Shown one piece after another: positions 1 through 64,000 of a stretch of DNA of 64,000 nucleotides; positions within the stretch are counted from its first letter, which is position 1, and each line of letters begins with the position of its first letter. The notes under the pieces are model-generated. The model ran no database searches and was not told where the DNA came from. It saw nothing but the letters and a program-made list of their open reading frames with translations. The translations under genes were made by a program, and so were the position numbers. The stretch is from Candidatus Bathyarchaeota archaeon (GTDB lineage Archaea; Thermoproteota; Bathyarchaeia; Bathyarchaeales; Bathycorpusculaceae): positions 186,001-250,000 of the forward strand of contig JAGTQZ010000002.1 in the NCBI GenBank assembly GCA_018396705.1, in the 5' to 3' direction.

Positions 1-231
1 ACAGAATTGATGGATGAGGATTCGCTAGTCATTTGGGGAGCCAGAGTTAGCCCAGAGTTGGACGGAAAAATAAAAGTAACTTTAGTCTTGACCGGTGTAA
101 ATTCGCCGTACATTTTAAGCGGTTTTGGAACCATAGCACCGCAATTGTTTAACCTTGAACCATACGCTGAACCGGAAAAACCGTTAAACATAGACCTAAA
201 CCTCTACCAATTAGAGAAAGACACCATCTAA
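1..231 (+). CDS. ftsZ: Cell-division GTPase FtsZ, C-terminal end (partial)
   Basis: The reading frame is open from the first base, so the gene begins outside the window and only about 76 residues remain. The segment VIWGARVSPELDGKIKVTLV followed by LTGV matches the end of the FtsZ C-terminal domain (usually N-[IV]-[IV]-x-G-A-x-[IV] then V-T-[VL]-[IV]-x-T-G). A tail of about 35 residues rich in acidic and hydrophobic residues follows. FtsZ polymerises with GTP at mid-cell. The GTPase half is not visible, so an FtsZ1/FtsZ2 assignment is not possible. A tubulin-like relative is the main alternative. Confidence 0.75.
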   Translation, partial: TELMDEDSLVIWGARVSPELDGKIKVTLVLTGVNSPYILSGFGTIAPQLFNLEPYAEPEKPLNIDLNLYQLEKDTI

Positions 232-333
232 ACTCTTTTTTACTTAATGAATAAATATCGTCGCTAGATTCGCTGTTTCTAACGGAATAGTTTATAGGCG
301 AAAAATTGCACGCATTTTAACTAGGCCAACAAA

Positions 334-1173
334 ATGAAAGAGAAAGGAAAATTTCCATTGGGTATAGGCCTTATTGGATGTGGTGCCATAGGGACAATGC
401 TGGCACAAGCAATAGACAAAGGACAAGCTGGGAACACTTGTCTAATCATGGTTTTTGATAAAAATGTTGAAAAAGCCAAAGCCTTAGCGCATAAGCTGAG
501 AAACAAACCCAATGTCGCTGGAAAATTTGAAGAGCTGCTTGAATGTGGGGACGTGGAGCTTGTCGTGGAGGCTGCTTCCCAAGAGGCCGTGAGAACTTAT
601 GCCTTTAAAGTGTTAGAGGCCGGGAAGGACTTGATGGTTATGAGCGTCGGCGCCTTAGTAGATCCAGAGTTGACAAGCAAAATCAGCTTTGCCGCCAAAG
701 AAAGAGGTAGAAAGGTTTACGTCCCGTCGGGCGCCATTGCAGGGCTAGACGGCGTGAAAGCATCAGCCATGGGTAAAATAGAAAAAGTTGTCTTAACCAC
801 AAGAAAACCTGTGGAAGCGTTGAAGGATAACACCTACTTCAAAGATAGGTTTGGCGGAAAAATCAAAGAGCCAACCATCATATACGAGGGGCCAGCGATG
901 GAGGCATGCAAGCTTTTTCCCGTAAATGTTAACGTAGCGGCAACTTTGAGTTTGGCAGGCGTAGGCGTAGAAAAAACAACAGTAAAAGTGGTAGCGGACC
1001 CAACACTGAAAAGAAATGTTCATGAAATTGAAGTCAAGGGCGAATTTGGCGAGTTAAGGATTCATGTGGAAAATGTTCCGACAGCCGAAAATCCCAAGAC
1101 AAGTTATTTGGCAGCTCTTTCAGCCATCGCAACATTAAAGAGGATCACGGAACCCATTGTTATTGGAACATGA
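334..1173 (+). CDS. nadX: L-aspartate dehydrogenase
   Basis: Oxidises L-aspartate to iminoaspartate with NAD(P), the first step of de novo NAD synthesis in organisms that lack aspartate oxidase NadB. The N-terminal Rossmann fold carries GCGAIG at residues 15-20. The central YVPSGAIAGLDG stretch and the C-terminal segment around NVHEIEVKGEFGEL are typical of the family. At 279 residues it is near the usual length of about 265. The ATG start lies about 40 bases after a TATA-like stretch near 289-295. nadA and nadC are not nearby. The last 39 bases overlap the convergent PHP gene. Confidence 0.88.
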   Translation: MKEKGKFPLGIGLIGCGAIGTMLAQAIDKGQAGNTCLIMVFDKNVEKAKALAHKLRNKPNVAGKFEELLECGDVELVVEAASQEAVRTYAFKVLEAGKDLMVMSVGALVDPELTSKISFAAKERGRKVYVPSGAIAGLDGVKASAMGKIEKVVLTTRKPVEALKDNTYFKDRFGGKIKEPTIIYEGPAMEACKLFPVNVNVAATLSLAGVGVEKTTVKVVADPTLKRNVHEIEVKGEFGELRIHVENVPTAENPKTSYLAALSAIATLKRITEPIVIGT

Positions 1174-1833
1174 ACTGCAATTTCGCTTAAAACGATTTAA
1201 TTTTAGCGATAAAACTTTCCTTTTAAGCCTCAGTTTAAGAGGTATAGCATTGCCTAAGGGCTCGCAAAGCCCCTTGCTTATGGCTTTAGCCACATCCTCC
1301 AAGCTGGGCTCTGCCTCTATAACCGTGTACGCTGCGCCCACTTCAGGGGCATAGTGGGCGTCGCTACCCGCCACCCTAGGTAGTCCAAGTTTGGAGGCGA
1401 TTTCCAAAGCTTTTTTAATGGAACGTTTGAAGGGAAAAGCTGAAGCATTTACCACTTCAACTGCGTCAAATTTTTGGCTGATCCTCTGTCCTAAACTCGC
1501 CTTCAGAGAGGCTCCTGGGTGACATGCTATAGCTAAGCCGCCGAGTTCATGGATTTTGTCGACGGTTTCTTCTATGCTCAGGTTTTTTGGCACTGGTTCT
1601 TGAAGGTTAAGCCCAATTATGTGGCCATTTAGGCTTGAAACTTCTATGCCAGGTATTATGAGGAAATCTTTTGTTTCCTTAGCCACTTTTAGTGCGCCGT
1701 CGATTTTATCGTGGTCTGTTATGGCGACACCATTTAAACCCGCCTTTTTCGCATATAAAACAAGCTCGTCTAATCTGATTAACCCGTCGTAGGAGTAACA
1801 TGTGTGTACATGAAGGTCCACTTTTACTCTCAT
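1135..1833 (-). CDS. PHP-domain metal-dependent phosphoesterase
   Basis: A PHP-superfamily hydrolase. Metal-binding motifs are visible in order: DLHVHTCYSYDG near the N-terminus, AITDHD, PGIEVS, and ACHPGA about halfway, with SDAH near the C-terminal third. Relatives include TrpH-type phosphatases; the exact substrate (nucleotide or sugar phosphate) cannot be told. A TTG lies 18 bases upstream at 1851. I chose the ATG at 1833 because the product then begins six residues before DLHVHT and GAGGT precedes it by about 11 bases. The C-terminal 13 codons overlap the 3' end of nadX on the other strand. Confidence 0.82.
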   Translation of the reverse strand: MRVKVDLHVHTCYSYDGLIRLDELVLYAKKAGLNGVAITDHDKIDGALKVAKETKDFLIIPGIEVSSLNGHIIGLNLQEPVPKNLSIEETVDKIHELGGLAIACHPGASLKASLGQRISQKFDAVEVVNASAFPFKRSIKKALEIASKLGLPRVAGSDAHYAPEVGAAYTVIEAEPSLEDVAKAISKGLCEPLGNAIPLKLRLKRKVLSLKLNRFKRNCSSCSNNNGFRDPL

Positions 1834-1882
1834 TGTTTCGGATAACCTCAATTTTCGGTTGGTTATTGATCCTATTTACGTT

Positions 1883-1901
1883 TGCGGGAAAGTAGCCCGC
1901 A
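1883..1901. other. GC-rich hairpin between divergent genes
   Basis: TGCGGG pairs with CCCGCA around a 7-base loop in an otherwise AT-rich divergent intergenic region. It lies about 50 bases before the PHP gene start and about 95 before the MATE start. It could be a 5'-UTR structure or an operator. No function is known. Confidence 0.3.
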
Positions 1902-1995
1902 TATTTCGTATTTTTGTATATGTGTGTCGAGAACCAACCCGTGTTAGGGCAAAAGTCTTTAATGCAAGGCTGCGGGATTTGTTTTCTTTCCCTAA

Positions 1996-3393
1996 ATGCG
2001 GCTTGGGTTGGTGAGTGTTGTGGGCTACAAAAGCACTTCTTTGAATTATCAGAGAGCTGAGGCTATGGGGAGGGAGAAAATCTCGAGGCTTTTAATGCGT
2101 TTCTCAGTGCCTGCCATAATTGCCAGCGAGGGCGAAGCCTTTTATGAGTTGTTTGATGCAGTCTGGTGTGGGCGTATCGGCACGGAAGCGCTTGCCGCTT
2201 TGACGGTTGCTGGGCCATTGATGATGATATATAGGGCAATAGGCACTGGAATAGCCATTGGAAGCGCTTCCTTAGTTGCTCGACGTCTTGGAGCTGGAAA
2301 AAAGAACGAAGTTGACGAGGCTGTATGTAACAGCATAACCCTCTTTTTTATTGTAAGCGGTTTGGCAACCATCATCTGTTTAGCGAGTTTAGGGTTCTTG
2401 ATAAGGCTTTTCGGTGCGACAGAAGCTGTTTTCCCCTACGCTTACAGTTACATGTTTATTGAAACATGTTCCATGCCTGTGGACTTCTTTTTGGTTGTTG
2501 TTGCGGAACTTGTGAGGGCACAGGGAAGCCCAACCATTGCAAGTGGAGGGTTGATTTTGGCAAACATAGCTGACCTCATTTGGAGCCCGATCCTAGTTTT
2601 TGGGGTTAGGCCTTTCCCAGCTTTGGGAATTGCAGGCGCGGCGCTTGGAACACTTATAGGACGTGCAATAGGATTGGCCCTTCTAACTCCTTATTTGGCG
2701 TTTAAATCTATATACAAGTTTAAGCTCGCCTATTTCAGGCTCCATTACAGGACTGTTGCAGATATTTACAGTGTTGGGGTATCCAGCATTTTAAGAATGA
2801 TCGCCATTTCTATATCTCAAATGTTGGCGAATATTGCAGCGTCCTCTTTCGGAACCGTTCCGTTGGCTGTTCTTGGCGTCCTTTTCAGAATTAACAGACT
2901 AAACTTTGCATTTTGCATAGGTTTAAGTCAAGCTGTCGTGCCGCTTGTGGGTTACAATTATGGAGCACAAAAGCTGGAGCGTGTTCGCGAAATCGTGGTT
3001 AAAGCTGTATTATCCGGCGTTGTATGGGGGATAATATGGTATGTTGTAGTCACGCTTTTCCCGGTTCAAACGTTGTTGCTCTTCACCACGGACATCAAAT
3101 TCCTCGGTATAGGGGTATCAGCGCTACAAATTTTCGGAATATCCTTTCTAACAATGTCAGAAATAATAATAAGCGCCTTTTTCCAGGGAATAGGCAAGGC
3201 AACTTCAGCTCTAATTGTAGCGTCAGCTCGCCAATTCATCTTTCTGACACCATGCCTTATCATACTGCCCTACACGTTTGGCCTAAACGGACTGTGGTTA
3301 GCATATCCAGTAGCGGGAATACTTGCACTCGCATTAGGTTTAACTCTGACGGCCATCACATTTAAAAAACTAAAAACTAAACAAAGTCTCTAA
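1996..3393 (+). CDS. MATE-family multidrug/metabolite efflux transporter
   Basis: A polytopic membrane protein of up to 465 residues, the usual MATE size, with about 12 hydrophobic segments in two homologous halves. The N-terminal half contains RFSVPAIIA, LAALTVAGP and GTGIAIGSASLVARRLGAG, matching the MATE TM1-TM3 pattern. The second half has AVVPLVGYNYGAQKLERVRE, the corresponding NxGA(K/R) motif. It would export cationic or organic compounds using a Na+ or H+ gradient; the substrate is unknown. The ATG at 1996 has no clear ribosome-binding site. An in-frame ATG at 2065 (MGREKISRLLM) may be the true start. Confidence 0.85.
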   Translation: MRLGLVSVVGYKSTSLNYQRAEAMGREKISRLLMRFSVPAIIASEGEAFYELFDAVWCGRIGTEALAALTVAGPLMMIYRAIGTGIAIGSASLVARRLGAGKKNEVDEAVCNSITLFFIVSGLATIICLASLGFLIRLFGATEAVFPYAYSYMFIETCSMPVDFFLVVVAELVRAQGSPTIASGGLILANIADLIWSPILVFGVRPFPALGIAGAALGTLIGRAIGLALLTPYLAFKSIYKFKLAYFRLHYRTVADIYSVGVSSILRMIAISISQMLANIAASSFGTVPLAVLGVLFRINRLNFAFCIGLSQAVVPLVGYNYGAQKLERVREIVVKAVLSGVVWGIIWYVVVTLFPVQTLLLFTTDIKFLGIGVSALQIFGISFLTMSEIIISAFFQGIGKATSALIVASARQFIFLTPCLIILPYTFGLNGLWLAYPVAGILALALGLTLTAITFKKLKTKQSL

Positions 3394-3396
3394 GTT

Positions 3397-5091
3397 TCAC
3401 TTCGCCATGGCTTTTCTAACTTTTTCAAGCATTTCATTAAGCTTTTTCTCGTCAGACTCGATCTTGCGGAACAGTGGTTTAGCTTCGGCTATTTTGTGGC
3501 CTATTGGCAAAGGTTTAAGAGCTTCCTCCCACTTTTGTTGGTGGACACTGCCCGGCAAGTTTAGGGTTTTCCAAAGCTTGTCAGCTGTAAATGGAATTAT
3601 TGGAGATGAAACTATTGCTAAAGCTTTAACAAACTGGGCAGCCACGTACATGGTTGTCGCGGCCTTGGCTTTATCGCGTTTTATTAGGTTCCAAGGCTCC
3701 TTTTCGTTGAGGTATTGATTTCCAAGCCTTCCTATGCTGATAACTCCGTTTGCCGCGGACTGAAGCTTACAAGCTTCAAAATCGCCTGCGATCTCGTTTA
3801 CAAGTTCTTTAAGGCTTTTGAGCGCTTGCTCGTCCTCCGCACCCAACGCACCGTGTTCCGGGATTTGACTGTTGAAGTGCTTGTTTATGAATGATAGCGT
3901 GCGGTGGACAAAGTTTCCGAGAGTGTCGTTTAGATCTGCATTGATTTTTTCCGCGAAAATTTCCCATGAAAAATTTGAGTCTTTTGTTTCTGGACGTGTA
4001 GCAATCAAGAAGTAGCGCCAGTAATCTGGCGGGAAAAGTTCCAAGGCTTCATCTATCCATATGCCAATCCTTAGGCTTTTTGATGCTTTTTCGCCTTTGA
4101 ACTGAAGAAACTCAGTGGCAGAAATGTTCCATGGTAAATTATAGTCTTCATGGGAAGCCATTAGCAAGGCTGGCAAAATTATGGTGTGAAAGGGTATATT
4201 GTCTTTCCCAATGAAGTAGAGGGTTTTCGCGTTCTTGTCAAACCAGTAAGCTTTCCAACCCTCTGGATCTCCGCGTTTTCTGAAGTATTCTATAGTGGCG
4301 GAAATATAGCCCAAAACCGCTTCAACCCAGACATAAATTGTCTTGCCCTCGGCACCGGGAAACGGGGCTGGAATTCCCCAGTTGACATCACGAGTGACAG
4401 CCCTCGGCTTTAAGCCTTCCTTTATAACGTTTAGGCTAAAGTTTTTGGCGTTGGCTGGCAATTGCTTGTTCTCGCTTAAATATCGCGCTAGTTTGTCCGT
4501 GAACTTGGCAAGGTCAAAATACCAGTGTTTCGTTTTTTTGACAACAGGTTTGCCCTTGCAGATCACGCAATAAGGCTCTACAAGAATTGTAGGTTCAAGC
4601 AGTCTTCCACAAGCATCACATTGGTCTCCACGTGCCGGTGTATGTCCACAGTAGGGACATTTGCCTTCGACAAATCGGTCAGGTAGAAAACGCTTGCATT
4701 TCTCGCAGTAAAGCATCTCAGTTTCCTGGGTAAAGATGTAACCGTTATTGTAAATCTTCATCAAATGCTGCTGAACAAATTCCTTGTGCACCGGGCTTTC
4801 GGTGCGCGTGTAGTTGTCGAAGGATATACCCCACTTCTTAAAAAGCTCCACTACTCGCGCGTGGTTTTTGTCCGTTAAGTCTTTTGGTTTCACACCAAGC
4901 CTTATGGCTTCAACTTCGATGGGTGTTCCATGCTCATCAGAACCGCTTACCATTACAACATCTTCGCCCTTCAATCGATAGTAGCGGGCGACAGCATCCG
5001 CTGATAGTACAGAACCAACTAGGTTACCGATATGTGGGGTCACGTTTATGTATGGCCAGGCAGACGTAACTAAAACTTTTCCGAGCGCCAC
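3397..5091 (-). CDS. metG: Methionyl-tRNA synthetase
   Basis: Class I aminoacyl-tRNA synthetase that charges tRNA-Met. The HIGH-type motif is PHIGN at residues 19-23. The KMSKS-type loop reads KASKS at about residue 335. A double zinc knuckle (CEKC, CPYC, CDAC and CVIC pairs) lies in the connective domain at about residues 127-180. The helical anticodon-binding domain follows. At 564 residues it ends without the C-terminal tRNA-binding/dimerisation domain of longer bacterial enzymes. The start is a GTG preceded by a G-rich stretch. It ends 3 bases from the convergent MATE gene. Confidence 0.95.
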   Translation of the reverse strand: MALGKVLVTSAWPYINVTPHIGNLVGSVLSADAVARYYRLKGEDVVMVSGSDEHGTPIEVEAIRLGVKPKDLTDKNHARVVELFKKWGISFDNYTRTESPVHKEFVQQHLMKIYNNGYIFTQETEMLYCEKCKRFLPDRFVEGKCPYCGHTPARGDQCDACGRLLEPTILVEPYCVICKGKPVVKKTKHWYFDLAKFTDKLARYLSENKQLPANAKNFSLNVIKEGLKPRAVTRDVNWGIPAPFPGAEGKTIYVWVEAVLGYISATIEYFRKRGDPEGWKAYWFDKNAKTLYFIGKDNIPFHTIILPALLMASHEDYNLPWNISATEFLQFKGEKASKSLRIGIWIDEALELFPPDYWRYFLIATRPETKDSNFSWEIFAEKINADLNDTLGNFVHRTLSFINKHFNSQIPEHGALGAEDEQALKSLKELVNEIAGDFEACKLQSAANGVISIGRLGNQYLNEKEPWNLIKRDKAKAATTMYVAAQFVKALAIVSSPIIPFTADKLWKTLNLPGSVHQQKWEEALKPLPIGHKIAEAKPLFRKIESDEKKLNEMLEKVRKAMAK

Positions 5092-5179
5092 ACACCCCCA
5101 GCTTTAAGAGGCTGATAAACCCAATAGGAAGAATTTGCAGAACATGCTTAAAAATTAAATGGGGAAAATTAAGGATTAT

Positions 5180-5782
5180 TTACCCTGTTTTCTCTAACGC
5201 CTCTTCAAAAACCACCCTTGGTCTCCGCACAGAAAGGAATATGGTTGCCGCCAGAATTATTGTACAAACAATCACAAGCACCACTTGAATCGTTAGAAGA
5301 GTCAGCATCTTATCCCAATCGCTGATGGCCATGGGTTGGGCAACACTTCTAATATAGATTGGCACTTGACGCGAGTAGTGGTAAGGCGGCTTATCCACAT
5401 TGACGGTTATATAAATTTGTGCTCCATACATGGAAATTGCAGCTCTGCCATCGCTAGGCACGTTGAACGGCCTGCTGTAGATTTTAACTCCGCCATTTTT
5501 GAGGAGAGTTTCACCAATAATGATGGTGTCATTGCCTTCCCATTTTTCGCCGGTATAGGCGAACCATGGGTATTCAACGGTTATATTGTACAAGATTAGG
5601 TCCACATCAGCCCTGTCGTTTCGAACGACGATTGTAAGTTTACCGTTTTCTCCTGGATCATAGAATGACTTGTCTGTCCAAGCGTAAATGTTGACTGTTG
5701 TCGGCTGCGCGTAGGTTGATGCGGAGGAGAAGATCATCAACATCATCGTTAAGGCTGCCGCAAGCAAAATTGCATTCTTCAT
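5180..5782 (-). CDS. Secreted, C-terminally membrane-anchored protein of unknown function
   Basis: I do not recognise a named family. From the ATG at 5782 there is a signal-peptide-like N-terminus (MKNAILLAAAL then a run of Met/Leu/Phe and SASTYAQP). About 130 residues of beta-rich extracellular domain follow, with the phrase FYDPGENGKLTIVVRND, typical of Ig-like or CARDB-like domains, and NxT sites. One transmembrane helix (LLTIQVVLVIVCTIILAATI) and a short basic tail end the protein. An in-frame ATG at 5815 adds 11 residues. It follows trm1 by about 40 bases on the same strand, so it may be the last gene of the marC-trm1 unit. Confidence 0.62.
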   Translation of the reverse strand: MKNAILLAAALTMMLMIFSSASTYAQPTTVNIYAWTDKSFYDPGENGKLTIVVRNDRADVDLILYNITVEYPWFAYTGEKWEGNDTIIIGETLLKNGGVKIYSRPFNVPSDGRAAISMYGAQIYITVNVDKPPYHYSRQVPIYIRSVAQPMAISDWDKMLTLLTIQVVLVIVCTIILAATIFLSVRRPRVVFEEALEKTG

Positions 5783-5820
5783 TATGATCACTAACCCATA
5801 ATGTTTCAACACCATTTTAT

Positions 5821-7062
5821 TTAAGAGTTGTTGCGTCTAAGATCAGACAGTATAATTTCACGCAAAATCCTTGTTACAGCTTCTATTGAAGCGCTGGTTC
5901 TAAAGCCTTTTGGAGTAAAATGGGTTAACAGAGATTCAAAGCCTTCCTTTCTCAAAGCTTCAACAACAGCTTTAACCGAGGGCACTGGTAAGCGCATTTT
6001 GTCACATATTCGATCTAAGACGTAATAAGTTGGCGGGGCATAGCATTCACCTTTCACGAGCGCCAGAATTTTTTTGATTCGCTTTTTCGACTTGAAAAAT
6101 CTTTTATCAACCTCTAATTCCATCAAACTACAAAAGTTTTCGTCAGCTATTTCTCCAAGCCACATAGGCCCAGCATAGTCCATTTCTGAACCGCAGTTTG
6201 GGCATTCATCATTACATCCTAACAAAGTGTTTTTGTATATGGTTTCTCTATGGAAACAGTTGAAACAATGGAGAATGTAACCCAGCTTTTTTAGGCTTTC
6301 ATCTGCCTTTTGCGCTCCATGCGTTAAGGCGACGTAAACGCGTACATAATGGTCTGTACTGTAGCTGAAAAGCGGTGTCACGCCAATTTCATGTTTCGCC
6401 GCTATGATTGCAGCATTTCCCAAGACAAGTCTTAAAGCTATTTCGTGACAGTATTCTGTACGGAGAGGTTTACCGTCATACTTGCGTATGCATGCTTTAG
6501 GATGTACACCGCATAGAGGTGCCATGTCCGTTGCTGTTAAGGCCAACATCCCGCCGTTGCGGGTTGCTCTGACAGCGGAATCCATGAAAGGTGTCGGAGA
6601 GCCGAAGGGGTCCACGTCTACGACGTCAAACCTTTTATATGGTGCGCTGTGCTTAGCTAGAAGAAGGTTTGCATCCATGTTTGTGACGGTTACACGTTCG
6701 CCAAGCCTATTCAGTTCCACATTGTATTTTGCCAGCAAGTAAGCCTTTTTGTTTATATCATTTATCAAAACTTTCCTTACTCCTTCAACTTCCAGGGCGA
6801 AGCGTATGCCCCTCACGCCGCAGCCTGCCAAAGGCTCACATACAAAGATTTTCCTGCCAACAGTTTGCTGGTATGCTTGTAGGGCTAGAACTGCGATGTC
6901 ACGGTTCAACTCCATAACCGGATTGTAGAAGACCGGAGCCTTTGAGGGAGCATATTCACCGGGTTCTTCCACGAAAGCAGAAAGTTTTGGAACACGCACT
7001 TGAACCTGGCCTTCTTTTACGATTTCAGTTGGAAAGTCTATTTCGTTTTTCCGGTTTTTCAT
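5821..7062 (-). CDS. trm1: tRNA (guanine26-N2)-dimethyltransferase Trm1
   Basis: Makes N2,N2-dimethylguanosine at position 26 of tRNA with S-adenosylmethionine. The Rossmann methyltransferase domain shows EPLAGCGVRGIRFA, an acidic INDIN motif and the catalytic-type DVDPFGSPTPF. A C-terminal domain carries a CFNC...CPNC zinc site. The length of about 413 residues is normal for archaeal Trm1. The ATG at 7062 overlaps the marC stop as ATGA, suggesting translational coupling. A second ATG at 7080 would add six residues. Confidence 0.93.
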   Translation of the reverse strand: MKNRKNEIDFPTEIVKEGQVQVRVPKLSAFVEEPGEYAPSKAPVFYNPVMELNRDIAVLALQAYQQTVGRKIFVCEPLAGCGVRGIRFALEVEGVRKVLINDINKKAYLLAKYNVELNRLGERVTVTNMDANLLLAKHSAPYKRFDVVDVDPFGSPTPFMDSAVRATRNGGMLALTATDMAPLCGVHPKACIRKYDGKPLRTEYCHEIALRLVLGNAAIIAAKHEIGVTPLFSYSTDHYVRVYVALTHGAQKADESLKKLGYILHCFNCFHRETIYKNTLLGCNDECPNCGSEMDYAGPMWLGEIADENFCSLMELEVDKRFFKSKKRIKKILALVKGECYAPPTYYVLDRICDKMRLPVPSVKAVVEALRKEGFESLLTHFTPKGFRTSASIEAVTRILREIILSDLRRNNS

Positions 7063-7826
7063 GTCTTTGCTATGCCCCATTCCATTAGGGCGGAGTGAAT
7101 CATCTGGGAGGCTATAGCCGCCAATATAACTGACATTATGCGACTTGCAGCTTGAACGCCATTGTTACCTATTGCTGAAACAAGCAGAGGCGCAAAACGC
7201 AGCGTCAAGTAAACACCAACAGCTGCAATTAGGCCGCCTATCAGAACGTTGATTATGGCATAAGTGCTTGACAAAACAATTAAAGTAGTCATTGTTCCTG
7301 GTCCGACGAGAAGCGGTGTAGCCAACGGTACAACCGCCACCTGCCTTATGTCTATGGCTTTTGACCTTGACATTCCGCCAAGCATGTCTATAGCGAGAAT
7401 AAGCAACAGTATCCCGCCGCCGAACCGGAAGTTTGTAACGGAAATTTCGAGGGCGTTCAATATGAGAGGCCCAAATAATGTGAAGGTTAACAGCAATGCT
7501 ATGACAATCATTGTTGTTGTGCCTATTATTTTGAGCCTTTCATCATGCCTAAGTCTGCCTGTATAAATGAGAAATGTTGGAACTGCACTTATCGGGTTCA
7601 TTATTGTAAAAAGTTGAATAGACACATTTAAGATTCCAGCCGGGTCTATTTGAATCCATTCCTTCAATCCGCCAACGGTAAGGCGGAAAGAAGTTAGAAA
7701 AACAAGCAAAACTAAAATAAGCATCAAGGCTAGCCTAAAGACTTTGCCATGCTTGCGGGCTATCCACTCGCTCAGCTGTCTTTCAAAGGATGAAACCAAA
7801 CCCTCATGTTCCCTTTCGCCACTCAT
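7059..7826 (-). CDS. MarC-family integral membrane protein
   Basis: MarC/SNARE-like membrane family of unclear transport role. The six-helix core contains TIMNPISAVPTFL and VVPLATPLLVGPGTMTTLIV, the two family signatures. The usual length is about 200 residues. This protein has an extra cytosolic N-terminal stretch of about 30 charged residues plus one more hydrophobic segment before the core. It is the first gene of a unit with trm1 (4-base ATGA overlap). The earlier link of MarC to multiple antibiotic resistance is not well supported, so no substrate is assigned. Confidence 0.85.
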   Translation of the reverse strand: MSGEREHEGLVSSFERQLSEWIARKHGKVFRLALMLILVLLVFLTSFRLTVGGLKEWIQIDPAGILNVSIQLFTIMNPISAVPTFLIYTGRLRHDERLKIIGTTTMIVIALLLTFTLFGPLILNALEISVTNFRFGGGILLLILAIDMLGGMSRSKAIDIRQVAVVPLATPLLVGPGTMTTLIVLSSTYAIINVLIGGLIAAVGVYLTLRFAPLLVSAIGNNGVQAASRIMSVILAAIASQMIHSALMEWGIAKT

Positions 7827-8033
7827 TATGCTTTAAACCCAACCACCAGCATAGCTCAGCTGTTAAATGTTTCCGAAAGTGTAGATATTAGACTTCTGGT
7901 TCAGCTGCACCATTACAAAATTCTAGCATCGTTAAAAAATTCTTAAAGAGTGCATTTACAACGAGAGGTGCCCTAAAAGATTCTTAAGCTTTAAGTCTCT
8001 TTGGCCATAATACGAGCAAAAGAGGCGAAAAAT

Positions 8034-8588
8034 TTGCAGAAACGTGTGCTTCTATTAACAGGCAGGCCAGGTGTTGGAAAAACAACACTAATGCTGAAAG
8101 TTATCGACATATTGAAATCCAGAGGCTACAGTGTCGGCGGAATGATAAGTCGTGAAGTTCGAAAAGCTGGAACCCGCATAGGCTTTGAAATCCTAGATTT
8201 GGCTAGTAGCAGACGGGGATGGCTTGCTCATGTAAACCAGAAAACAGGCCCTCAAGTGAGCAGGTACCGCGTAAACATTGCCGATCTGGACAGTGTGGGC
8301 GTTGAGGCTATTTTAAAGGCTGTAAGGGAATGTAACATCATCGCCATAGATGAAATCGGGCCTATGGAGCTTTTCTCAGAAAAATTTAGAAAAGCAGTTC
8401 AAGAAGCTGTTGAAAGCGGCAAACTTGTGGCCGGAGTGATTCACTGGAAAGCCCGAGACAAACTCGTTGAAACTATAAAAGCACGTCAAGATACAGAGAT
8501 ATTCACAGTTACTTTCGAGAATCGCGATAAACTGCATCAAAAGGTTGTAGACAAGGCTTTACAGTTTTTGGCAGTTAGTTATACTTAA
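8034..8588 (+). CDS. THEP1-type nucleoside-triphosphatase
   Basis: A small P-loop NTPase related to Thermotoga/Aquifex THEP1 and human cancer-related NTPase. The Walker A motif is GRPGVGKT at residues 10-17 and the Walker B region IIAIDEIGPMEL is a family hallmark. It hydrolyses NTPs to NDPs in vitro; the cellular role is unknown. I chose the TTG at 8034 because GAGGCG lies about 7 bases upstream and the protein then starts just before the first strand. An upstream TTG at 8001 would add 11 residues. The 207 bases before the gene hold no further gene that I can see. Confidence 0.85.
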   Translation: MQKRVLLLTGRPGVGKTTLMLKVIDILKSRGYSVGGMISREVRKAGTRIGFEILDLASSRRGWLAHVNQKTGPQVSRYRVNIADLDSVGVEAILKAVRECNIIAIDEIGPMELFSEKFRKAVQEAVESGKLVAGVIHWKARDKLVETIKARQDTEIFTVTFENRDKLHQKVVDKALQFLAVSYT

Positions 8589-8700
8589 GAACTTGCATCT
8601 TTTTGTTTGCTTGCCTCTTTGCTTTTTGTATGCTAACAGTTAATTTATACAATAGGCTTAAAGCTACCTAATATCTTCTTAGGTTGTAAAAAAGGAGAAG

Positions 8701-9972
8701 TTAAATGTCCAGGCGTTTTCCTTTGGTTTCAAGGTTAAGTTTTTTGGCAATTACAGAAACTATGATTATGATTATCCCAGCTATCAGAGGCATTATGGCT
8801 AGAGCTTCGCCTAGGCCTACATAGCCTGCTATAACCCCAACGATTATTGTACCAAAGAAGGCTATGAGACTCGCTAAAATTTGCATGAAACTTTCCATTG
8901 ATCCTCTTATGCTTGTTGGAATAAGTTCAGCATACCACGTACGTGAAGTGTCACATATTCCGTTCAGTCCCCACAGGTATATCCAGAAAGTTACCGCAAA
9001 AAATACTATTATGGGTAATTTTTCTCCAACTCCTAGAATCGATGGTGTTCGCCAACTTAGCGATCCGCCAATAATGCATAACACAGCACATAGGATTAAA
9101 GTGTTTAACCTACCAACACGGTCGGACACCATTCCTAAGACCGCACGTGCTATTACGCCGTTGATAGTGCATGTTACTTCTACAATCCCGATTAAGGCTG
9201 TACTAAATGCTAGCACTGTACTTTGAAAAGTCGCAAGAAATGGAAGCACTATAAACATTAGCCCAAACCATCCACTAATCGAGAGCAAAAGCGCCAGTAC
9301 AAACTTTGCGCGAACTTCAGGACTTAAAAACTTTTTAAGAGGAACTCTCTCCTCCCTTTTTACTTTTCCTTCCGCAATAAGTTTTTGTCGCTCTTGCCAA
9401 AGAGACGATTCCCTTAGAAGAAGGACGCCCAAAATTGCGACTACTAGATCGAAGATGCACACGTAAGCAAAGAAAACATGCCAAGTAAATCCGTAGATTC
9501 CGGCTAGTATAAGCATTATACTTATGTTTAAAGTACCGATCACCGACATCGCCGACGCTCGACCCACTATTGTTTGTCTCCTCTCCGGAGGCACCTCTTC
9601 TGGTAACCATGTATAAAATGCTACTGTGGATAGACACGCAAAGAAGCCTGAGAGAATTCTAGCCGCGTAAAACCATTGAAAGTTAGGCGCGACAAGATAT
9701 AATAAATATGCAAGTGCAGCGAGAAAGTTTCCAAGAACGAACCCCTTTTTTCGACCTATGTAATCTATAAGAGGCCCTGAAATGAAGGCAGAAACGAACA
9801 TTCCAAGGTAGATACCGCTTATAAGAAAGCCGACTTCAGGCATGGAGATTTTCCAGAAAGCGATCAGTAAAGGCATTGTTATAGCAATGACCATCTCGTC
9901 CATAGCATCCGACCAACTACCCAATCCGCCAACCACTGCAAGCCGCTTGTAAGAAAAGCTTTTACCACTCAT
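8701..9972 (-). CDS. MFS transporter
   Basis: Major facilitator with 12 predicted helices and a long central loop rich in Lys/Glu. Motif A is visible between TM2 and TM3 as GPLIDYIGRKKGF and partly repeated as GMVSDRVGRLN in the second half. PERRQTIVGR and PTSIRGSMESF resemble the sugar-porter/aromatic-acid branch. The ATG at 9972 is preferred: it follows AGGT by about 7 bases, and the first helix begins about 15 residues later. An upstream start at 10053 would add a 27-residue extension. It lies downstream of a PhlG-like hydrolase, so it may import that enzyme's substrate, which is inference. Confidence 0.85.
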   Translation of the reverse strand: MSGKSFSYKRLAVVGGLGSWSDAMDEMVIAITMPLLIAFWKISMPEVGFLISGIYLGMFVSAFISGPLIDYIGRKKGFVLGNFLAALAYLLYLVAPNFQWFYAARILSGFFACLSTVAFYTWLPEEVPPERRQTIVGRASAMSVIGTLNISIMLILAGIYGFTWHVFFAYVCIFDLVVAILGVLLLRESSLWQERQKLIAEGKVKREERVPLKKFLSPEVRAKFVLALLLSISGWFGLMFIVLPFLATFQSTVLAFSTALIGIVEVTCTINGVIARAVLGMVSDRVGRLNTLILCAVLCIIGGSLSWRTPSILGVGEKLPIIVFFAVTFWIYLWGLNGICDTSRTWYAELIPTSIRGSMESFMQILASLIAFFGTIIVGVIAGYVGLGEALAIMPLIAGIIIIIVSVIAKKLNLETKGKRLDI

Positions 9973-10116
9973 GGTAATACCTAGATTTGTTGTAATTTCC
10001 CCATTTTTTAAAAAATTTTCGAAAAATTTAAAAGAGTTCACGTAAAGTTGCAAAAATTGTAGATCAGGATCTAACTTCGCTTTATGTACACAGTGTAAGC
10101 ATAAGTCACCTATTAC

Positions 10117-10755
10117 CTATTTTGAGCTAGTTTCATTTGTCTTGAATTCATATCTTATCTTACCGTCCTCTCTCACTATCTTAAAAGAGAAGTATGGGTT
10201 AACCTCTGGATCTTTGACAACACTCCATAACCTGTAAAGCTGTGGAAGGAATATCTGGAAGTTCATGATCTCCTTTTGACAGTGAGGAGCCCATACGTTA
10301 AGTAGTCTTTCTTTCGATTCTGCCTCTGTAGGAAACGCTGTAGACCTTCCTCTTACACCAAAGTCTGTTTTTTCCCATTGGTGAACCCTATAACCCACAG
10401 GTGGAGCATCCTCCTCAACTTTCTCTCCTGTAATACTTATTGCAGCGGCGACTACAACATGATCAAATACTATTATTGATTTTATGTGTTCTGGGAGATT
10501 TTTCACATCCTCCCATCTAATGCAGGGTCTAATCAGCGTTCCATCCGACCAAACCTGTGGTGCCACATGTATAGCACCAATTGCCGCGTTATGCTTAGGT
10601 TTCTTAACCCAGTAAAACTCCTTATGCTCTTCAGGGTGCCAAAGAGCGAAACCTTTTTCCATATTACACCACCACCAATTCAACATTTTTGATGTTACTC
10701 CATCTAGACTCCAGTCCACATGAACACGGCATTCATCATCTGTCCATACTATCAT
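10117..10755 (-). CDS. PhlG/phloretin-hydrolase-like zinc-dependent C-C hydrolase
   Basis: Resembles the DAPG hydrolase (PhlG) / phloretin hydrolase family, which cleave a carbon-carbon bond next to an aromatic ketone with a metal ion. Visible hallmarks are MLNWWW (residues 24-29), WHPEEH (39-44) and a late HxxxE (His158, Glu162) matching the paired C-terminal metal ligands of PhlG. At 212 residues it is shorter than PhlG (about 290) and lacks part of the N-terminal region. It is divergent from a ferredoxin/flavoprotein pair and upstream of an MFS transporter. The family call comes from motif memory, not a search. The substrate is unknown. Confidence 0.6.
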   Translation of the reverse strand: MIVWTDDECRVHVDWSLDGVTSKMLNWWWCNMEKGFALWHPEEHKEFYWVKKPKHNAAIGAIHVAPQVWSDGTLIRPCIRWEDVKNLPEHIKSIIVFDHVVVAAAISITGEKVEEDAPPVGYRVHQWEKTDFGVRGRSTAFPTEAESKERLLNVWAPHCQKEIMNFQIFLPQLYRLWSVVKDPEVNPYFSFKIVREDGKIRYEFKTNETSSK

Positions 10756-10923
10756 ACACTCACCCCCTATAACATTAACAAGAGGACATAACCAAAAATC
10801 TTATTTTATAAAAATTGCTATAACAACCGTTGTTGTGGCTATTCCCATATGAACTTTACAAAATAACAATATTGCCAAAAATTTATTAGGGGAAAGATAA
10901 TAAATTTCCCATCGGTAATTTCA
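10756..10923. promoter_or_regulatory. Divergent promoter region with inverted repeat
   Basis: AT-rich spacer between the PhlG-like gene (left) and the ferredoxin gene (right). It has a perfect inverted repeat AACAAC-C-GTTGTT at 10822-10834. A TATA-like TTTTATAAAAA at 10804-10814 could serve the leftward gene. A second AT-rich AAATTTATTA at about 10878 could serve the rightward one. The repeat lies centrally and could be an operator controlling both sides, but no local regulator gene is present. Confidence 0.4.
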
Positions 10924-11166
10924 ATGTCACACATAATAAAAATTGATCTTGATAAATGTATATCTTGTCAAATATGTGTGAAGGCATGTTGGGAAGATGT
11001 TATTAGATGGGATGAACTAAGAAAGGTTCCTGTTGTTATGTATCCAGAAGACTGCCTCGTATGCGGTTTATGCGAAGTTCTTTGCCCATCAAAATGTATA
11101 GAAGTTGTCCCCGATTGGCAAAGTAAAAAGTGGCCTAAAGAATTATCCAGTGGTGTAACATCCTAA
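10924..11166 (+). CDS. 2[4Fe-4S] ferredoxin-type protein
   Basis: An 80-residue electron carrier. The first cluster motif is C12-x2-C15-x2-C18-x3-C22. The second is C44-x2-C47-x2-C50-x3-C54 with an extra Cys58. The second motif carries the usual Pro after its last Cys (CP at 54-55); in the first, Trp23 takes that place, and the spacing between clusters is short. It precedes the FAD reductase by 16 bases and probably passes electrons to it, as AprB does for AprA or as small ferredoxins do for fumarate-reductase-like enzymes. The partnership is inferred from adjacency. Confidence 0.85.
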   Translation: MSHIIKIDLDKCISCQICVKACWEDVIRWDELRKVPVVMYPEDCLVCGLCEVLCPSKCIEVVPDWQSKKWPKELSSGVTS

Positions 11167-11182
11167 CTATAGTCAATGGTGA

Positions 11183-12925
11183 GTGAAATTGAGTTTCACC
11201 GAACCTTTTGAGAAGACTATTTCCACAGACGTCCTTGTCGTAGGAGGTGGAATAGCTGGGCTAACTGCTGCCATTGCAGCTAAAGAGACAGCACCTGAAC
11301 TCGATGTGCTTGTAGTAGATAGAGCAACTGGAAGTGCGGGATGGGCTGGTAAAGCTCCACGCACGGCAGGTCACTTCACATTTGTAACACCTGAAGACGA
11401 TCCTGAGGATTTCATTAAATACATAGTATGTAACATAGGTTGCTTTCTAAACGACCAGATATTGCTCCGAGAGTACGCGTACGCCACTAGAAAGCTTATA
11501 GAGCAACTTGATTTATGGGGTGTAACAATCATTAGAAGACCTGACGGTAAAGTTCAGTATAATAAGATAGGCCCATTTCCATGGGGAACAACTCTAGCAG
11601 ACCTCGACATGTGCGCCCGAATGGCTGCTTATGCAAAGAGGTTAGGTATTAAGTTCCTTGACAAAGTTTTTGTTGCAGATCTTATCAGCAGTGATGGGCA
11701 TGTTACAGGCGCTGTAGGCTTTAGCTTACTTGACGGAACATTCTATGTTTTTAGGGCAAGAGCGACGGTTCTAGCTTGCGGAAATCAAAATTATGGATTG
11801 ATGCCTCTGTGGAATGGTAAGGGAATCGGCATACTTGCGGCGTATAAAGTTGGCGTGGAGATGAGAAATGCTGAGTTTGGAAATTATGGTGGAGGGTTTC
11901 TAAACGCTGATATGCCTCAATCAGGTGATTGGCTCGTCACGGGGCAGGATTTCCTATATAATGCTAAAGGGGAATATTTAACACCAAAATATCGACCTGG
12001 CCCACGTCCAGACTCCGATCCAGAAGCATATCTTGCTTGGTATAGAGAAACAACAGCTGGAAATGGTCCAATATATGTAGACGTATTAACCTCTATATCA
12101 GATAATCAAAGAAAATTTTTCTTCGCGTTACCTGGGGCACGTCCCTTGGCAGATGCATTCTGGAAAAACCTGATCATGAAAACCATGGTTGTAAGAAAGG
12201 ATCCTCAGGCGAAACTTGTCAGAGTGGTGCACGCATTTCAAGGGGAGATTTCTTGCCTTAAAGTGAATACTTACTACAGTACGAACCTCCCGGGGCTTTT
12301 CGCGGTTGGCGATATAAGTTTTGGAGGTTCGGCGTTATACGGGGCCGTTCCGTCACCACCAGGTCGAATTAAGGGTAGCGGCCTAATGAATGCAGTTTTT
12401 TCAGGGGTGAAGGGGGGATCATCAGCAGCAGTTTACGCTGCAGCCTTAAAAGCTGCTAAAATTGAGCCTGAAGTCAATTATTCACAAGTTAAGGAACTTA
12501 AGGATAGAATTCTCACACCATTGAGCAGAGAAAATGGAATACCACCGTTTGAGGTTATATATAAGGTTCAGGAGGTTATCTATCCGCTTGACTACAGTAT
12601 TATAAAAAGCGGGGATAGGTTAAAGGAGGCATTAGACAAGGTCATTGTCATACGCGAAGAGTTAGACCGAATGAAAGCCGAAGATTACCATGAACTTTGT
12701 AATTGTATGTTTGCTGAAAGTATGGTTTTATGCGCAGAAATGTTCTACAGAGCTTCATTAATGAGAACAGAAAGCAGAGGATTTCATTATCGGGAAGACT
12801 ATCCAAAATCAGATAATAAGAACTGGCTAAAATGGATAGTCATCAAAAAAGAAGGAGAAGCGATGAAACTTTATACTGAGCCTGTTCCAATAGAAAAATA
12901 TCCATATAAGCCCCTAGAAGAATAA
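11183..12925 (+). CDS. FAD-dependent oxidoreductase, fumarate reductase/AprA-like flavoprotein
   Basis: Flavoprotein of the succinate dehydrogenase/fumarate reductase superfamily. The FAD-binding GGGIAG is at residues 21-26, followed by an acidic VVDRA strand end. A later GLFAVGDISFGGSALYGAVP segment is the second FAD-contact motif, and the C-terminal helical domain matches AprA/fumarate reductase chains. The substrate pocket residues do not let me name a substrate; a role in adenylylsulfate reduction is not supported because sat and aprB proper are absent. The GTG start at 11183 lies 16 bases after the ferredoxin stop. With the PhlG-like hydrolase and MFS gene it could form an aromatic or unsaturated-acid degradation cassette. 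Confidence 0.78.
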   Translation: MKLSFTEPFEKTISTDVLVVGGGIAGLTAAIAAKETAPELDVLVVDRATGSAGWAGKAPRTAGHFTFVTPEDDPEDFIKYIVCNIGCFLNDQILLREYAYATRKLIEQLDLWGVTIIRRPDGKVQYNKIGPFPWGTTLADLDMCARMAAYAKRLGIKFLDKVFVADLISSDGHVTGAVGFSLLDGTFYVFRARATVLACGNQNYGLMPLWNGKGIGILAAYKVGVEMRNAEFGNYGGGFLNADMPQSGDWLVTGQDFLYNAKGEYLTPKYRPGPRPDSDPEAYLAWYRETTAGNGPIYVDVLTSISDNQRKFFFALPGARPLADAFWKNLIMKTMVVRKDPQAKLVRVVHAFQGEISCLKVNTYYSTNLPGLFAVGDISFGGSALYGAVPSPPGRIKGSGLMNAVFSGVKGGSSAAVYAAALKAAKIEPEVNYSQVKELKDRILTPLSRENGIPPFEVIYKVQEVIYPLDYSIIKSGDRLKEALDKVIVIREELDRMKAEDYHELCNCMFAESMVLCAEMFYRASLMRTESRGFHYREDYPKSDNKNWLKWIVIKKEGEAMKLYTEPVPIEKYPYKPLEE

Positions 12926-12988
12926 CAACATACTTAAAGTTGGTTTTCTACCGTTTAGCAACGTTTAACAGCATGTCTTAGCCCATGG

Positions 12989-12995
12989 TTATATA
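12989..12995 (+). promoter_or_regulatory. TATA box of RNase HII gene
   Basis: TTATATA sits about 25 bases before the ATG pair at 13016/13019. This spacing suggests a leaderless or nearly leaderless transcript, common in archaea. Confidence 0.4.
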
Positions 12996-13015
12996 GGTAG
13001 ACGAAGGTTTCGTAG

Positions 13016-13678
13016 ATGATGGTTGCTGGTGTTGATGATGCTGGACGTGGCTCTGTTATAGGGTCGCTAGTTATTGCTGGAATCCTAATAGACAACGGAG
13101 ACATGCCCAAACTTGTCCAATTAGGTGTGAAAGACTCGAAGCTTCTTTCGCCGGGCAGAAGGGAAACTCTAGCCGTCGAGATAAAGCGTATAGCCAAAAA
13201 ACACGTTATTGTAAAGCTTTCCCCGGCGGAAATTGACAAAGTTGTTGAAAGAGGCAGAAAGCTTCATAGGCTTAACTGGTTGGAAGCGCAGGCCATGGCT
13301 AAAGTAATAGAGCTTCTCCAACCGGACGTAGCCTACGTGGATGCTTCAGACGTTTTGGAGGAACGCTTTAAACAGCAAATCATGGAGTTTCTGCCCTTTA
13401 AGATTGAAATTATTTCAGAGCATAAGGCGGACCGCAAATACCCGGTGGTTTCAGCTGCCTCTATAATAGCCAAGGTGGAACGTGACCGCGAAATAGTTGA
13501 GTTGAAAGCTAAATATGGCGATTTTGGATGCGGCTATCCCACAGACCCCAAGACAATCGAGTTTCTACACCGCTGCCTCAAAACCTTTAAAGAGTATCCG
13601 GATTTTGTTAGAAAAAGCTGGAAACCGGCTAAAAAGGTAAAAAGCGAAAGCAACTCAAAGCAGGCAAGACTTTTTTAA
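13016..13678 (+). CDS. rnhB: Ribonuclease HII
   Basis: Removes RNA from RNA-DNA hybrids and single ribonucleotides from DNA. The signature at residues 4-13 reads AGVDDAGRGS, where most family members have DEAGRG, so the second acidic catalytic residue is Asp rather than Glu. The third and fourth acidic positions are present in YVDASDV and EHKADRKYPVVSAASIIAK. Length is 220 residues. The two tandem ATGs (13016, 13019) cannot be told apart. It ends overlapping the convergent COG1395 regulator by 4 bases. Confidence 0.92.
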   Translation: MMVAGVDDAGRGSVIGSLVIAGILIDNGDMPKLVQLGVKDSKLLSPGRRETLAVEIKRIAKKHVIVKLSPAEIDKVVERGRKLHRLNWLEAQAMAKVIELLQPDVAYVDASDVLEERFKQQIMEFLPFKIEIISEHKADRKYPVVSAASIIAKVERDREIVELKAKYGDFGCGYPTDPKTIEFLHRCLKTFKEYPDFVRKSWKPAKKVKSESNSKQARLF

Positions 13679-14643
13679 AGGTTACACAATTCTTCTGGGC
13701 TTTTTATTTTTGATATTTCCTTGCTGTCGACACATGGAATATCCTTGTCTAGCTGTGGTTTCTGTCCGTTGGTTACAAGAACGGGATGAGCTTGAACAAC
13801 CTTGCTCAGGCTTAAAATTTCTTCAACCCTACGGGTTAACTTTGTGTCTTGGCAGTCCGCTACTCCGCCGATTATTTTCACATTTTCCTCCGGAACCGTA
13901 ACCACAAAGTCAAAGGGTGCCCTCTTGACGGCCACAATATTGCAGCCAGCAAGTTTCTTGAAAATTCTTTGGACGAGTTTGTTCCGCGTGAATATTTGCT
14001 TAGCCCTCGTTTTAAAAGGCTTCTGGTGGTTTTTAGGAGCCTCAAAAATGTTGACTGGTTTCGCTATGGGAACCCCTAAAGTGCGGAGCAGATTGTAGGC
14101 TGCCGTCACAGAGGCCTTTGCCATGCCTCTCTCGTAACCATAAAGTGTCCTTCTTGAAATTCCTATTTTTTCAGCTATCTCGCCGACGGACAAGCCTAAC
14201 TCCTGCCTCCGCCTTTTAATGGCTTCACCGTCTATTTCTACATAGTATCCACCCGGCCCAGCTTGAATTAGTGGGTATATGCCCCGTAAAACAATATTTT
14301 CAAAGGTTTTAGGCGTCACAGCCAAAACATTGTATCGTGAATAAACAGTGTCATCTTCTAACGGTTTGTCACGAGTTTTCTCGCTTATAAAAAGCGACGT
14401 CGCCGAAACATGTTCTGCTATCATCCGCAACTCCAAAGAATCATACAGCGAAATACATCCAATGTCCTGCTGCACTTTCACGAAAACTAGGGATTCCCTT
14501 TTTCTGGCAGCTATGTCAAAACAGCTTGGCCTAGAGCAACATCTCTGAGAGACGGTGAAACCGCCATCCTTCAGTATGGCTTCCGCCGCCTTTATTTCCT
14601 CCGTCTCCCTATAAGTCATCGGAAATTTCACAAAAATATTCAA
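13675..14643 (-). CDS. COG1395-type archaeal HTH transcriptional regulator
   Basis: A 322-residue protein with an XRE/Cro-type helix-turn-helix at about residues 140-195 (RRRQELGLSVGEIAEKIGIS then RRTLYGYERG). The N-terminal domain resembles a restriction-endonuclease/Holliday-junction-resolvase fold (CFDIAARKRESLVFVKVQQD). This layout is that of the conserved archaeal putative HTH regulators in COG1395. The C-terminal part appears to repeat the nuclease-like fold (FDFVVTVPEENVKIIGGVAD). Targets are unknown. It lies just upstream of fibrillarin's 3' end on the same strand, without overlap. Confidence 0.82.
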   Translation of the reverse strand: MNIFVKFPMTYRETEEIKAAEAILKDGGFTVSQRCCSRPSCFDIAARKRESLVFVKVQQDIGCISLYDSLELRMIAEHVSATSLFISEKTRDKPLEDDTVYSRYNVLAVTPKTFENIVLRGIYPLIQAGPGGYYVEIDGEAIKRRRQELGLSVGEIAEKIGISRRTLYGYERGMAKASVTAAYNLLRTLGVPIAKPVNIFEAPKNHQKPFKTRAKQIFTRNKLVQRIFKKLAGCNIVAVKRAPFDFVVTVPEENVKIIGGVADCQDTKLTRRVEEILSLSKVVQAHPVLVTNGQKPQLDKDIPCVDSKEISKIKSPEELCNL

Positions 14644-14678
14644 AGGCAGCCTTGGATATAAGCATATACATTTAAGGC

Positions 14679-15374
14679 TTAGTTTCTATATTTTGCCACT
14701 ATCATGGCGTGGGCCTTGTCGAAGGGTTCTAGGTGAACGATGTCTTCTATCGTGAAGCCCCTAGTTTCCAAAATCTTCAGCTCCCTCTTGTAAACTTCAG
14801 ACGGCTCCTTTGTCACGTCTATGCTTTGGGCTTTCACAGCCAACATTATCCAGCCGCCGCTCTTGAGATGTATATCAGCGTTGTCCGCTAGAATTTTCGC
14901 TTGTTCAGGCTGGGCTATGTCACAGTAAATGTCATCCACTTTGCCGCGAATAAAAAGGGCATATCTCTCTGGGAAACGGGCATCCTCCAGTATGGGCGTC
15001 ATATTTGGTCGATATGGGCAAACATTGTTGATGAGCTCTCTTAGGGCTCTAGCTGCAAACTCTACACAGTAAACGTGGCCCTTTTCGCCCACTATATCAG
15101 AGATATGGCTGGCTGTTGTGCCTGAAGCCGCACCTAAATAAAGCACTTGATGGTCTGGCTTTATGGGAACTGCTTTAACGCCTTTTAGAATGGCGGCTGC
15201 CAACTTGCTTCTAAACGGATCCCAGAGACGATATTCAACGCCTTCAAAGCGTACAAGCTTTTCGCCGTAAACTGTTCGGCCGGGTGCAAGATTTCGAGTA
15301 GCAAGTCTTTCGGTTCCATCGTCCAAAGCGACAACATATATTTGCGAGAAACTAGGGTGAGGTTTAACCTGCAT
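14679..15374 (-). CDS. flpA: Fibrillarin-like rRNA/tRNA 2'-O-methyltransferase
   Basis: Catalytic subunit of the archaeal C/D-box RNP, methylating ribose 2'-OH guided by sRNA. The SAM site is VLYLGAASGTTASHISDIVG, followed by YCVEFAAR and the DDIYCDIAQPEQA segment. The start at ATG 15374 gives the usual N-terminus (QVKPHPSFSQIYV) and is preceded by GGTGG and GGAG. It overlaps the end of nop5 by 11 bases, showing a nop5-flpA operon as in most archaea. A longer reading frame to 15479 only duplicates nop5 coding sequence. Confidence 0.95.
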   Translation of the reverse strand: MQVKPHPSFSQIYVVALDDGTERLATRNLAPGRTVYGEKLVRFEGVEYRLWDPFRSKLAAAILKGVKAVPIKPDHQVLYLGAASGTTASHISDIVGEKGHVYCVEFAARALRELINNVCPYRPNMTPILEDARFPERYALFIRGKVDDIYCDIAQPEQAKILADNADIHLKSGGWIMLAVKAQSIDVTKEPSEVYKRELKILETRGFTIEDIVHLEPFDKAHAMIVAKYRN

Positions 15375-16590
15375 GTCTCCGCTTCCACCGTTTCTTCTCA
15401 TGTTTAGGTTTAGGCTTCTCTGGGGCCTTTGGCGGCGGCTCAGCGTACTTTTGGCGAATCTCCTCAACTCGCTTTTCAAGGTCAGCTTTCAACTCTTCTC
15501 CAATGTATCTTCCTCCGAAAACGTCTGTCCGAGCGGCTATAGCAAGTTTTCCAGCCAGAGCCCTTGCAATTTTGCCCCTCTGCCACTTTTTCGCCTCATG
15601 CAAATATGGATGCTGAAAGATTATCCCATGCTTAGGCGGCTTTGTTCCAGTTTTAAGCGAGCGGAACAGGGCTTTTTCCGCGCCAAGCACTTGAAGTGTG
15701 CTGGCCGGCATTTTAGCCAGATTTATCAGGCCACCAGCCAAAGCTATGAGCCGTGCACCTAGAAGCGCTCCCGTCAAAGCTTTTATGTTTGGAGCAACCT
15801 CCTCCATGGCGGTGTCGATGTATTTTTCCATAGCCTCTCTTAAATTATATAAGCCTAGCACTGTCCGGCTTAAAGCTTGTACTTGGGCCAGATCCTCTTC
15901 TGAAAGGTCTGCGCCCATTGAAGATTTGGCTACATTAGCTATTTGTTCAACTTTCTGCTTTGGCAAACCCTCTTTTTCAAGTTTTTCTATGGTGAAGCCC
16001 TCGCGTTTTCCAATGTTTACGACTAGACGGGCGTATGTTTCGTGTTTCTCTAGAAGACGGTCAAGCTCTGGGAAATGGATGCCATACCATTCTCGGACAC
16101 GACTCATGAAAAGGTTTATAGTCTTATCCAAGTCATCTAATGTTTGAATGGCTTGAGCGATCAGCAAATCCCTTTTTTCAACAGCTCCTTTAACTTTTAG
16201 TTTTGCAAGTTCCATAGAGACACTGTGCATCCAACGCTGAAACTCATCATAATCCTTAACGAAGCCTATTTCAATCGCGAAGCCTTCAATGTTTGAACGT
16301 AAAAGCTGGCCAGCATCCGAAACTTTTGAAAACTCTGTTGAAACCGCAAATTTCTCCTTAACTTCAGCTGCCAAAGCAGAGTTTTCAAAAACAAAGGCGT
16401 CATACCCACCGCTTTTCAAGTGGGTTATCAAATCTGCAATCTCTTTAACAACTTTTCCAGATTCGATCTCCAAGAGGACTTTAGCCGCTTCTTCAGGTTT
16501 TTTAGGAAAAACAGAATGGGCTACAAGCTTGTTTTCCTCATTGAAAGCCAAAACTCCGAACAAGGTTGGAATTACCGTTGCTTTCATCAC
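15364..16590 (-). CDS. nop5: C/D-box RNP scaffold protein Nop5 (Nop56/58)
   Basis: Bridges L7Ae-bound guide sRNA and fibrillarin. An N-terminal fibrillarin-binding domain is followed by a long coiled coil at about residues 140-240. The Nop domain carries IALAGGLINLAKMPASTLQV and LGAEKALFRSLKTG, the RNA-binding signature. The last 40 residues are Lys/Arg/Pro-rich, as in many homologues. Length 408 residues. It is the first gene of the operon with flpA. Confidence 0.95.
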   Translation of the reverse strand: MMKATVIPTLFGVLAFNEENKLVAHSVFPKKPEEAAKVLLEIESGKVVKEIADLITHLKSGGYDAFVFENSALAAEVKEKFAVSTEFSKVSDAGQLLRSNIEGFAIEIGFVKDYDEFQRWMHSVSMELAKLKVKGAVEKRDLLIAQAIQTLDDLDKTINLFMSRVREWYGIHFPELDRLLEKHETYARLVVNIGKREGFTIEKLEKEGLPKQKVEQIANVAKSSMGADLSEEDLAQVQALSRTVLGLYNLREAMEKYIDTAMEEVAPNIKALTGALLGARLIALAGGLINLAKMPASTLQVLGAEKALFRSLKTGTKPPKHGIIFQHPYLHEAKKWQRGKIARALAGKLAIAARTDVFGGRYIGEELKADLEKRVEEIRQKYAEPPPKAPEKPKPKHEKKRWKRRHAG

Positions 16591-16672
16591 ATTCTCCTCA
16601 ATTTCTTGTGATAGTATCTACTAGGCTTGCATAAATAAAGAATTCTGAACATATTAATATTGCAGACGTAAC

Positions 16673-16933
16673 CTATTTCCTTATCCGGCGGATCTCGAAG
16701 ACCACAGGGTTTTCAGGGTCTGGACATGCAGTGTAAAGTATATCTCTGTCTTTTATCCATGGAAACTCTGCACCATAGCGCATGGCGTAAACTCTTGGAA
16801 ACAAAATTAGAAGCGCACCATAACACACGTCACCTTTAACGGATCTCCCGTCAAAGATTATTTTGTCGCCCACTTTGTGCCCAAAAGCACATTTCCCAGT
16901 TTGACTTTTTACAGTAACCTCTACAACAGACAT
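16673..16933 (-). CDS. TIGR04076-family small protein
   Basis: An 86-residue protein matching the TIGR04076 family: a start like VEVTVKSQTGKCAFGHKVGD, a central GDVCYGAL, and a late ACPDPENPVVFEIRR. The family has conserved cysteines and no established function. It stands alone between nop5 and pyrD. Confidence 0.75.
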   Translation of the reverse strand: MSVVEVTVKSQTGKCAFGHKVGDKIIFDGRSVKGDVCYGALLILFPRVYAMRYGAEFPWIKDRDILYTACPDPENPVVFEIRRIRK

Positions 16934-17017
16934 TAAACACGCCCCACTTCCTATAGGTGACTAAACGTTTATAGAACTTTCTCGGCTACCCATGAAACTT
17001 AAACGAAAGTTTATCTT

Positions 17018-17983
17018 TTGAAAAAGATAACCATAACAGAAAGTTATGGTGTGGAAAAGCCTTTGAAAAGCGGACGTTTGAGAGTTGAATTGGCGGGTTT
17101 AAGCCTTAAAAACCCCATCATGCTGGCTTCTGGAATTTTAGGGTATTCAGCTGAAACTCTTAAAGGCATTGTTGAAGGCGGTGCAGGAGCCGTGGTAACA
17201 AAGTCTGTTGGCTTAAAGCCTAGAAGTGGCTACGCGAATCCAACAGTGGTTCAAGTTACATACGGCTTGATAAATGCCATGGGGCTTCCAAACCCCGGGA
17301 TAGATGAGTTTACACAAGACATTAGGGAAGCCAAAGCTGTCTTAAAAGTCCCCCTAATAGTGAGCGTTTATGGATTCACGGCTGAAGAATATGCGGTTGT
17401 AGCTGAAAAAGCGGTGAAAGCCGGAGCAGACGCCATAGAGCTTAACGTTTCATGCCCTCATGTCAGGGAGACCGGTGCAGAAATTGGACAAAATCCCGGA
17501 GTTTTAGCTGAAGTTGTGAGAAAAGTTAAGAGCGCTGTGAATAAGCCTGTTATTGCTAAACTTTCACCCAACGTTACGGACATAGCAGAAATAGCTGAAG
17601 CCGCTGTTAAAGCCGGGGCGGACGCGATAACTGCCATAAACACGGTTAAGGCTATGGCTATAGACGCTGAAACAGCAAAACCTATGCTTGGAAACAAGAG
17701 GGGCGGCTTGTCGGGTCCAGCTATAAAACCCATCGCAGTTCGATGCGTCTACGACATCTATGAAAGAGTGAAAGTTCCCATAATTGGATGCGGCGGCATA
17801 ACCAGCTGGCGGGACGCTGTGGAGTTCATACTTGCCGGAGCCTCAGCCGTCCAAATTGGAACAGCCATAGCTCTAAAAGGACCAAAAATTTTCAAGTCCA
17901 TAGCCTCGGGGATAAACGCCTACCTAAAAAGGAAAAGTTTACAGAGCGTGAAAGAAATTGTCGGCTTGGCTCACCGCAATTAA
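17018..17983 (+). CDS. pyrD: Dihydroorotate dehydrogenase B, catalytic subunit
   Basis: FMN enzyme of pyrimidine synthesis converting dihydroorotate to orotate. The barrel begins with LKNPIMLASGILGYS. The class 1B active-site cysteine lies in ELNVSCPHV, and KLSPNVTDI and GCGGITSWRDAVEFILAGAS are phosphate/FMN-binding elements. The TTG start at 17018 gives a normal length of 321. It overlaps pyrK by 26 bases, so the two subunits are co-translated. Confidence 0.93.
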   Translation: MKKITITESYGVEKPLKSGRLRVELAGLSLKNPIMLASGILGYSAETLKGIVEGGAGAVVTKSVGLKPRSGYANPTVVQVTYGLINAMGLPNPGIDEFTQDIREAKAVLKVPLIVSVYGFTAEEYAVVAEKAVKAGADAIELNVSCPHVRETGAEIGQNPGVLAEVVRKVKSAVNKPVIAKLSPNVTDIAEIAEAAVKAGADAITAINTVKAMAIDAETAKPMLGNKRGGLSGPAIKPIAVRCVYDIYERVKVPIIGCGGITSWRDAVEFILAGASAVQIGTAIALKGPKIFKSIASGINAYLKRKSLQSVKEIVGLAHRN

Positions 17984-18785
17984 CAAGCACAGGATAACCC
18001 GCATACTAAACGTGGAAAACGTCAGCCCAACAGTGAAAACCTTTACTTTCATGGATAGATTGTGCGCCAAAGCAAAACCCGGACAATTTTTAATGCTATG
18101 GGTTCCTGGAGTGGATGAAATTCCACTAAGCATTTTTGATGCAGACCGTGAAAAGGCGATAGTTTCAGTTGCTGTTAAACGGGTTGGCGAGGCAACTCAA
18201 GCGTTGCACAGTATGAAAGTAGGCGGCTGGATAGGGGTGCGTGGACCCTTTGGGAACAGTTTCACGCATAAAAAGGGTGAAACCCTACTGGTTGGAGGCG
18301 GTGTCGGCATAGCTCCGCTAACTTTTCTAGCCAAAGAGTTAATTAACCAAAAAACTTCAAAAACTGTGGCGATTGTAGGCGCCAAGACAAAAGAAGAGCT
18401 TATTTTCCTAGATAGGTTGAGGGAGCTTTGCGGAGAAGAAAACGTTCTAGCAGCCACTGAGGATGGAAGCTATGGTGTGAAAGGCTTGGCTTCAGATCTT
18501 GCGAAGTCGATGATGGAAAGAGAAAAGTTTAATGTGGTTTATGCTTGTGGTCCGGAGCTGATGACGCGGGCAGTTTTAGACCTTGCTGAAAGGTTTGGCG
18601 TTTATGCTGAGGCAAGCCTTGAAAGGCTTATACGGTGCGCCATTGGCATTTGCGGAAGCTGTGTCATAGGTAGTTTCCGCGTCTGCAGAGATGGCCCGGT
18701 TTTCAACATAAACCAGTTGAAAACTGTTAAAAGCGAATTCGGCGTCTGGAAACGAGACTTCAACGGAAAAAGGACACCAGTTTAA
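17958..18785 (+). CDS. pyrK: Dihydroorotate dehydrogenase electron-transfer subunit
   Basis: Passes electrons from PyrD FMN to NAD through FAD and a [2Fe-2S] cluster. The FAD site is IPLSIFDAD, the NAD site VGGGVGIAPLTFLA, and the cluster ligands C-x4-C-x2-C and a fourth Cys appear in RCAIGICGSC and FRVCRDGPVF near the C-terminus. There is no ATG near the N-terminus; the TTG at 17958 inside pyrD is the likely start. Length 275. Confidence 0.92.
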   Translation: MSAWLTAINKHRITRILNVENVSPTVKTFTFMDRLCAKAKPGQFLMLWVPGVDEIPLSIFDADREKAIVSVAVKRVGEATQALHSMKVGGWIGVRGPFGNSFTHKKGETLLVGGGVGIAPLTFLAKELINQKTSKTVAIVGAKTKEELIFLDRLRELCGEENVLAATEDGSYGVKGLASDLAKSMMEREKFNVVYACGPELMTRAVLDLAERFGVYAEASLERLIRCAIGICGSCVIGSFRVCRDGPVFNINQLKTVKSEFGVWKRDFNGKRTPV

Positions 18786-18815
18786 GGCATTAAATATAAA
18801 AGGAGCATTAGCTGG

Positions 18816-19313
18816 GTGCCTATAACACCTCTTCATGCGTCGGCTTTCATTTTCCTATACTTTAAGGATAAACAACGAATAGATCCTTTGGCTCTAGCGG
18901 TTTCAACAACCTTCGTAGACCTTGAACCACTCTACTATGCTATTTTAGGCGAACCCTTAGATCATAGAATTTTGCACGGGTTCACCCTCGCCTTAACTCT
19001 ATACCCAATCCTTGTCACCATCGTAGTCTACATGGTTGAGAGACTTTTCGAGAAAAAGTTATGGGGCATATATACTTGGTTAAGGCTTAAACCGGTTAAA
19101 GCACGGTACCCGCTAGGAACCATATACTTGTTAAGTCTTTTCGGCGGTTTCAGCCACATATTTCTAGACATGTTCACACATCCGGAAATGCTTTGGGTGT
19201 TATACCCCTTCGCCAATGGAAACCCATTCTACTTGTGGCAAGCATCCATAATTGTAGAAGTTGCAGTAGTAGTGCTTTCTTTATACTCGTTGAGGTGTTG
19301 GCTAAAAAACTAG
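18816..19313 (+). CDS. DUF4184-like membrane protein
   Basis: A 165-residue protein with about four hydrophobic segments. It starts MPITPLHASAFIFLYF and continues with a VSTTFVDLEPLYY segment and a GGFSHIFLDMFTHPE segment, resembling DUF4184 and the wider YdjM-like membrane hydrolase group, whose conserved His/Asp residues may bind metal. The GTG start has AGGAG 10 bases upstream. It follows pyrK by 30 bases and may be in its transcript. Function is unknown. Confidence 0.65.
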   Translation: MPITPLHASAFIFLYFKDKQRIDPLALAVSTTFVDLEPLYYAILGEPLDHRILHGFTLALTLYPILVTIVVYMVERLFEKKLWGIYTWLRLKPVKARYPLGTIYLLSLFGGFSHIFLDMFTHPEMLWVLYPFANGNPFYLWQASIIVEVAVVVLSLYSLRCWLKN

Positions 19314-19442
19314 AGAGGGGCATCCGATTTTAACCGTCGCAAAACCCGTAGATTTTTACTGTTTATGGGCTGTGTTAATTTCAAAAAGGTTATATTTTGC
19401 TTGGGTTATTTTGTTGTGTTTGCGGGTGTGTTGTGATGAAAG

Positions 19443-22400
19443 GTGACCGCCAAATTAGAAGCTAATCTTAATACGCTGCTAGGCATGGATTACCGCCCGC
19501 TTGAAATTGAAAAAGAAATCCGTGAGTTCTGGGAGAAAAATCGCATACAGGAGAAGCTAACTGAACATCGTGAAAAAAGCAACGTGGGTGTCTTAGGATG
19601 GGTTGAGGGCCCGCCAACGTTGAACGGCATACCCCACGTGGGTCACGCTAGAGGCCGTGTAATGAAAGACTTATGGTTCCGATGGAAGACTATGCAGGGC
19701 TTCTTCGTGCCTTTCTGGGCGGGCTGGGACTGTCAAGGCTTACCGGTGGAGCTTGAAGTAGAAAAGCTGCTGGGCGTACGCACAAAAAAGGAACTGCTAG
19801 AGCGGGTTGGCGAAGAACGCTTCGTAGAAGAATGCAAGAAAACCATTATGCGTTACCATAAAGAGTGGGTGGAAGCCGACCGCAAACTCGGCATGTTTAT
19901 AGACCAGAAAAAAGCTTACTGGACCTATTTAGACAATTATATAGAGCGAGAATGGCAGTACCTCAAACGCGCCTGGGAGCAAGGCCTCCTAGAAGAAGGC
20001 TACTACGTGGTGGCTTATTGTCCCGGCTGCCAGACAAGCCTAAGCAGCGCCGAAGTTGGGTATGAAGGCTCATATGTGGAGGTGGAAGATCCATCTCTAT
20101 ACTTCAAATTTAGAGTAGCCGACAAACCAGACGAGTATTTCCTAGCTTGGACAACGATGCCCTTCACAGTTGTAACGGACTTAATGTTGGCGGTGCATCC
20201 TGAAGCTGAATACGCCAAAGTTCAGGTTGACAGCGAGAAATGGATAATGGCGAGGCAGCGCGTTGAACCTGTGATGCAGGAGCTTGGCATAAAAGACTAC
20301 AGCATAGTCGAAATAGTTCCGGGTAAAAGCCTTGAAGGTGTAAAATATGATTATCCATTTAAGGATTTGATTCCGAAGCAAGCGGAGCTGGATAGGCATC
20401 CGCTAGTGCATCGGATTGTCTGCGAAGAATTCGTGGATATAAACACCGCTACTGGCGTTGTGCACCTTTCGCCTGGCAACGGTGAAGAGGATTTCGTCGC
20501 CGCTCAAAAGCGGGGTGTTCCAGTTTTCGCCCCCTTTGATGACGAGGTAAAGTTCACCAGCGAAGCAGGCTTCTTCCAAGGCGTTTTTGCAAGAGACGCT
20601 GATGGCATGGTTATTGAGGAACTGCGCAAAAGAGGACTGCTCGTTAAAGCCGACAAGATAAGGCATGAATATCCAACCTGCTGGCGATCCCACCACAAGC
20701 TGGTTTGGCTTGCCAGACGTGAATACTTCTTAAGAACAGACCGCATAAACGACAAGGTTGTGGCCGCAGCGGAGAAAGTCGAATACTTCTTCGAAGCCCC
20801 GAAAAACCGCTTCCTCTCCTTCCTAAAGGAAGGAAAACCATGGTGCATTTCGAGAGAACGTGTTTGGGGCGCCCCATTGCCCATATGGGTTTGCGAAAAA
20901 TGTGGAGCAAAAACGTTCGTAGCAAGCAAAAAGGAGCTTGTTGAAAAGGCCTTGGAAAAGCCTCCGCCAAACTTTGAGCTCCACAAACCATGGATAGACC
21001 GTATAAAGATAAAGTGCGAAAAATGTGGAGGCATCATGCACCGTGAGCCCTTCGTCCTAGACACGTGGCACAATAGCGGCGCATCACCCTATGCAAGGTT
21101 CACGGATGAAGAGTTCGCCAAATACGTGCCAGTGGCCTTCCTCACAGAGGGTATAGATCAAACTCGAGGGTGGGCAAACTCGCTGCTGCTGGAGCATGTT
21201 ATATTGACTGGAAGGGCGGAAGCTCCCTACAAGGCTTTCCTTTTCCAAGGGTTAACTCAAGACGCTAGGGGTAGGAAGATGAGCAAAAGCTTAGGTAACA
21301 TAATAGAGGTGAACAAGCTTCTGGAGAAGGCTTCAGCTGATGTCTGCAGGTTCTACATGCTAAGGAAATGCTCGCCTATAGACTTCATGAACTTCGACCT
21401 AAATGAGATGAACCGCCGCCCCTACCAAGTGCTTGCAACCCTATACCACTTGAACAGGTTCTTTGTGCAAAACGCTGAATATGACAACTTCAACCCGCAA
21501 AATCACACGTTGGACTGGGCGAAAACCAATGACTTACTTAAAAAACCAGATTTCTGGCTGCTCTCGAAACTTCAGGAAATTATAAGTGACTACACGGCGA
21601 ATTTGGAGAAATGCGAATTTAATACAGCGCTTGCGAAACTCGAAGAATTTGTTGTGGAAACTGTGAGCCGCCTATACGTGCCAATGATAAGAAAGGAGCT
21701 TTGGACAGATGATCCTGAAACTCTAAACCGCAGATTGGCCATATACGCAACTTTATGGCACGTGCTAAAAACAACAATACTAATGTTCAACCCGGTGACA
21801 CCATTCCTATGCGAGGCGCTATACCAGAAAATCTACAGGCGCCTCGACCCAACATTGCCAGAATCCGTAAACTTCGAAAGCTGGCCGGAGCCCAGCAAAA
21901 GCCTCCGCAACAAGGCCTTAGAAGAAGAGTTCGAGATAATGTTGGAATGTGTTTCACTGGTCTATTCCGCACGTCAATCAGCTAAAATCAAGCGGAGATG
22001 GCCCTTGAGGAAAATGTTGATCGTCGCCAGTGAAAAAGTCTTTAAAGCCCTCAAAAGCCTAAACGATATCTTGCTGGAGCTTACCAACGTGAAAGAAGCA
22101 GAATGCGCGCAGGAACTCCCGGAAAGCGTTAAAGCTGAAGTTGACGCGGGAAGATTTATTGAAGCCTCTGAAAAAGGTATAAACGTGTACTTGGACGTTT
22201 ACAGGGACGAGATGCTTCTAGGTGAAGGCCTCATGCGCGACATAGCCAGAAGAGTCCAATCCCTAAGAAAGGAGTTAGGCTATGTGCCAACAGACATCCT
22301 TGAAACCGTCCACGTAGCTGGATTAGACGAAGAAAGCATAAGGCTTCTGAAGCCTTACGTTAACGAAATGAGAGAACTCGTCCGCGCCAAAAAAGTTCAA

Positions 22401-22484
22401 CTTTATACAAACCAAAACAATGTCGAAGCCAAATGGCATGAATATCCCTTAGATGACAAGAAAGTTTACATTGCCATATCTTAA
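19443..22484 (+). CDS. ileS: Isoleucyl-tRNA synthetase
   Basis: Class Ia synthetase of 1013 residues, the normal archaeal length. HIGH motif HVGH at residues 65-68, WAGWDCQGLPVELEVEK just after it, an editing domain in the middle (WTTMPFTVVTDLMLAVHPEA), zinc-type cysteine pairs (CEKCGAK, CEKCGGI), KMSKS at about residue 613 (GRKMSKSLGN), and the anticodon-binding domain at the end. The start is a GTG at 19443; an ATG at 19485 (MDYRPLEIEKE) is possible. Confidence 0.96.
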   Translation: MTAKLEANLNTLLGMDYRPLEIEKEIREFWEKNRIQEKLTEHREKSNVGVLGWVEGPPTLNGIPHVGHARGRVMKDLWFRWKTMQGFFVPFWAGWDCQGLPVELEVEKLLGVRTKKELLERVGEERFVEECKKTIMRYHKEWVEADRKLGMFIDQKKAYWTYLDNYIEREWQYLKRAWEQGLLEEGYYVVAYCPGCQTSLSSAEVGYEGSYVEVEDPSLYFKFRVADKPDEYFLAWTTMPFTVVTDLMLAVHPEAEYAKVQVDSEKWIMARQRVEPVMQELGIKDYSIVEIVPGKSLEGVKYDYPFKDLIPKQAELDRHPLVHRIVCEEFVDINTATGVVHLSPGNGEEDFVAAQKRGVPVFAPFDDEVKFTSEAGFFQGVFARDADGMVIEELRKRGLLVKADKIRHEYPTCWRSHHKLVWLARREYFLRTDRINDKVVAAAEKVEYFFEAPKNRFLSFLKEGKPWCISRERVWGAPLPIWVCEKCGAKTFVASKKELVEKALEKPPPNFELHKPWIDRIKIKCEKCGGIMHREPFVLDTWHNSGASPYARFTDEEFAKYVPVAFLTEGIDQTRGWANSLLLEHVILTGRAEAPYKAFLFQGLTQDARGRKMSKSLGNIIEVNKLLEKASADVCRFYMLRKCSPIDFMNFDLNEMNRRPYQVLATLYHLNRFFVQNAEYDNFNPQNHTLDWAKTNDLLKKPDFWLLSKLQEIISDYTANLEKCEFNTALAKLEEFVVETVSRLYVPMIRKELWTDDPETLNRRLAIYATLWHVLKTTILMFNPVTPFLCEALYQKIYRRLDPTLPESVNFESWPEPSKSLRNKALEEEFEIMLECVSLVYSARQSAKIKRRWPLRKMLIVASEKVFKALKSLNDILLELTNVKEAECAQELPESVKAEVDAGRFIEASEKGINVYLDVYRDEMLLGEGLMRDIARRVQSLRKELGYVPTDILETVHVAGLDEESIRLLKPYVNEMRELVRAKKVQLYTNQNNVEAKWHEYPLDDKKVYIAIS

Positions 22485-22522
22485 GCTCTGAAAATAATAA
22501 AGAATATCTGGAGGTAAGCACG

Positions 22523-22915
22523 TTGGAGCGAAAAGAAAAAATTAAAATCACATTTAAATCTGGTATAACCATAACATGTGAAATACGCTTCAATGAAAAC
22601 CCGAAAACAGCTGAAGCCTTAATAAGAGCTTTACCTTTCGAGGCAAGAGCCGAGTTCTGGGGCAAAGAAATCTACTTCGCTGCGCCATTCAAAGTTGGCT
22701 TAGAAAAGGCTAAGGAAATTGTGGACTATGGTGACGTAGCCTACTGGCCTGAAGGACCGGCCCTATGCCTTTTCTTCGGACCAACTCTGTCGAGTCCAAA
22801 TCCAAACATAATAAAGCCTTATAGCCCGGTGAACGTGATAGGCAAGATCCTTGAAGATCCGAAAATCCTTGAAAAAGTGGAAGAAGGCGAAAAACTAAAA
22901 GTAGAAAATGCTTAG
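22523..22915 (+). CDS. Cyclophilin-like (DUF3830/TM1367-type) protein
   Basis: A 130-residue small beta-barrel protein. The order KIKITFKSGITITCEI, ALPFEARAEFWGKEIYF, VDYGDVAYWPEGPALCLFFG and SPVNVIGKI matches the cyclophilin-like COG2164 family known from Thermotoga TM1367. Whether it has peptidyl-prolyl isomerase activity is not established. The TTG start is preceded by GGAGGTAAGC about 8 bases upstream. It lies 38 bases after ileS on the same strand. Confidence 0.75.
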   Translation: MERKEKIKITFKSGITITCEIRFNENPKTAEALIRALPFEARAEFWGKEIYFAAPFKVGLEKAKEIVDYGDVAYWPEGPALCLFFGPTLSSPNPNIIKPYSPVNVIGKILEDPKILEKVEEGEKLKVENA

Positions 22916-22921
22916 ATGCAT

Positions 22922-23431
22922 TTATGCTTTTAACTGTTTTATGACCGTCTCCAAGGCTTTTGCCACATTCTCAATCTTGCTTTGAAGCCTTGCGAGTTTT
23001 TCTTGAAGTTCAGCCTTCTCTTTCCGTTCTTTTTCCAGTTCAAGTTTAAGCTTCTCCACTTCCCCTTTTAGAGGGGCTTCAGCTTCCTCAGCAATGAAAG
23101 ATAAAACTTTCTCGCCGCGCACCAGCATTTCATAGGTTTCCCTTACAAGTTTTCCAGCCTCGGTTTTCCCGATTAAATGAGAGCGTATTGTCTGTTCGCC
23201 TCTTCCAAGTTCGTCAGCTATCCTTGGAACCGTCATGCCAGCCTTCTCTCTAGCAATGGCTCCAGCCGCCACAGCCAGCGAATCTATCCATGTTATTCTG
23301 TCTTTAGAGTCTGCGCTACGCATTTTCTCGATAACATCCTGCCTAGAAACCGTTCCAAGCAGAAGGACTGCCTCGAGTTTTTGAATGTCCTCTCTGCCCA
23401 AGGGTTTTAGGGGAATCTCAACTTCACTCAT
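22922..23431 (-). CDS. HTH regulator with C-terminal coiled coil
   Basis: A 169-residue protein. Residues about 35-95 form a helix-turn-helix-like region ([20 protein letters not shown]). The last 60 residues are a strongly charged coiled coil. It overlaps the following KaiC-type ATPase start by 4 bases, so it is the second gene of a two-gene unit. Similar HTH proteins accompany KaiC-like ATPases in archaea, suggesting the pair acts together in signalling. No target can be named. Confidence 0.68.
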
Positions 23432-24192
23432 GAGCTTTCACATCCTCCCTCGAAAAAACCTCTTGGGGTTATCCTGATAACTCTATCCGGGTAAACTGTT
23501 ATGCCCTTGCTTGTTATGTCGAAGGGATGCCTCCTCATAGAATGGCTTGTGCCGCGCATCTTCCAAATAATTATCGAGCGTTTGAGTTCCCCTTGAAACT
23601 CGTCTAAGTCAAGTCGGATAATGCCATCGGCGGCATGCTCAACACCCGGACCGCCAAAACCTCGATCTGTAACGCTAACTTGAGAGATAAGGAAGCTTGT
23701 GCAGCCTAAACCAGCCAAAACCTTCTTTATCAGCATGATAGTGGATCTTGCCAGCGCCGGTTTAGTCATGTAAAGCGTTGAGACAGAGTCTATGACAACC
23801 CGTTGGGCGTTCAAGTCGGTGATCGCCTGTCGAATAATATCCAAAAAACTTGGAACATCATCGGGATCCTTAGCAACATAACGTTCTCTTTTTGCCGCTT
23901 CACCAATGCCCGAAGTGAAAGCGTCTACAATGGCAAACTTGCCCTCCTGCTCGTACTTCCTAGGATCCCATCCGAAACGGTCCATGTTAATCCTAACTTG
24001 GACAGGATGCTCCTCCAAAGTCACCAATACGCCGGGCTCCCCAAGCCTAAACCCAGCGTATAGAAACTGCTGGCCAAAAATGGATTTGCCAGTGCCTGGA
24101 CCGCCAGACAAAAGGACAACGTTTCTCCTAGGCAAGCCTCCATTCAATATCTCGTTCATTCCGGGAATCCCAACATCAACACGGTCACTCAT
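23428..24192 (-). CDS. Single-domain KaiC/RadA-like ATPase
   Basis: A RecA-superfamily ATPase of the archaeal KaiC-like type. It opens with [20 protein letters not shown], has Walker A GGPGTGKS at residues 30-37, Walker [12 protein letters not shown], and the late ADGIIRLDL segment followed by [17 protein letters not shown], typical of KaiC domains. These proteins bind ATP and often autophosphorylate; their targets are mostly unknown. It is transcribed away from the archaellum operon, whose ArlH belongs to the same superfamily. Confidence 0.82.
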
Positions 24193-24318
24193 CCAAAAAC
24201 CCCCAATAACTAGATTATGATTTTATAATAGCATTAAGCATCACAGCATTGAATTTCACTTCTATAAAAGCTTTTCGCATGTTCTTTAAGCACTTAACAC
24301 AGTAAAGGCTTAAAAATA

Positions 24319-24336
24319 GTCCATCCAAAAATGGAC
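24319..24336. other. Hairpin upstream of KaiC-like gene
   Basis: GTCCAT-CCAAAA-ATGGAC forms a perfect 6-bp stem with a 6-base loop. It lies in the 257-base stretch between the KaiC-like gene start and tRNA-Ala; the rest of that stretch shows no gene. It could be part of a 5' leader or a chance structure. Confidence 0.25.
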
Positions 24337-24449
24337 GGTGATAAAGGAACCCTCCTCTTCGCCGACAAAGATGATAAGGGGCATACTCCCGAGCCAACAT
24401 GACACCAGAAAGCCTAAATCCAAAGCAGAATTCCCTATTAAAGGCGGAT

Positions 24450-24523
24450 GGGCCGGTAGTTCAGCTGGCATGAACGCCCGACTCGCACTCGGGAGGTCGC
24501 GGGTTCAAATCCCGCCCGGTCCA
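24450..24523 (+). tRNA. tRNA-Ala(CGC)
   Basis: A full cloverleaf of 74 bases. The acceptor stem GGGCCGG pairs with CCGGTCC and contains a G3-U70 wobble, the alanine identity element. The D stem is GTTC/GAAC, the anticodon stem CCCGA/TCGGG with loop CTCGCAC and anticodon CGC (24484-24486), and the T stem GCGGG/CCCGC with loop TTCAAAT. The discriminator is A. CCA is not encoded and there is no intron. Confidence 0.96.
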
Positions 24524-24529
24524 CTGCGA

Positions 24530-24546
24530 AAACCCCGAGGGGGTTT
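24530..24546 (+). terminator. Hairpin terminator after tRNA-Ala
   Basis: AAACCCC-GAG-GGGGTTT forms a 7-bp stem 7 bases after the tRNA. It is followed by a pyrimidine-rich tract ending in TCTCTTTT, as expected for an archaeal termination region. Confidence 0.5.
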
Positions 24547-24589
24547 CCGCGCTTCCCCCTTTCTCTTTTCCGGTTTGATTTAAAGCTAT

Positions 24590-24756
24590 TTTCTGATTTA
24601 CAGAAGCAGAAGCGGACATATCGATTGGACAAAATACACAGTTTACTTGCCATGTCCCTAAACGGTAAAATAGTGGAATTTCGCTTTAGATTCACAAGTG
24701 ACTTTAGCATAACCTATGAGGGCGCATTGTTTGATGACTTCAAAGTCTACTCATAA
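24590..24756 (+). pseudogene. Decayed C-terminus of a secreted beta-sandwich (MAM/immune-inhibitor-A-like) domain
   Basis: Two adjoining reading frames give a coherent domain end. IDWTKYTVYLP lies in one frame (from about 24623). It is continued in the next frame by NGKIVEFRFRFTSDFSIT, YEGALFDDFKVYS and a stop at 24754-24756. The phrase pattern (D-W-x-K-x-T-V-x-L, G-K-[IV]-x-x-R-F-R-F-x-S-D, D-D-x-x-V) is typical of the last repeat of secreted peptidase-associated domains. There is a one-base frameshift near 24655 and no start or upstream domain. I infer a gene remnant next to the tRNA. Confidence 0.45.
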
Positions 24757-25174
24757 AACAAAAATTGCAATAATATTCCTAGTTGGATATCTAACAAATC
24801 TCTTAATTCTTTTTCTCGAGGTTTCCATTCAAAAAGCAGGCTATTACGGTATAATGAGCGCATCGTTTATTGCGTTACTCTTAGGATTTATTTCTTATCA
24901 TTATATATGTTCATTGAATGCCAAAAATTTTGAGATAGATTTGAAGATGATGTTTCCATTTCAACGTTTACCGCGTCTATTCATTTACCTTTTTCTAAAC
25001 AAATCCGCGCATAGCTACCGCTTATCTCTGCAACAACCACTTTTCAAAACAATCTCAATCAACATAACCAGAACATCCATCATGCACCAGGAAGTTGCGG
25101 GCTCAAATCTTATGGTGTTGATTTTGATTCCGATTCTAATTCATAATTTTTATAAAATTTTGACTTTAAACTAA
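24716..25174 (+). CDS. Doubtful small membrane protein
   Basis: A 152-residue reading frame with two convincing hydrophobic helices in the first 65 residues (IAIIFLVGYLTNLLILFLEV and SASFIALLLGFISYHYI). The C-terminal half has no clear protein character, and part of it covers a tRNA T-arm-like sequence near 25090. It has no ribosome-binding site and overlaps the remnant at 24590-24756. The region is AT-rich and looks decayed, so this may be a chance frame. Confidence 0.25.
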   Translation: MRAHCLMTSKSTHKTKIAIIFLVGYLTNLLILFLEVSIQKAGYYGIMSASFIALLLGFISYHYICSLNAKNFEIDLKMMFPFQRLPRLFIYLFLNKSAHSYRLSLQQPLFKTISINITRTSIMHQEVAGSNLMVLILIPILIHNFYKILTLN

Positions 25175-25190
25175 AAATTTTACAAATATT

Positions 25191-25204
25191 TATTCTGAAT
25201 TCAT
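25191..25204 (+). promoter_or_regulatory. Shared motif upstream of the archaellum machinery operon
   Basis: TATTCTGAATTCAT lies about 60 bases before the first arl gene. Nearly the same sequence occurs twice (TATTCTGAGTTCGT, TATTCTGATTCGTG) about 90-115 bases before the archaellin genes. It may be a common operator or promoter element for the two transcripts. Confidence 0.4.
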
Positions 25205-25262
25205 AGAGTTTAAATGTAAATCACAGATTTGAATAGTGAATCAGCACGTTAGGATGTTCATT

Positions 25263-26054
25263 ATGGCTAAGACAGACAATAACAGAAAAGAAACATCTGA
25301 AATAGCAAAACCGGAATGGGAAGAAGAGAAAATAGAAGAGAGCAAAGAGAAGGAAGAGATCGAAAAGTTAAAACTTAACGTTGAAAAGCTTTCTGAAGAG
25401 CTTAATACCGCTGTGGCTGAGCTTAAAAGGTCAATAATTGACATAAGGTCGGCTGTGAGTGAAATCGAGAATCCCTTCAACCTTCTGCGGGTAGTCACAA
25501 GCGAGAAAGATTTGAAAAAACTAAACCATGAGAGACTCCCTCCAGGCGTTAAGTCGCTGGTAATCGGGAAACCAAAAGAGAAGCTTGAGGAGAAAGGGGA
25601 AGAAGAAAAAGTTTCTCTATCGACAGCCATCCCTACTCCCAAAACTGAAATGTCAAAAGTTGAAGAGGTAAAGGAAGAACCTAAAGCCGAAAGAGAGACG
25701 GAAGTAGAAGAGCGTCGCTTAAAAGCGGAGCGTTTCCCGCGTGGAACAGCCTATCTAAGTTGGGTTTGGTCCCTTTTGGATGTTGGGTTCACGCCAGAAG
25801 ATGTAAGGCAGCTCTCGCAGTCTTATGAACATTTAGGCTTTCTGCCAGAAGGCCGAAGTGAACAAATTTATTCTTTAGCCATTGCCGCTGAAAAAGCCAA
25901 GTCTAAAGGTCTAACCAAAAAGGAATTACTTCTCAACATGTATAAAGCGTCCATACTTTCTGGACTAAGCATAGATGTGGAAGACATAAAACGGCTCATA
26001 GCTATGGCTGAAGGAAGAAAAATCAAAGCAAAAATGGATAAAAGGGTTGAGTGA
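25263..26054 (+). CDS. Archaellum accessory protein, ArlC/D/E- or ArlX-like
   Basis: A soluble protein of 263 residues from the ATG at 25263, chosen because AGGATG lies about 9 bases upstream; a GTG at 25236 adds 9 residues. Residues 10-75 form a charged coiled coil. A linker rich in Glu/Lys follows. The last 100 residues (AYLSWVWSLLDVGFTPEDVR then QLSQSYEHLGFL) resemble the FlaD/E domain that forms the cytosolic ring or links to chemotaxis in other archaea. Its position before arlG matches crenarchaeal arlX. Assignment is by position plus weak domain similarity. Confidence 0.6.
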   Translation: MAKTDNNRKETSEIAKPEWEEEKIEESKEKEEIEKLKLNVEKLSEELNTAVAELKRSIIDIRSAVSEIENPFNLLRVVTSEKDLKKLNHERLPPGVKSLVIGKPKEKLEEKGEEEKVSLSTAIPTPKTEMSKVEEVKEEPKAERETEVEERRLKAERFPRGTAYLSWVWSLLDVGFTPEDVRQLSQSYEHLGFLPEGRSEQIYSLAIAAEKAKSKGLTKKELLLNMYKASILSGLSIDVEDIKRLIAMAEGRKIKAKMDKRVE

Positions 26055-26554
26055 TGGGTTTCTCTCTGACGCTTTCCCATATCATAATGGTTATTGCTTC
26101 TGTATGTTTGGCAAGTGTTTTTTCTGCCTACGCGTTCTATACTGGAAACCTTGTTCAAAACGAGTTGGCACAGAACGTTAACAACTATAAAGCCATGGTC
26201 AACATTAAACTGGAAATAGTCTACGCCACCGTAAACACCACTACGACACCATCACACTTTGTTATATACGCAAAAAACACTGGAAATCTGCCCATGAGCG
26301 ACTTCACTTTTCTAGATGTCTATGTAGGAGGGTATGGAAAAGCCCAGTTCTTCAAATACAACGCTACAGCAGGACCTGGAAGTGGACAGTTCAAGCTGTT
26401 AACCGCTGATGGAGACAACTATTGGGAGCCACGGGAAACCGCAGTTATAATAGCTTATCCCACAAGCGATATTGAAGGCGTGATCTTTGAGGCTAAAATT
26501 GTGCCGTCAAAAGGTATAGGTAGCAGCTACCTCTTCCCTGCACCGCCATCATGA
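26051..26554 (+). CDS. arlG: Archaellum stator protein ArlG
   Basis: One N-terminal transmembrane helix (IIMVIASVCLASVFSAYAFY) followed by a beta-rich extracellular domain with the KNTGNLPMSDFTFLDVYV pattern typical of ArlF/ArlG. ArlG forms a filament-like cap on the pseudoperiplasmic side that, with ArlF, anchors the motor to the S-layer. Assigned as G from the order X-G-F-H-I-J. It overlaps the previous gene by 4 bases. Confidence 0.7.
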   Translation: MMGFSLTLSHIIMVIASVCLASVFSAYAFYTGNLVQNELAQNVNNYKAMVNIKLEIVYATVNTTTTPSHFVIYAKNTGNLPMSDFTFLDVYVGGYGKAQFFKYNATAGPGSGQFKLLTADGDNYWEPRETAVIIAYPTSDIEGVIFEAKIVPSKGIGSSYLFPAPPS

Positions 26555-26570
26555 GGAGGCGGAAGCCTAC

Positions 26571-27098
26571 ATGGGTTTTTCCGTGACCATAACTTCCTCA
26601 ATCGTCCTAATAGCTATCTTCGCATTGGCAGTGTCTCTTTTAATAACAACATTCCAAGGACTAAGAGACATGTCGCATGTTGCTGAAGAATACATAAGCC
26701 GAGAAAAGGAAAAACTCAATGTTGCCTTACAATTGGAAGTCTACCCCATAAACGCTACAGCGTGTAACGTAACGGTAAGAAACATAGGCTCTCAAACAGT
26801 GTTCTTTGAAGATCAATCAGGCTTCAAATGGAACACTATAATTGTCTCCTATGGAAACAGTTCATTCTGGACAACTTATCAGATTGAAGATTACGTCATA
26901 TCTGAGGTTAGGGTTTCTGGAACGGACTACAGTTTTACGCCGAGAAGTCATCCCTATATAGAAGCTGGAGAGGAAGCCTACATTGTGTTTAACATTCCAG
27001 AAGGTGCTCCGGAAATCCCAATTAACGGTTTAGTTTCTGTGGTTTTTGTCTCCCATTATGGAGCTATAGCCAAAGCAGAGGCGGTAAGAAAACAATGA
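26571..27098 (+). CDS. arlF: Archaellum stator protein ArlF
   Basis: MGFSVTITSSIVLIAIFALA is the ArlF-type N-terminus, then a single membrane helix and a beta-sandwich domain with CNVTVRNIGSQTVFF and a YIEAGEEAYIVFNI strand. ArlF binds S-layer protein and serves as a stator. It starts 16 bases after arlG with GAGGAGG upstream, and overlaps arlH by 4 bases (ATGA). Confidence 0.7.
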   Translation: MGFSVTITSSIVLIAIFALAVSLLITTFQGLRDMSHVAEEYISREKEKLNVALQLEVYPINATACNVTVRNIGSQTVFFEDQSGFKWNTIIVSYGNSSFWTTYQIEDYVISEVRVSGTDYSFTPRSHPYIEAGEEAYIVFNIPEGAPEIPINGLVSVVFVSHYGAIAKAEAVRKQ

Positions 27099-27796
27099 AG
27101 GTTATAAGTTTGGGAATAGCCGAGCTTGACCGAGATCTTGGCGGCGGGCTTCCTCATCCAAGTCTTATATCCATTGAAGGAGAATATGGCTCAGGCAAAA
27201 CTATTTTCGTCCAGCAAATAGCAAAAGCAATGCTGAACGTTGGGCTTCGAGTATACATTATATCAAGCGAGGCGACAGTCAAAGAATACTTATCCATGAT
27301 GAGGTCGGTAAGGCTTGACGCTGATGACCATTACCTTTCTGGTCAACTCAACATATATCCATTACATATCGAGGGGGGAAGATGGAACGATTTCTTAAGC
27401 TCTTTCTTTCTCAAAGTGACGGCGAATTTCCTTGAACTGAAAAAAGCTTTGTATGATGCTGTAATCATCGACAGCCTTAGCGTTTTAACTGTGAACACGC
27501 CGCCTTCAGAATTTCTAACTTTCATCACAAGAATGAAAAACCTTGTTTCAGACGATAAAACGGTGGTTACAACATTCCATCCGGATTTTCTTTCGGAAGA
27601 AAACATTATGAAGTTGAGGGCAAGCTCAGACGTATACCTAATGTTAAAAAACGCCAGCATTTCAGGACTCGACGTGAAAGTACTCCGAGTTGTAAAACTT
27701 TGGGGGGTTAGCGGTGAAAGAAAAAGCGCCATAACCCTCGAAATCAACCCTCAAATAGGTTTGAGAGTTATGCCCCTCAGCGGCGTAAAAGTTTAG
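27095..27796 (+). CDS. arlH: Archaellum regulatory ATPase ArlH
   Basis: KaiC-like ATPase of 233 residues. It begins ISLGIAELDRDLGGGLPHPS, has Walker A GEYGSGKT at residues 29-36 and Walker B AVIIDSLSVL. ArlH binds ATP without strong hydrolysis and forms a ring below ArlI in the motor. Its usual FlaH context between F and I supports the assignment. Translation is coupled to arlF. Confidence 0.88.
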   Translation: MKVISLGIAELDRDLGGGLPHPSLISIEGEYGSGKTIFVQQIAKAMLNVGLRVYIISSEATVKEYLSMMRSVRLDADDHYLSGQLNIYPLHIEGGRWNDFLSSFFLKVTANFLELKKALYDAVIIDSLSVLTVNTPPSEFLTFITRMKNLVSDDKTVVTTFHPDFLSEENIMKLRASSDVYLMLKNASISGLDVKVLRVVKLWGVSGERKSAITLEINPQIGLRVMPLSGVKV

Positions 27797-27807
27797 GAAG
27801 TGGGATC

Positions 27808-29481
27808 ATGTCGAAAAAACTTAAACTAAGCCTACCAAAATTCTCCGGTTTCAAACTGTCGCTCTCCTCAAAAAAGGAGATGACAGAGGAGGATGCTTGG
27901 CCGTTCAAAAGAACCGTCTGTGAAACATTAGAGGAAGCCATGACTGAACATCCATATTTAAAGAAATACTTAGAAAGTTTACCAGAAAAACCCAAGTACG
28001 TTTTAAACCTCGAGCTAGAAGAGTACGGAAAAGACGACAACATAGTCTATCCTTTAGGTTTAGGCATATACGCCCACATAGACATCGGCGGGGAAATCGG
28101 AAAATACAATATGGTGGAGCCTGAAAAACCAGACCGCAAACTTCTCGATGAAATTGAAGAAGCCGTCGCCGTGCTCATTGGCGACAAAGAGTATAAAGGG
28201 CAAAAAGAACACGTACTAGCCTCGCTTTTTAAACAAGCTATTAAAAAGAAAATGGTTAAAATTCCAAAAGAAAAAGATGAAAATGCGATTCTCTACCATT
28301 TTTTGAGAGAAAAAATTGGACATGGTTTCATTGACGGTTTTTTAGCAGATCCATGGTTAGAGGATGTCAGCATACCCGGAGAAGGTAAAGTTTTCGTTTA
28401 CCATAAAATGTTTGGGCATCTTGAGACTAATGTTGATGTCTCAAAGGATGAGATTAACCGCCTTTTAAAAAACATATCTGAAAGGTATGGAAAAGTCCTA
28501 AGCTACACGCATCCAATAATCGACATACACCTGCCTGATGGCTCAAGGTTCAACATTGTCTACGGCGAGGACATAAGCCTAAGAGGAAGCAACTTTACCA
28601 TAAGAAAGTTCCCAAAAGAACCGATTTCAGTTGCCCAGCTTATACGATGGAAAACAATGTCCCCCGAGTTAGGCGCCTACCTTTGGATGCTTTTTGAGAT
28701 TGGAATATCCGCAATGGTTTGCGGAGAAACAGCGTCCGGTAAAACAACAACATTGAACGCTTTAATGGGTTTTATAAACTCGGACTCCAAAATCATAAGT
28801 ATAGAAGAAACCCCGGAAGTCAATCTTTTCCATAAAAACTGGATTAGAGAGGTTACAAGGCTTCATACAGGTGCACCGGTAACAATGTTCGACCTTTTGA
28901 AGGCAGCCCTCCGCCAGAGGCCAGACTACATTATCGTAGGCGAAATTCGAGGCGAGGAAGGCCGAGTGGCATTTCAAGCCATTGAAACAGGCCACCCAGT
29001 TATTTCCACCATGCATGCTGGAACCTTAGGCCAACTCTTCCAGAGGCTTACATCCCATCCAATAGACGTCCCTAAAACTCACATTGATGGGTTGAACCTA
29101 GCAATTTTTCAGGCAAGGATGGAGCGGGGTAAACGGTTCATACGGAGGGTTACATCTGTAAACGAGATAATAGGATACGAGCCCGACGAAGGACGGTTAA
29201 ACTATTTGCCAACATTCCTCTATGACCCAGACTTGGACAAAATAAGGTTTATGGGTTCAAGCTATCACCTTGAAACCAAGGTTTTGGCTTTCAGAGGCTG
29301 GGGTAAAGAGAGGCTGAGGGAACTTTACGACGAGTTAAGGGCTAGAGCTGAAATCTTAAGCTTTCTGGCAGAGAACTTTCCGCGGTACACAGACGTTTGG
29401 AAAACATGTATTGCTGTTCGGGAAAAAGGCGTCTGGGAAGTTTATCGAAGAGTTAAAGAGATGAAGGTTCCTTGGGAATAA
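27808..29481 (+). CDS. arlI: Archaellum assembly and rotation ATPase ArlI
   Basis: GspE-type secretion ATPase of 557 residues that powers archaellin assembly and rotation. The P-loop GETASGKTTT is at residues 306-315. The Walker B region and Asp/His boxes appear in YIIVGEIRGEEGRVAFQAIE and TGHPVISTMHAGT. The N-terminal 120 residues are charged and variable, as in other ArlI. The next gene starts inside it (10-base overlap). Confidence 0.94.
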   Translation: MSKKLKLSLPKFSGFKLSLSSKKEMTEEDAWPFKRTVCETLEEAMTEHPYLKKYLESLPEKPKYVLNLELEEYGKDDNIVYPLGLGIYAHIDIGGEIGKYNMVEPEKPDRKLLDEIEEAVAVLIGDKEYKGQKEHVLASLFKQAIKKKMVKIPKEKDENAILYHFLREKIGHGFIDGFLADPWLEDVSIPGEGKVFVYHKMFGHLETNVDVSKDEINRLLKNISERYGKVLSYTHPIIDIHLPDGSRFNIVYGEDISLRGSNFTIRKFPKEPISVAQLIRWKTMSPELGAYLWMLFEIGISAMVCGETASGKTTTLNALMGFINSDSKIISIEETPEVNLFHKNWIREVTRLHTGAPVTMFDLLKAALRQRPDYIIVGEIRGEEGRVAFQAIETGHPVISTMHAGTLGQLFQRLTSHPIDVPKTHIDGLNLAIFQARMERGKRFIRRVTSVNEIIGYEPDEGRLNYLPTFLYDPDLDKIRFMGSSYHLETKVLAFRGWGKERLRELYDELRARAEILSFLAENFPRYTDVWKTCIAVREKGVWEVYRRVKEMKVPWE

Positions 29482-31064
29482 CTAAAAAAGCGGCAAAAAC
29501 GTCAAGGGAAATTCTTTTATCCATTTTACTGCTGTTCCCGTCCTTACTATTTGCGATTTATTACATGTTTACTGGAAAAATTTTAGAGGCCGTCCTCGTT
29601 TTGCCAATGGGTTTAGGCATTTTACTAATCTTAAAACATATGGGCAGGCGGCGCCTTCCAAGAAGAGTGGATTTTAGCTTAACCACTACTATTTTTCACA
29701 TGTATAGTTTGTCTCTGGGAGAAACCTCTCCAGATGACTTGGTTGGCACAATAGCTGAAAACAAGGAATATGGCTTTTACAGCCAAGTGTTTAGAAAAAT
29801 CCGCAGTCTCGCAAAAGATTTTGGATACGGTATTACAAAGGCCACGGCGCATGTAGCTGAGGCTGTGAAGCCTCCCCTAAAGGATATACTTGTAAGGCTT
29901 ACCAACGTGTTTTCAAGCGTCGAACCCCGCGGCTATTTGGAAATGGAATCTTCAATGTTGATTGAAGAGTATTCTGGATATTACACGCGGGCAATTGAAA
30001 CATTAAAAACTCTTGGAGGAATATTCACTTCTTTCCAAAGCGTGACCGTCTTCCTAATAATGACTATTGTGATTATGGCAATTTTCATGATTGACCCAAG
30101 CGCTATAGTATTTGGCTATATAATTGCCGCATTTTCCGTCATAATGATGTATGTTCTTTTTAGGGCCTCTTCGCCGAGAGAGCGACTTGTATATATAGGA
30201 AGGTATCCTCCAAAACTTTATCTTGCCATGAAGTGGGGCTTAATTGCAACTGGAGCGTCCTCGACAACTCTTGCCATTTTACTGTATTTTTCAAAGGGCC
30301 CGCCTTTGGCTTTTACGACATTAGGCTTAGGCATAATTGTCCCTGGAATTTTTGGGTACATGCTGGAAAAACAGGTAAGCAAGATTGATAGGCATTACCC
30401 AACTTTTCTTAAGGCTCTCGGCGAGAACTTGGCCTCAACTTCAGATTTGAAGGCCGCCTTCTCATATATTATTCAGATGGAGCTTGGTCCTTTCAAAAAG
30501 CTTGTCAGAGAAGCCTTGGCTAGGTTGAGGCTTGGAATAGGCCATGAACAGACTTTAGAGACGCTTGCTTCTGAGGCGGCGTCCTATCAGGTTCACATCA
30601 GTAACAGAATTTTTTTGGATGCCTTAAGCCGGGGTGCTAATCCGCTTGAGATTGGCAACGCTCTTGGAAATCGTGTTGTGAGGTTTATTGAGTTTCGGAA
30701 GTCAAGAGACGTTGCGGCTAAGGGTTTTCAAATGATAGTGATGGTTATGCAGCCTTTAACTGTTATGCTGTTAATTGTTATGCAGGTGCTTGCAGACTTT
30801 ATGTCAAAGTATTTAGTGAATCTGCCATACTTTGGTTTCAACGCCATTCCAATTCCAGTGATCGAAGTGGGCAACATAGCCCTAATTTTCATAATGGCAA
30901 TAGTAAACGCATTAACAATAAAAGAGGTTTCAGGTGGCCACTGGGGCACTTTTCTATTAAACTTGGGCATACTTTTGACAGTCAGCGGTTTAACTTGGAT
31001 GGCAGCCCACATGTTTATAGAATTTGCCTTGGGTTCCATGCCAAGCCTAGAACTGCCCGTGTAA
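29472..31064 (+). CDS. arlJ: Archaellum polytopic membrane platform ArlJ
   Basis: A GspF/TadC-like membrane protein of 530 residues with about nine hydrophobic helices and two large cytosolic domains (about residues 60-170 and 260-400). These contain ESSMLIEEYSGYYTRAIETLK and KALGENLASTSDLKAAFSYI. It is the membrane core beneath ArlI. The TTG start lies within arlI. A short GGCAA-GGTT-TTGCC hairpin follows at 31080. Confidence 0.92.
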   Translation: MGITKKAAKTSREILLSILLLFPSLLFAIYYMFTGKILEAVLVLPMGLGILLILKHMGRRRLPRRVDFSLTTTIFHMYSLSLGETSPDDLVGTIAENKEYGFYSQVFRKIRSLAKDFGYGITKATAHVAEAVKPPLKDILVRLTNVFSSVEPRGYLEMESSMLIEEYSGYYTRAIETLKTLGGIFTSFQSVTVFLIMTIVIMAIFMIDPSAIVFGYIIAAFSVIMMYVLFRASSPRERLVYIGRYPPKLYLAMKWGLIATGASSTTLAILLYFSKGPPLAFTTLGLGIIVPGIFGYMLEKQVSKIDRHYPTFLKALGENLASTSDLKAAFSYIIQMELGPFKKLVREALARLRLGIGHEQTLETLASEAASYQVHISNRIFLDALSRGANPLEIGNALGNRVVRFIEFRKSRDVAAKGFQMIVMVMQPLTVMLLIVMQVLADFMSKYLVNLPYFGFNAIPIPVIEVGNIALIFIMAIVNALTIKEVSGGHWGTFLLNLGILLTVSGLTWMAAHMFIEFALGSMPSLELPV

Positions 31065-31150
31065 GTAAAAGTCTTGTTAGGCAAGGTTTTGCCGCCATCG
31101 CTTTTAAACAGATTATAGTGGTTTTCTTTTTGACGCGAGATATGTATTAT

Positions 31151-31184
31151 GAGTTCATATTCTGAGTTCGTATTCTGATTCGTG
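31151..31184 (+). promoter_or_regulatory. Tandem 13-bp repeats upstream of archaellin genes
   Basis: GAGTTCATATTCT is followed directly by GAGTTCGTATTCT and a partial third copy GA-TTCGTG. The unit also occurs once before the arl machinery operon (25191). A TATA-like TTTTAAATAA follows at about 31187. The arrangement suggests an activator or repressor site controlling archaellin transcription. Confidence 0.45.
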
Positions 31185-31271
31185 ATTTTAAATAATGTTT
31201 ATTATATCTTAATATACGCTATTCACTTGGTGGAGGTAGTGGTGGAGTAAGTAGAGTAGGTGGTAGAAAAT

Positions 31272-32126
31272 ATGAGAGAAAAACCAAACATTAAATGCCA
31301 AAAATGCGGACACGAATGGCACACCAAGTCTAGGCTTAAAATGGTGACATGCCCATCATGCAACCAGAAAACTCCAAACATCACGTTACATCCTCGCCGA
31401 CGGGTAATCAAGGCTCTTGCACAAAGCAGACAAGCAATCATCGGCCTAGAAGCAGCCATAGTGCTAATCGCATTTGTCATTATAGCAGCAGCCTTCAGCT
31501 TCATGGTGGTCAACCAAGGCTTATATGCCACTGAAAGAGGCAAAGTAGTCATACAAGAAGGCCTAAAACAGGCTAGCACACCGTTAACCATAGATGGAAC
31601 AACCTTTGTGAGAACAACGCCCGACGGCAGAACTGTAAATGTAATCATAGTCCCAGTGAAGGCCTTTGGGGTGAAGTTTGTTGCTTTTGGAAGAAATCAA
31701 ACAGTTATAACCCTAAGAGTAGGTGAAAAAGCGTGGGCTAACGTATACTGCGGAGTGCTCTATAATAGCACCGACACAAGCAAGACTTATGATCCTTCAC
31801 TGCGATATGGAAATGGCACACACTCCGTGAAATTTGACGATTTTGTTGGTTTTCGATATAACACCACTGCAGGAGTTTATGTAAATGGAACATATAATGA
31901 AGACCTAATTACTGGAGCTGTGCTCGCCATTGCAAACAGCAATGGTGACGAGGCCTTAGATACTGGTGAGAAGGGATATCTGCTGATAACCCTTGCAAGG
32001 GAGGACGTTGCCTCAGCCAGAACTGCAATAAATATTGAGATAAGGCTGGACAAAAGCGCCACTCTTTCAATTGAAATTACCATTCCAGAGTCCATGCCAG
32101 CCAACACCTACGTACCAATAATCTAG
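31272..32126 (+). CDS. Archaellin (A type) with N-terminal zinc ribbon
   Basis: A 284-residue archaellin. The mature N-terminus IIGLEAAIVLIAFVIIAAAF is the type IV pilin-like helix, and the processing site is SRQA|IIG with Ala at -1. What is odd is the 55-residue leader: it carries a complete four-cysteine zinc ribbon (C9-x2-C12 and C27-x2-C30) followed by a basic stretch. The ATG at 31272 follows AGGTGG by 8 bases. The beta domain has several NxS/T sequons (NQT, NST, NGT, NTT). No downstream start avoids the ribbon entirely without losing the basic leader. Confidence 0.85.
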   Translation: MREKPNIKCQKCGHEWHTKSRLKMVTCPSCNQKTPNITLHPRRRVIKALAQSRQAIIGLEAAIVLIAFVIIAAAFSFMVVNQGLYATERGKVVIQEGLKQASTPLTIDGTTFVRTTPDGRTVNVIIVPVKAFGVKFVAFGRNQTVITLRVGEKAWANVYCGVLYNSTDTSKTYDPSLRYGNGTHSVKFDDFVGFRYNTTAGVYVNGTYNEDLITGAVLAIANSNGDEALDTGEKGYLLITLAREDVASARTAINIEIRLDKSATLSIEITIPESMPANTYVPII

Positions 32127-32140
32127 GAGGAAACAAAAGC

Positions 32141-32812
32141 ATGACTAAAATGCGGAAAGATAGAAAAGGCGTTGTGGGCATTGAGGCCGCCATAGTTCTT
32201 ATCGCCTTCATTATCGTCGCAGCTGCATTGAGCTATGTCGTCGTTAACATGGGCCTCTTCATAACGCAGAAAACTAAAGATACAATGCAGGAGGGTGTGG
32301 ACGAATCCCAGAGTGCACTACAGCTGGACGGCATAATAGTTGGAAAGACAAATAACGAGCGTCAAGTGGAGTGGCTGATTTTGCCAGTTAAGTTGTCTGT
32401 TGGCAAAGCTGCTCTCGACTTCAAGAAAGAAGCCATTGTGATTTCGGTGTACTTGCCAAACGCAACATTGTTGAACATTTATAATGGGGTTTACATGAAC
32501 GGAACACAGACTGAAACAGACTGCGACGTGCTAATAGCAAACCTCAGCAGACTCTATAAAATGAACGAAACAGACATGGCTATGTCCATAATTTACAACG
32601 GCAACGGCAATACTGTTCTTGAATCCACGGAGAAAGCCTTCATAATAATCCACTTGAACAGCACAGTGGCCGGCTTTCCGAGAATACGCCACACCCTAGT
32701 CGCTTATGAAACCGTAACCATAGAAGTTAGAGGCGCTAGAGGCGCAGTTTTGACAGTTGTGCGCACAATCCCCGGCGGATTGCTTGAAAACTCGTATGTG
32801 GATTTACGTTAG
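32141..32812 (+). CDS. Archaellin (B type), first copy
   Basis: A 223-residue archaellin with a normal 10-residue leader ending DRKG, then VVGIEAAIVLIAFIIVAAAL. It belongs to the B type, recognised by ALSYVVVNMGL and TQKTKDTMQEG after the hydrophobic helix and by a C-terminus ending in TVVRTIPGG. It follows the A-type gene by 14 bases with AGGAGG upstream, so the pair is co-translated. NxS/T sequons are present. Confidence 0.9.
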   Translation: MTKMRKDRKGVVGIEAAIVLIAFIIVAAALSYVVVNMGLFITQKTKDTMQEGVDESQSALQLDGIIVGKTNNERQVEWLILPVKLSVGKAALDFKKEAIVISVYLPNATLLNIYNGVYMNGTQTETDCDVLIANLSRLYKMNETDMAMSIIYNGNGNTVLESTEKAFIIIHLNSTVAGFPRIRHTLVAYETVTIEVRGARGAVLTVVRTIPGGLLENSYVDLR

Positions 32813-32968
32813 CACATAACCTTCTTTCTAGTCTGATTTTGAATCGGATTTTGTAATTTATTCAATATTTAGAATCGAAATTGTAAATTCTACAAATTCA
32901 TATCGCCATTTCATAATCCTTAATATAAGTTCCAATAAAAACTGAAAACGCAAAACGGTGAATGAAAA

Positions 32969-33619
32969 ATGAATTGGAAAAAAGTGCTGGTGAAAATAGC
33001 AAAACAGAAACGCGCCATGATAGGCTTAGAAGCCGCCATAATCCTCATAGCCTTCGTCATCATAGCCGGAGCCTTCAGCTTCATGGTCATAAACCAAGGC
33101 CTATTCGCAACAGAAAGAGGCAAAACAGTAGTCCAGGACAGCCTAAGACAATCAAGCACACCATTGATAGTGGACGGAAGCATATGTCTAAGAGCCAGCT
33201 CTCCAACAACAATAGACGCTATAGTAATCCCACTGAGGGCTTATGGTGTCAAGTACGTAGCACTTGGAAAAGAAGAAACCTCTGTAACCCTTCAAGTAGC
33301 CGGCAGTGCTTGGCCCAATGTATATGAAGGGATAAATGGAACATTCACCACAAGTGACAACTTTGACGACCTAGTTCAAAACGTAACTTCGGGTCATGCT
33401 GCATTGTTTATCCAAAACAGTAATGGCGACGAATCCTTGGATTCAAACGAAAAAGGCTTCTTAGTTTTATCATTAAGCAACACCGCATCTGCAAGAGCCC
33501 ACATAGTTGTCGAAATCAAACCTGAAAAAGCTGCGCCGCTTACAATTGACTTCTATGTTCCAGAATCTTTGCCAATTCCAGAAGGTCAAACAACAAGCTG
33601 GGTGACGGTGGCGGGCTAA
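32969..33619 (+). CDS. Archaellin (A type), second copy
   Basis: A 216-residue archaellin. The 16-residue leader KQKRA|MIGLEAA has Ala at -1 like the first A-type protein but has no zinc ribbon. The FSFMVINQGLFATERGKTVV helix end and STPLIVDGS segment match the first A-type gene closely. A separate 156-base AT-rich spacer before it, with TTAATATAAG near 32922, suggests its own promoter. Confidence 0.9.
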   Translation: MNWKKVLVKIAKQKRAMIGLEAAIILIAFVIIAGAFSFMVINQGLFATERGKTVVQDSLRQSSTPLIVDGSICLRASSPTTIDAIVIPLRAYGVKYVALGKEETSVTLQVAGSAWPNVYEGINGTFTTSDNFDDLVQNVTSGHAALFIQNSNGDESLDSNEKGFLVLSLSNTASARAHIVVEIKPEKAAPLTIDFYVPESLPIPEGQTTSWVTVAG

Positions 33620-34264
33620 ATGTTCGGCAAAAAACTGTTTAGGAATAAAAAGGGCATTGTGGGTGTTGAGGCTGCTATCGTGCTCATAGCCTTCCTGATA
33701 ATCGCGGCGGCTCTCAGCTATGTTGTCATAAACATGGGCTTCTACACAACCCAGAAAACGAAGGAAACCATGCAAACAGGATTGGAAGAATCATTGACCG
33801 CTCTGCAACTGGACGGCGTAGTTACGGCAAGAACTAACGATTCGTCAAATCACATCCTCTACATACTGGTACCGGTTAAACTATCTGCGGGCAGAGGAGC
33901 AGTGGATCTCAGTAGTAGCTCAGTGGTAGTTTCAGTATATTTGCCAAACGCCACATTGATGAATATATATCAAGGCGCAAATCCGGGAACGACAGATGTT
34001 ACATGGGACAAACTAAATGGCACTTTGAAGCTTGAAAATAATCAAGCTAAATTTGCGATATACAACGATGACGGTGACACTCTACTGGAATCAAATGAAA
34101 AGGCCTTCCTATTAATCCGCCTAAACGCAACAGATACCAATTATATGCTTGGAGAATATCAGACCATAAAGATTGAGGTTAGAACGGCGAAAGGCGCTGC
34201 CCTTACAGTGGTTCGCACAGCCCCCGGCGGCCTAGCATCAAAATCTTTCGTAGACTTAGGCTAA
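33620..34264 (+). CDS. Archaellin (B type), second copy
   Basis: A 214-residue archaellin with leader NKKG|IVGVEAA and the B-type signatures ALSYVVINMGF and TQKTKETMQTG, and the C-terminus TVVRTAPGG. Its ATG abuts the preceding stop with no spacer, a strong sign of coupled expression with the A-type partner. After it a T-rich stretch (34300-34340) may end the transcript. Confidence 0.9.
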   Translation: MFGKKLFRNKKGIVGVEAAIVLIAFLIIAAALSYVVINMGFYTTQKTKETMQTGLEESLTALQLDGVVTARTNDSSNHILYILVPVKLSAGRGAVDLSSSSVVVSVYLPNATLMNIYQGANPGTTDVTWDKLNGTLKLENNQAKFAIYNDDGDTLLESNEKAFLLIRLNATDTNYMLGEYQTIKIEVRTAKGAALTVVRTAPGGLASKSFVDLG

Positions 34265-34354
34265 ACGACCACCATCATATACTCCACCCTACTTCCACCC
34301 ATTTTTTGGTAATAACTCTACCTCTCTTTTTCTTCACAATTTCCTTGTTCCATT

Positions 34355-34558
34355 TCATTTCCGGCTTTCAAGGCTTCTTCGATTTTTGCAAAGCGTCTCA
34401 TCCCTAACCTTTTTCAAGGTTTCTAAGAGCAAGTATCCCATGGGCGTCTCATTTTCGTCAGTAACGTAAACCCATTTCATGCCGCTTCTATACCAGTTGA
34501 GCAGCGCCCGCGCATAAGCATCAAAACCTTCAGCCTCATTCTCCTCCACGTCCCCCAA
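34355..34558 (-). CDS. Short hypothetical protein
   Basis: A 67-residue frame from a TTG start with protein-like character (GMKWVYVTDENETPMGYLLL) but no family I recognise. It could be a remnant of a longer protein. The rest of the 34265-34718 interval shows no other gene. Confidence 0.35.
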   Translation of the reverse strand: MGDVEENEAEGFDAYARALLNWYRSGMKWVYVTDENETPMGYLLLETLKKVRDETLCKNRRSLESRK

Positions 34559-34718
34559 GCGTGTTTAAGGCCACCAAAGCCGAACCTTATCTTTTGTCGC
34601 ATAATTCTCATACTTGCTCTACATTACCATAAAAAGGTAGGGGTCAATACGTTTTGGCGTACGCGCAGCCTACACATAAACGCTGTCGATTCTAGCTACA
34701 ATAAGGTTTAGATGAGAC

Positions 34719-35399
34719 TTAATGCGGGACAGCGGATTTAGCCCGCTTAAGGTTTTGGAACGCTTTCTTTACATCCGCCAGCATTGAAATTGAAAATAAA
34801 ATCAGCATTACTATGTGCGGAGCCATAAGCGCGGCTGGCACTCTTAACGGAAAAGCTAGAAACGTCGGCAGGAGAACAGTAAATGTTGGAATGGCTAAAA
34901 CTATATTCAAGCGTCCGGGTTTAATTAGCAACTGTAAATCTTTGCTTCGCAGCATTTCAGCAAACATTACCAGAAAAGCCGTCCACTCAAGGGCTACGTT
35001 GACTGGACTTCTGATGTCCAAAGCAATTCCATATGTATAGCTGGTTATGGGCCAAAAAAGCTGCACGTTTCCTGTAAAGAAATCTCCCAACAATGAATGC
35101 TGAACTAAAGCCACTAAGTATGGAAATCCATTTTTCCCGAACAAAACAATGACAGGAATAAAAATGACGATGGCCACTAAAAGTGAGTGTGATGGACCGC
35201 GGTGATCGAGAAACGGAACCAAAAGGTCAATGTCTGGAATTACGGAAAGGGTTAAAACAATCGGTATACTAATTTGCGTCTTCGTGAAGCGTCCTGTCAA
35301 TTTTGCAGTCAGATACCCTAATGCGAAGTGGCCTACAGCGTACAACTCAACTCCAGCCAAGCTTTCAATCATTTTAGGCATATTACATATAAGGCCCAT
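34719..35399 (-). CDS. DUF457/YdjM-type membrane-bound hydrolase-like protein
   Basis: A 226-residue polytopic protein with the family's metal-ligand motifs: VGHFALGY near the start, SVIPDIDLLVPFLDHRGPSH then SLLVA, and VQHSLLGDFF. Members are annotated as predicted membrane-bound metal-dependent hydrolases; biochemical function is not established. The ATG at 35399 is used, though those at 35381 or 35372 are possible. It stands alone between the archaellins and the regulator group. Confidence 0.75.
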   Translation of the reverse strand: MGLICNMPKMIESLAGVELYAVGHFALGYLTAKLTGRFTKTQISIPIVLTLSVIPDIDLLVPFLDHRGPSHSLLVAIVIFIPVIVLFGKNGFPYLVALVQHSLLGDFFTGNVQLFWPITSYTYGIALDIRSPVNVALEWTAFLVMFAEMLRSKDLQLLIKPGRLNIVLAIPTFTVLLPTFLAFPLRVPAALMAPHIVMLILFSISMLADVKKAFQNLKRAKSAVPH

Positions 35400-35545
35400 T
35401 AATATGGCAATCGCTGGCTTTCACTTTTAAATCTAAAATAGCATAAGCTGACAAACCTTGACTGAGGCTAATTTCAATTAAATTTTTAATAATGCTTATC
35501 GACTAAGTTCACATAACTTCTTAGTCTGCAAGGATTGAAGTTCAT

Positions 35546-35812
35546 ATGGGAAGGGGACGAAGAGGAGAGGTTCAAATTCTGATAGATATTCTAACATTGT
35601 GCTCGAAGGGGGTGGGGGTGAAGATGACCCATTTGATGTATAAGGCTAATTTAAGTTACTCGACTCTTCACAGATATCTCAACTTTGCATTAAAACAGGA
35701 CTTGATTAGTAAGGTTTGCAAAGATGACGGCTCCGTTGTTTATTGCATCACGGAAAAGGGCAAACTGCTTTTAGAAAAACTTAAAGATGTCAGGTACGTC
35801 CTGCAACCTTAA
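35546..35812 (+). CDS. Winged-helix regulator (HTH_45 type), copy 1
   Basis: An 88-residue winged helix: ILIDILTLCSKGVGVKMTHL then MYKANLSYSTLHRYLNFALK for the recognition part, and a wing ending YCITEKGKLLLEKL. It is a paralogue of the gene at 36922, sharing the MYxANLSY core. Such small proteins are common archaeal transcription factors; targets are unknown. The position beside the archaellum locus makes archaellum control a possibility. Confidence 0.8.
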   Translation: MGRGRRGEVQILIDILTLCSKGVGVKMTHLMYKANLSYSTLHRYLNFALKQDLISKVCKDDGSVVYCITEKGKLLLEKLKDVRYVLQP

Positions 35813-35821
35813 AACGGAAGG

Positions 35822-36184
35822 TTAAGTTAACTCGCATATGGCTATTTCTTTCTGTTTAGCCCTCAGCCGAACTTTCAACTCCAAGTCTTTAGAAGTGTAA
35901 TTTCCAATAACCATATCCTGAATCTTTATCTCCCCAAACCTTGGAAGAACTATCTCTCCAGTGGGCGGCCTGCCCTCCTCAATCTTTTGACTTATGCTTA
36001 AAAGCCATTTAGACAGCTTTACCTCTCCGGTTTTCTCGTTGTATTTTATGAGGTTATGCTGGCTTAAGTCTGTTAAAATTGTGTGGAGCTTTTCTTTTGG
36101 AATATCTGTTTCTTTGGCTAAACTTTGGACGTTTTTTGTTTTCTGTTCCTCGATAAGTGTTAGAAGATCCACAATTGTTAGCAT
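35822..36184 (-). CDS. Winged-helix DNA-binding protein with C-terminal domain
   Basis: 120 residues. The N-terminal half is a winged helix (VQSLAKETDIPKEKLHTILT then DLSQHNLIKYNEKTGEVKL). The C-terminal half is a short beta domain (GEIVLPRFGEIKIQDMVIG). It converges on the winged-helix gene at 35546, with 9 bases between stops. It is probably a transcription regulator; no target is evident. Confidence 0.7.
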   Translation of the reverse strand: MLTIVDLLTLIEEQKTKNVQSLAKETDIPKEKLHTILTDLSQHNLIKYNEKTGEVKLSKWLLSISQKIEEGRPPTGEIVLPRFGEIKIQDMVIGNYTSKDLELKVRLRAKQKEIAICELT

Positions 36185-36429
36185 ACTTGTAATTTTTCCG
36201 CAACCTTTATTAAGTGTTTAGGAATTTTTCGTCTATTTAAGCCTGCAAATTTTGTAGAAAAAATAGAAGATTCGTCTAGACAATTATCCTAGATTATTCA
36301 TTCATACTAATTTATAAGGAGAAATGTGGCAAATACCCTCAGCTTAGGGGGAGGGAGAAGCGGTTAAACATTGAAGGCTAATATGGACTATTGTCGTTCA
36401 AGTCCGCTCCAGTGGGAGGGACATGTATA

Positions 36430-36831
36430 TTGTTAACTGTCAAAGGTAGGGAAGAACGCGAAGAGTTTCTCCGCAAACTCAAAGAAGAATGGAAACTCAT
36501 GTGGATGGAACGCTACGACGACAAGCTTAGAGCTGAAGGTGTCGCAGCCCGAGACTATCCACTGCTGTTTATGGATAGAGGCTTCGTAATTTTTGCAAGC
36601 AGAGACGCTAAAACACCAAGCTTCTCGGAAATTAAAGAGTTCTGGGCTTCCCAAGGGCTTGTTTATTCTCCTGATCCCGCAGTCGGCGGATGGAGAAAAT
36701 TTGTTAAAACATTCATAGCTAATCAACAAAATTTAAGGCGTAGCAAAAGAGCGCAGCAATATGTTGAAGATAAAAGGGAAAGGCAGCAACAGCTGAAAAA
36801 GGGTGGAAGAGGCTGGCTTCACATAGTCTAA
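36430..36831 (+). CDS. Conserved-looking protein of unknown function
   Basis: About 133 residues from a TTG at 36430, chosen because GGGAGGG lies about 10 bases upstream; a TTG at 36391 adds 13 residues. It is rich in charged and aromatic residues (REEFLRKLKEEWKLMWMERY) and has a basic C-terminus with a KRAQQYVEDKRERQQQLKKG helix, suggesting nucleic-acid or protein binding. No family is recognised. A TATA-like ATTTATAAG lies at 36310. Confidence 0.6.
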   Translation: MLTVKGREEREEFLRKLKEEWKLMWMERYDDKLRAEGVAARDYPLLFMDRGFVIFASRDAKTPSFSEIKEFWASQGLVYSPDPAVGGWRKFVKTFIANQQNLRRSKRAQQYVEDKRERQQQLKKGGRGWLHIV

Positions 36832-36921
36832 AAGGCTAACCTTCCCTACTTTGCATTTTTCTGCATTTTTGACTTCCTTCCGCTGTGTTTTTCCGGGTTA
36901 TGCCACTTCAAGGGTGATTTT

Positions 36922-37239
36922 TTGGGCAGCTATAGAAGTCGACTAGACATTATAGCTGACATTCTTTCAGTTGTTAAGGGAAATGGCAGTGCAAAGAAAA
37001 CCCAAATCATGTATGGGGCGAATTTAAGCTATACCGTTCTATCCAAGTATTTGGATGAACTTTTAAACGCTTGTCTCTTAAAATTTGAAAGCAACAAACG
37101 CCATTATGTGCTTACTGAGAAAGGCAAAAAGTTTCTGCAATACTATCGCGAATATTCTAGGCGAAACAAGCATGTTGAACGCCAACTGGAAACGGTGAAC
37201 GCGAAACGAAAGATTTTGGAGGGACTTTGCTCTGCATAA
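36922..37239 (+). CDS. Winged-helix regulator (HTH_45 type), copy 2
   Basis: A 105-residue winged helix: DIIADILSVVKGNGSAKKTQ then IMYGANLSYTVLSKYLDELL, and a wing with HYVLTEKGKKFLQYYREY. It is a paralogue of the gene at 35546. The TTG start follows GGGTGAT. A signal-peptide membrane protein and a DUF1616 protein follow within 40 bases each, so the three may be one unit linking a surface sensor with a regulator; this is inference. Confidence 0.8.
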   Translation: MGSYRSRLDIIADILSVVKGNGSAKKTQIMYGANLSYTVLSKYLDELLNACLLKFESNKRHYVLTEKGKKFLQYYREYSRRNKHVERQLETVNAKRKILEGLCSA

Positions 37240-37276
37240 AACCTTAAGCAATGTCATCTGCATACTAACATTTTCC

Positions 37277-37699
37277 ATGCTTATTTCAATTTTTTGGGCA
37301 TCACATGCCCTTTGCCTTAGTCAAAAAGACGCTGAGGTGGCAGTTCAATTTGCTGAAAGCAAGCTTTTAGACTGTTATAGAGTGGTTTATGAGGCTGAAA
37401 AGGCTGGCGCCAACGTGAGTGGTTTGCTTAAGGTTTTAAATGAGGCTGGCTGGCTTTTGTCTAGGGCTAAACTTGCCTACAGCAACGGCGATCTGAACCT
37501 GGCTTATGAATATGCCTTAAACTGCAGTCAAAAGCTTGAGGGAATAGCAAGCCAAGCCGATAACCTAAGGCTAGAGGCGGAACATGCTGGCCGAATGGAC
37601 TTTTTAATCAACTATGTTGGCTCTGCCGTTGGCTCCTTGGCGGTTGCTGTCGGCGGCTATGCAGTTTGGATCCTCTTAAAGCGGCGTGAAAATCCTTAA
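37277..37699 (+). CDS. Secreted, C-terminally anchored helical protein
   Basis: 140 residues from the ATG at 37277. The true start may lie slightly upstream, since the in-frame codons before it continue a hydrophobic signal (CILTF). The extracellular part is helical and Ala-rich (AEVAVQFAESKLLDCYRVVY) and ends in a transmembrane helix (SAVGSLAVAVGGYAVWILL). The family is not named. It lies between a winged-helix gene and a DUF1616 gene. Confidence 0.65.
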   Translation: MLISIFWASHALCLSQKDAEVAVQFAESKLLDCYRVVYEAEKAGANVSGLLKVLNEAGWLLSRAKLAYSNGDLNLAYEYALNCSQKLEGIASQADNLRLEAEHAGRMDFLINYVGSAVGSLAVAVGGYAVWILLKRRENP

Positions 37700-37721
37700 C
37701 TTGTAATAGGCGGGCTTCAGA

Positions 37722-38342
37722 TTGAAAATTGTCGAGTATGGCCTCTTTTACTGGACGGTTGTAGGCGTTTTAGCTCTTCTTGCGGCTTCTCCATTCCTAA
37801 GCAGAGTCCTCATATATCCGCGGACAGAATTTTTCACAGAACTCTGGATCTTAGACGCAGACCACAAGGCTGAAAATTATCCGTCCAACATTACACGCGG
37901 CCAAAACTACACCATTTACCTGAGCATTGGAAACCATTTAGGCTACTGCGCCTATTATATGGTTCAGGTAAAATTTTTAAACTGGTCGCAGCTAGAGCTG
38001 ATGCCGACTCGTTTTGGTCCTATCGAAAAACGTCTTCCAAGCAGTTTACCATCACTTTTCAATTTCACAGCCTTTGTAGCTGACGAGCAAGTTTATGAAA
38101 CTCCAGTAACATTCTCCTTCAATTATACTTGGGATCAACCGCCTTCAAAAGTTGAACTTTCAAGTTTGATGTTTAATGGTATGTGGCTGAACATGAGTGA
38201 CTATACGATATCTTGGAATACAGAAAAGCAAGGGTTTCGGGGGTTTCTGTTCTTTGAGCTGTGGCTATATAATAATTCAGCTGGCAGTTTCCAGTATCAT
38301 GGGCGTTTTGTTGGATTATGGTTTAATATGACAGTTCAATAA
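37722..38342 (+). CDS. DUF1616 membrane-anchored protein
   Basis: A 206-residue protein with one N-terminal membrane helix (FYWTVVGVLALLAASPFLSR). An extracellular domain follows with FTELWILDADHKAENYPSNI and YTIYLSIGNHLGYCAYY, the DUF1616 signature, and several NxT/S sequons. The fold is a CARDB-like beta sandwich in other archaea. Function is unknown. The last 7 bases overlap the VapC toxin gene on the other strand. Confidence 0.75.
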   Translation: MKIVEYGLFYWTVVGVLALLAASPFLSRVLIYPRTEFFTELWILDADHKAENYPSNITRGQNYTIYLSIGNHLGYCAYYMVQVKFLNWSQLELMPTRFGPIEKRLPSSLPSLFNFTAFVADEQVYETPVTFSFNYTWDQPPSKVELSSLMFNGMWLNMSDYTISWNTEKQGFRGFLFFELWLYNNSAGSFQYHGRFVGLWFNMTVQ

Positions 38343-38743
38343 ATTCTTTGGATTAGGCCGTCGAAACCTGAATCAAAGCTTAATATTTGTTTGATTTTGT
38401 TTCTTTCTATGTGGGCAAGTGTTATGCAGTCTGTGAAGCTTAAGGGCTTATCCTTAAGGGTTTTGAATTTTTGCCATGCCAGTTCGAAGATTTCCTTCGT
38501 TGTCCAGAGCTTGATTATTCTAGGCGATTCAATAATGTACTTTCCTATGTCAATGGCTAAGTCATGCCTTCTCGTTCTTATTAGGGCTGTGGTTATGGCT
38601 TCGCCTATTATGTAGTCAGATGTGTATATGGCTCCGAACTCCGCTTTTAAAGCCTTCCTCATTAGTTCTTTGCTTCTTTGGTGCTGCTCATCATCTGCGT
38701 TTCTTAAAGCCACAAAAACTCCGGTGTCAATGAATATAGTCAT
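38336..38743 (-). CDS. vapC: PIN-domain toxin VapC
   Basis: Endoribonuclease toxin. Acidic active-site residues lie in MTIFIDTGVFVALRN (N-terminal Asp), SDYIIGEAITTAL (Glu) and LSFTDCITLAH plus LSFDSGFDGL (C-terminal Asps). The start at 38743 overlaps the antitoxin stop as ATGA. A longer frame to 38803 only repeats antitoxin coding sequence. Length is about 135 residues, normal for VapC. Confidence 0.85.
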   Translation of the reverse strand: MTIFIDTGVFVALRNADDEQHQRSKELMRKALKAEFGAIYTSDYIIGEAITTALIRTRRHDLAIDIGKYIIESPRIIKLWTTKEIFELAWQKFKTLKDKPLSFTDCITLAHIERNKIKQILSFDSGFDGLIQRIY

Positions 38744-39024
38744 GAATGCCCACCGCCATACAAAACCTCGTCTATACGCTTTGAGGAATCCCTCACTCCC
38801 CAATGAGTTGGGTTTTCAAGAGCTTTCCAAGCAGGGTCGTCTTCAAGAGGTGGAAGCGCCTTTAACCGTTTGATAATTTCTTCTTCATTTTCCAAAGCGT
38901 AATCGATCATTAGGCTTAAAGCTTCTTGAAGAGTTACTTTTAGACCTTCCCTAAGCAGTAGAGATGCAACGAACCTGTCCAGTTTTTCTTTTTTCTCCTG
39001 TTCCATCTTTATTGTTACAGACAC
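38740..39024 (-). CDS. vapB: VapB-type antitoxin
   Basis: 94 residues from the GTG at 39024, which follows GGTGG and fits the ribbon-helix start VSVTIKMEQEKKEKLD. A longer frame to 39102 would abut the divergent gene with no promoter space. An N-terminal ribbon-helix-like DNA-binding part and an acidic C-terminal tail (PPLEDDPAWKALENP) that would block the PIN toxin match VapB antitoxins. It is coupled to vapC. Confidence 0.72.
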   Translation of the reverse strand: MSVTIKMEQEKKEKLDRFVASLLLREGLKVTLQEALSLMIDYALENEEEIIKRLKALPPLEDDPAWKALENPTHWGVRDSSKRIDEVLYGGGHS

Positions 39025-39102
39025 TTTTCCACCAATAGAAAAGTGTAAATCTCTCTTAAAATACTTTGCTCCTTTTGCAACCACAATTCCACCGGTGATC
39101 AT

Positions 39103-40104
39103 ATGACGGAACGGGAATTGAGGGTCGCTGTTGTCGGCTTCGGCAAGATGGGCATGCTACATGCTGGAATTTTGAACGTTTTGCCAAGGGTGAAGCTTGT
39201 CGCCATATGTGAGAAAAGTGGGTTGATTCGGAAGTTTTTGAGAAAGGCTGTTAGGGATGTTAGGGTTGCTGACTGTGTTGAGGCATTTTCAGAGCTTGGT
39301 TTGGATGCTGTTTATGTGACTACGCCGATAGAGTCGCATTTCCAAGTTGTTAAAAGCCTCTATGAACACGGCATCTACTGCAATCTTTTTGTTGAGAAGA
39401 CTCTTGCTTCAAATTTCAAAGAAGCCCAAGAGCTTTGCAGTTTAGCTGGGAAATTTGGCGGAGCCAACATGGTTGGATATTTGAGGCGTTTTTCCGTTAC
39501 TTTTAGGAAGGCTAAGGGTTTGTTAGATGAGGGTGTTATCGGCAAACCTGTGTCTTTCAGGGCTTATGCCTACTCCTCCGATTTTTTCGGGATTGACGGA
39601 ACCGCTAAGGTTCGAACGCCGAAGGTTGGAGTTGTCAGGGATTTAGGATGCCATGCGTTGGATTTGGCCTTATGGTTTTTTGGAGATTTACAGGTTGAAA
39701 ATGCAGAGGTTAAGTCGGTTGTAAATGATGGTTCTGTGGATTCAGCCCACTTTGAGGTTAAGGCTTCTGACGATATTCTCGGCGAATTTGATGTTTCATG
39801 GTGTGTTGACGGCTATCGCATGCCTGAAGTTGGCTTTTTAGTTGAGGGTTCTAATGGCTGTTTAAGCGTGAACGATGATGAGTTGGCGATAACTTTGAAA
39901 AACGGAAGAAGGCAAAGATGGTTTAGGCATGATCTTGGCGAACAGGTTGGTTTCTGGCTTGGAAGCCCTGAATACTACCGTGAAAATGAAAGCTTCGTGA
40001 ATGCTATTTTGCAAGGCAAAACTGCAGAGCCCTGTTTTGAGACTGCGGCTAAGGTTGACCGCTTAATAGATGAGGTTCTAGCTAAGGCTGATCGAATTGA
40101 ATAG
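39103..40104 (+). CDS. Gfo/Idh/MocA-family oxidoreductase 1
   Basis: NAD(P)-dependent sugar or cyclitol oxidoreductase. The Rossmann motif GFGKMG is at residues 12-17, and VEKTLASNFKEA replaces the usual EKPxA. The C-terminal alpha/beta domain has VVRDLGCHALDLALWFFGDL, the usual substrate-site His region. The Pro of the EKP motif is replaced by Thr. It overlaps the next gene by 8 bases, so the two are coupled. It could supply a sugar for the glycan locus downstream, but 1.8 kb of other genes intervene. Confidence 0.85.
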   Translation: MTERELRVAVVGFGKMGMLHAGILNVLPRVKLVAICEKSGLIRKFLRKAVRDVRVADCVEAFSELGLDAVYVTTPIESHFQVVKSLYEHGIYCNLFVEKTLASNFKEAQELCSLAGKFGGANMVGYLRRFSVTFRKAKGLLDEGVIGKPVSFRAYAYSSDFFGIDGTAKVRTPKVGVVRDLGCHALDLALWFFGDLQVENAEVKSVVNDGSVDSAHFEVKASDDILGEFDVSWCVDGYRMPEVGFLVEGSNGCLSVNDDELAITLKNGRRQRWFRHDLGEQVGFWLGSPEYYRENESFVNAILQGKTAEPCFETAAKVDRLIDEVLAKADRIE

Positions 40105-40999
40105 CCAAGATAAGGTTTTGCTTGTTGGCGATAACCCGTTCCATGGCATTAGCCATCTTTCGCAGGAAAGAAGCCGCACCAGAGGGGAAACGCCAACAAA
40201 CCCTACGTATGCGGCTAGGCTTATAGGGCTGGCTGTTGAGAACGGCGCCAATGGTTTCATGTTTTCTGTAAGCGAGAAAACTCTAACGATTTTGGATTTT
40301 TTGCGAAAAAACGGTGAAAACAACGGGTTACGCCTTTATGTCATTGTGCCATACGCCTATGAATATGTTAGGCTGGCGTGCGCAGCCGGAGGAATCCCGG
40401 GCTTAGCCAAAAAACTGATTAAAGAAATTGTTTTTTCCGGAAACCTGCGCGCCGCCACCTCTGGCCTAAATGGAGTTTTTAGGTCGGATCCAGCTTCACT
40501 TGTCAAAACTTATCTGCTCTACGAAATTTCTAGGGTTAAGCGTTCAGCCGGCGGAAAGGCCAAGCTTGAATCCGTGTTGCTGCATCAGCTTATAACCGAT
40601 TTATGTCTCAGTTTAGGCCTAGACTGGGTTTTTAGGCTTTACACAGAGTTTTTGTCGAAAGCTGGCATAATTCCAGGCTTTAACACTGGAAACTTCGCCT
40701 TTTTAGTGGAAAAGTTTAGAGAATGGAACATAAGCCTAGAAGACGTCGTGATTGCAGCACCGTTTAACAAAGTTGGTTTTCAAATGGTTCCGTCGAGGGA
40801 AGAATGTGAAAAGGCCTTGGAGAGCCTGACTAAACCTAGTGTTGTGGCTATAAGTATTTTGGCTGCCGGTTATTTGAAGCCTGAAGAAGCTGTAGACTAC
40901 ATTGCGGGTTTGCCAAACATTAAAGGTGTCGCTGTGGGCGTATCGAAAGAGAAGCATGCAACAGAAACTTTTAAGTTGTGTAGAATGAGACTTCTTTGA
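40097..40999 (+). CDS. Unrecognised TIM-barrel-like protein
   Basis: 300 residues starting at a TTG, overlapping the Gfo/Idh gene by 8 bases. The N-terminus GDNPFHGISHLSQERSR and the alternation of strands and helices (LRLYVIVPYAYEYVRLA, PSVVAISILAAGYLKPEEAV, GVAVGVSKEKHA) suggest a TIM barrel, perhaps a luciferase- or aldolase-like fold. I do not recognise the family. The coupling implies action on the same compound as the oxidoreductase. Confidence 0.6.
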   Translation: MNSQDKVLLVGDNPFHGISHLSQERSRTRGETPTNPTYAARLIGLAVENGANGFMFSVSEKTLTILDFLRKNGENNGLRLYVIVPYAYEYVRLACAAGGIPGLAKKLIKEIVFSGNLRAATSGLNGVFRSDPASLVKTYLLYEISRVKRSAGGKAKLESVLLHQLITDLCLSLGLDWVFRLYTEFLSKAGIIPGFNTGNFAFLVEKFREWNISLEDVVIAAPFNKVGFQMVPSREECEKALESLTKPSVVAISILAAGYLKPEEAVDYIAGLPNIKGVAVGVSKEKHATETFKLCRMRLL

Positions 41000-41089
41000 A
41001 GGTTTATGCGCTTATTTAGAATGTTAAAGTTGGGATTGGATGTAGGAAAAGTTTAGTATATGTTTAACTTTTCTTTCTTTGTGGTTTAT

Positions 41090-41341
41090 ATGAGGATTAG
41101 GAAGATTGGGCAGAAGGGGCAAATCGTGATTCCTAAAGTTATAAGGGAGTATGCGGGCATTAAGGCTGGCGATGAGGTTATAATGGAGGTTAGAGAGGGG
41201 GAAGTAATAATTCGGTCAGGCGTAGATCCTAAAGAATTTATTGAAAGTTTCTGTTTGGTTCCCGGGAAAAAATTAACTAAAAAAATTGACTTGAAAGGGT
41301 TGTCGGAACGGGAGGCTGAGGAAAGGTTTGCTTTACGTTGA
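41090..41341 (+). CDS. AbrB-type antitoxin
   Basis: 83 residues from the ATG at 41090. The N-terminal swapped-hairpin domain reads MRIRKIGQKGQIVIPKVIRE then AGIKAGDEVIMEV, the standard AbrB/SpoVT signature. The C-terminal tail is charged. An upstream GTG/ATG frame at 41060 only adds a non-conserved hydrophobic stretch. It is paired with the broken PIN gene that overlaps its 3' end. Confidence 0.82.
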   Translation: MRIRKIGQKGQIVIPKVIREYAGIKAGDEVIMEVREGEVIIRSGVDPKEFIESFCLVPGKKLTKKIDLKGLSEREAEERFALR

Positions 41342-41733
41342 CTCCAATGTATTTCTGTATCCTAGTGTTTACGATTCTGAAATTATAGTAGAGGCAAAAA
41401 GTCTAAGGATTTTCCTTTGAAAATCGCTCAAGGAAGCGTTGAAGCTTGCACAGCAACAGTCACTTGGGATGAAATTGTCTGGGTTGTCCGCAAAATTTTT
41501 GGTTTTGAACTTTCCGTGGAGGAAGGTAAGAAGTTCCTTGCTTTTCCTAATTTGAAACTTTTAGGAGTTAAAAAAGCACAGTTTTCAAAGCGCAGGAAAT
41601 TATGGAAAAATATTCAATCAAGCCTAGGGATGCAATTCACGTTGCAGTAGCCTTAGAAAATAATGTAACAGAAGTTGTAAGCTATGACCCTGATTTTGAT
41701 AAAATTGAAAGATTTAAGAGAATTGAACCCTAA
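41328..41733 (+). pseudogene. Frameshifted PIN-domain toxin (VapC)
   Basis: Three successive frames give one PIN protein. The first frame (TTG 41328) has LLYVDSNVFLYPSVYDS and stops at 41418. The second has KIAQGSVEACTATVTWDEIV and continues to about 41575. The third has TVFKAQEIMEKYSIKPRDAI, then HVAVALENN and SYDPDFDKI, and ends at 41731-41733. Both shifts are -1, and the second sits in a run of six A. The Asp and Glu active-site residues are all still present, so the damage is recent or is a sequencing error. Confidence 0.7.
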
Positions 41734-41880
41734 ACCTACAAGCGGTAAAGCGGGATATAAAAGAACGTTTCTCACACCTTTAGAAGAAAGGATTATTTAG
41801 AAAATTAGGTTTGTTTCCAATGTTCAATTATGCATCGGTTCGCATGAGTCGTGAAATCTGATTTTAAAAGAGCGATTTGA

Positions 41881-43035
41881 ATGTTACAGTTCGTATTCTT
41901 ATGTTCTTTATTGATTTTCTTGGGAACCTATCTAGTCTACTGCTTTTATATTAGGAAATATGTTGGGAAGCCTTGGAATATTCGAGTGGATGAGGGTTTT
42001 GAGCCTGAAATATCTATTTTGGTTCCAGTTCACAATGAAGAGGCGAATATTGAAGCTAAATTAGAAAACCTTGGAAACGTCTCGTATCCAAAGAAGAAAA
42101 TGGAGATAATCGTTGCTGACGATGCTTCAGAGGATAGCACCGTGGATAAGGTTGAAGGTTTTATTGAGAAACGCCCTGACATGCATATTAAGTTGGTGAG
42201 GCAAAATCCGCGTGCTGGGAAGTCGGCGGCTTTGAATAAAGCGTTGCAGGTGTCCACAAAACCTATTGTTGTGGTTTCTGATGCTGACACTCGGTGGCCT
42301 CCGGACATTTTGCGGAAGGCCCTGCCCTTTCTGGCTGATCCTAAGGTTGGCGCTGTTACTGGTAGGGGGGCAAACGTGAATGTTGGGGAGTCTTGGGTGA
42401 CTAAAGCTGAGGAATCTTATTTGAAGCTTGCCAACTTCGTTAGACTTGGCGAATCGAAAATTCATTCAACGATTAGATTTGAGGGTGGTTTTTGCGCCTA
42501 CAAGCGGGATGCCTTTGACGCTTTTGACTGTGAGACGGGTTCTGATGATTCTGGGACTGCTTTGAAAGTTGTTTTGAACGGTTATCGGAGCATATTGGTC
42601 CCCGAGGCAGTTTTCTATACTAGTTTTCCGTCAAGCTTATCCGTGAAGTTTAAGATTAAGCTTCGACGGGCCAACCAGTTGATTGGTTTATGGATTAAAT
42701 GTCTAAGACTCATGGTCAAGGGAAAACTCTCTCTTCCGAAAAGGATAGCGTTGCCGGAAACTTTCTTGTTCATTTTCAACCCTGTCGTTTTCTTGATATT
42801 GACGGCAAGCGGCATAGCCCTAGTAATCATGAATTCGTTGTCCCCGTTTAGTTTGGCTATTGTTTTTTCGGTTTTGGGTTTGCTGGTTTTGGCTAGGCGT
42901 GTTTTTGTTGAATTTCTCGTTGATAATGTTATTTTGGCATGTGGCTTGTTGTCCTATCTATTTGGGCGGCGCTACATTGCCTGGAAAAGGCAAGTCTCAA
43001 ATAGAGGTGTTATTAATTTAAACGACGCGCTATGA
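41881..43035 (+). CDS. Membrane-bound family 2 glycosyltransferase
   Basis: 384 residues with an N-terminal membrane helix, a GT2 catalytic domain (EISILVPVHNEEANIEAKLE, VADDASEDST, VVSDADTRWPPD for the DxD region, and GSDDSG with RRANQLIGLW) and about three C-terminal helices. This COG1215-type layout resembles polymerising or lipid-linked synthases. It opens the glycan locus. Acceptor and sugar are unknown. Confidence 0.85.
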   Translation: MLQFVFLCSLLIFLGTYLVYCFYIRKYVGKPWNIRVDEGFEPEISILVPVHNEEANIEAKLENLGNVSYPKKKMEIIVADDASEDSTVDKVEGFIEKRPDMHIKLVRQNPRAGKSAALNKALQVSTKPIVVVSDADTRWPPDILRKALPFLADPKVGAVTGRGANVNVGESWVTKAEESYLKLANFVRLGESKIHSTIRFEGGFCAYKRDAFDAFDCETGSDDSGTALKVVLNGYRSILVPEAVFYTSFPSSLSVKFKIKLRRANQLIGLWIKCLRLMVKGKLSLPKRIALPETFLFIFNPVVFLILTASGIALVIMNSLSPFSLAIVFSVLGLLVLARRVFVEFLVDNVILACGLLSYLFGRRYIAWKRQVSNRGVINLNDAL

Positions 43036-43063
43036 AAATCAAGCTTAAGTGCGTTGGTAAAAA

Positions 43064-43966
43064 TTGCATAGACCCAAGGTTACGGTTGGCGTCTGCGTGA
43101 GAAATTGCGAAAATACTATCGGAAAGGCTATTGAAAGCATTATAAATCAAGATTATCCCCACGATTTTATGGAAATAATTTTTGTTGACGATGGAAGCAG
43201 CGATGATACTCTTTCAATAATTATGGATTACGTTTCCAAGATCGACCTGAGTGTGAAGGTTTTTCATCATAAATGGAGGGGGATAGGTTATTCGCGAAAT
43301 GTTGTCGTAAAAAATGCGACCGGTGAGTATATCGTTTGGGTTGATGGTGACATGACAATTCCACCAAATTATGTAAGAAAGCTTGTTGAATTTATGGAAA
43401 ATCATCCAAAAGTTGGGATAGCAAAAGGAAAACAATCTATTCAAACTGAATCATCATTTGTAGGCACGCTTGAAACATATTCGCGAGCGGCTAGTAGGAT
43501 GGTGAATTATCAATCTGAAAAATCAAAATTCAAATCCCTTGGTACTGGAGGCGCAATTTATCGAATTGAAGCGATTAAAAAAGTTGGAGGTTTTGATGAA
43601 CGGTTGAGAGGATATGGGGAAGATTTTGACGTCGAGTTGAGGGTAAAAGATGCAGGTTGGACTTTAGCGGTTGTTGATGCTTACTTTTCTGATTATGAAA
43701 GATCTAATTTAACTTGGAGGGAGTTGTGGAAAAGATATAGGCTTCGAGGCTATTATTCACGCTTATTCCTCCAAAAGCATAGAAGTGCAGTTAAGCTATA
43801 CAAGACAATACCCATGATAGCCGTAATTGCAGGCCTTTTGGACGCAATAAAAATCTACAAAGTGGCAAATAAGAAAAAGTGCTTTTTACTGCCTTTTCTG
43901 TATTTATTTAAAATGAGTGCGTGGTGGAGTGGCTATTTACTACATAGTTTTTCTATGTGTACTTGA
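43064..43966 (+). CDS. Family 2 glycosyltransferase, tandem copy 1
   Basis: 300 residues from a TTG. The start PKVTVGVCVRNC, VDDGSSDDT, VWVDGDM (DxD) and GYGEDFDVELRVKDAGW (base region) define GT2. A hydrophobic C-terminal patch suggests membrane association. Closely related to the next gene, including long identical DNA blocks. Confidence 0.85.
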   Translation: MHRPKVTVGVCVRNCENTIGKAIESIINQDYPHDFMEIIFVDDGSSDDTLSIIMDYVSKIDLSVKVFHHKWRGIGYSRNVVVKNATGEYIVWVDGDMTIPPNYVRKLVEFMENHPKVGIAKGKQSIQTESSFVGTLETYSRAASRMVNYQSEKSKFKSLGTGGAIYRIEAIKKVGGFDERLRGYGEDFDVELRVKDAGWTLAVVDAYFSDYERSNLTWRELWKRYRLRGYYSRLFLQKHRSAVKLYKTIPMIAVIAGLLDAIKIYKVANKKKCFLLPFLYLFKMSAWWSGYLLHSFSMCT

Positions 43967-43995
43967 CGTTTTATGATCGCATCGGTTTGTCCAAT

Positions 43996-44892
43996 ATGCA
44001 ACATTCATACCCAAAGGTTACGGTTGGCGTCTGCGTGAGAAATTGCGCAGAAACATTACATGAAGCTATAACCAGTATCTTGGAGCAAACCTACCCTCAT
44101 AAACTTATGGAAATAATTTTTGTTGACGATGGAAGCGTTGACGAGACACTAAACATTATTAAAGATCTTGCATTAAAAGCTCAAGCTCAAGGATTTGAAA
44201 TTAAAATTTTTCACCATGACTGGAAAGGTTTGGGATATAGTAGAAACCTGGTTGTAAAAAATGCTAAAGGCAAGTATATCATCTGGGTCGATGGTGACAT
44301 GATTCTAACTAGAGATTTCGTGAAAAAACAAGCTTCATATATGGAACAAAATCCGAACGTAGCAATTGGAAAAGGCAAATACGGATTTCGTCCACAAGGA
44401 AAACTTGTAAGTGACCTAGAAAGTCTAGAATTTATAACTACAAACTTCAGAGGTCCGGAAAAAGATTTAACTCCTCTTGGTACTGGAGGTGCAATTTATC
44501 GCGTTGAAGCCGTTAGGCAAGTAGGGGGATTTGACGAAAGACTAACTGGCGCAGGGGAAGATGTAGATATAGAGTACCGAATCAGAAAAGCCGGCTGGTC
44601 CCTGGCCATAACTTCTGCAATTTTCTTTGAATGCCGAAGGAAAACTTGGAAAGATCTATGGCGAGAATACTTCTGGCACGGTGAGGGAGGATCTCGCTTA
44701 CATAAGAAGAAGGTTGCAACAAAATTATGGATGTTTTGGCCACCATTAACTTTGTTCACCGAATTTTCACGGGTGGTCCTTGCCTACAAATTTACAAGAC
44801 ATAAAATTGCATTTTTACTACCCTTTCACTATCTATATAAAAGAGTTGCTTGGGTTTTCGGTTTTATAAATGGACTTGTTAAAAATGGCTAA
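43996..44892 (+). CDS. Family 2 glycosyltransferase, tandem copy 2
   Basis: 298 residues from the ATG at 43996, which best aligns with the paralogue; an upstream GTG at 43957 overlaps the previous gene. It shares PKVTVGVCVRNCAETLHEAI, VDDGSVDET, WVDGDM and GAGEDVDIEYRIRKAGW with copy 1. A 34-bp block (43076-43109 and 44014-44047) and a block of about 32 bp (43167, 44105) are identical in DNA. Confidence 0.85.
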   Translation: MQHSYPKVTVGVCVRNCAETLHEAITSILEQTYPHKLMEIIFVDDGSVDETLNIIKDLALKAQAQGFEIKIFHHDWKGLGYSRNLVVKNAKGKYIIWVDGDMILTRDFVKKQASYMEQNPNVAIGKGKYGFRPQGKLVSDLESLEFITTNFRGPEKDLTPLGTGGAIYRVEAVRQVGGFDERLTGAGEDVDIEYRIRKAGWSLAITSAIFFECRRKTWKDLWREYFWHGEGGSRLHKKKVATKLWMFWPPLTLFTEFSRVVLAYKFTRHKIAFLLPFHYLYKRVAWVFGFINGLVKNG

Positions 44893-44945
44893 CCATGATG
44901 AAATCGATATTTATTGCCAATCATACATAAACTGGAAGAAGTAAG

Positions 44946-45434
44946 ATGAGCATTAGTAAGGTGCTGATTCGTTTTTTAGCGATGTATGCTCCATCACAAA
45001 ATGTTCGAGTAGCAATGTATCGAAAGGCCGGTGTTAAAATTGGGCGACCTCTCGTGTTTGGAAGTCACATTTTCATTGATGTCACTTCCCCAGCATTGAA
45101 AAGGTATGGTGTTACAATAGAAGATGATGTCATACTGGCTGGTTACATATACATTTTGACGCATTCAAATATTTTATACGGCATTAAAGAGGGGGAAGAT
45201 GGTCCAGTGATTATAAAGAGGGGCGCGCGTATAGGTATAAATGTTACTATCCTTCCTGGAGTTATTATTGGAGAAAATGCTGTTATCGGGGCGGGTTCGG
45301 TTGTAACCAAAGATATACCTGATAACTGCATCGCAGCGGGTGTTCCAGCGAGAGTTATCGGAAGACATAATTTTAAAGCAAATGATATCCATCATTGGCT
45401 TTACGGCTCAAAAAGTGTTAAAGTTAAAGGTTAA
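44946..45434 (+). CDS. Left-handed beta-helix acyltransferase
   Basis: 162 residues with hexapeptide repeats: [51 protein letters not shown] and [20 protein letters not shown]. The last segment ends with PARVIGR. It resembles WbbJ/WlbB-type sugar O- or N-acetyltransferases with a His in LTHSN as the likely base. It is followed by a Gfo/Idh gene 23 bases on, a pairing seen in acetamido-sugar pathways, but no aminotransferase is near. Confidence 0.85.
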
Positions 45435-45457
45435 AACACGAATTTGGGGGAGCAAAA

Positions 45458-46516
45458 TTGGCTATAAAGGTTGGACTTATTGGTTGTGGCGGTATTGCGC
45501 CTGTTCATTTGGATGTATACAAAAAACTTGACCGTGAAGTTGAGGTTACCGCGCTCTGCGATATTAACTTAGAACGAGCGAAAAAACTAGCCAATCGTTT
45601 CAAAGTTAGAAAAGTTTTTAGTAATTATTGGGAAATGCTCGAAAAAAGCCAATTGGATTTAGTAGATGTATGCACGCCAATTTCAACGCATGCTGAAATT
45701 GTTTGTGATGTTGCCAAAGTTGTTCCAGCTATACTGGTTGAGAAGCCCATGGCGCTTACAGTATCGCAATGTGATGAAATGATTAAAACTGTGAAAAAGT
45801 ATGGAGGTAAATTGTGCATAGGGCATAATCAAATTTTCTCTCCTCATATACAAAAGGTAAAAATAATGGTGGATTCTGGCGCATTTAATTTGTTAAGTCT
45901 GGAAACAACTCTCAAAGGGAATTTTGACGTACTCTTGAAGCATGGCTTGGTTTCAAAGCTGAATGTTTCACCTGAACAACGCGGAGTGATATGGGAAGTC
46001 TGCTGTCACCATGCATATTTGCAGCTATACTTTTTACCAAACATCAAAGAAGTTTACGCAGCCGGTGGCAAGTTCAAGTATCCGGTTTATGACGACTTCG
46101 CTGTGTTATTGAGGGCTTCTGATGATCGTTTTGGTGTTATCCGGATTTCATGGATATGTGATGCTTTCGATGTTGTTTATGAATTTACAAGTGCAGATGG
46201 AAAAAGAATAGACATACTGTGGGAATTCGATTGTATGCTGGAAAAATCAGATACGCCGCCTTTTAACTTTTATTTAGCCGCTAAGAACTTTTTAGTGGAT
46301 GAAAAAAGAATTTTGAAAAAATGGTTGCGTTTTGGGGTTAGATATCTAAGAAATAGGAAAATTCTTCCAACTTTTTACCTCATTCAACGTTATATAGAAG
46401 CGATAAAGGCAGATTTGCCTCCACCTGTCACTCCTGAGGAGGGGAGGAAGACTGTTGTTTTGTTGGAAGCTGTCGAGAAGTCGTTGGATACGCGTTCTCC
46501 GGTTAGGATTGATTAG
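45458..46516 (+). CDS. Gfo/Idh/MocA-family oxidoreductase 2
   Basis: 352 residues from a TTG with GGGGGAG 7 bases upstream. The NAD motif GCGGIA is at residues 9-14, the EKP motif reads LVEKPMALTVSQCDEM, and GHNQIFSPHIQKVK follows. A VCCHHAYLQLYFLPN segment fills the substrate-His region. It is probably a sugar-nucleotide dehydrogenase or reductase feeding the glycan locus. Confidence 0.85.
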   Translation: MAIKVGLIGCGGIAPVHLDVYKKLDREVEVTALCDINLERAKKLANRFKVRKVFSNYWEMLEKSQLDLVDVCTPISTHAEIVCDVAKVVPAILVEKPMALTVSQCDEMIKTVKKYGGKLCIGHNQIFSPHIQKVKIMVDSGAFNLLSLETTLKGNFDVLLKHGLVSKLNVSPEQRGVIWEVCCHHAYLQLYFLPNIKEVYAAGGKFKYPVYDDFAVLLRASDDRFGVIRISWICDAFDVVYEFTSADGKRIDILWEFDCMLEKSDTPPFNFYLAAKNFLVDEKRILKKWLRFGVRYLRNRKILPTFYLIQRYIEAIKADLPPPVTPEEGRKTVVLLEAVEKSLDTRSPVRID

Positions 46517-46520
46517 CGTT

Positions 46521-47990
46521 TTAGGACTGAGTTAGTGGGTGCGGGTATTGGTATGGCGTGTACCACGATGGGGCATGGCGGAAATAGTTGACATCTTCGG
46601 TGATTTGGTTGTTTGGGTCGTATTCGACTATTTCGGCTAAACTGCCAATGTTGTTGTTCCAAATGTATAGGTTGTTTATCCTTACTTTCGCGCCTTCTTC
46701 GCGGTTTGTGTTGTCAAGCCAAAGGTAAACGAAGTATTTGTATGTGCCTCCCCCGGCTGTGTTATTGAATACTACGCCTGCTCCGCCTCGGAGTGTTATA
46801 GTCCATGGCGATTGGGTTGCGTTGATGAATTTGTTGTTGTAAATTTCCACAGCCCTTGTTCCAACTTGTGTAATGATAAAATATGACTCGCTTCGAGAGC
46901 TTCTTAATGGTGCACCGCATTGCGAGCATACCCAGTCGGTTCCGTTCCAGACTGCTTTTGGGTTTGCAATTGCTCCATGGGATGGATTGTAGCATGCTGT
47001 CTGGAACCATCCGTGGGCGTCACATTCTGTATAGCCTAATCCATTTTCAACCGTGTTGTGTCTAAAAACGTAATGAGCACCACTATTGGCAGCAACACAA
47101 TGTCTCCACTTCGTGAAATAACAGTCCTCAATGAAGACTGTGTAGTTGGTATACTGTCCAAGCACTTTAGTAAGGTCCGACTCCCATAAGTCTCTGTATG
47201 CTCTACCAACTACAACACCATAACCCACAGTGTCCCACTCTGTCGGATATCCAGCATACGCATAAGTGTTGTTTAAAATACAATGGTCAATCACTCCATG
47301 AGCGAAATCGCCCCAAACATTTATTCCCCCGCCGCAAATGTGTTCAAAACAACAGTGGTCTATGCGAAAGCTCGCTACATTATCTAACAAGATACCGTGA
47401 TACACATAAACTGAACTTGAGTTAATGCTTCTATATCCAATCATCTTTATGTCTGAGAATCTAAAGAATGGCGATGACGCACCTGTGCCTTTAACCTTAA
47501 ACCAAGCAGGAGCTTTGGGGGCACTCCCTTTAGGTGGCGGGTCAGGGTCAGTTTCACCCCTCCAGCTTCCCGGCACATCCCAAGGCAAACGGAGAACCGT
47601 CTTCCACTCTATGACTTGGTCGTTTGGGTTCCGTCCGACGCCATCATATGGTAAATTGCCTGTTCTCTCAGTTGGAGCTCCAAAAATACTAACGCCTGCT
47701 GGAATAATAACTCTGTAGCCTGTCCAACTTTCGTTAACGTTGACGAAATCCCAAACACCTTCAGGAATGTAAACAATGCCTCCGCCAGCAGCAGCTACTG
47801 CATCTACAGCTGCTTGTATGTCTCGCCAATACCCGCTTTTTGCCCATATTATTGTCGTTGATATTTGGCCTGTGTTGTGGATAATTGCAGTGTTTGTGAG
47901 TTGGGCGTTTGCAATATATACTGCTGTTATTATAATTGCTGCTATTACTGTTGCAAGAATTTTCTGGTGAATTCTGTGCATCTTGGTCAC
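46521..47990 (-). CDS. Secreted right-handed beta-helix (pectate-lyase-like) protein
   Basis: 489 residues with a signal peptide ([20 protein letters not shown]). The fold starts with [20 protein letters not shown] then IPEGVWDF, the classic pectin-lyase-like entry, followed by many [28 protein letters not shown] and [14 protein letters not shown] type coils. An inserted cysteine group ([20 protein letters not shown]) may bind metal. It is the only leftward gene in the glycan locus. It could trim or bind the polysaccharide, but active-site residues cannot be named. Confidence 0.75.
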
Positions 47991-48064
47991 TGTTTACTTA
48001 GTTTATGTGTGATGTGGATAATAAATCTTGTGTATTACGATAACCTAATAAAGGAGACTCAATA

Positions 48065-50194
48065 ATGCTCAAGGAAAACACAAAACCATTAAGTTTTCTC
48101 TCTACAGTGTTATTCCTCCAAGCAGCTTCATACATAATTGTATTTTTCGACATTCCAGTTATTAGACAGATTCTGCTTTTCGCTTACCTCACATTTGTTC
48201 CAGGGTATTTGATTGTTAAGCTTTTTAGGTTTAATTTTAACCATTTCGAGACTTTAATTTTCTCGGTTGGGTTTAGCGTTGCCTTTCTTATGCTTACTGG
48301 ACTCGCTCTAAACGAGTTAGGCTATATAGCAGGCATATCACAGCCACTGTCAACTTTTCCTTTGCTTATCATGTTAAATAATGCTATCTTGGCTTTGGTT
48401 CTACTAACCTATTGGAGAAATGAAGCATCCAGCTTAACGAATATTTCTTTTAGCTTGGCGAAGTGGATTGCGCCTCTTCTGGTACCGTTAATTTTGAGTG
48501 TTGTTGGCGCCATGTTTGTTGGAGTTTACGGTAATAATCTTTTACTCTTACTGATGATTCTGGCTATTTCTTTGGTTGCAGCGTTTTTAACTCTGAAGGC
48601 CGTGGTTCCATCAACGGTATATGTGTTTGCGGTATTTATTATTGGTGTTTCGCTTCTTCTCCATTCCTTGTTGGTGTCAAGGTATATTACCACTTTTGGT
48701 TCTGATGTGTCGCTTGAACTCTTTGTTTTTAGGAATACTTTGGAGAGTGGTTATTGGAATTCTGTTCCTCCCGCCCACTGGGATGTCGGGTTGGGACGGT
48801 TGAACGGTATGCTTAGCATAACTATTCTTCCGACGGTTTATTCAAATATTTTGGGTTTGGATTCAACTTGGGTTTTTAAGTTGGTTTTCCCTCTGATTTT
48901 TGCCTTTGCTCCATTATGCCTGTATCAGATATGGAGAAAAAGCTTTGGTGCAAAGTGGGCTTTTGTTTCCGCCTTCTTTTTCATGGCGACAGCCCCTTTT
49001 TATACAGAGTTGCTTGGGTTAAATAGGCAGATGGTTGCGGAGTTATTTTTTACATTATTGCTTTTTATTTTGTTGGATAAGAGGTTAAGCGGTCTTCAGA
49101 GGATTGTTTCGTTTACCTTTTTTGGATTCGGTTTAGTTGTTTCGCATTACGGGCTTGCGGAGATTTTCCTTTTCCTGATAGTATTTGCTTTGGTTTGCTT
49201 GCTTGTATCTAGACAACGCAGCAACAATTTAACTGTAAGTATGGTTGTTTTGTTTTTTGTGATTATGTTTGCTTGGTATATCTACACTTCTAGGGCTTCT
49301 GTTTTTGAAAGTTTCTTGGATTATGGAGAACATGTTTATCAAAGGTTGGGGGAGTTTTTTAATCTTGAGTCGAGGGGGAAGACTGTTCTGCGAGGTTTGG
49401 GTTTAGAAAGCCCTCCCACTATTTGGAATGCGATAAGCAGGTTCTTTGTATACGCAACAGAGTTTTTGATTATTGTTGGTTTTGCCAGTCTTTTTTTTAG
49501 GAGGAACAATATGATAAACTTAAGAAAAGAAAATTTCATCCTAATATCGTGGGCTATGGGTTTTCTCGCCGCACTAATAATCGTACCAGGGTTAGCAAAT
49601 ACTATGAACATGACAAGGTTTTATCATGTTTTATTATCTCTCTTGGCTCCCTTATGTACATTAGGTGCCACATTTATCACTGAAATTATCTGTCGTAGGA
49701 AAGGTAAAAAGATCTACGCCTCAGTTTTATTAGTTTTTATACTTATGCCTTACTTTCTATTCCAGTCTGGTTTTGTTTATGAAATTACAAATAGCCAAAG
49801 TTGGTCGCTCCCCCTAAGTATGCATAGATTGGGTATAAGGCTACATGCTAGTTTTGGAGTCGTTACCTCTCAAGAAGTACACAGTTCTCTTTGGTTGTCT
49901 CAATACTTTTATGCCGAAAGATCATCCTTATTCGCAGATTTTCACATTTTCTCGGCCCTTGTAGGATATGGCAAGATTGTAAGCATAATGAAGTTGACAA
50001 ACACCACTAAACCGATGGAGGGTTCGTACATTTACTTTGGAAAACTCAATACGGTCTATGGGATGGTATTTGCTCAGGATGTCTGGAACAGCACGGATAT
50101 TCTAAAATCTAATTTTGAATATTCAGATAATTTTTACTCAAATGGCGAATGTGAAATATTCTGGGTCATAAGTCTCCATAAAAGCTATCCATAA
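48065..50194 (+). CDS. DUF2206 polytopic membrane protein, GT-C-like
   Basis: 709 residues with about 14 or more hydrophobic helices and a C-terminal extracytoplasmic domain. The layout resembles DUF2206/COG5617 archaeal membrane proteins of the GT39/GT-C glycosyltransferase type, and a GSDVSLELFVFRNTLESGYW segment follows the expected first large loop. It could transfer lipid-linked sugars outside the cell. AAAGGAG precedes the ATG by 8 bases. Confidence 0.7.
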   Translation: MLKENTKPLSFLSTVLFLQAASYIIVFFDIPVIRQILLFAYLTFVPGYLIVKLFRFNFNHFETLIFSVGFSVAFLMLTGLALNELGYIAGISQPLSTFPLLIMLNNAILALVLLTYWRNEASSLTNISFSLAKWIAPLLVPLILSVVGAMFVGVYGNNLLLLLMILAISLVAAFLTLKAVVPSTVYVFAVFIIGVSLLLHSLLVSRYITTFGSDVSLELFVFRNTLESGYWNSVPPAHWDVGLGRLNGMLSITILPTVYSNILGLDSTWVFKLVFPLIFAFAPLCLYQIWRKSFGAKWAFVSAFFFMATAPFYTELLGLNRQMVAELFFTLLLFILLDKRLSGLQRIVSFTFFGFGLVVSHYGLAEIFLFLIVFALVCLLVSRQRSNNLTVSMVVLFFVIMFAWYIYTSRASVFESFLDYGEHVYQRLGEFFNLESRGKTVLRGLGLESPPTIWNAISRFFVYATEFLIIVGFASLFFRRNNMINLRKENFILISWAMGFLAALIIVPGLANTMNMTRFYHVLLSLLAPLCTLGATFITEIICRRKGKKIYASVLLVFILMPYFLFQSGFVYEITNSQSWSLPLSMHRLGIRLHASFGVVTSQEVHSSLWLSQYFYAERSSLFADFHIFSALVGYGKIVSIMKLTNTTKPMEGSYIYFGKLNTVYGMVFAQDVWNSTDILKSNFEYSDNFYSNGECEIFWVISLHKSYP

Positions 50195-50212
50195 TTTGGA
50201 GGCTAATGCCTT

Positions 50213-51340
50213 ATGCATATTTGTATGATTTCTGGTTATTATACAAGTCCTGGTGGACTTGAAAACGTTGTTCGCGATTTAAGTATTTTCCTAGCTCAGA
50301 ATAGCTGTAAAGTGACAGTTTTCAGCATGTATTATAAAGATTTAGTTGGGGAAACGCAAAATATTAAGCATATAGTTCTTTCTCCAAACAACATTTTACC
50401 TAGAATATTACGATTTGCCAATTATGAAAGATATGCTTACAATCTAAGAGTTTGGAGACGGATAAAACAAGAAAACTCATTTGACATTATTCACGGACAT
50501 AGTGGATATTGCTTTTTTAATGCTCTATTCAGGGATAAAAAACCCTTCATTATGACTTTTCATGGTCTAAAAAGAGCTGCTAAGATTAGGATTTACGGGT
50601 CTAATTCACGCATTTTAAAGAACCCAAGGTCTCTACCACTTTACTTTCCCGAAGAAATTGCGGCTAAAAAATGTGATTTAGCTATAGCGCCTTCAAAAAG
50701 TGTGAAGGACGAACTTATTAGTATTTATGGAATTCACCCATCAAAAATTAAGGTAATATACAACGGAGTCAACACAGATCAATTTAAACCAATGAACAAG
50801 GATTTAGCCAAAAAAATTTTGAGGTTACCTAAAAATAAGGACTATGTCATTTGGGTAGGGAATAATCCGGAATTAAAAGGATTATCCACCGCCATAGATG
50901 CTGTCAAGGGCTTAAGGGATGTTTACTTAATAGTGGTGGGAGTTTCTGGAACAAACTTTGAGAATATCATTTTTTGGGGAGAGGTCCAAGACAAAGCTCA
51001 GCTATGTAAGCTATATAACTCCGCTAGTCTATTAATACTTCCAACGCTTTATGAAGGCTTTCCATTGGTAACGCTGGAAGCTATGGCGTGTGGATTACCA
51101 ATAGTTATTTCCCAAGAATGCCCCACCAAAGAGATAATAAACGACGGGCTTGAGGGATTTGTCGTTAATGAAAGAAATCCTAAAGCTTATTCTGAGAGAA
51201 TCAAGTATATTCTAGATCTAGATAATCATAATTATCAAGAAATGTCGTTTAGGTGTCGAAAACTTGCAGAGAAATACAGTTGGGAAAATCAAGGGAAGGA
51301 ATACCTAAAAGTATATAATACATTCTATCAGAGATTGTGA
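50213..51340 (+). CDS. Family 4 glycosyltransferase 1
   Basis: 375 residues, GT-B fold. The N-terminal half has MISGYYTSPGGLENVVRDLS and the HGHSGYCF region. The C-terminal half has VIYNGVNTDQFKP, VWVGNNPELKGLSTAIDAVK, ILPTLYEGFPLVTLEAMACG (E-x7-E motif) and GLPIVISQECPTKEII. It uses a nucleotide sugar to extend the glycan. GGAGG lies 10 bases upstream. Confidence 0.9.
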   Translation: MHICMISGYYTSPGGLENVVRDLSIFLAQNSCKVTVFSMYYKDLVGETQNIKHIVLSPNNILPRILRFANYERYAYNLRVWRRIKQENSFDIIHGHSGYCFFNALFRDKKPFIMTFHGLKRAAKIRIYGSNSRILKNPRSLPLYFPEEIAAKKCDLAIAPSKSVKDELISIYGIHPSKIKVIYNGVNTDQFKPMNKDLAKKILRLPKNKDYVIWVGNNPELKGLSTAIDAVKGLRDVYLIVVGVSGTNFENIIFWGEVQDKAQLCKLYNSASLLILPTLYEGFPLVTLEAMACGLPIVISQECPTKEIINDGLEGFVVNERNPKAYSERIKYILDLDNHNYQEMSFRCRKLAEKYSWENQGKEYLKVYNTFYQRL

Positions 51341-51367
51341 CAAGTCTCTAATCATCTAGGATTTGGT

Positions 51368-51390
51368 ACTTTCAGTGCAGAAAGTTCTTT
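51368..51390 (+). terminator. Hairpin with T-rich tail after glycosyltransferase
   Basis: ACTTTC-AGTGCA-GAAAGT forms a 6-bp stem with a 6-base loop followed by TCTTT. It is in the 148-base gap between the GT4 and racemase genes. No other feature is evident in the gap apart from AAGGAG before the racemase. Confidence 0.35.
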
Positions 51391-51488
51391 GACTTAGCTT
51401 GTTGGTACGCTTTTGTGCTATTTTTAAACATAAAATAATACTCAACGAATTTAACGGAAAAGCTAGATGTTCATAAGGAGACACTTAA

Positions 51489-52184
51489 ATGAGAGAGAAA
51501 ACAATCGGAATATTGGGTGGAATGGGTCCTGAAGCCACAGCTGAGTTATTTTACAGGATAATTAAACTAACTCCAGCGATGAGAGACCAAGATCATTTGA
51601 AAATAATAATCTATAACAATCCGAAGATACCTGATAGAAGCGAAGCTATCATAAAAGGCACAAAAAGTCCTTTAAATGAGTTGGTGCAAGCGGCAAGGAG
51701 TCTAGAAAAAATGGGAGTAGACTTTATTATCATACCATGCAATACAGTACATTACTACTATGATGAGTTAACAAAGAAAGTGGGGGTTCCGATAATAAAT
51801 ATGATCGAATTAACTGCAAAGAAAATAAGCGAGCTGTATCCCCACATACGAACAGTCGGGATAATTGCTACAACGGGAACTGTTAAAGCAAGAATATATG
51901 ATTGCGCAATGCACAAAAGGAATATCCAAGTGATATACCCATCATTCGAAATGCAAGCTGCTGTTATGAGAACGATATATAAAATTAAGGCAGGACGCAC
52001 AAGAGGTAAAGAGGTTTTGATTAGCACCATTAAGCATCTCATACAAAAAGGCTCTCAGGCTATCATAAGCGGATGCACAGAAGTTTCTTTAGCCTTAAAA
52101 AATGTAGCTGAAACAATTCCCATAATCGATCCATTACAAATTCTTGCAGAAGAAGCTGTAAAAACTGCTTTGACGGAATTTTAA
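51489..52184 (+). CDS. Aspartate/glutamate racemase family protein
   Basis: 231 residues of the PLP-independent Asp/Glu racemase family. The two catalytic cysteines are in IIPCNTVHYYYDEL and IISGCTEVSLAL. ILGGMGPEATAELFYRII is the usual N-terminus. It would interconvert L- and D-aspartate or glutamate. The ATP-grasp ligase starts 47 bases later, so a D-amino acid may be attached to a glycan or peptide acceptor (inference). Some family members are hydantoin racemases or maleate isomerases instead. Confidence 0.88.
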   Translation: MREKTIGILGGMGPEATAELFYRIIKLTPAMRDQDHLKIIIYNNPKIPDRSEAIIKGTKSPLNELVQAARSLEKMGVDFIIIPCNTVHYYYDELTKKVGVPIINMIELTAKKISELYPHIRTVGIIATTGTVKARIYDCAMHKRNIQVIYPSFEMQAAVMRTIYKIKAGRTRGKEVLISTIKHLIQKGSQAIISGCTEVSLALKNVAETIPIIDPLQILAEEAVKTALTEF

Positions 52185-52231
52185 TGCTAATCTAACATTT
52201 TGGAAGAGCTTGTAACTGTAGAGGGCAATTC

Positions 52232-53455
52232 TTGAAATCAGATAGTTCTGATTCTTCAATTCACCCTTCAATCATAATGGTCATGGGAGGAACTGATTGT
52301 AACGGTTTGGGAATAATTCGTGCCTTCGGAAAGCGCAAAATACCTGTTATACTTCTGAACATAAATAATTATGATGTAATGCGATATTCAAAATACGTGA
52401 CATTAAGGCTGAAATGCCCAAATACTTTAGAGTGCGAAGACAGCCTTGTAAATTTTTTGATAAAGTTTGGAAGACATATTAACGAAAAAATTATGTTTAT
52501 CCCCGCAAGCGACTATGAAGTCTTATTCCTGTCTAAAAATAAAGAAAGACTGGAACAGTATTATTATATTCCAACACCTTCCTACGAGATCGTTCAAAAC
52601 ATAGTCAATAAAAAGAAGTTTTACAAAATGCTGGAAAAGATGAATTTCCCCCATCCAAAAACATATTTCCCTAAAGATTTAGATGATTTACAAAGAATGG
52701 GATATGAAATCAATTATCCATTTATTATTAAGCCAGCTTATTCTTTCCAATTTTTCCAAGAATTCGGTAAGAAAAATTTTGTTATACACTCATATGACGA
52801 GCTTTTATGGGCCGTCAATAAGTTGAGGAATAAAAGCTTGGAGATAATAGTGCAGGAATTGATACCAGGAAGAGATATATACATGTTTTATACATACCTC
52901 AACAAGCAATCAGAACCCATCGCAATTTGCGGTTACGACAAAATTTTGCAATTTCCAGATGATTTTGGTTCTGGTTCTTATTGTAGAAGTAGACTACGTG
53001 CCTCACCAATAAAAGAATGTATTAGGTTGTTAAGAGAAATTAAATACCACGGGTTTGCTGAACCAGAATTGAAAAAAGACCCCCGAGATGGTGTTTATAA
53101 GCTTTTAGAAATAAACGCAAGGACTACAACGCAAAACAGATTAGCAGCAGCATGTGGGGTAGACATTGAATATCTTGCATACCTCGACGCAAGAGGGGAG
53201 CTTAATAAAAATTATTCTACATTTCGAGAAAATATAAATTGGGCTGCTGACCTAACATATATCCTGTCATGTCTTAGACTTCAAAGGCAAGGGCAACTTA
53301 AATTTAAAGATATGCTCAGAATAATTAAAACTCGTAAGGTACATTCAATACGCGATTTTGATGACCCTTTTCCATACATTTTTTACATGTTTAAGTTAAG
53401 TTTAAGAACAGTTAATCAGAAGGTTAAAGCTTTAACTCAATCTATGAGATTTTAA
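52232..53455 (+). CDS. ATP-grasp carboxylate-amine ligase
   Basis: 407 residues with an ATP-grasp core: INYPFIIKPAYSFQFFQEFG for the ATP-binding Lys, IIVQELIPGRDIYMFYTYL, and FAEPELKKDPRDGVYKLLEI then NARTTTQN for the metal-binding Glu/Asn. The N-terminal IIMVMGGTDCNGLGIIRAFG is the pre-ATP-grasp Rossmann-like domain. Similar enzymes ligate amino acids to carboxylates. The TTG start has GAGGG 7 bases before. Next to a racemase it resembles the D-aspartate ligase arrangement of Gram-positive bacteria; the acceptor is unknown. Confidence 0.82.
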   Translation: MKSDSSDSSIHPSIIMVMGGTDCNGLGIIRAFGKRKIPVILLNINNYDVMRYSKYVTLRLKCPNTLECEDSLVNFLIKFGRHINEKIMFIPASDYEVLFLSKNKERLEQYYYIPTPSYEIVQNIVNKKKFYKMLEKMNFPHPKTYFPKDLDDLQRMGYEINYPFIIKPAYSFQFFQEFGKKNFVIHSYDELLWAVNKLRNKSLEIIVQELIPGRDIYMFYTYLNKQSEPIAICGYDKILQFPDDFGSGSYCRSRLRASPIKECIRLLREIKYHGFAEPELKKDPRDGVYKLLEINARTTTQNRLAAACGVDIEYLAYLDARGELNKNYSTFRENINWAADLTYILSCLRLQRQGQLKFKDMLRIIKTRKVHSIRDFDDPFPYIFYMFKLSLRTVNQKVKALTQSMRF

Positions 53456-53497
53456 TTGAACGCTTGAGGACAATAACACAATTTATGTTGGTCTGTT

Positions 53498-54628
53498 ATG
53501 CGTGTGCTTATGGTTTCTCCTTCCTATTTTCCGATTAAGGGTGGGGCTGAAACGGTAATTCACGATATATCCGTTAAACTGAACAGTGTAGGCGTTTATA
53601 CGGACATTTTAACTTTCAACATGGACCGTAAATGGAAGCCCCGCTGGCACGGTAAAACCGAAAAAAATGGCAAAGCAACAATTCACAAGATTCCAGCGTT
53701 AAACTGGTTTCCGCTAACCCATTCGGACAGAATAACTATGGGAATAAATCTAATCCCCGGAAAATTTAGAGGCATACTAAAGAAATATGACATCCTCCAT
53801 TTTCATGGAGGAGACCTAACCCTTCCCTTATTCTCCTATGGAGTTAGAAAACCAAAAATTTTCCATCTACATGGATTATCGCCAGAATTCTACAAGAAAT
53901 ATTTCATAAGTAGGCTGATCCTAAAAAATGCGGCACAAACCTACATTTGCCTAACAAAAACCATGAAAGAACAGCTCACAAGCTTAGGAATACCTGAAGA
54001 GAGAGTTAAGATACTGCCAAACGGAGTAGACACCAGCCAGTTCCACCCAACAAAAGAGAAAGATGAAAACATGATCCTTTTCGTGGGCAGGGTATGCCAG
54101 GAAAAAGGAATAGACACTTTGCTGAAGGCGCTGAACCACTTAGAAACACCCGTAAACCTAACCATAATCGGGCCGGAAGACTGGAACCCAAACCACTTCC
54201 AAAGAACATTAGAACTAATCCGAAAAGAAAACGAGAAAGGAAAACACAAAATCAACTATTTGGGACCAAAAAATCGTGAAGAAATAATATCCTACTACCA
54301 GAAAGCCTCACTTCTAGTTTTGCCATCAAGAAGAGAAGGCTTCCCAATGGTTATCCTAGAAGCCCTAGCCTGCGAAACCCCAGTTATAGCCACAAACATC
54401 AACGGAATACCAGAAATACTTCAAAACAACAAATGCGGTATAATAGTCCCTCCAGATAACCCTCAAACCCTTACAGAAGCCATACAATTCTTACTAGATA
54501 ACGATGACATCAGGACAAAACTAGGCTGCCAAGGAAGAATTTTAGTTGAGCAGCATTACTCCTTAGATGTAATCGTAGAAAAACTATGCAGCATTTACGA
54601 TGAAACAATCTCAAACTTTGGTGATTAA
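53498..54628 (+). CDS. Family 4 glycosyltransferase 2
   Basis: 376 residues, GT-B fold. It has SYFPIKGGAETVIHDIS, FHGGDLTLPLFSYG, ILPNGVDTSQFHPTKEK, MILFVGRVCQEKGIDTLLKA, LLVLPSRREGFPMVILEALA and NINGIPEI. The 3' end overlaps the deacetylase gene by 8 bases. The GC content rises a little here compared with the preceding genes. Confidence 0.92.
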   Translation: MRVLMVSPSYFPIKGGAETVIHDISVKLNSVGVYTDILTFNMDRKWKPRWHGKTEKNGKATIHKIPALNWFPLTHSDRITMGINLIPGKFRGILKKYDILHFHGGDLTLPLFSYGVRKPKIFHLHGLSPEFYKKYFISRLILKNAAQTYICLTKTMKEQLTSLGIPEERVKILPNGVDTSQFHPTKEKDENMILFVGRVCQEKGIDTLLKALNHLETPVNLTIIGPEDWNPNHFQRTLELIRKENEKGKHKINYLGPKNREEIISYYQKASLLVLPSRREGFPMVILEALACETPVIATNINGIPEILQNNKCGIIVPPDNPQTLTEAIQFLLDNDDIRTKLGCQGRILVEQHYSLDVIVEKLCSIYDETISNFGD

Positions 54629-55577
54629 ACTGCGCAAAATCTATTTCACTTTCGACGTGGAAGATTTTACAAACGAAATGGCATTCATAGCCCTACAGAT
54701 AACCATAGAACTCTTAAACAAATACAATTTTAAAGGCATATTCTTCATAACTGGACATTTCGCCGAAAAACTTCAAAAATACCCCAAAATAGTTGAGCTG
54801 CTTGAAGAACACGAGATAGGTTACCATTCTTCAAGTCACTCCGTTCACCCAACAATCTTCGAGTTCACAGACATAGAAAACTACAAAGAAGCCTATGAAA
54901 CATCATTAAAAAGAGAAACATCACACATAAACCCGTTAACCGGCGAAATTGAAGGAAAAGGCGGAATCCTCACTCTGCAAAAACTGTTTCCCTCCAAAAA
55001 AATTAAATCTTTCAGGGCGCCTGGACACTGCTGGATTCCACCCCATCTCGAAGCTCTTCGGGAACTTGGAATAAAATTCGACTTTTCATCTAACCTCACA
55101 AATGTCCCCGCCCAATACAAAGGAATAACTTTTTATCCCTACCCGATCTTAGCGCAGTGGAACGGCAAATTCGCCGACTTCAGGCTTTTCTGGACAACCG
55201 TTGCCAAAAACCAGAACATTGTCATTGGTTTACATCCAAGCCTCTTCACCACATACGACGGATGGGACCAGATATACTTCAACGGAAACCCAAAAACCAT
55301 AACACCATCAAAACCAAGAAGCCTGTCAGAAATAAGAAGCCTAATTAAAAGCTTCGACCTATTCCTCAAAAACATCAAAATTTTAGAAAAAATAAAATTT
55401 CTAGAAGTAGAGTCAAATTTAAAAAATGCTGAAAACGATGTGACCGTCAACAGAGACATCGTAGAGAAATGTTATGAGCACAGCATGCGATGGGCAAAAA
55501 GAGTTTTCAATTATCAACCGAGATTCCAAAGAAAACACTTTTACGAGTTCTTTAAAATACCTGAACTTAAACGCTGA
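54621..55577 (+). CDS. NodB-type polysaccharide deacetylase
   Basis: 318 residues from the GTG at 54621; an ATG at 54600 lies further inside the GT4 gene. The N-terminal IYFTFDVEDFTN is the Asp-Asp motif, GYHSSSHSVHP is the His-x3-His metal site, and FRAPGHCWIP is the third motif. It would remove N-acetyl groups from a sugar before further modification. Coupled to the upstream glycosyltransferase. Confidence 0.88.
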   Translation: MIKLRKIYFTFDVEDFTNEMAFIALQITIELLNKYNFKGIFFITGHFAEKLQKYPKIVELLEEHEIGYHSSSHSVHPTIFEFTDIENYKEAYETSLKRETSHINPLTGEIEGKGGILTLQKLFPSKKIKSFRAPGHCWIPPHLEALRELGIKFDFSSNLTNVPAQYKGITFYPYPILAQWNGKFADFRLFWTTVAKNQNIVIGLHPSLFTTYDGWDQIYFNGNPKTITPSKPRSLSEIRSLIKSFDLFLKNIKILEKIKFLEVESNLKNAENDVTVNRDIVEKCYEHSMRWAKRVFNYQPRFQRKHFYEFFKIPELKR

Positions 55578-55655
55578 AAAAACCTGCAACGCCTGCAGGC
55601 GTGCAAGCCTGCACGCTAAAAAACCCGCAAAAAACCTGCAAACCTGCTTAACTTT
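55577..55655 (+). repeat. CCTGCA repeats with competing hairpins
   Basis: A low-complexity non-coding stretch between two glycan genes. AAAAAACCTGCAA occurs at 55577 and 55630. GCGTGCA-AGCC-TGCACGC forms a 7-bp stem at 55599-55616, while GCAGGC-GTGCAA-GCCTGC (55595-55612) is a mutually exclusive 6-bp stem. A palindrome GCCTGCAGGC is at 55591. A TATA-like ACTTTATAAG follows at about 55651, so it may separate two transcripts as a terminator and promoter. Confidence 0.55.
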
Positions 55656-55679
55656 ATAAGCTCAAAAGAGGGGCAAGTT

Positions 55680-56390
55680 ATGAGTTCTGGAGTGCTTTTT
55701 ATTAAAGAGTTCTATGATGAAAATAATTGGCGAGAAATAGTTGAGGAACACTCCAGAAATGTAGACAGGGAAGAAAAAAGTTTCGTATTAAATTCTTTGG
55801 GTCCCCTTCATGGTTGTACAGTGCTCGACGCCGGATGTGGGTATGGTCGGTACCTTAAATTTCTTAAAAAATTTGGATTTAATGTTGTTGGGATTGATAT
55901 TTCCAAAAATCTTATAAAAAAGGCAAAGTTGCACGGAGATGTCGTGGTAGCGGACTTGCAACACCTTCCTTTTTGTGATGAAGCATTTGACGCAAGTATT
56001 AGTGTTTACGGACCTTTAAATCACATCCCGGATATTTCAAAAGGTCTTGTTGAATTAAAGAGAGTTACCCGAAAACGTGTCATTGTTTCCTTATTTAATT
56101 TTTTTTCATGGTATGGAATTTGGATAAACTTAAGATTTCTAATTCCCATATATCTAAAGCTCAGACCGCTAATAGCTAGATTAAAATGTAATCTAGTGCA
56201 TTATTACCTTGGATATTTGGATATAGGTGCCAAAGAGATATGGAATTTTTCGACAACATCTACCCCCAAATCGGCCCTAAAATATTTTCATTCCATTGGC
56301 TTTAGAAAAACTACATGGAAACCGATAGTTAAATACTTTCAAGCGTCTAATATTTTCTGCTTTTTAATAGGTCTTGTTGCAGATATTTAG
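55680..56390 (+). CDS. SAM-dependent methyltransferase
   Basis: 236 residues, class I Rossmann fold. It has VLDAGCGYGRYLKFLKKFGF, VVGIDISKNLIKKA, and VADLQHLPFCDEAFDASISV as the typical UbiE-like motifs. The C-terminal part has a hydrophobic patch (YGIWINLRFLIPIYL) suggesting membrane contact. It may methylate a sugar, or another acceptor. GAGGGG precedes the ATG by about 7 bases. Confidence 0.88.
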   Translation: MSSGVLFIKEFYDENNWREIVEEHSRNVDREEKSFVLNSLGPLHGCTVLDAGCGYGRYLKFLKKFGFNVVGIDISKNLIKKAKLHGDVVVADLQHLPFCDEAFDASISVYGPLNHIPDISKGLVELKRVTRKRVIVSLFNFFSWYGIWINLRFLIPIYLKLRPLIARLKCNLVHYYLGYLDIGAKEIWNFSTTSTPKSALKYFHSIGFRKTTWKPIVKYFQASNIFCFLIGLVADI

Positions 56391-56423
56391 ATTGATTTTA
56401 ATCGAATAGAGGAGGATAGTTTA

Positions 56424-57509
56424 ATGAAGATAATAGAAGTTAATAATTACCAAGATTTCCTTTCTCTGAAAAACGAGTGGGCAAATCTTCTAGAGAAATG
56501 CGATCATACTGTTTTCTCTACATGGGAGTGGCTTTCAACATGGTGGAAATATTTTGGAAGCGATAAAAAACTTATCCTCCTATTAGCCACGAAAAACGAT
56601 GAGATTATTGGAATAGCACCATTGATGTATTCAACTAGAAAAGTATTAGGTTTTAATGAGGGAAAAATAGCATTTATTGGAACACCCCATACAGATTACA
56701 ATGATTTTATAATAGCAGACGAGAGGAATGAATGTATACGTCTTTTCATCGAGTATCTGAAGAAACTTCCAGAAAAATGGAGTTATATAGAATTATCTGA
56801 AATACCAGAAAATTCAAAATCGCTACCAATCCTTAGCAAATTGTCAAACACTTTAAAAGCTTCCTCTGTGTGCCCATATAAACCACTCCCAAAATCTATT
56901 GACGCGTTTCGGGCCAGCCTGAGTAGAAATATGAAACGTAATTTGAGAAGATATATGGAAAAAGCCAAAAAAGAGTTCGAGGTAGAGTTTTCAGACTACT
57001 CTAAAGTTGAATCATGCATTGAAGGCATGCATTTGCTCTTTAAGCTTCACCAGAAAGAATGGACATCAAAGGGCTATCCTGGTGTCTTCGCTAACATAAA
57101 CCTTCGTAATTTCCATCTTGAAATTGCAAAAATTTTTGCGGGGAGAAGATGGTTAGGTCTATTTTTGCTCAAACTTTCGGGCAGACCTGCTGCGGTGGTT
57201 TATGGATTCAAAGATCAGAGAAAGTTTTACGGCTATCTTTCCGGTTTCGACCCCATTTATTCTAAATACAGCGTTGGAAATTTGCTTATAGCTCATGTCA
57301 TAGAAAAATGTATTGAAGAAGGACTGTCGGAATTTGATTTTATGAGGGGTGATGAAAAGTACAAAGTATTATGGGAAACAATCTTGAGATGGAACCAAAC
57401 TGCTATAATCTCAAGAAGCGGTATCCTTTCTAATACCTGGCGCAAGTTATACTTGAAAATTTGGGATAGTGTTAAAACAAAATACTTTTGTGATTTATTT
57501 TCAACATAG
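56424..57509 (+). CDS. CelD/FemAB-like GNAT acyl- or aminoacyltransferase
   Basis: 361 residues. Two GNAT-like halves: FSTWEWLSTWWKYFG is the N-terminal signature of the CelD/BcsL family, and the second half has MKRNLRRYMEKAKKEFEVEF, LLKLSGRPAAVVYGFKDQRK and DPIYSKYSVGNLLIAHVIEK then FDFMRGDEKYKVLW. Such proteins acylate cell-surface polysaccharides or, as in FemAB, transfer amino acids. With the racemase and ATP-grasp ligase upstream this supports aminoacyl decoration, by inference. GAGGAGG precedes the ATG. Confidence 0.82.
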   Translation: MKIIEVNNYQDFLSLKNEWANLLEKCDHTVFSTWEWLSTWWKYFGSDKKLILLLATKNDEIIGIAPLMYSTRKVLGFNEGKIAFIGTPHTDYNDFIIADERNECIRLFIEYLKKLPEKWSYIELSEIPENSKSLPILSKLSNTLKASSVCPYKPLPKSIDAFRASLSRNMKRNLRRYMEKAKKEFEVEFSDYSKVESCIEGMHLLFKLHQKEWTSKGYPGVFANINLRNFHLEIAKIFAGRRWLGLFLLKLSGRPAAVVYGFKDQRKFYGYLSGFDPIYSKYSVGNLLIAHVIEKCIEEGLSEFDFMRGDEKYKVLWETILRWNQTAIISRSGILSNTWRKLYLKIWDSVKTKYFCDLFST

Positions 57510-57587
57510 TTTAAAAGAATCACAAATGTGTAAAAACTCCGTTAACATTTCAAACTGATTTTATGTTTATACAATGAGCTGGTCACT

Positions 57588-59066
57588 ATGGGTAAAGACT
57601 GTAAAATACTTCTTCTAAATTTGCCGAGCCCACCCAATCAAACACTCTGGAGAGAAAATGCTGGAGGTTTTGGCACAGCAATTTCTATTAATCCCCGATG
57701 GAAAGAGTCTAGTAGAATACCTCTAATTCCATTTTTTCCTTATGCTTCTTCAATCCTCTTGAATGAAGGATACGAGTTTAAGGTCATCGATTGCCAAAGA
57801 CTAAACTTAGACAACGACCAAAGCGTAAGATTGGTTAAAAAAGTAAACCCAGATATAATTTTTTCCATAATCTCGCTACCTTCAATGAAAAATGACGTCA
57901 AAGTTTTGGATGAAATAAAAGAATTTGTTCCATCGGTGAAAATAGTCGGTGTCGGAACGGTTTGCCGTGTACTTCCTCACGAAGTTTTGCTTAGAGGTAA
58001 AATAGATGTTGTTTTGCGTAGTGGCTACCCATACATTGCCAACATGATTAAGTTAATTCGAGCACTTCAACAAAATAGAAACCTTAAAACTGTAGAAGGT
58101 ATTTCCTTTGTTAAAAATCGACAAATTTTCACTACTTCAAAGCCCACAGAAATGAATTTTAATGAATTGCCAAAACCTTGCTATGATTTAATCCCTCCTG
58201 ACGGCTACGAAACTTTTGAAGATGAAAATGGAGAACGATTTCCTTACGTGGCAGTATTAGACAGCATAGGATGTCCATATAACTGCATATACTGCCCATA
58301 CCCTCTTGGATTTGGTCGAAAATACACTTACAGACCTATAAAATTAGTAGCTGACGAAATCGAAGAATTATACACCCGTTTTAACATTCGGGCATTTGAT
58401 TTCAGAAGTCAAGCTTTTGCATACAATAAAAAGCGCGCATTAGAAATTTGTAAAGAACTAATGCAGAGAAAACTTGACATCAAATGGACGTGTGAATCAA
58501 GAGTTGATGAGGTCAACAGAGAACTTTTGGAAGTGATGAAAAAAGCGGGTTGTCGGCGCATACATTTTGGAGTTGAAACCGGGGATCCAGAAATCCTCAA
58601 AGTAGCAAAACCAGGCGTTAAATTAGAAACAATTGAAAAAGTATTTAAAATTACAAAAGCGCTGGGTATAATAAGACAAGCTCACATTATTTTAGGGTGG
58701 CCTGATGATGATTATAGAACATTAGAAAACACAAATAAATTTATCCTTAAACTAGAGCCTGATATTTTAAATTTGAACTTTTTAACTCCTTACCCTGGAA
58801 CCAAAATGTACGAAATAGCCAGAAAAAACTCTCTAATTCTCACCTATGATTGGTCGAAGTATACCTCTTATAACATTATTATGCGAACAAAAAGCCTTAA
58901 CGCAAGTGACCTTTATACAATTAAACAGAAAATGGTACGCGATTTCTCTAAACAAAAATTAAAACGACTTATTCTTCAGAAAGACCGCCCAATAGTCAAG
59001 AGACCGCAAATATTCGTTAATAAAGCAAAGACTCTAGTAAACAGGATAATATTCCCGCAATTTTAA
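57588..59066 (+). CDS. B12-binding radical SAM protein 1
   Basis: 492 residues. The N-terminal part resembles a cobalamin-binding domain (NPDIIFSIISLPSMKNDVKV then VGVGTVCRVLP). The radical SAM cysteines C229-x3-C233-x2-C236 are in GCPYNCIYCPYPLGFGRKYT. SRVDEVNRELLEVMKKAGCR and GVETGDPEILKVAKPGVKLE follow, as in BchE-like enzymes. It could methylate or rearrange a sugar or lipid in the glycan. It is a close paralogue of 60251-61746. Confidence 0.88.
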   Translation: MGKDCKILLLNLPSPPNQTLWRENAGGFGTAISINPRWKESSRIPLIPFFPYASSILLNEGYEFKVIDCQRLNLDNDQSVRLVKKVNPDIIFSIISLPSMKNDVKVLDEIKEFVPSVKIVGVGTVCRVLPHEVLLRGKIDVVLRSGYPYIANMIKLIRALQQNRNLKTVEGISFVKNRQIFTTSKPTEMNFNELPKPCYDLIPPDGYETFEDENGERFPYVAVLDSIGCPYNCIYCPYPLGFGRKYTYRPIKLVADEIEELYTRFNIRAFDFRSQAFAYNKKRALEICKELMQRKLDIKWTCESRVDEVNRELLEVMKKAGCRRIHFGVETGDPEILKVAKPGVKLETIEKVFKITKALGIIRQAHIILGWPDDDYRTLENTNKFILKLEPDILNLNFLTPYPGTKMYEIARKNSLILTYDWSKYTSYNIIMRTKSLNASDLYTIKQKMVRDFSKQKLKRLILQKDRPIVKRPQIFVNKAKTLVNRIIFPQF

Positions 59067-59235
59067 AAATAAAATAAAGGCTTCTTTTATGAATATAATT
59101 CACTAAAAATGTCCAATCCCTAAAAGTCCATCATGAGTATTTGGGCAGGAATATTATTTATACGACAGCTTTTAGATTGTTTTGCTAAAAGGCATGCGTA
59201 ACTACTTTAGCTCCTGTTATTTCTGTGATAGAAAA

Positions 59236-60246
59236 ATGAAAAACCCCCTTGTGAGTATCATTATTCCAACGCGCAATTATGGACGTTATTTAGCTGAGGC
59301 TATCGAGAGTGCACTAGCACAAAAATATCGAACCATAGAAGTCATTGTTGTAGATGATGGGTCAACAGATAACACGAGAGACGTCACCAATAGGTATGAT
59401 GTTCGATACGTGTTTCAAGAAAATAAGGGTGTGAGTGTCGCGAAAAATAATGGAGTACAAATCTCTAAGGGAGATTTCTTTGTTTGCCTTGACGCGGATG
59501 ATAAGCTTCACCCAAATTTTGTAAGCAAAATGATTCAGCCTATGAAGGATCCAAAGGTTGGTTTTGTTCGATGCGGCTCCATAGTGTACAACGAAAGTTA
59601 TGACTTTGAAAATATTTGGATGCCGCGAAAAATTTTCAGTAAATATTGCCTTTTCGCCGGGTGGTGGGGAGCGCTTGGCCCAGTTCTTATAAGGCGAAAA
59701 GCTTTTGATAGTCTGGGAAGTGGTTTTGATCCTAATTTGAGAAGGTTTGAAGACTTAGATCTTTGCTTTCGGTTGCTGGCTAAAGGCTGGAAAACTGAGG
59801 CAATTTTTGAGCCGCTACACTTTTATCGAATACACCCTTTTTCAACTATGAACTTTAAACATGATGGTACAGATCCAGGTAAACGTGACATCCAAGTAAT
59901 TAACGGGAAATATTGGTTTAGACAGCCATATAGAAGGCTATATGATGTGTATAAAATGACTTTAGGCAAAGCGGTTATGTTAGCTCTTCATCCATATAGT
60001 TACTTCTATGGGGTTGGTCGAAAAATCAAATTCAAAAACTATATAAAAAATATAGCGAAATCGCTCCAACCCCAAGAAATAGAAAAATTATTAACGCTTT
60101 ACAGGGAGGCTTTGTTAACAATTGACATGCTTATAGAATGGTCCTACAACAAAGACCTCCGCGATTATTACATTAAAAAATTAACAGAACTGGAGTCGAG
60201 ACTTCAAAACGAAATTAAGACTGCAACAATTAAATTGATGGGATGA
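59236..60246 (+). CDS. Family 2 glycosyltransferase 4
   Basis: 337 residues from the ATG at 59236, just before PLVSIIIPTRNYGRYLAEAI; upstream TTG/ATG starts at 59182 and 59194 would add a CxxC-bearing extension. VDDGSTDNTRD, CLDADDKLHPNF (DxD) and FEDLDLCFRLLAKGWK are GT2 motifs. The C-terminal 120 residues are a helical extension. It lies between the two B12-radical SAM paralogues. Confidence 0.85.
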   Translation: MKNPLVSIIIPTRNYGRYLAEAIESALAQKYRTIEVIVVDDGSTDNTRDVTNRYDVRYVFQENKGVSVAKNNGVQISKGDFFVCLDADDKLHPNFVSKMIQPMKDPKVGFVRCGSIVYNESYDFENIWMPRKIFSKYCLFAGWWGALGPVLIRRKAFDSLGSGFDPNLRRFEDLDLCFRLLAKGWKTEAIFEPLHFYRIHPFSTMNFKHDGTDPGKRDIQVINGKYWFRQPYRRLYDVYKMTLGKAVMLALHPYSYFYGVGRKIKFKNYIKNIAKSLQPQEIEKLLTLYREALLTIDMLIEWSYNKDLRDYYIKKLTELESRLQNEIKTATIKLMG

Positions 60247-60250
60247 TTTT

Positions 60251-61746
60251 GTGAGAGAGCCCAAAATTCTCCTCCTTAACATTCCCAGTCCAGCTGATCA
60301 AAGACTTTGGAGAGACGATGCTGGCGGATTTGGAGTGGCAATACATGTCCCACAAAAATTCAAAAATAGCCGAGAAACAACTCTTCACCCGTTTTTTCCA
60401 TATGCTTCTGCGCTTCTTTTAAAAGCAGGATACGAATTCAAAGTTTATGATTGCCAAAGACTGAGGCTATGCAGCACCGATGAAGTTTTAGCCCTAGTCA
60501 GAAAGGAAAATCCAGACATCATATTCTCTATAATTTCCCTACCATCAATATGGAATGATTTGAGCGTTCTAACCGAAATAAAGAAAATTCTTCAAAACGT
60601 ATGGACCATAGGTGTTGGAACCGTTTGCCGCGTTATTCAAAGAGAAGTGTTGTGCAAAGGCGGTGTAGACGCAGTTCTTCGCAACGAGTTTCCACACGTT
60701 TTGGGCATAATTGAACTCATCGAAGCGTTACAACGGCGCCAAGATCTAAAAGGTGTTAAGGGTGTTTCATACATGAAAAATGGACAAATAATTAATAATC
60801 CCGCATTTCCAGAACTTAACATCAATGACTTGCCAGAGGCTTGCTACGATTTTATTCCGCTCGATGGTTATGAAACTTTCACAGATAAATATGGGGAACG
60901 CTTCGCTTATGTATCAATACTGGATAGTAAAGGTTGTTCATACAAATGTTTTTACTGTCCCTACCCACTGGGTTATGGTGAAAAATGGTCTTTTAGAAGC
61001 CCAAAATCAATAGTGGATGAAATGGAAAGATTGCACAATAACTACAATATAGAAGGTTTCGCATTTAGAGGACAATCCTTTGCTTACAACAAAGAACAAG
61101 CAATTAAATTAAAATATGCGATGAAATCATAAAAAGAAATCTCGACATAGCTTGGATATGTGAATCAAGAGTTAACGAAATTTCCAAAGAACTTCTATTA
61201 AAAATGAAGGAAGCAGGGTGTCGAAGAATACATTACGGAGTTGAAACAGGGGATCCAGAAACTCTAAAAATCGCAAAGACAGGTGTACAGCTGGAAACAA
61301 TAGAAAGAGCGTTTAAACTATCAAAGGAGATGGATATACTAACTCAAGCTCACATCATCTTAGGGTGGCCAAATGAAACAATTAAAACCATCGAAAACAC
61401 GAGAAAACTTATACTTAAACTGGACCCTGACATATTAAACATAAACTTTCTAACACCATATCCAGGAACCAAACTATATAAAGTAGCTTTGCAAAATTCT
61501 CTTTTAATAACAACCGACTGGTCAAAGTTCACCTCTCACGATATCGTCATAAAAACTAAAAATCTCAGCACAACAGAACTTTTCAAACTTAAAAATAAAA
61601 TAGTCCGAGACTTTTTAAAGCAAAAACTCAAAAAACTACTGTTGAATATAAGCGCGTATAAAAGACCGTATTACTTATTAAATTCAGCTAAAAAAATGAT
61701 GGAGGAAATTGTTTTCCCACAACCCATCGACGGTGGTGGCGCTTAA
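60251..61746 (+). pseudogene. B12-binding radical SAM protein 2, frameshifted
   Basis: Two frames together give a protein of about 498 residues, parallel to 57588-59066. The first frame (GTG 60251) has NIPSPADQRLWRDDAGGFGV, the B12-domain part and the radical SAM cysteines C229, C233 and C236 (GCSYKCFYCPYPLGYGEKW), and stops at 61130-61132. The second frame continues with ICDEIIKRNLDIAWICESRV and CRRIHYGVETGDPETLKIAK. The -1 shift lies at 61105-61116 in AAATTAAAATAT. No other stop intervenes, so it is either a young pseudogene or a sequencing error. Confidence 0.75.
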
Positions 61747-61813
61747 AAACAAAACATAAAAGACCTAAAAAGTATGATGCGATGCAGACCAGCTACTCGG
61801 AAGGAAATCTAGA

Positions 61814-62704
61814 ATGAGTCTAGTCAGTCTTGTAAAGATTAAAGATTACAACATAAAACAAGCAGTGGAAGAGGCTCTAAACCTAATAGGATACAACTTT
61901 CCTAGCAATGTTGGAAACATCATCATCAAACCAAACTTATGCTATTACTGGGATTACACAACTGGCCAAACAACAGACCCAAAACTCGTAGCAGAATTAA
62001 TCAGGTTAATTCGGGAAGAAACATCAAAAGATGTGAATATCTCCATAGTTGAATCGGACGCTTCTGCAATGATTTGCAAATATGCGTTCAGAATGCTGGG
62101 CTATGAAAAACTAGCTGAAAACTGTAACGTTAAACTTGTAAATTTGTCAGAGGAAGAAGCTAGCCCAGCAGATGTGACTATTGGAGGTAAAACCTTTCGA
62201 TTTATGGTGCCAAAGATAATTCGTAAGGCCGACGTGAAAATCAATGTTCCAAAAATTAAGTACACCTTGCGAGGAATTGAGTTAACCTGTGCTTTAAAAA
62301 ACATATATGGATGTAATCCGTACCCTAAAAAATTTAAGTATCATGAGATGCTTGCTGAAACAATTGTGGCTTTAAATAAGTTAATGAAATTTGATTTGCA
62401 CATCGTTGATGGGAATATTGTTTCGGGAATTCATCCACGAAAACTTGGACTTGTAATGGCCAGCCAAGACCCAGTATCCCTTGACACTGCAGCAGCCGAA
62501 ATTGCAGGACTAAAACCAAAAAAGATAGAATACCTACAACTTGCGGAAAAAGAGGGGTTGGGCAGAGCTTTATACATACCAAAAGGTACGCCAATAAAAT
62601 ATTTCAAATCAAGGTATCCCAAAAAAGATTTCAAAAAGAAACTAATGGACAAAGCATATGCCTTCCTAATTTTTACAGGGTTAAACAAAAAACTTGGAAT
62701 CTAG
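61814..62704 (+). CDS. DUF362 protein
   Basis: 296 residues matching DUF362: IIIKPNLCYYWDYTTGQTTD, IVESDASAMICKYAF, KADVKINVPKIKYTLRGIEL, LTCALKNIYGC, and VMASQDPVSLDTAAAEIAGL. The family is often linked to iron-sulfur proteins, but this member has no ferredoxin domain. Function is unknown. It follows the radical SAM gene, and AAGGA precedes the ATG. Confidence 0.8.
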   Translation: MSLVSLVKIKDYNIKQAVEEALNLIGYNFPSNVGNIIIKPNLCYYWDYTTGQTTDPKLVAELIRLIREETSKDVNISIVESDASAMICKYAFRMLGYEKLAENCNVKLVNLSEEEASPADVTIGGKTFRFMVPKIIRKADVKINVPKIKYTLRGIELTCALKNIYGCNPYPKKFKYHEMLAETIVALNKLMKFDLHIVDGNIVSGIHPRKLGLVMASQDPVSLDTAAAEIAGLKPKKIEYLQLAEKEGLGRALYIPKGTPIKYFKSRYPKKDFKKKLMDKAYAFLIFTGLNKKLGI

Positions 62705-62722
62705 ATCAAAAAGGAAAAAGCC

Positions 62723-63715
62723 ATGAAAATCTTGAAACTTGGAATTATCGGCTTAGGTTATGTGGGACAAATCCACCTTCAACACGCTAAAAGGCTTGAT
62801 AATGCCCGCGTTATAGCTGTGGCAGATTTGTCCAAAAAGGCACTTAGCAAGGCTAAAAGCTATGGTGTCAAAAAAACCTTCACAGACTACACCCAACTGC
62901 TCAAAGACCCTGAAATCGACGCAGTTATAATTGCCTTACCAACACATTTGCATCTAAAATGCGCAATAGACGCAGCTGAAGCAAAAAAGCATATAATGTT
63001 AGAAAAGCCAATAGCCAGAAACACCAAAGAGGCTAAAGAAATTCTCAAAGCGGCACGCAAAAACGATGTTAAATTAATGATGGGCTACCCATTAAGGTTC
63101 AACCAGCAATTTCAAACTCTTAAAAGAAAAATTCATGATGGAACATTGGGCGACATAGAAATAGCGATTGCCAACTACATAAGCACTGGTCCGTTCTTTC
63201 ATAGAGCAGAAGCCCACGCGCCTACACCGGTGCCAGAATGGTGGTTCCATAAAGAGCTAACAGGCGGCGGAGCCCTAATAGACTTGGGAAGCCACCTAAT
63301 AAACCTGCTCCGCTGGTACTTTGGCGAAATAACAGATATAAAAAGCCATTTAGGCTACAGGTTCAACATGGACTTCGAGGATAAGGCAACATGCCTCGCA
63401 AAATTCGAAAACAGGACAACAGCCATAATAAACGTAGGCTGGTTCTTACAAGGATACCAACTAAAAATCGAGCTAATAGGAACAGTAGACCACATAACAG
63501 CTCAACATAAACCATCAAACCCCTTGTCCACAATCATTCAAATGCTAACTACGGGAACATCACAATTCTACCAAGGTCACAAAACAGAACTCCAACACTT
63601 CATAAATTGCCTAATCCAAGAAAGAACACCATCGCCATCAGGTGAGGACGGACTTAAAGACTTAATTGCAATAGAACAAGCATACAAAAACCAAATACTT
63701 TTTGAAAAATTTTAA
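62723..63715 (+). CDS. Gfo/Idh/MocA-family oxidoreductase 3
   Basis: 330 residues. The NAD motif GLGYVG is at residues 10-15, the EKP motif is in IMLEKPIARNTKEAKE, and GGALIDLGSHLINLLRWYFG holds the catalytic His region. MGYPLRFNQQFQ is typical of inositol/UDP-sugar dehydrogenases such as WlbA. It is 18 bases after the DUF362 gene with AAGGA before the ATG and is the last gene of the glycan locus. Confidence 0.9.
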   Translation: MKILKLGIIGLGYVGQIHLQHAKRLDNARVIAVADLSKKALSKAKSYGVKKTFTDYTQLLKDPEIDAVIIALPTHLHLKCAIDAAEAKKHIMLEKPIARNTKEAKEILKAARKNDVKLMMGYPLRFNQQFQTLKRKIHDGTLGDIEIAIANYISTGPFFHRAEAHAPTPVPEWWFHKELTGGGALIDLGSHLINLLRWYFGEITDIKSHLGYRFNMDFEDKATCLAKFENRTTAIINVGWFLQGYQLKIELIGTVDHITAQHKPSNPLSTIIQMLTTGTSQFYQGHKTELQHFINCLIQERTPSPSGEDGLKDLIAIEQAYKNQILFEKF

Positions 63716-63761
63716 GAGTCATCAACGAAATCGTACGTGTTCAAAATGATGTTAAATTGCG

Positions 63762-63875
63762 CTATTTTGATTTTTCCGCAATTTTCCTCGCTTCCCTTAC
63801 AGCTTCCAAGAAAACCTCCTCCCTCAACCTAAAACCCTGCTCAACCAACTCACTTAAGGCCTCCAAACAACCGCC
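63762..63875 (-). pseudogene. Fragment of a PIN/DUF3368-like C-terminus
   Basis: A leftward frame ends at 63762-63764 and reads LEALSELVEQGFRLREEVFL then EAVREARKIAEKSK, which resembles the C-terminal end of DUF3368-type toxin-associated proteins. There is no start codon or upstream domain; the frame meets a stop near 63950. I infer a remnant. The rest of 63716-64000 shows no gene. Confidence 0.3.
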
Positions 63876-64000
63876 ATAAAAGCCGCAAAAATAGACGCTG
63901 AGGTGAAAAAGAAAATTAAGGACTGAGGACTAGCCGACTCCATCGTTATATGCAAAAGGAACCATACAACCTCGTATTTTACCTTTTCAAACACAAGTCT

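Follow-up and report, generated by a model that had tools for sequence, protein, structure and literature searches.

Class III leaders are usually regarded as disposable tags. In the window, the whole stretch of 64,000 nucleotides analyzed here from the genome of a Candidatus Bathyarchaeota archaeon (1.7 Mb, 97% complete), the first of four archaellin genes encodes a leader of 55 residues with two CxxC pairs. The question raised by this locus is whether this extended leader is real and, if so, what a domain predicted to be cut off could do. The archaellin genes follow a motor cluster at 25236-31064, and the genes concerned are listed below.

25236..26054, + strand: arlC/E-like, first gene of the motor cluster; name inferred from position; order conserved in relatives with enough flanking sequence
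26051..26554, + strand: arlF-like; named by position; conserved order
26571..27098, + strand: arlG-like; named by position; conserved order
27095..27796, + strand: arlH-like RecA/KaiC-type ATPase; named by sequence and position
27808..29481, + strand: arlI, assembly/rotation ATPase; PF00437, 1.1e-32; conserved order
29472..31064, + strand: arlJ-like platform membrane protein; named by position; no Pfam match; conserved order
31272..32126, + strand: arlB1, the ribbon archaellin, 284 aa; PF01917 and TIGR02537; ATG, GTG or TTG at or near the aligned start in relatives
32141..32812, + strand: arlB2, B-type archaellin with a 10-residue leader; PF01917, 4.4e-26
32969..33619, + strand: arlB3, A-type archaellin without a ribbon, 16-residue leader; PF01917
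33620..34264, + strand: arlB4, B-type archaellin with a 12-residue leader; PF01917, 1.4e-26

The same order, arlCE-F-G-H-I-J and then the ribbon archaellin, was found in the relatives with enough flanking sequence. In G153 (locus L082), unlike the other relatives compared, the arl motor genes are divergent from the gene pair formed by the ribbon archaellin and a B partner. Within the genome of the window, the archaellin closest to arlB1 is arlB3, with 51% identity over the matched part. The archaellin types alternate A-B-A-B over 31272-34264, and the A/B split is deep in the tree; this array may be compared with the filament of Methanocaldococcus villosus, in which two subunits alternate (PMC8821640). 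Three genomes of one genus have two A archaellins only, and a lone B-type archaellin in G151 (L086) adjoins a peptidase-like gene on a contig without an A archaellin or a motor gene. Upstream of the motor cluster, at 22922-24192, lies a divergent gene pair, one member encoding a KaiC-like ATPase and the other a protein of 169 residues; their counterparts at locus L035 are 84-94% identical. Downstream of the array, two related small ORFs (35546-35812 and 36922-37239) look winged-helix-like by eye and are possible regulators.

The translation of 31272-32126 reads MREKPNIKCQKCGHEWHTKSRLKMVTCPSCNQKTPNITLHPRRRVIKALAQSRQA up to the predicted cleavage site and continues with IIGLEAAIVLIAF. The first-pass annotation had described a four-cysteine ribbon, C9-x2-C12 and C27-x2-C30, in a 55-residue leader ahead of a normal class III signal peptide, and leaders of 10-16 residues in the other three archaellins. 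Every one of these numbers is right in the translation; the signal peptide, RQA before IIGLEAAIVLIAF, scores above the cut-off of TIGR02537, and the other leaders measure 10, 16, and 12 residues. The protein can be divided as follows.

31272..31436, + strand: 55-residue leader, with predicted removal at the class III site between A55 and I56; translation, TIGR02537 at residues 52-83
31281..31379, + strand: zinc-ribbon core, residues 4-36 (KPNIKCQKCGHEWHTKSRLKMVTCPSCNQKTPN); alignments, pN/pS of 0.15, AlphaFold2
31380..31436, + strand: variable basic linker ending at the cleavage site; variable length and sequence, pN/pS of 0.56
31437..32123, + strand: mature archaellin, A type, 229 aa; PF01917, tree

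PF01917 matches residues 57-268 of arlB1 with an E-value of 1.9e-15 and 58 bits, above its cut-off of 29.5, and the archaellin N-terminus model TIGR02537 matches residues 52-83, also above its cut-off. The basic or small residue, the cleavage site, the Gly at +3, and the hydrophobic helix of class III signal peptides are all present, so that the domain, the signal peptide, and the motor-gene neighborhood of an archaellin are found together. The leader is outside the typical range of 6-12 residues (PMC4307647), a feature that is typical of archaellins and not obligatory. By every sequence test, arlB1 is thus an archaellin and departs in leader length alone.

The domain within the leader is predicted to be a zinc-binding zinc ribbon. 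When the leader alone was modeled with AlphaFold2, short beta strands were placed around both CxxC pairs, as in two hairpins; pLDDT is about 84-85 for residues 11-30, and the linker is ill-defined. The two CxxC knuckles in predicted beta hairpins are the hallmark of a zinc ribbon. In the full-length model, confidence is too low (mean pLDDT 63.8) for the position of the ribbon relative to the helix to be read. Pfam zinc-ribbon families match the leader weakly and below their cut-offs. HypA (PF01155) was rejected, with 23.9 bits against a cut-off of 28.9 and a match to the zinc part of the profile (67-99) alone. The ZitP-like finger family (zinc_ribbon_5/PF13719, MJ0042 type) was rejected as well: PF13717 and TIGR02098 are below their cut-offs, and PF13719 is absent among the matches listed. 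Structure and sequence searches of the PDB with the ribbon returned generic matches, none of them usable for assigning a function or naming a partner; the best Z is 3.5, and the weak matches include LysW, RNA polymerase subunits, RBR ligases, HVO_2753, and ZitP (finger 2nb9, Z 2.7, 44 residues, 4.9 Å).

Is the ribbon translated together with the archaellin? If the annotation were an artefact, translation would begin within the ribbon or downstream of it, and the frame ahead of that start would be open by chance. In some genomes, an in-frame TTG, GTG, or ATG does occur between the ribbon and the cleavage site, as such an artefact would need, but four loci (the window, L035, L038, and L042) have no ATG, GTG, or TTG from the ribbon to the cleavage site, and the codon of the internal Met24 is AAA in L041 and L043. 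The start context GGTGGTGGAAA-ATG/GTG is common to the closer relatives, and the GTG at 31260 is a less likely start of arlB1 than the ATG at 31272. Pairwise codon counts over 14 loci gave a pN/pS of 0.15 for the ribbon core (residues 4-36), 0.56 for the linker, 0.07 for the signal and helix, and 0.27 for the rest; pS is about 0.73-0.75 in all parts, with synonymous sites near saturation. The ribbon is therefore under tighter constraint than most of the mature archaellin, and the codon counts indicate that it is under strong purifying selection as a protein. The aligned leaders have 18 invariant positions, and the four Cys residues are invariant in the 12-13 sequences aligned there. The comparison of these sequences indicates that the ribbon is translated with the archaellin, and an artefact of annotation is extremely improbable; the internal start that could have undone the first-pass reading is absent from these loci.

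The fusion was screened in 91 genomes of the family of the window, in 257 genomes of the class Bathyarchaeia, and in a 398-genome sample of the phylum. A ribbon and an archaellin in one ORF were found in 13 of the 91 family genomes, the window's own included, and the relatives of arlB1 in the family are 57-88% identical to it. Whenever a genome of the family yielded an A-type archaellin, it also has the ribbon; G042 yielded only a B-type fragment, on a short contig. The class search added one fusion, that of G153 in a sister family, and one relic, in G148, bringing the fusions to 14 Bathyarchaeia genomes. CxxC pairs upstream of the signal peptide, suggested beforehand as something to look for in related archaellins, are thus present in 13 further genomes. 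Each genome has one ribbon gene, and the ribbon is confined to the first archaellin of the array. In the phylum sample, 146 genomes had a match, and among the matches listed no ribbon precedes an archaellin outside the group, the strong matches beginning near the signal peptide; none of the archaellin leaders extracted from this sample has a pair of CxxC motifs. The class search detected no solo ribbon in four archaellated families without the fusion (f5, f3, f8, f25), with a profile of ribbon plus signal that a diverged solo ribbon could escape. A chance ribbon was rejected, as the same ribbon stands at the same place in the 13 further genomes with the invariant positions and the low pN/pS noted above, and an assembly error is very unlikely because the assemblies come from several independent projects.

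A maximum-likelihood tree was built from 82 mature archaellins with the leaders excluded. All 14 ribbon proteins fall in one clade inside the A type with support of 100/100, and a single change is needed in all bootstrap trees. The nearest sequences without a ribbon are two further A archaellins from the same assembly as the ribbon gene of G153. Since the single clade was recovered from the mature parts, the ribbon was gained once, with no loss seen among intact descendants: on this tree, the N-terminal zinc ribbon was added to one A-type archaellin gene in the common ancestor of these Bathyarchaeia and has been kept since. The relic in G148 (L081, L076) retains the promoter, the GT-rich 5′ leader, and the ribbon codons; ACG stands at the position of the start codon, the frame is closed by a stop after the linker, and the downstream sequence gives no archaellin match. 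No motility genes are nearby, and no close ArlH orthologue was found in this assembly, which is rated 62% complete. This is what decay after the loss of motility would look like. A ribbon on a separate gene in related genomes had been named as a finding against the first-pass reading, and the relic is the sole case. A single origin followed by retention in all the swimming relatives that were examined makes it almost certain that the ribbon has a function.

The ribbon had been proposed to remain in the cytosol after cleavage. Its conservation supports its being a real part of the leader, and the cytosolic location agrees with the known cutting of class III leaders on the cytosolic side by an A24-type peptidase (PMC4307647). 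The precursor would be inserted in the membrane with the ribbon on the cytosolic side, and the one A24 prepilin peptidase found in the genome of the window (ArlK/PibD type) would cut the ribbon off before polymerization, as a 55-residue extension should not fit into the filament core. With the ribbon removed before assembly, it would act on the precursor, or else just as cleavage takes place. Of the three functions proposed in the first-pass annotation (delayed processing, binding of an ArlI/ArlH-type partner, and sensing), binding of a partner is placed first here. The reading ranked first, held tentatively at a little under an even chance, is that the ribbon is a docking domain which binds a cytosolic or membrane-associated partner, such as a motor part, a polar scaffold, or a chaperone, before the peptidase releases the precursor, so that arlB1, alone among the four archaellins, would be positioned, retained, or admitted in its own way. 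Glycosylation of archaellins can take place with the leader still attached (PMC4390842); the inserted precursor can thus have a lifetime, which favors docking on it. Docking is consistent with the fusion in 14 genomes, the tight pN/pS of the ribbon, its single origin, the shared gene order, and the one A24 peptidase. It is also consistent with residues that are conserved in the archaellin ribbons and not as a set in other ribbons, namely KPNI, H17-T18-x-S20, N31-Q32, and N36, which point to a specific contact. Against it, the weak fold matches name no partner, similar ribbons on unrelated proteins and alone make a general function possible, and the strongly basic leader (13 K/R against 2 D/E) would suit nucleic-acid or membrane binding equally well.

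The ribbon stands directly before the cleavage site as a folded domain with a variable linker, and it could slow or license membrane insertion or cleavage, so that arlB1 would mature only with zinc, or later than the other archaellins. A pure steric brake needs no invariant residues other than Cys, such as K4, N6, T18, S20, Q32, and N36, however, and a linker whose length varies by several residues among relatives would provide poor spacing; a zinc gate of this kind is improbable.

The 5′ end of the array is also conserved and has two features.

31198..31204, + strand: TATA-like TTTATTA, core of a promoter block common to relatives; upstream alignment of 14 loci and the G148 relic, promoter role inferred
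31227..31271, + strand: C-free GTG/GTA-repeat mRNA 5′ leader; C-poor in all relatives

The spacing from the TATA-like element predicts a transcript start at about 31226-31230, and no stretch of the window without C is longer than the 57 nucleotides at 31227-31283. The GG runs in the window could suggest a G-quadruplex, but this reading was abandoned because such runs are missing from several relatives; an upstream micro-ORF (GTG GTG GAG TAA) was likewise set aside, since it is not conserved. The C-poor 5′ leader and the ribbon co-occur in all members and in the relic, and simple-repeat leaders are also found on some other ribbon-headed genes. While still nascent, the ribbon could accordingly be imagined to bind the ribosome or the GU-rich 5′ leader of its own mRNA and to tune translation, with no role after synthesis. 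No RNA-binding signature was identified in it, however, and C-poor mRNA leaders made of simple repeats may simply be widespread in the lineage, so that a purely co-translational role is quite unlikely. After the last archaellin, a C-rich block ending in a T run (34268-34310) is complementary to the G-rich, C-free 5′ leader at 31227-31271. The pairing, at -49.7 kcal/mol, ranks fourth among 4264 windows taken from both strands, and some of the higher ranks belong to the complement of the leader itself. Similar blocks are present after the last archaellin in L036, L037, L039, and L040 and absent in L042, L044, and L045; the block may reflect terminator composition or end-to-end pairing.

The main rival to docking is regulation by the released peptide. 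Cleavage would free a 55-residue zinc-ribbon peptide into the cytosol, where it would report archaellin export and alter archaellum gene expression by binding RNA, DNA, or a regulator. The basic charge of the ribbon, its relationship to small solo ribbons, and the unusual conserved 5′ leader of the mRNA agree with such feedback, and precedents exist in the archaellum repressor ArnA, which has a zinc finger (PMC6509490), and in one-domain zinc-finger mini-proteins, some of which are reported to be needed for Haloferax swarming (PMC6562870). On the other side, a freed peptide might be degraded at once, and in G148, which is non-motile, the start codon of the ribbon and the archaellin are both gone, which indicates that the ribbon has no use of its own there. 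Feedback of this kind is somewhat unlikely. Its fuller form is considered with more doubt and is rather unlikely: a single gene would yield two functional products, of which one is the subunit of the filament and the other a free zinc-ribbon signal peptide that couples archaellin export to expression or to assembly order. If true, this would be a secretion-coupled checkpoint built into the leader of a type IV filament. Docking is ranked first and regulation by the released peptide second, and nothing in the evidence is decisive between the two.

Related ribbons help to place the domain. Solo ribbons in G050, G027, G028, and G230 share the CxxCGYxW...TCPxC type with the arlB1 ribbon; like the small archaeal ribbon HVO_2753 of Haloferax, whose structure is a weak fold match only, they have no archaellin attached. 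Since related ribbons occur both alone and on unrelated proteins, the ribbon is a portable module. In G120 and G121 (L087, L088), a ribbon is at the N-terminus of a 220-residue protein, behind a GTAGGTAGGTAG leader, and by eye this protein reads like the NuoE/24-kDa subunit family. In G045 (L111), an N-terminal ribbon on a 123-residue frame follows GTTAGTTAGTTAG-type repeats. The small solo ribbon of G050 (L019/L090) is beside a gene that reads like Cas1, and those of G027 (L020/L091) lie at several contig ends, a location suggestive of mobile elements.

Known systems show parts of this arrangement. Other archaellins (ArlB/FlaB, PF01917) are alike in mature sequence, cleavage site, and genomic setting, but have short class III leaders, whereas the leader of arlB1 carries a predicted folded metal-binding domain. 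The first-pass statement that no characterized archaellin is like this agrees with the open-access literature, in which no archaellin or prepilin was found described as having a zinc ribbon in its leader. ZitP of Caulobacter, which serves pili and swarming, likewise has an N-terminal cytosolic CxxC/CxxC ribbon before one membrane helix and an extracytoplasmic domain, and its ribbon binds a polar hub (PMC5182063), which makes it a precedent for docking. ZitP is a membrane regulator with an unrelated remainder (DUF3426), whereas arlB1 is a filament subunit, and no mention of cleavage of ZitP by a prepilin peptidase was found; arlB1 resembles ZitP in topology and is no ZitP. A link between ribbons and type IV filaments is shared with the Zn-ribbon proteins encoded by archaeal T4P loci (arCOG07264, arCOG06883; PMC4858521), but these are separate proteins, whereas the ribbon of arlB1 is fused to the leader of a filament subunit. 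A further precedent for docking is that bindosome loci of Sulfolobus encode membrane proteins with an N-terminal Zn ribbon (PMC4858521).

One class III leader has thus carried a conserved, predicted folded domain since a single origin, on one subunit of four, and the ribbon is a marker for the archaellated members of one bathyarchaeal family. How archaellins are told apart and ordered has been asked since alternating and hook-like archaellins were described (PMC8821640). A docking or reporting role of the ribbon, if true, would reveal how archaea that have several archaellins distinguish and order them.

Follow-up and report, generated by a model that had tools for sequence, protein, structure and literature searches.

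A gene for an aspartate racemase and a gene for an ATP-grasp carboxylate-amine ligase lie side by side among the glycan genes of a Bathyarchaeia archaeon, and the arrangement suggests, but does not prove, that the surface sugars of this organism carry D-aspartate. The reading that we prefer, with a probability of about 0.4, is that the racemase and the ligase are a working pair in a surface-glycan operon, and that D-Asp is joined to an amine group on a precursor of the glycan. The presence of D-amino acids in a cell envelope is taken as a hallmark of bacterial walls, and Bathyarchaeia are an abundant sediment lineage. If the reading is true, the chemistry of D-Asp racemase and ligase is used outside peptidoglycan, in an archaeal glycan locus without Mur ligases, and the pair offers an entry point to the surface chemistry of Bathyarchaeia. 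A preliminary description of the same DNA had reached a similar view, and is supported in part: the two genes do form a pair, for which bacteria have a counterpart of the same family, but relatives do not preserve the pair as such, and D-Asp on the glycan is still something that we infer.

Gene order and identity of the two enzymes

The window, by which we mean the whole stretch of 64,000 nt that was analysed, is G000:C2:186001-250000, where G000 is an archaeal genome of 1.71 Mb in 9 contigs with a completeness of 96.7%. The class member G017 belongs to the same family. The features that matter for the argument are listed here, in window coordinates except for the last two.

50213..51340, + strand: GT4 glycosyltransferase upstream of the racemase (PF13439, 103 bits; PF00534, 95 bits)
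51341..51488, + strand: gap before the racemase, AT-rich; the sequence shows a stretch that may be an archaeal TATA-like element, and GGAG as a putative ribosome-binding site immediately before the ATG
51489..52184, + strand: aspartate racemase, PLP-independent, of the two-cysteine type (TIGR00035); 231 amino acids, ATG start
52232..53455, + strand: ATP-grasp carboxylate-amine ligase (PRK06849/PRK12767-like), proposed to be a ligase of D-Asp or another acid; 407 amino acids, TTG start
53498..54628, + strand: GT4 glycosyltransferase downstream of the ligase (PF00534, 143 bits)
54600..55577, + strand: polysaccharide deacetylase, CE4-like (PF01522, 29.8 bits, cut-off 23.1); its translation contains TFDVED and HSSSH motifs
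55680..56390, + strand: class I methyltransferase (PF08241, 64 bits)
56424..57509, + strand: Acetyltransf_6 (CelD-like GNAT) acyltransferase (PF13480, 110 bits); homologues in L045, L046, L049, L050 and L114
61814..62704, + strand: DUF362 protein, member of a recurring glycan-locus set (PF04015, 124 bits); homologues in L046, L049, L050 and L114
62723..63715, + strand: Gfo/Idh/MocA-type oxidoreductase, member of the recurring glycan-locus set, below equivalog cut-offs; homologues in L049, L050, L114 and L233
L119 5540-7117: flippase-like gene, just past the window end
L119 9385-11442: exosortase/archaeosortase-family gene, about 9.4 kb past the window end (TIGR04178, 49.3 bits, cut-off 23)

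On the + strand, the first glycosyltransferase gene is separated from the racemase by 148 nt, the racemase from the ligase by 47 nt and the ligase from the second glycosyltransferase gene by 42 nt, and this last gene overlaps the polysaccharide deacetylase by 29 nt. The preliminary description spoke of an Asp/Glu racemase beside an ATP-grasp ligase in a glycan locus. Both genes are intact open reading frames, and the two GT4 genes, the deacetylase, the methyltransferase and the Acetyltransf_6 gene around them bear out the setting. Its "CelD/FemAB-like" transferase at 56424 is confirmed in so far as the Acetyltransf_6 model matches with 110 bits, but the FemAB model gives 22 bits against a cut-off of 260, and the label must therefore be taken to mean a distant GNAT relative.

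A homologous pair of GT4 and deacetylase genes is also present in G038 (L237). Upstream of the racemase, the GGAG motif and the AT-rich stretch may mark the start of a transcription unit. A sigma-70 promoter scan of the region was set aside as uninformative for an archaeon, and no Rfam families were found in the region. Two window ORFs (60251-61132 and 61204-61746) look like the halves of an apparently split radical SAM/B12 protein, and resemble the ORF at 57588-59066. Upstream of the glycan locus there is an archaellum-like cluster at 25236-31064, from which pilin/archaellin-like genes extend to 34264, and which has an ArlI/FlaI motor ATPase at 27808-29481 (532 bits, cut-off 550).

The racemase scores 155 bits with PF01177 (cut-off 31) and 229 bits with TIGR00035 (cut-off 93.1), and its best solved relative is the Pyrococcus aspartate racemase 1jfl (PhAspR; E 2.4e-65, 50% identity). 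When it is aligned with PhAspR and nine archaeal relatives, both catalytic-cysteine positions are seen to be kept, as C84 and C196 in PCNT.H and GCTE contexts. Conversion of L-Asp to D-Asp is known chemistry of the racemase family. The genome has another PF01177 gene (C1:53821), which was weighed as a rival racemase and rejected; by eye its translation resembles hydantoin-type racemases, and it adjoins a DUF917-like gene. It is absent among the genome's matches to the window racemase at E <= 0.001, and is therefore not of the TIGR00035 type.

The ligase is matched only distantly by sequence models (PF02786 with 28 bits; PRK06849 and PRK12767 below cut-off), a sequence search gave no match to a solved structure, and in phage records its matches are weak and partial. 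An AlphaFold2 model built from 18 aligned sequences has a mean pLDDT of 87.9, and its top structural matches are ATP-grasp proteins, namely 2pn1 (Z 27.3), PurK-type enzymes, the L-amino acid ligase 3vot (Z 24.9) and PylC. The ATP-grasp residues K127, E209 and the E-x-N-x-R motif (N295, R297) are conserved. An ATP-grasp fold is thus predicted with confidence by the model, and the fold is silent on the substrate.

ATP-grasp ligases are widely used in the synthesis of small peptides (PMC2922099), and the likeness to 3vot is in line with a pair whose product is a soluble metabolite with D-Asp, or a modified protein, rather than a glycan. Such a product is very unlikely for genes that are flanked on both sides by glycosyltransferases and then followed by a polysaccharide deacetylase, and with relatives in Bathyarchaeia, Priestia, Cytobacillus and Halorussus that sit in glycan-type loci.

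Linkage of the genes and history of the racemase

When the 256 genomes of the class are compared, a close racemase occurs in 24 and a close ligase in 18 of them, and both occur together in the window genome only. The preliminary description had called for a comparison of neighbourhoods in relatives, and took absence of linkage in all of them as decisive against the pair. The outcome comes near to this: a six-frame profile search detected a ligase of the window type near none of the 23 other close racemases of the class (0/23). It falls short of it in G133, where a gene of a distant racemase subfamily is adjacent to the ligase. The neighbours of the 23 racemases are unrelated genes, with a HemL-like aminotransferase in three cases (G001, G018 and G027).

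Seen from the side of the ligase, PF01177 has six matches in four of the 18 ligase genomes (a single frame of G040 accounts for two), and two of the six directly adjoin the ligase, the window's and that of G133. This means that one of the 17 other ligase genomes has a ligase-adjacent gene of the racemase family. In G133 this is the sole PF01177 gene of the genome; it belongs to the PRK07475 subfamily (267 bits) and keeps both cysteine positions. The probability that a PF01177 gene and the ligase become adjacent by chance in any of the three non-window PF01177 genomes is, by a rough estimate, about 0.003, with about 1,500-3,300 genes per genome and with the window left out, as it was chosen for its adjacency. 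The G133 genes form a single run on one strand (L115 4568-9447) of PRK07475-type racemase, ATP-grasp ligase, octopine dehydrogenase, methyltransferase and PIG-L.

The closest relatives of the window ligase are found in G032, G007 and G028, and these genomes have no PF01177 gene at all, from which it follows that the ligase family does not need a racemase. Since no other of the 256 genomes has the close pair, and since sister ligases occur without an aspartate racemase, the link is not conserved as such: racemase and ligase are not a conserved unit in relatives.

The same observations speak for a racemase that is a general metabolic gene, landed by chance in a glycan operon, next to a ligase that works independently on another acid. 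The racemases of relatives sit in unrelated contexts (the HemL-like aminotransferase in three genomes, other genes elsewhere), the sister ligases do without any PF01177 gene, and at 34-37% GC the region is richer in AT than the window as a whole (41.6% GC), which would fit mobile DNA. Against chance, adjacency to a gene of the racemase family recurs in G133, where that gene is the only one of its kind, and in two lineages of Firmicutes whose ligases are of the same family; in the window, the racemase has a glycosyltransferase gene on one side and the ligase, only 47 nt away, on the other. On balance we find a chance landing doubtful, while granting it a substantial share of the probability.

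The history of the racemase has a bearing on the reading of a working pair. The racemase of G001 and G018 is flanked by a small gene of 88 aa on one side and by the HemL-like aminotransferase on the other, and that of G027 adjoins the same aminotransferase at a contig end. The window genome keeps this neighbourhood, with syntenic genes that are mostly 62-98% identical to those of G001, but lacks the racemase at the site conserved in its three relatives, so that its sole racemase of this type is the one in the glycan operon. The HemL-like aminotransferase is in two frames in the window genome (G000:C2:156519-157827; L230 8520-9831) and in a single frame in the three relatives, which reflects either decay or a sequencing error.

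The racemase tree places the window protein among those of its taxonomic family (SH-aLRT 91), on a long branch of 0.68, and it is 54% identical to the racemase of G001. Because of the long branch and the low identity, the gene would either have moved from the original site and evolved fast, or have been acquired from a relative once the original had been lost. An identity of 54%, compared with mostly 62-98% for the syntenic neighbours, also means that the racemase may be a foreign copy kept for another reason. The GC content is 37% for the racemase and 34% for the ligase. A conserved-core glycan gene at 40097-40999 is absent in the other three genomes in the genus and has a patchy distribution across the family and order, which is what a mobile glycan island would lead one to expect.

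Bacterial counterparts and the proposed coupling of D-aspartate

Among the best 80 racemase loci from GTDB genomes, two have a high-scoring ligase of the window type nearby, and both are from Halobacillus (278 and 274 bits). The gene order ATP-grasp, Mur ligase, Asp racemase is found in Halobacillus (L204, L215) and in Acetoanaerobium (L219); in Acetoanaerobium noterae the three genes are 55-68% identical to their Halobacillus counterparts. The ATP-grasp proteins of these bacteria score 274-290 bits with the A1 profile; their identity to the window ligase is 29-30%. A tree was built from 36 ligases, and in it a clade of 18 rows (100/100) unites the window ligase with those of Halobacillus, Acetoanaerobium, Priestia and Cytobacillus. 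The smallest supported group with the window ligase has five archaeal proteins (98/97), none of which has been seen with an adjacent racemase.

The window and the bacterial operons thus have in common the ligase clade, the racemase family and the placing of the genes side by side, and differ by the Mur ligase that stands between ligase and racemase in the bacteria. The likeness to the bacterial D-Asp racemase/ligase arrangement, to which the preliminary description drew attention, is accordingly more than superficial, and the window ligase is related to racemase-linked bacterial ligases at the level of the family, with a common function as a possibility. The window ligase shares 87 of the 252 columns that are invariant in three bacterial ligases, and the Priestia ligase shares 85; this excess is marginal, which speaks against the D-Asp reading if anything, and the count was dropped as evidence for a shared function.

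Halobacillus peptidoglycan is of the L-Orn-D-Asp type. This wall type is reported among Bacillales (PMC9781867), and the reported wall types and the gene order together suggest, indirectly, that the ligases of Halobacillus and Acetoanaerobium may add D-Asp in L-Orn-D-Asp cross-links; this indirectness counts against the D-Asp reading for the window. Known enzymes with the same proposed chemistry are RacD and AslA/Aslfm of Lactococcus and Enterococcus faecium, where genes for an aspartate racemase and an ATP-grasp carboxylate-amine ligase form one operon and serve the peptidoglycan cross-bridge; the lactococcal D-Asp ligase AslA is an ATP-grasp enzyme that acts via beta-aspartyl phosphate, with racD in its operon (PMC4155827). 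The window ligase is about 21% identical to the Limosilactobacillus fermentum carboxylate-amine ligase, which was compared in place of Aslfm.

The difference is that these genes belong to a cell-wall locus and the window genes to a glycan locus, in a genome where no Mur ligase is detected. PF08245 has no match in this 96.7%-complete genome, while 12 of 14 control genomes are positive, and the remark in the preliminary description that there is no sign of peptidoglycan genes here therefore holds for the Mur ligases. The missing PF08245 match also sets the window apart from the pseudomurein cluster with its ATP-grasp protein (OG0001014; PMC11915815), the Mur-type ligases of which have no counterpart found in the window genome.

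Consider then how the pair could work in the glycan operon. The racemase would convert L-Asp to D-Asp. The ligase, by analogy with AslA, would use ATP to activate a carboxylate of D-Asp as an acyl phosphate, and couple it to an amine. The acceptor would most likely be a sugar amine of the glycan precursor, exposed by the deacetylase encoded nearby, and less likely a uronic acid carboxylate that takes the amine of Asp. The D-aspartyl glycan could finally be exported by the flippase-like protein encoded past the window end. D-Asp as the substrate, the acceptor, the location in the cell and the sequential action of the two enzymes are what we infer, and the D-Asp reading is supported by the racemase-linked bacterial ligases in the same clade, by the adjacency in G133 and by the presence in the glycan operon of the genome's only racemase of this type, which is missing at the site conserved in three relatives.

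An amino acid on an archaeal surface glycan has a precedent in Methanococcus voltae and M. maripaludis, where threonine is attached to C-6 of a uronic acid in the archaellin N-glycan (PMC2952790); the enzyme that attaches it is not identified in that paper. The window glycan locus is also near an archaellum cluster, but the Methanococcus group is Thr, with no racemase known. As the window genome has a gene of the UDP-sugar dehydrogenase family, the group could also be an amide of a uronic acid, like the Thr of the Methanococcus glycan. The preliminary description was not aware of a system like the one it proposed. This must be narrowed, since amino-acid groups as such are known from archaeal glycans, but the literature searched gave no earlier case of an archaeal surface glycan with a D-amino acid.

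Ligases of the window family in other glycan loci

Bathyarchaeia ligases of the window family are often found in glycan-type loci with Acetyltransf_6, DUF362, Gfo/Idh and glycosyltransferase genes (L047 is an exception), and homologues of the Acetyltransf_6 gene lie near the ATP-grasp gene in several related loci. Window-family ligases of Priestia, Cytobacillus and Halorussus are likewise in loci of the glycan type. A gene for a sugar N-deacetylase, either PIG-L or a polysaccharide deacetylase, is near the ligase in ten loci tested as well as in Priestia and Cytobacillus.

What varies is the small-molecule enzyme that adjoins the ligase: a racemase in the window and in G133, an octopine dehydrogenase in G133, a LysA-like decarboxylase in G038 (and, by eye, in G157), and homologues of ComA and ComB (PF02679, PF04029) in G079 (L109 385-1935) and G130 (L117 4061-5649), where in G130 a PIG-L gene also adjoins the ligase. 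For the G079 and G130 loci, a sulfolactate-type group on the glycan is possible.

These neighbourhoods lead to the hypothesis of a modular arrangement, in which the deacetylase would expose an amine, the ligase would acylate it, and a neighbouring gene would supply the acid. In its wider form, which we put forward tentatively as one possible account, a common ligase and a sugar N-deacetylase couple interchangeable small acids to Bathyarchaeia glycans: D-Asp in the window, which would give the surface glycan of an archaeon a D-amino acid, and elsewhere acids of the ComA/ComB sulfolactate type, products of the LysA-like decarboxylase and products of octopine dehydrogenase. The pattern of ligase, deacetylase and changing supplier gene gives concrete, testable predictions for several other genomes.

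A family of ligases that decorates glycans with various acids could also mean that the window pair itself handles a different acid, e.g., Glu or cysteate, as the ComA/ComB and LysA-like neighbours of related ligases might suggest. With CuyB, the model for cysteate racemase, the window protein scores above the cut-off (254 against 190), but PhAspR does so too (251), so that the score does not discriminate between substrates, and it was dropped as a sign of a sulfonate substrate. With aspartate racemases as the closest solved enzymes, and with no ComA/ComB gene recognised in the examined part of the window locus, another acid is rather unlikely for this pair.

The modular arrangement has a parallel in the biosynthesis of mycothiol and bacillithiol, where a PIG-L deacetylase exposes the amine of glucosamine and a separate ligase adds Cys. 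The logic of sugar N-deacetylase and amino-acid ligase is the same and is seen in the related loci with PIG-L, but mycothiol and bacillithiol are soluble thiols, the amino acid is Cys, and the ligases have other folds. There is also a likeness to bacterial exosortase EPS loci of the XrtA/PEP-CTERM type, in the exosortase-family gene, the flippase-like gene, GT4 and deacetylase, and, in G038, in the LysA-like decarboxylase and FemAB relatives. The models specific to those loci, however, stay below their cut-offs: 21.9 against 260 for FemAB (TIGR03019), 65 against 208 for exosortase A (TIGR03109) and 119 against 409 for the glycosyltransferase (TIGR03088).

On the Priestia megaterium plasmid pBM600 (L220 4013-8207), a relative of the ligase lies with PIG-L, GT4 and phosphotransferase genes near spore-coat genes, and this is possibly a cluster for a spore-surface glycan.
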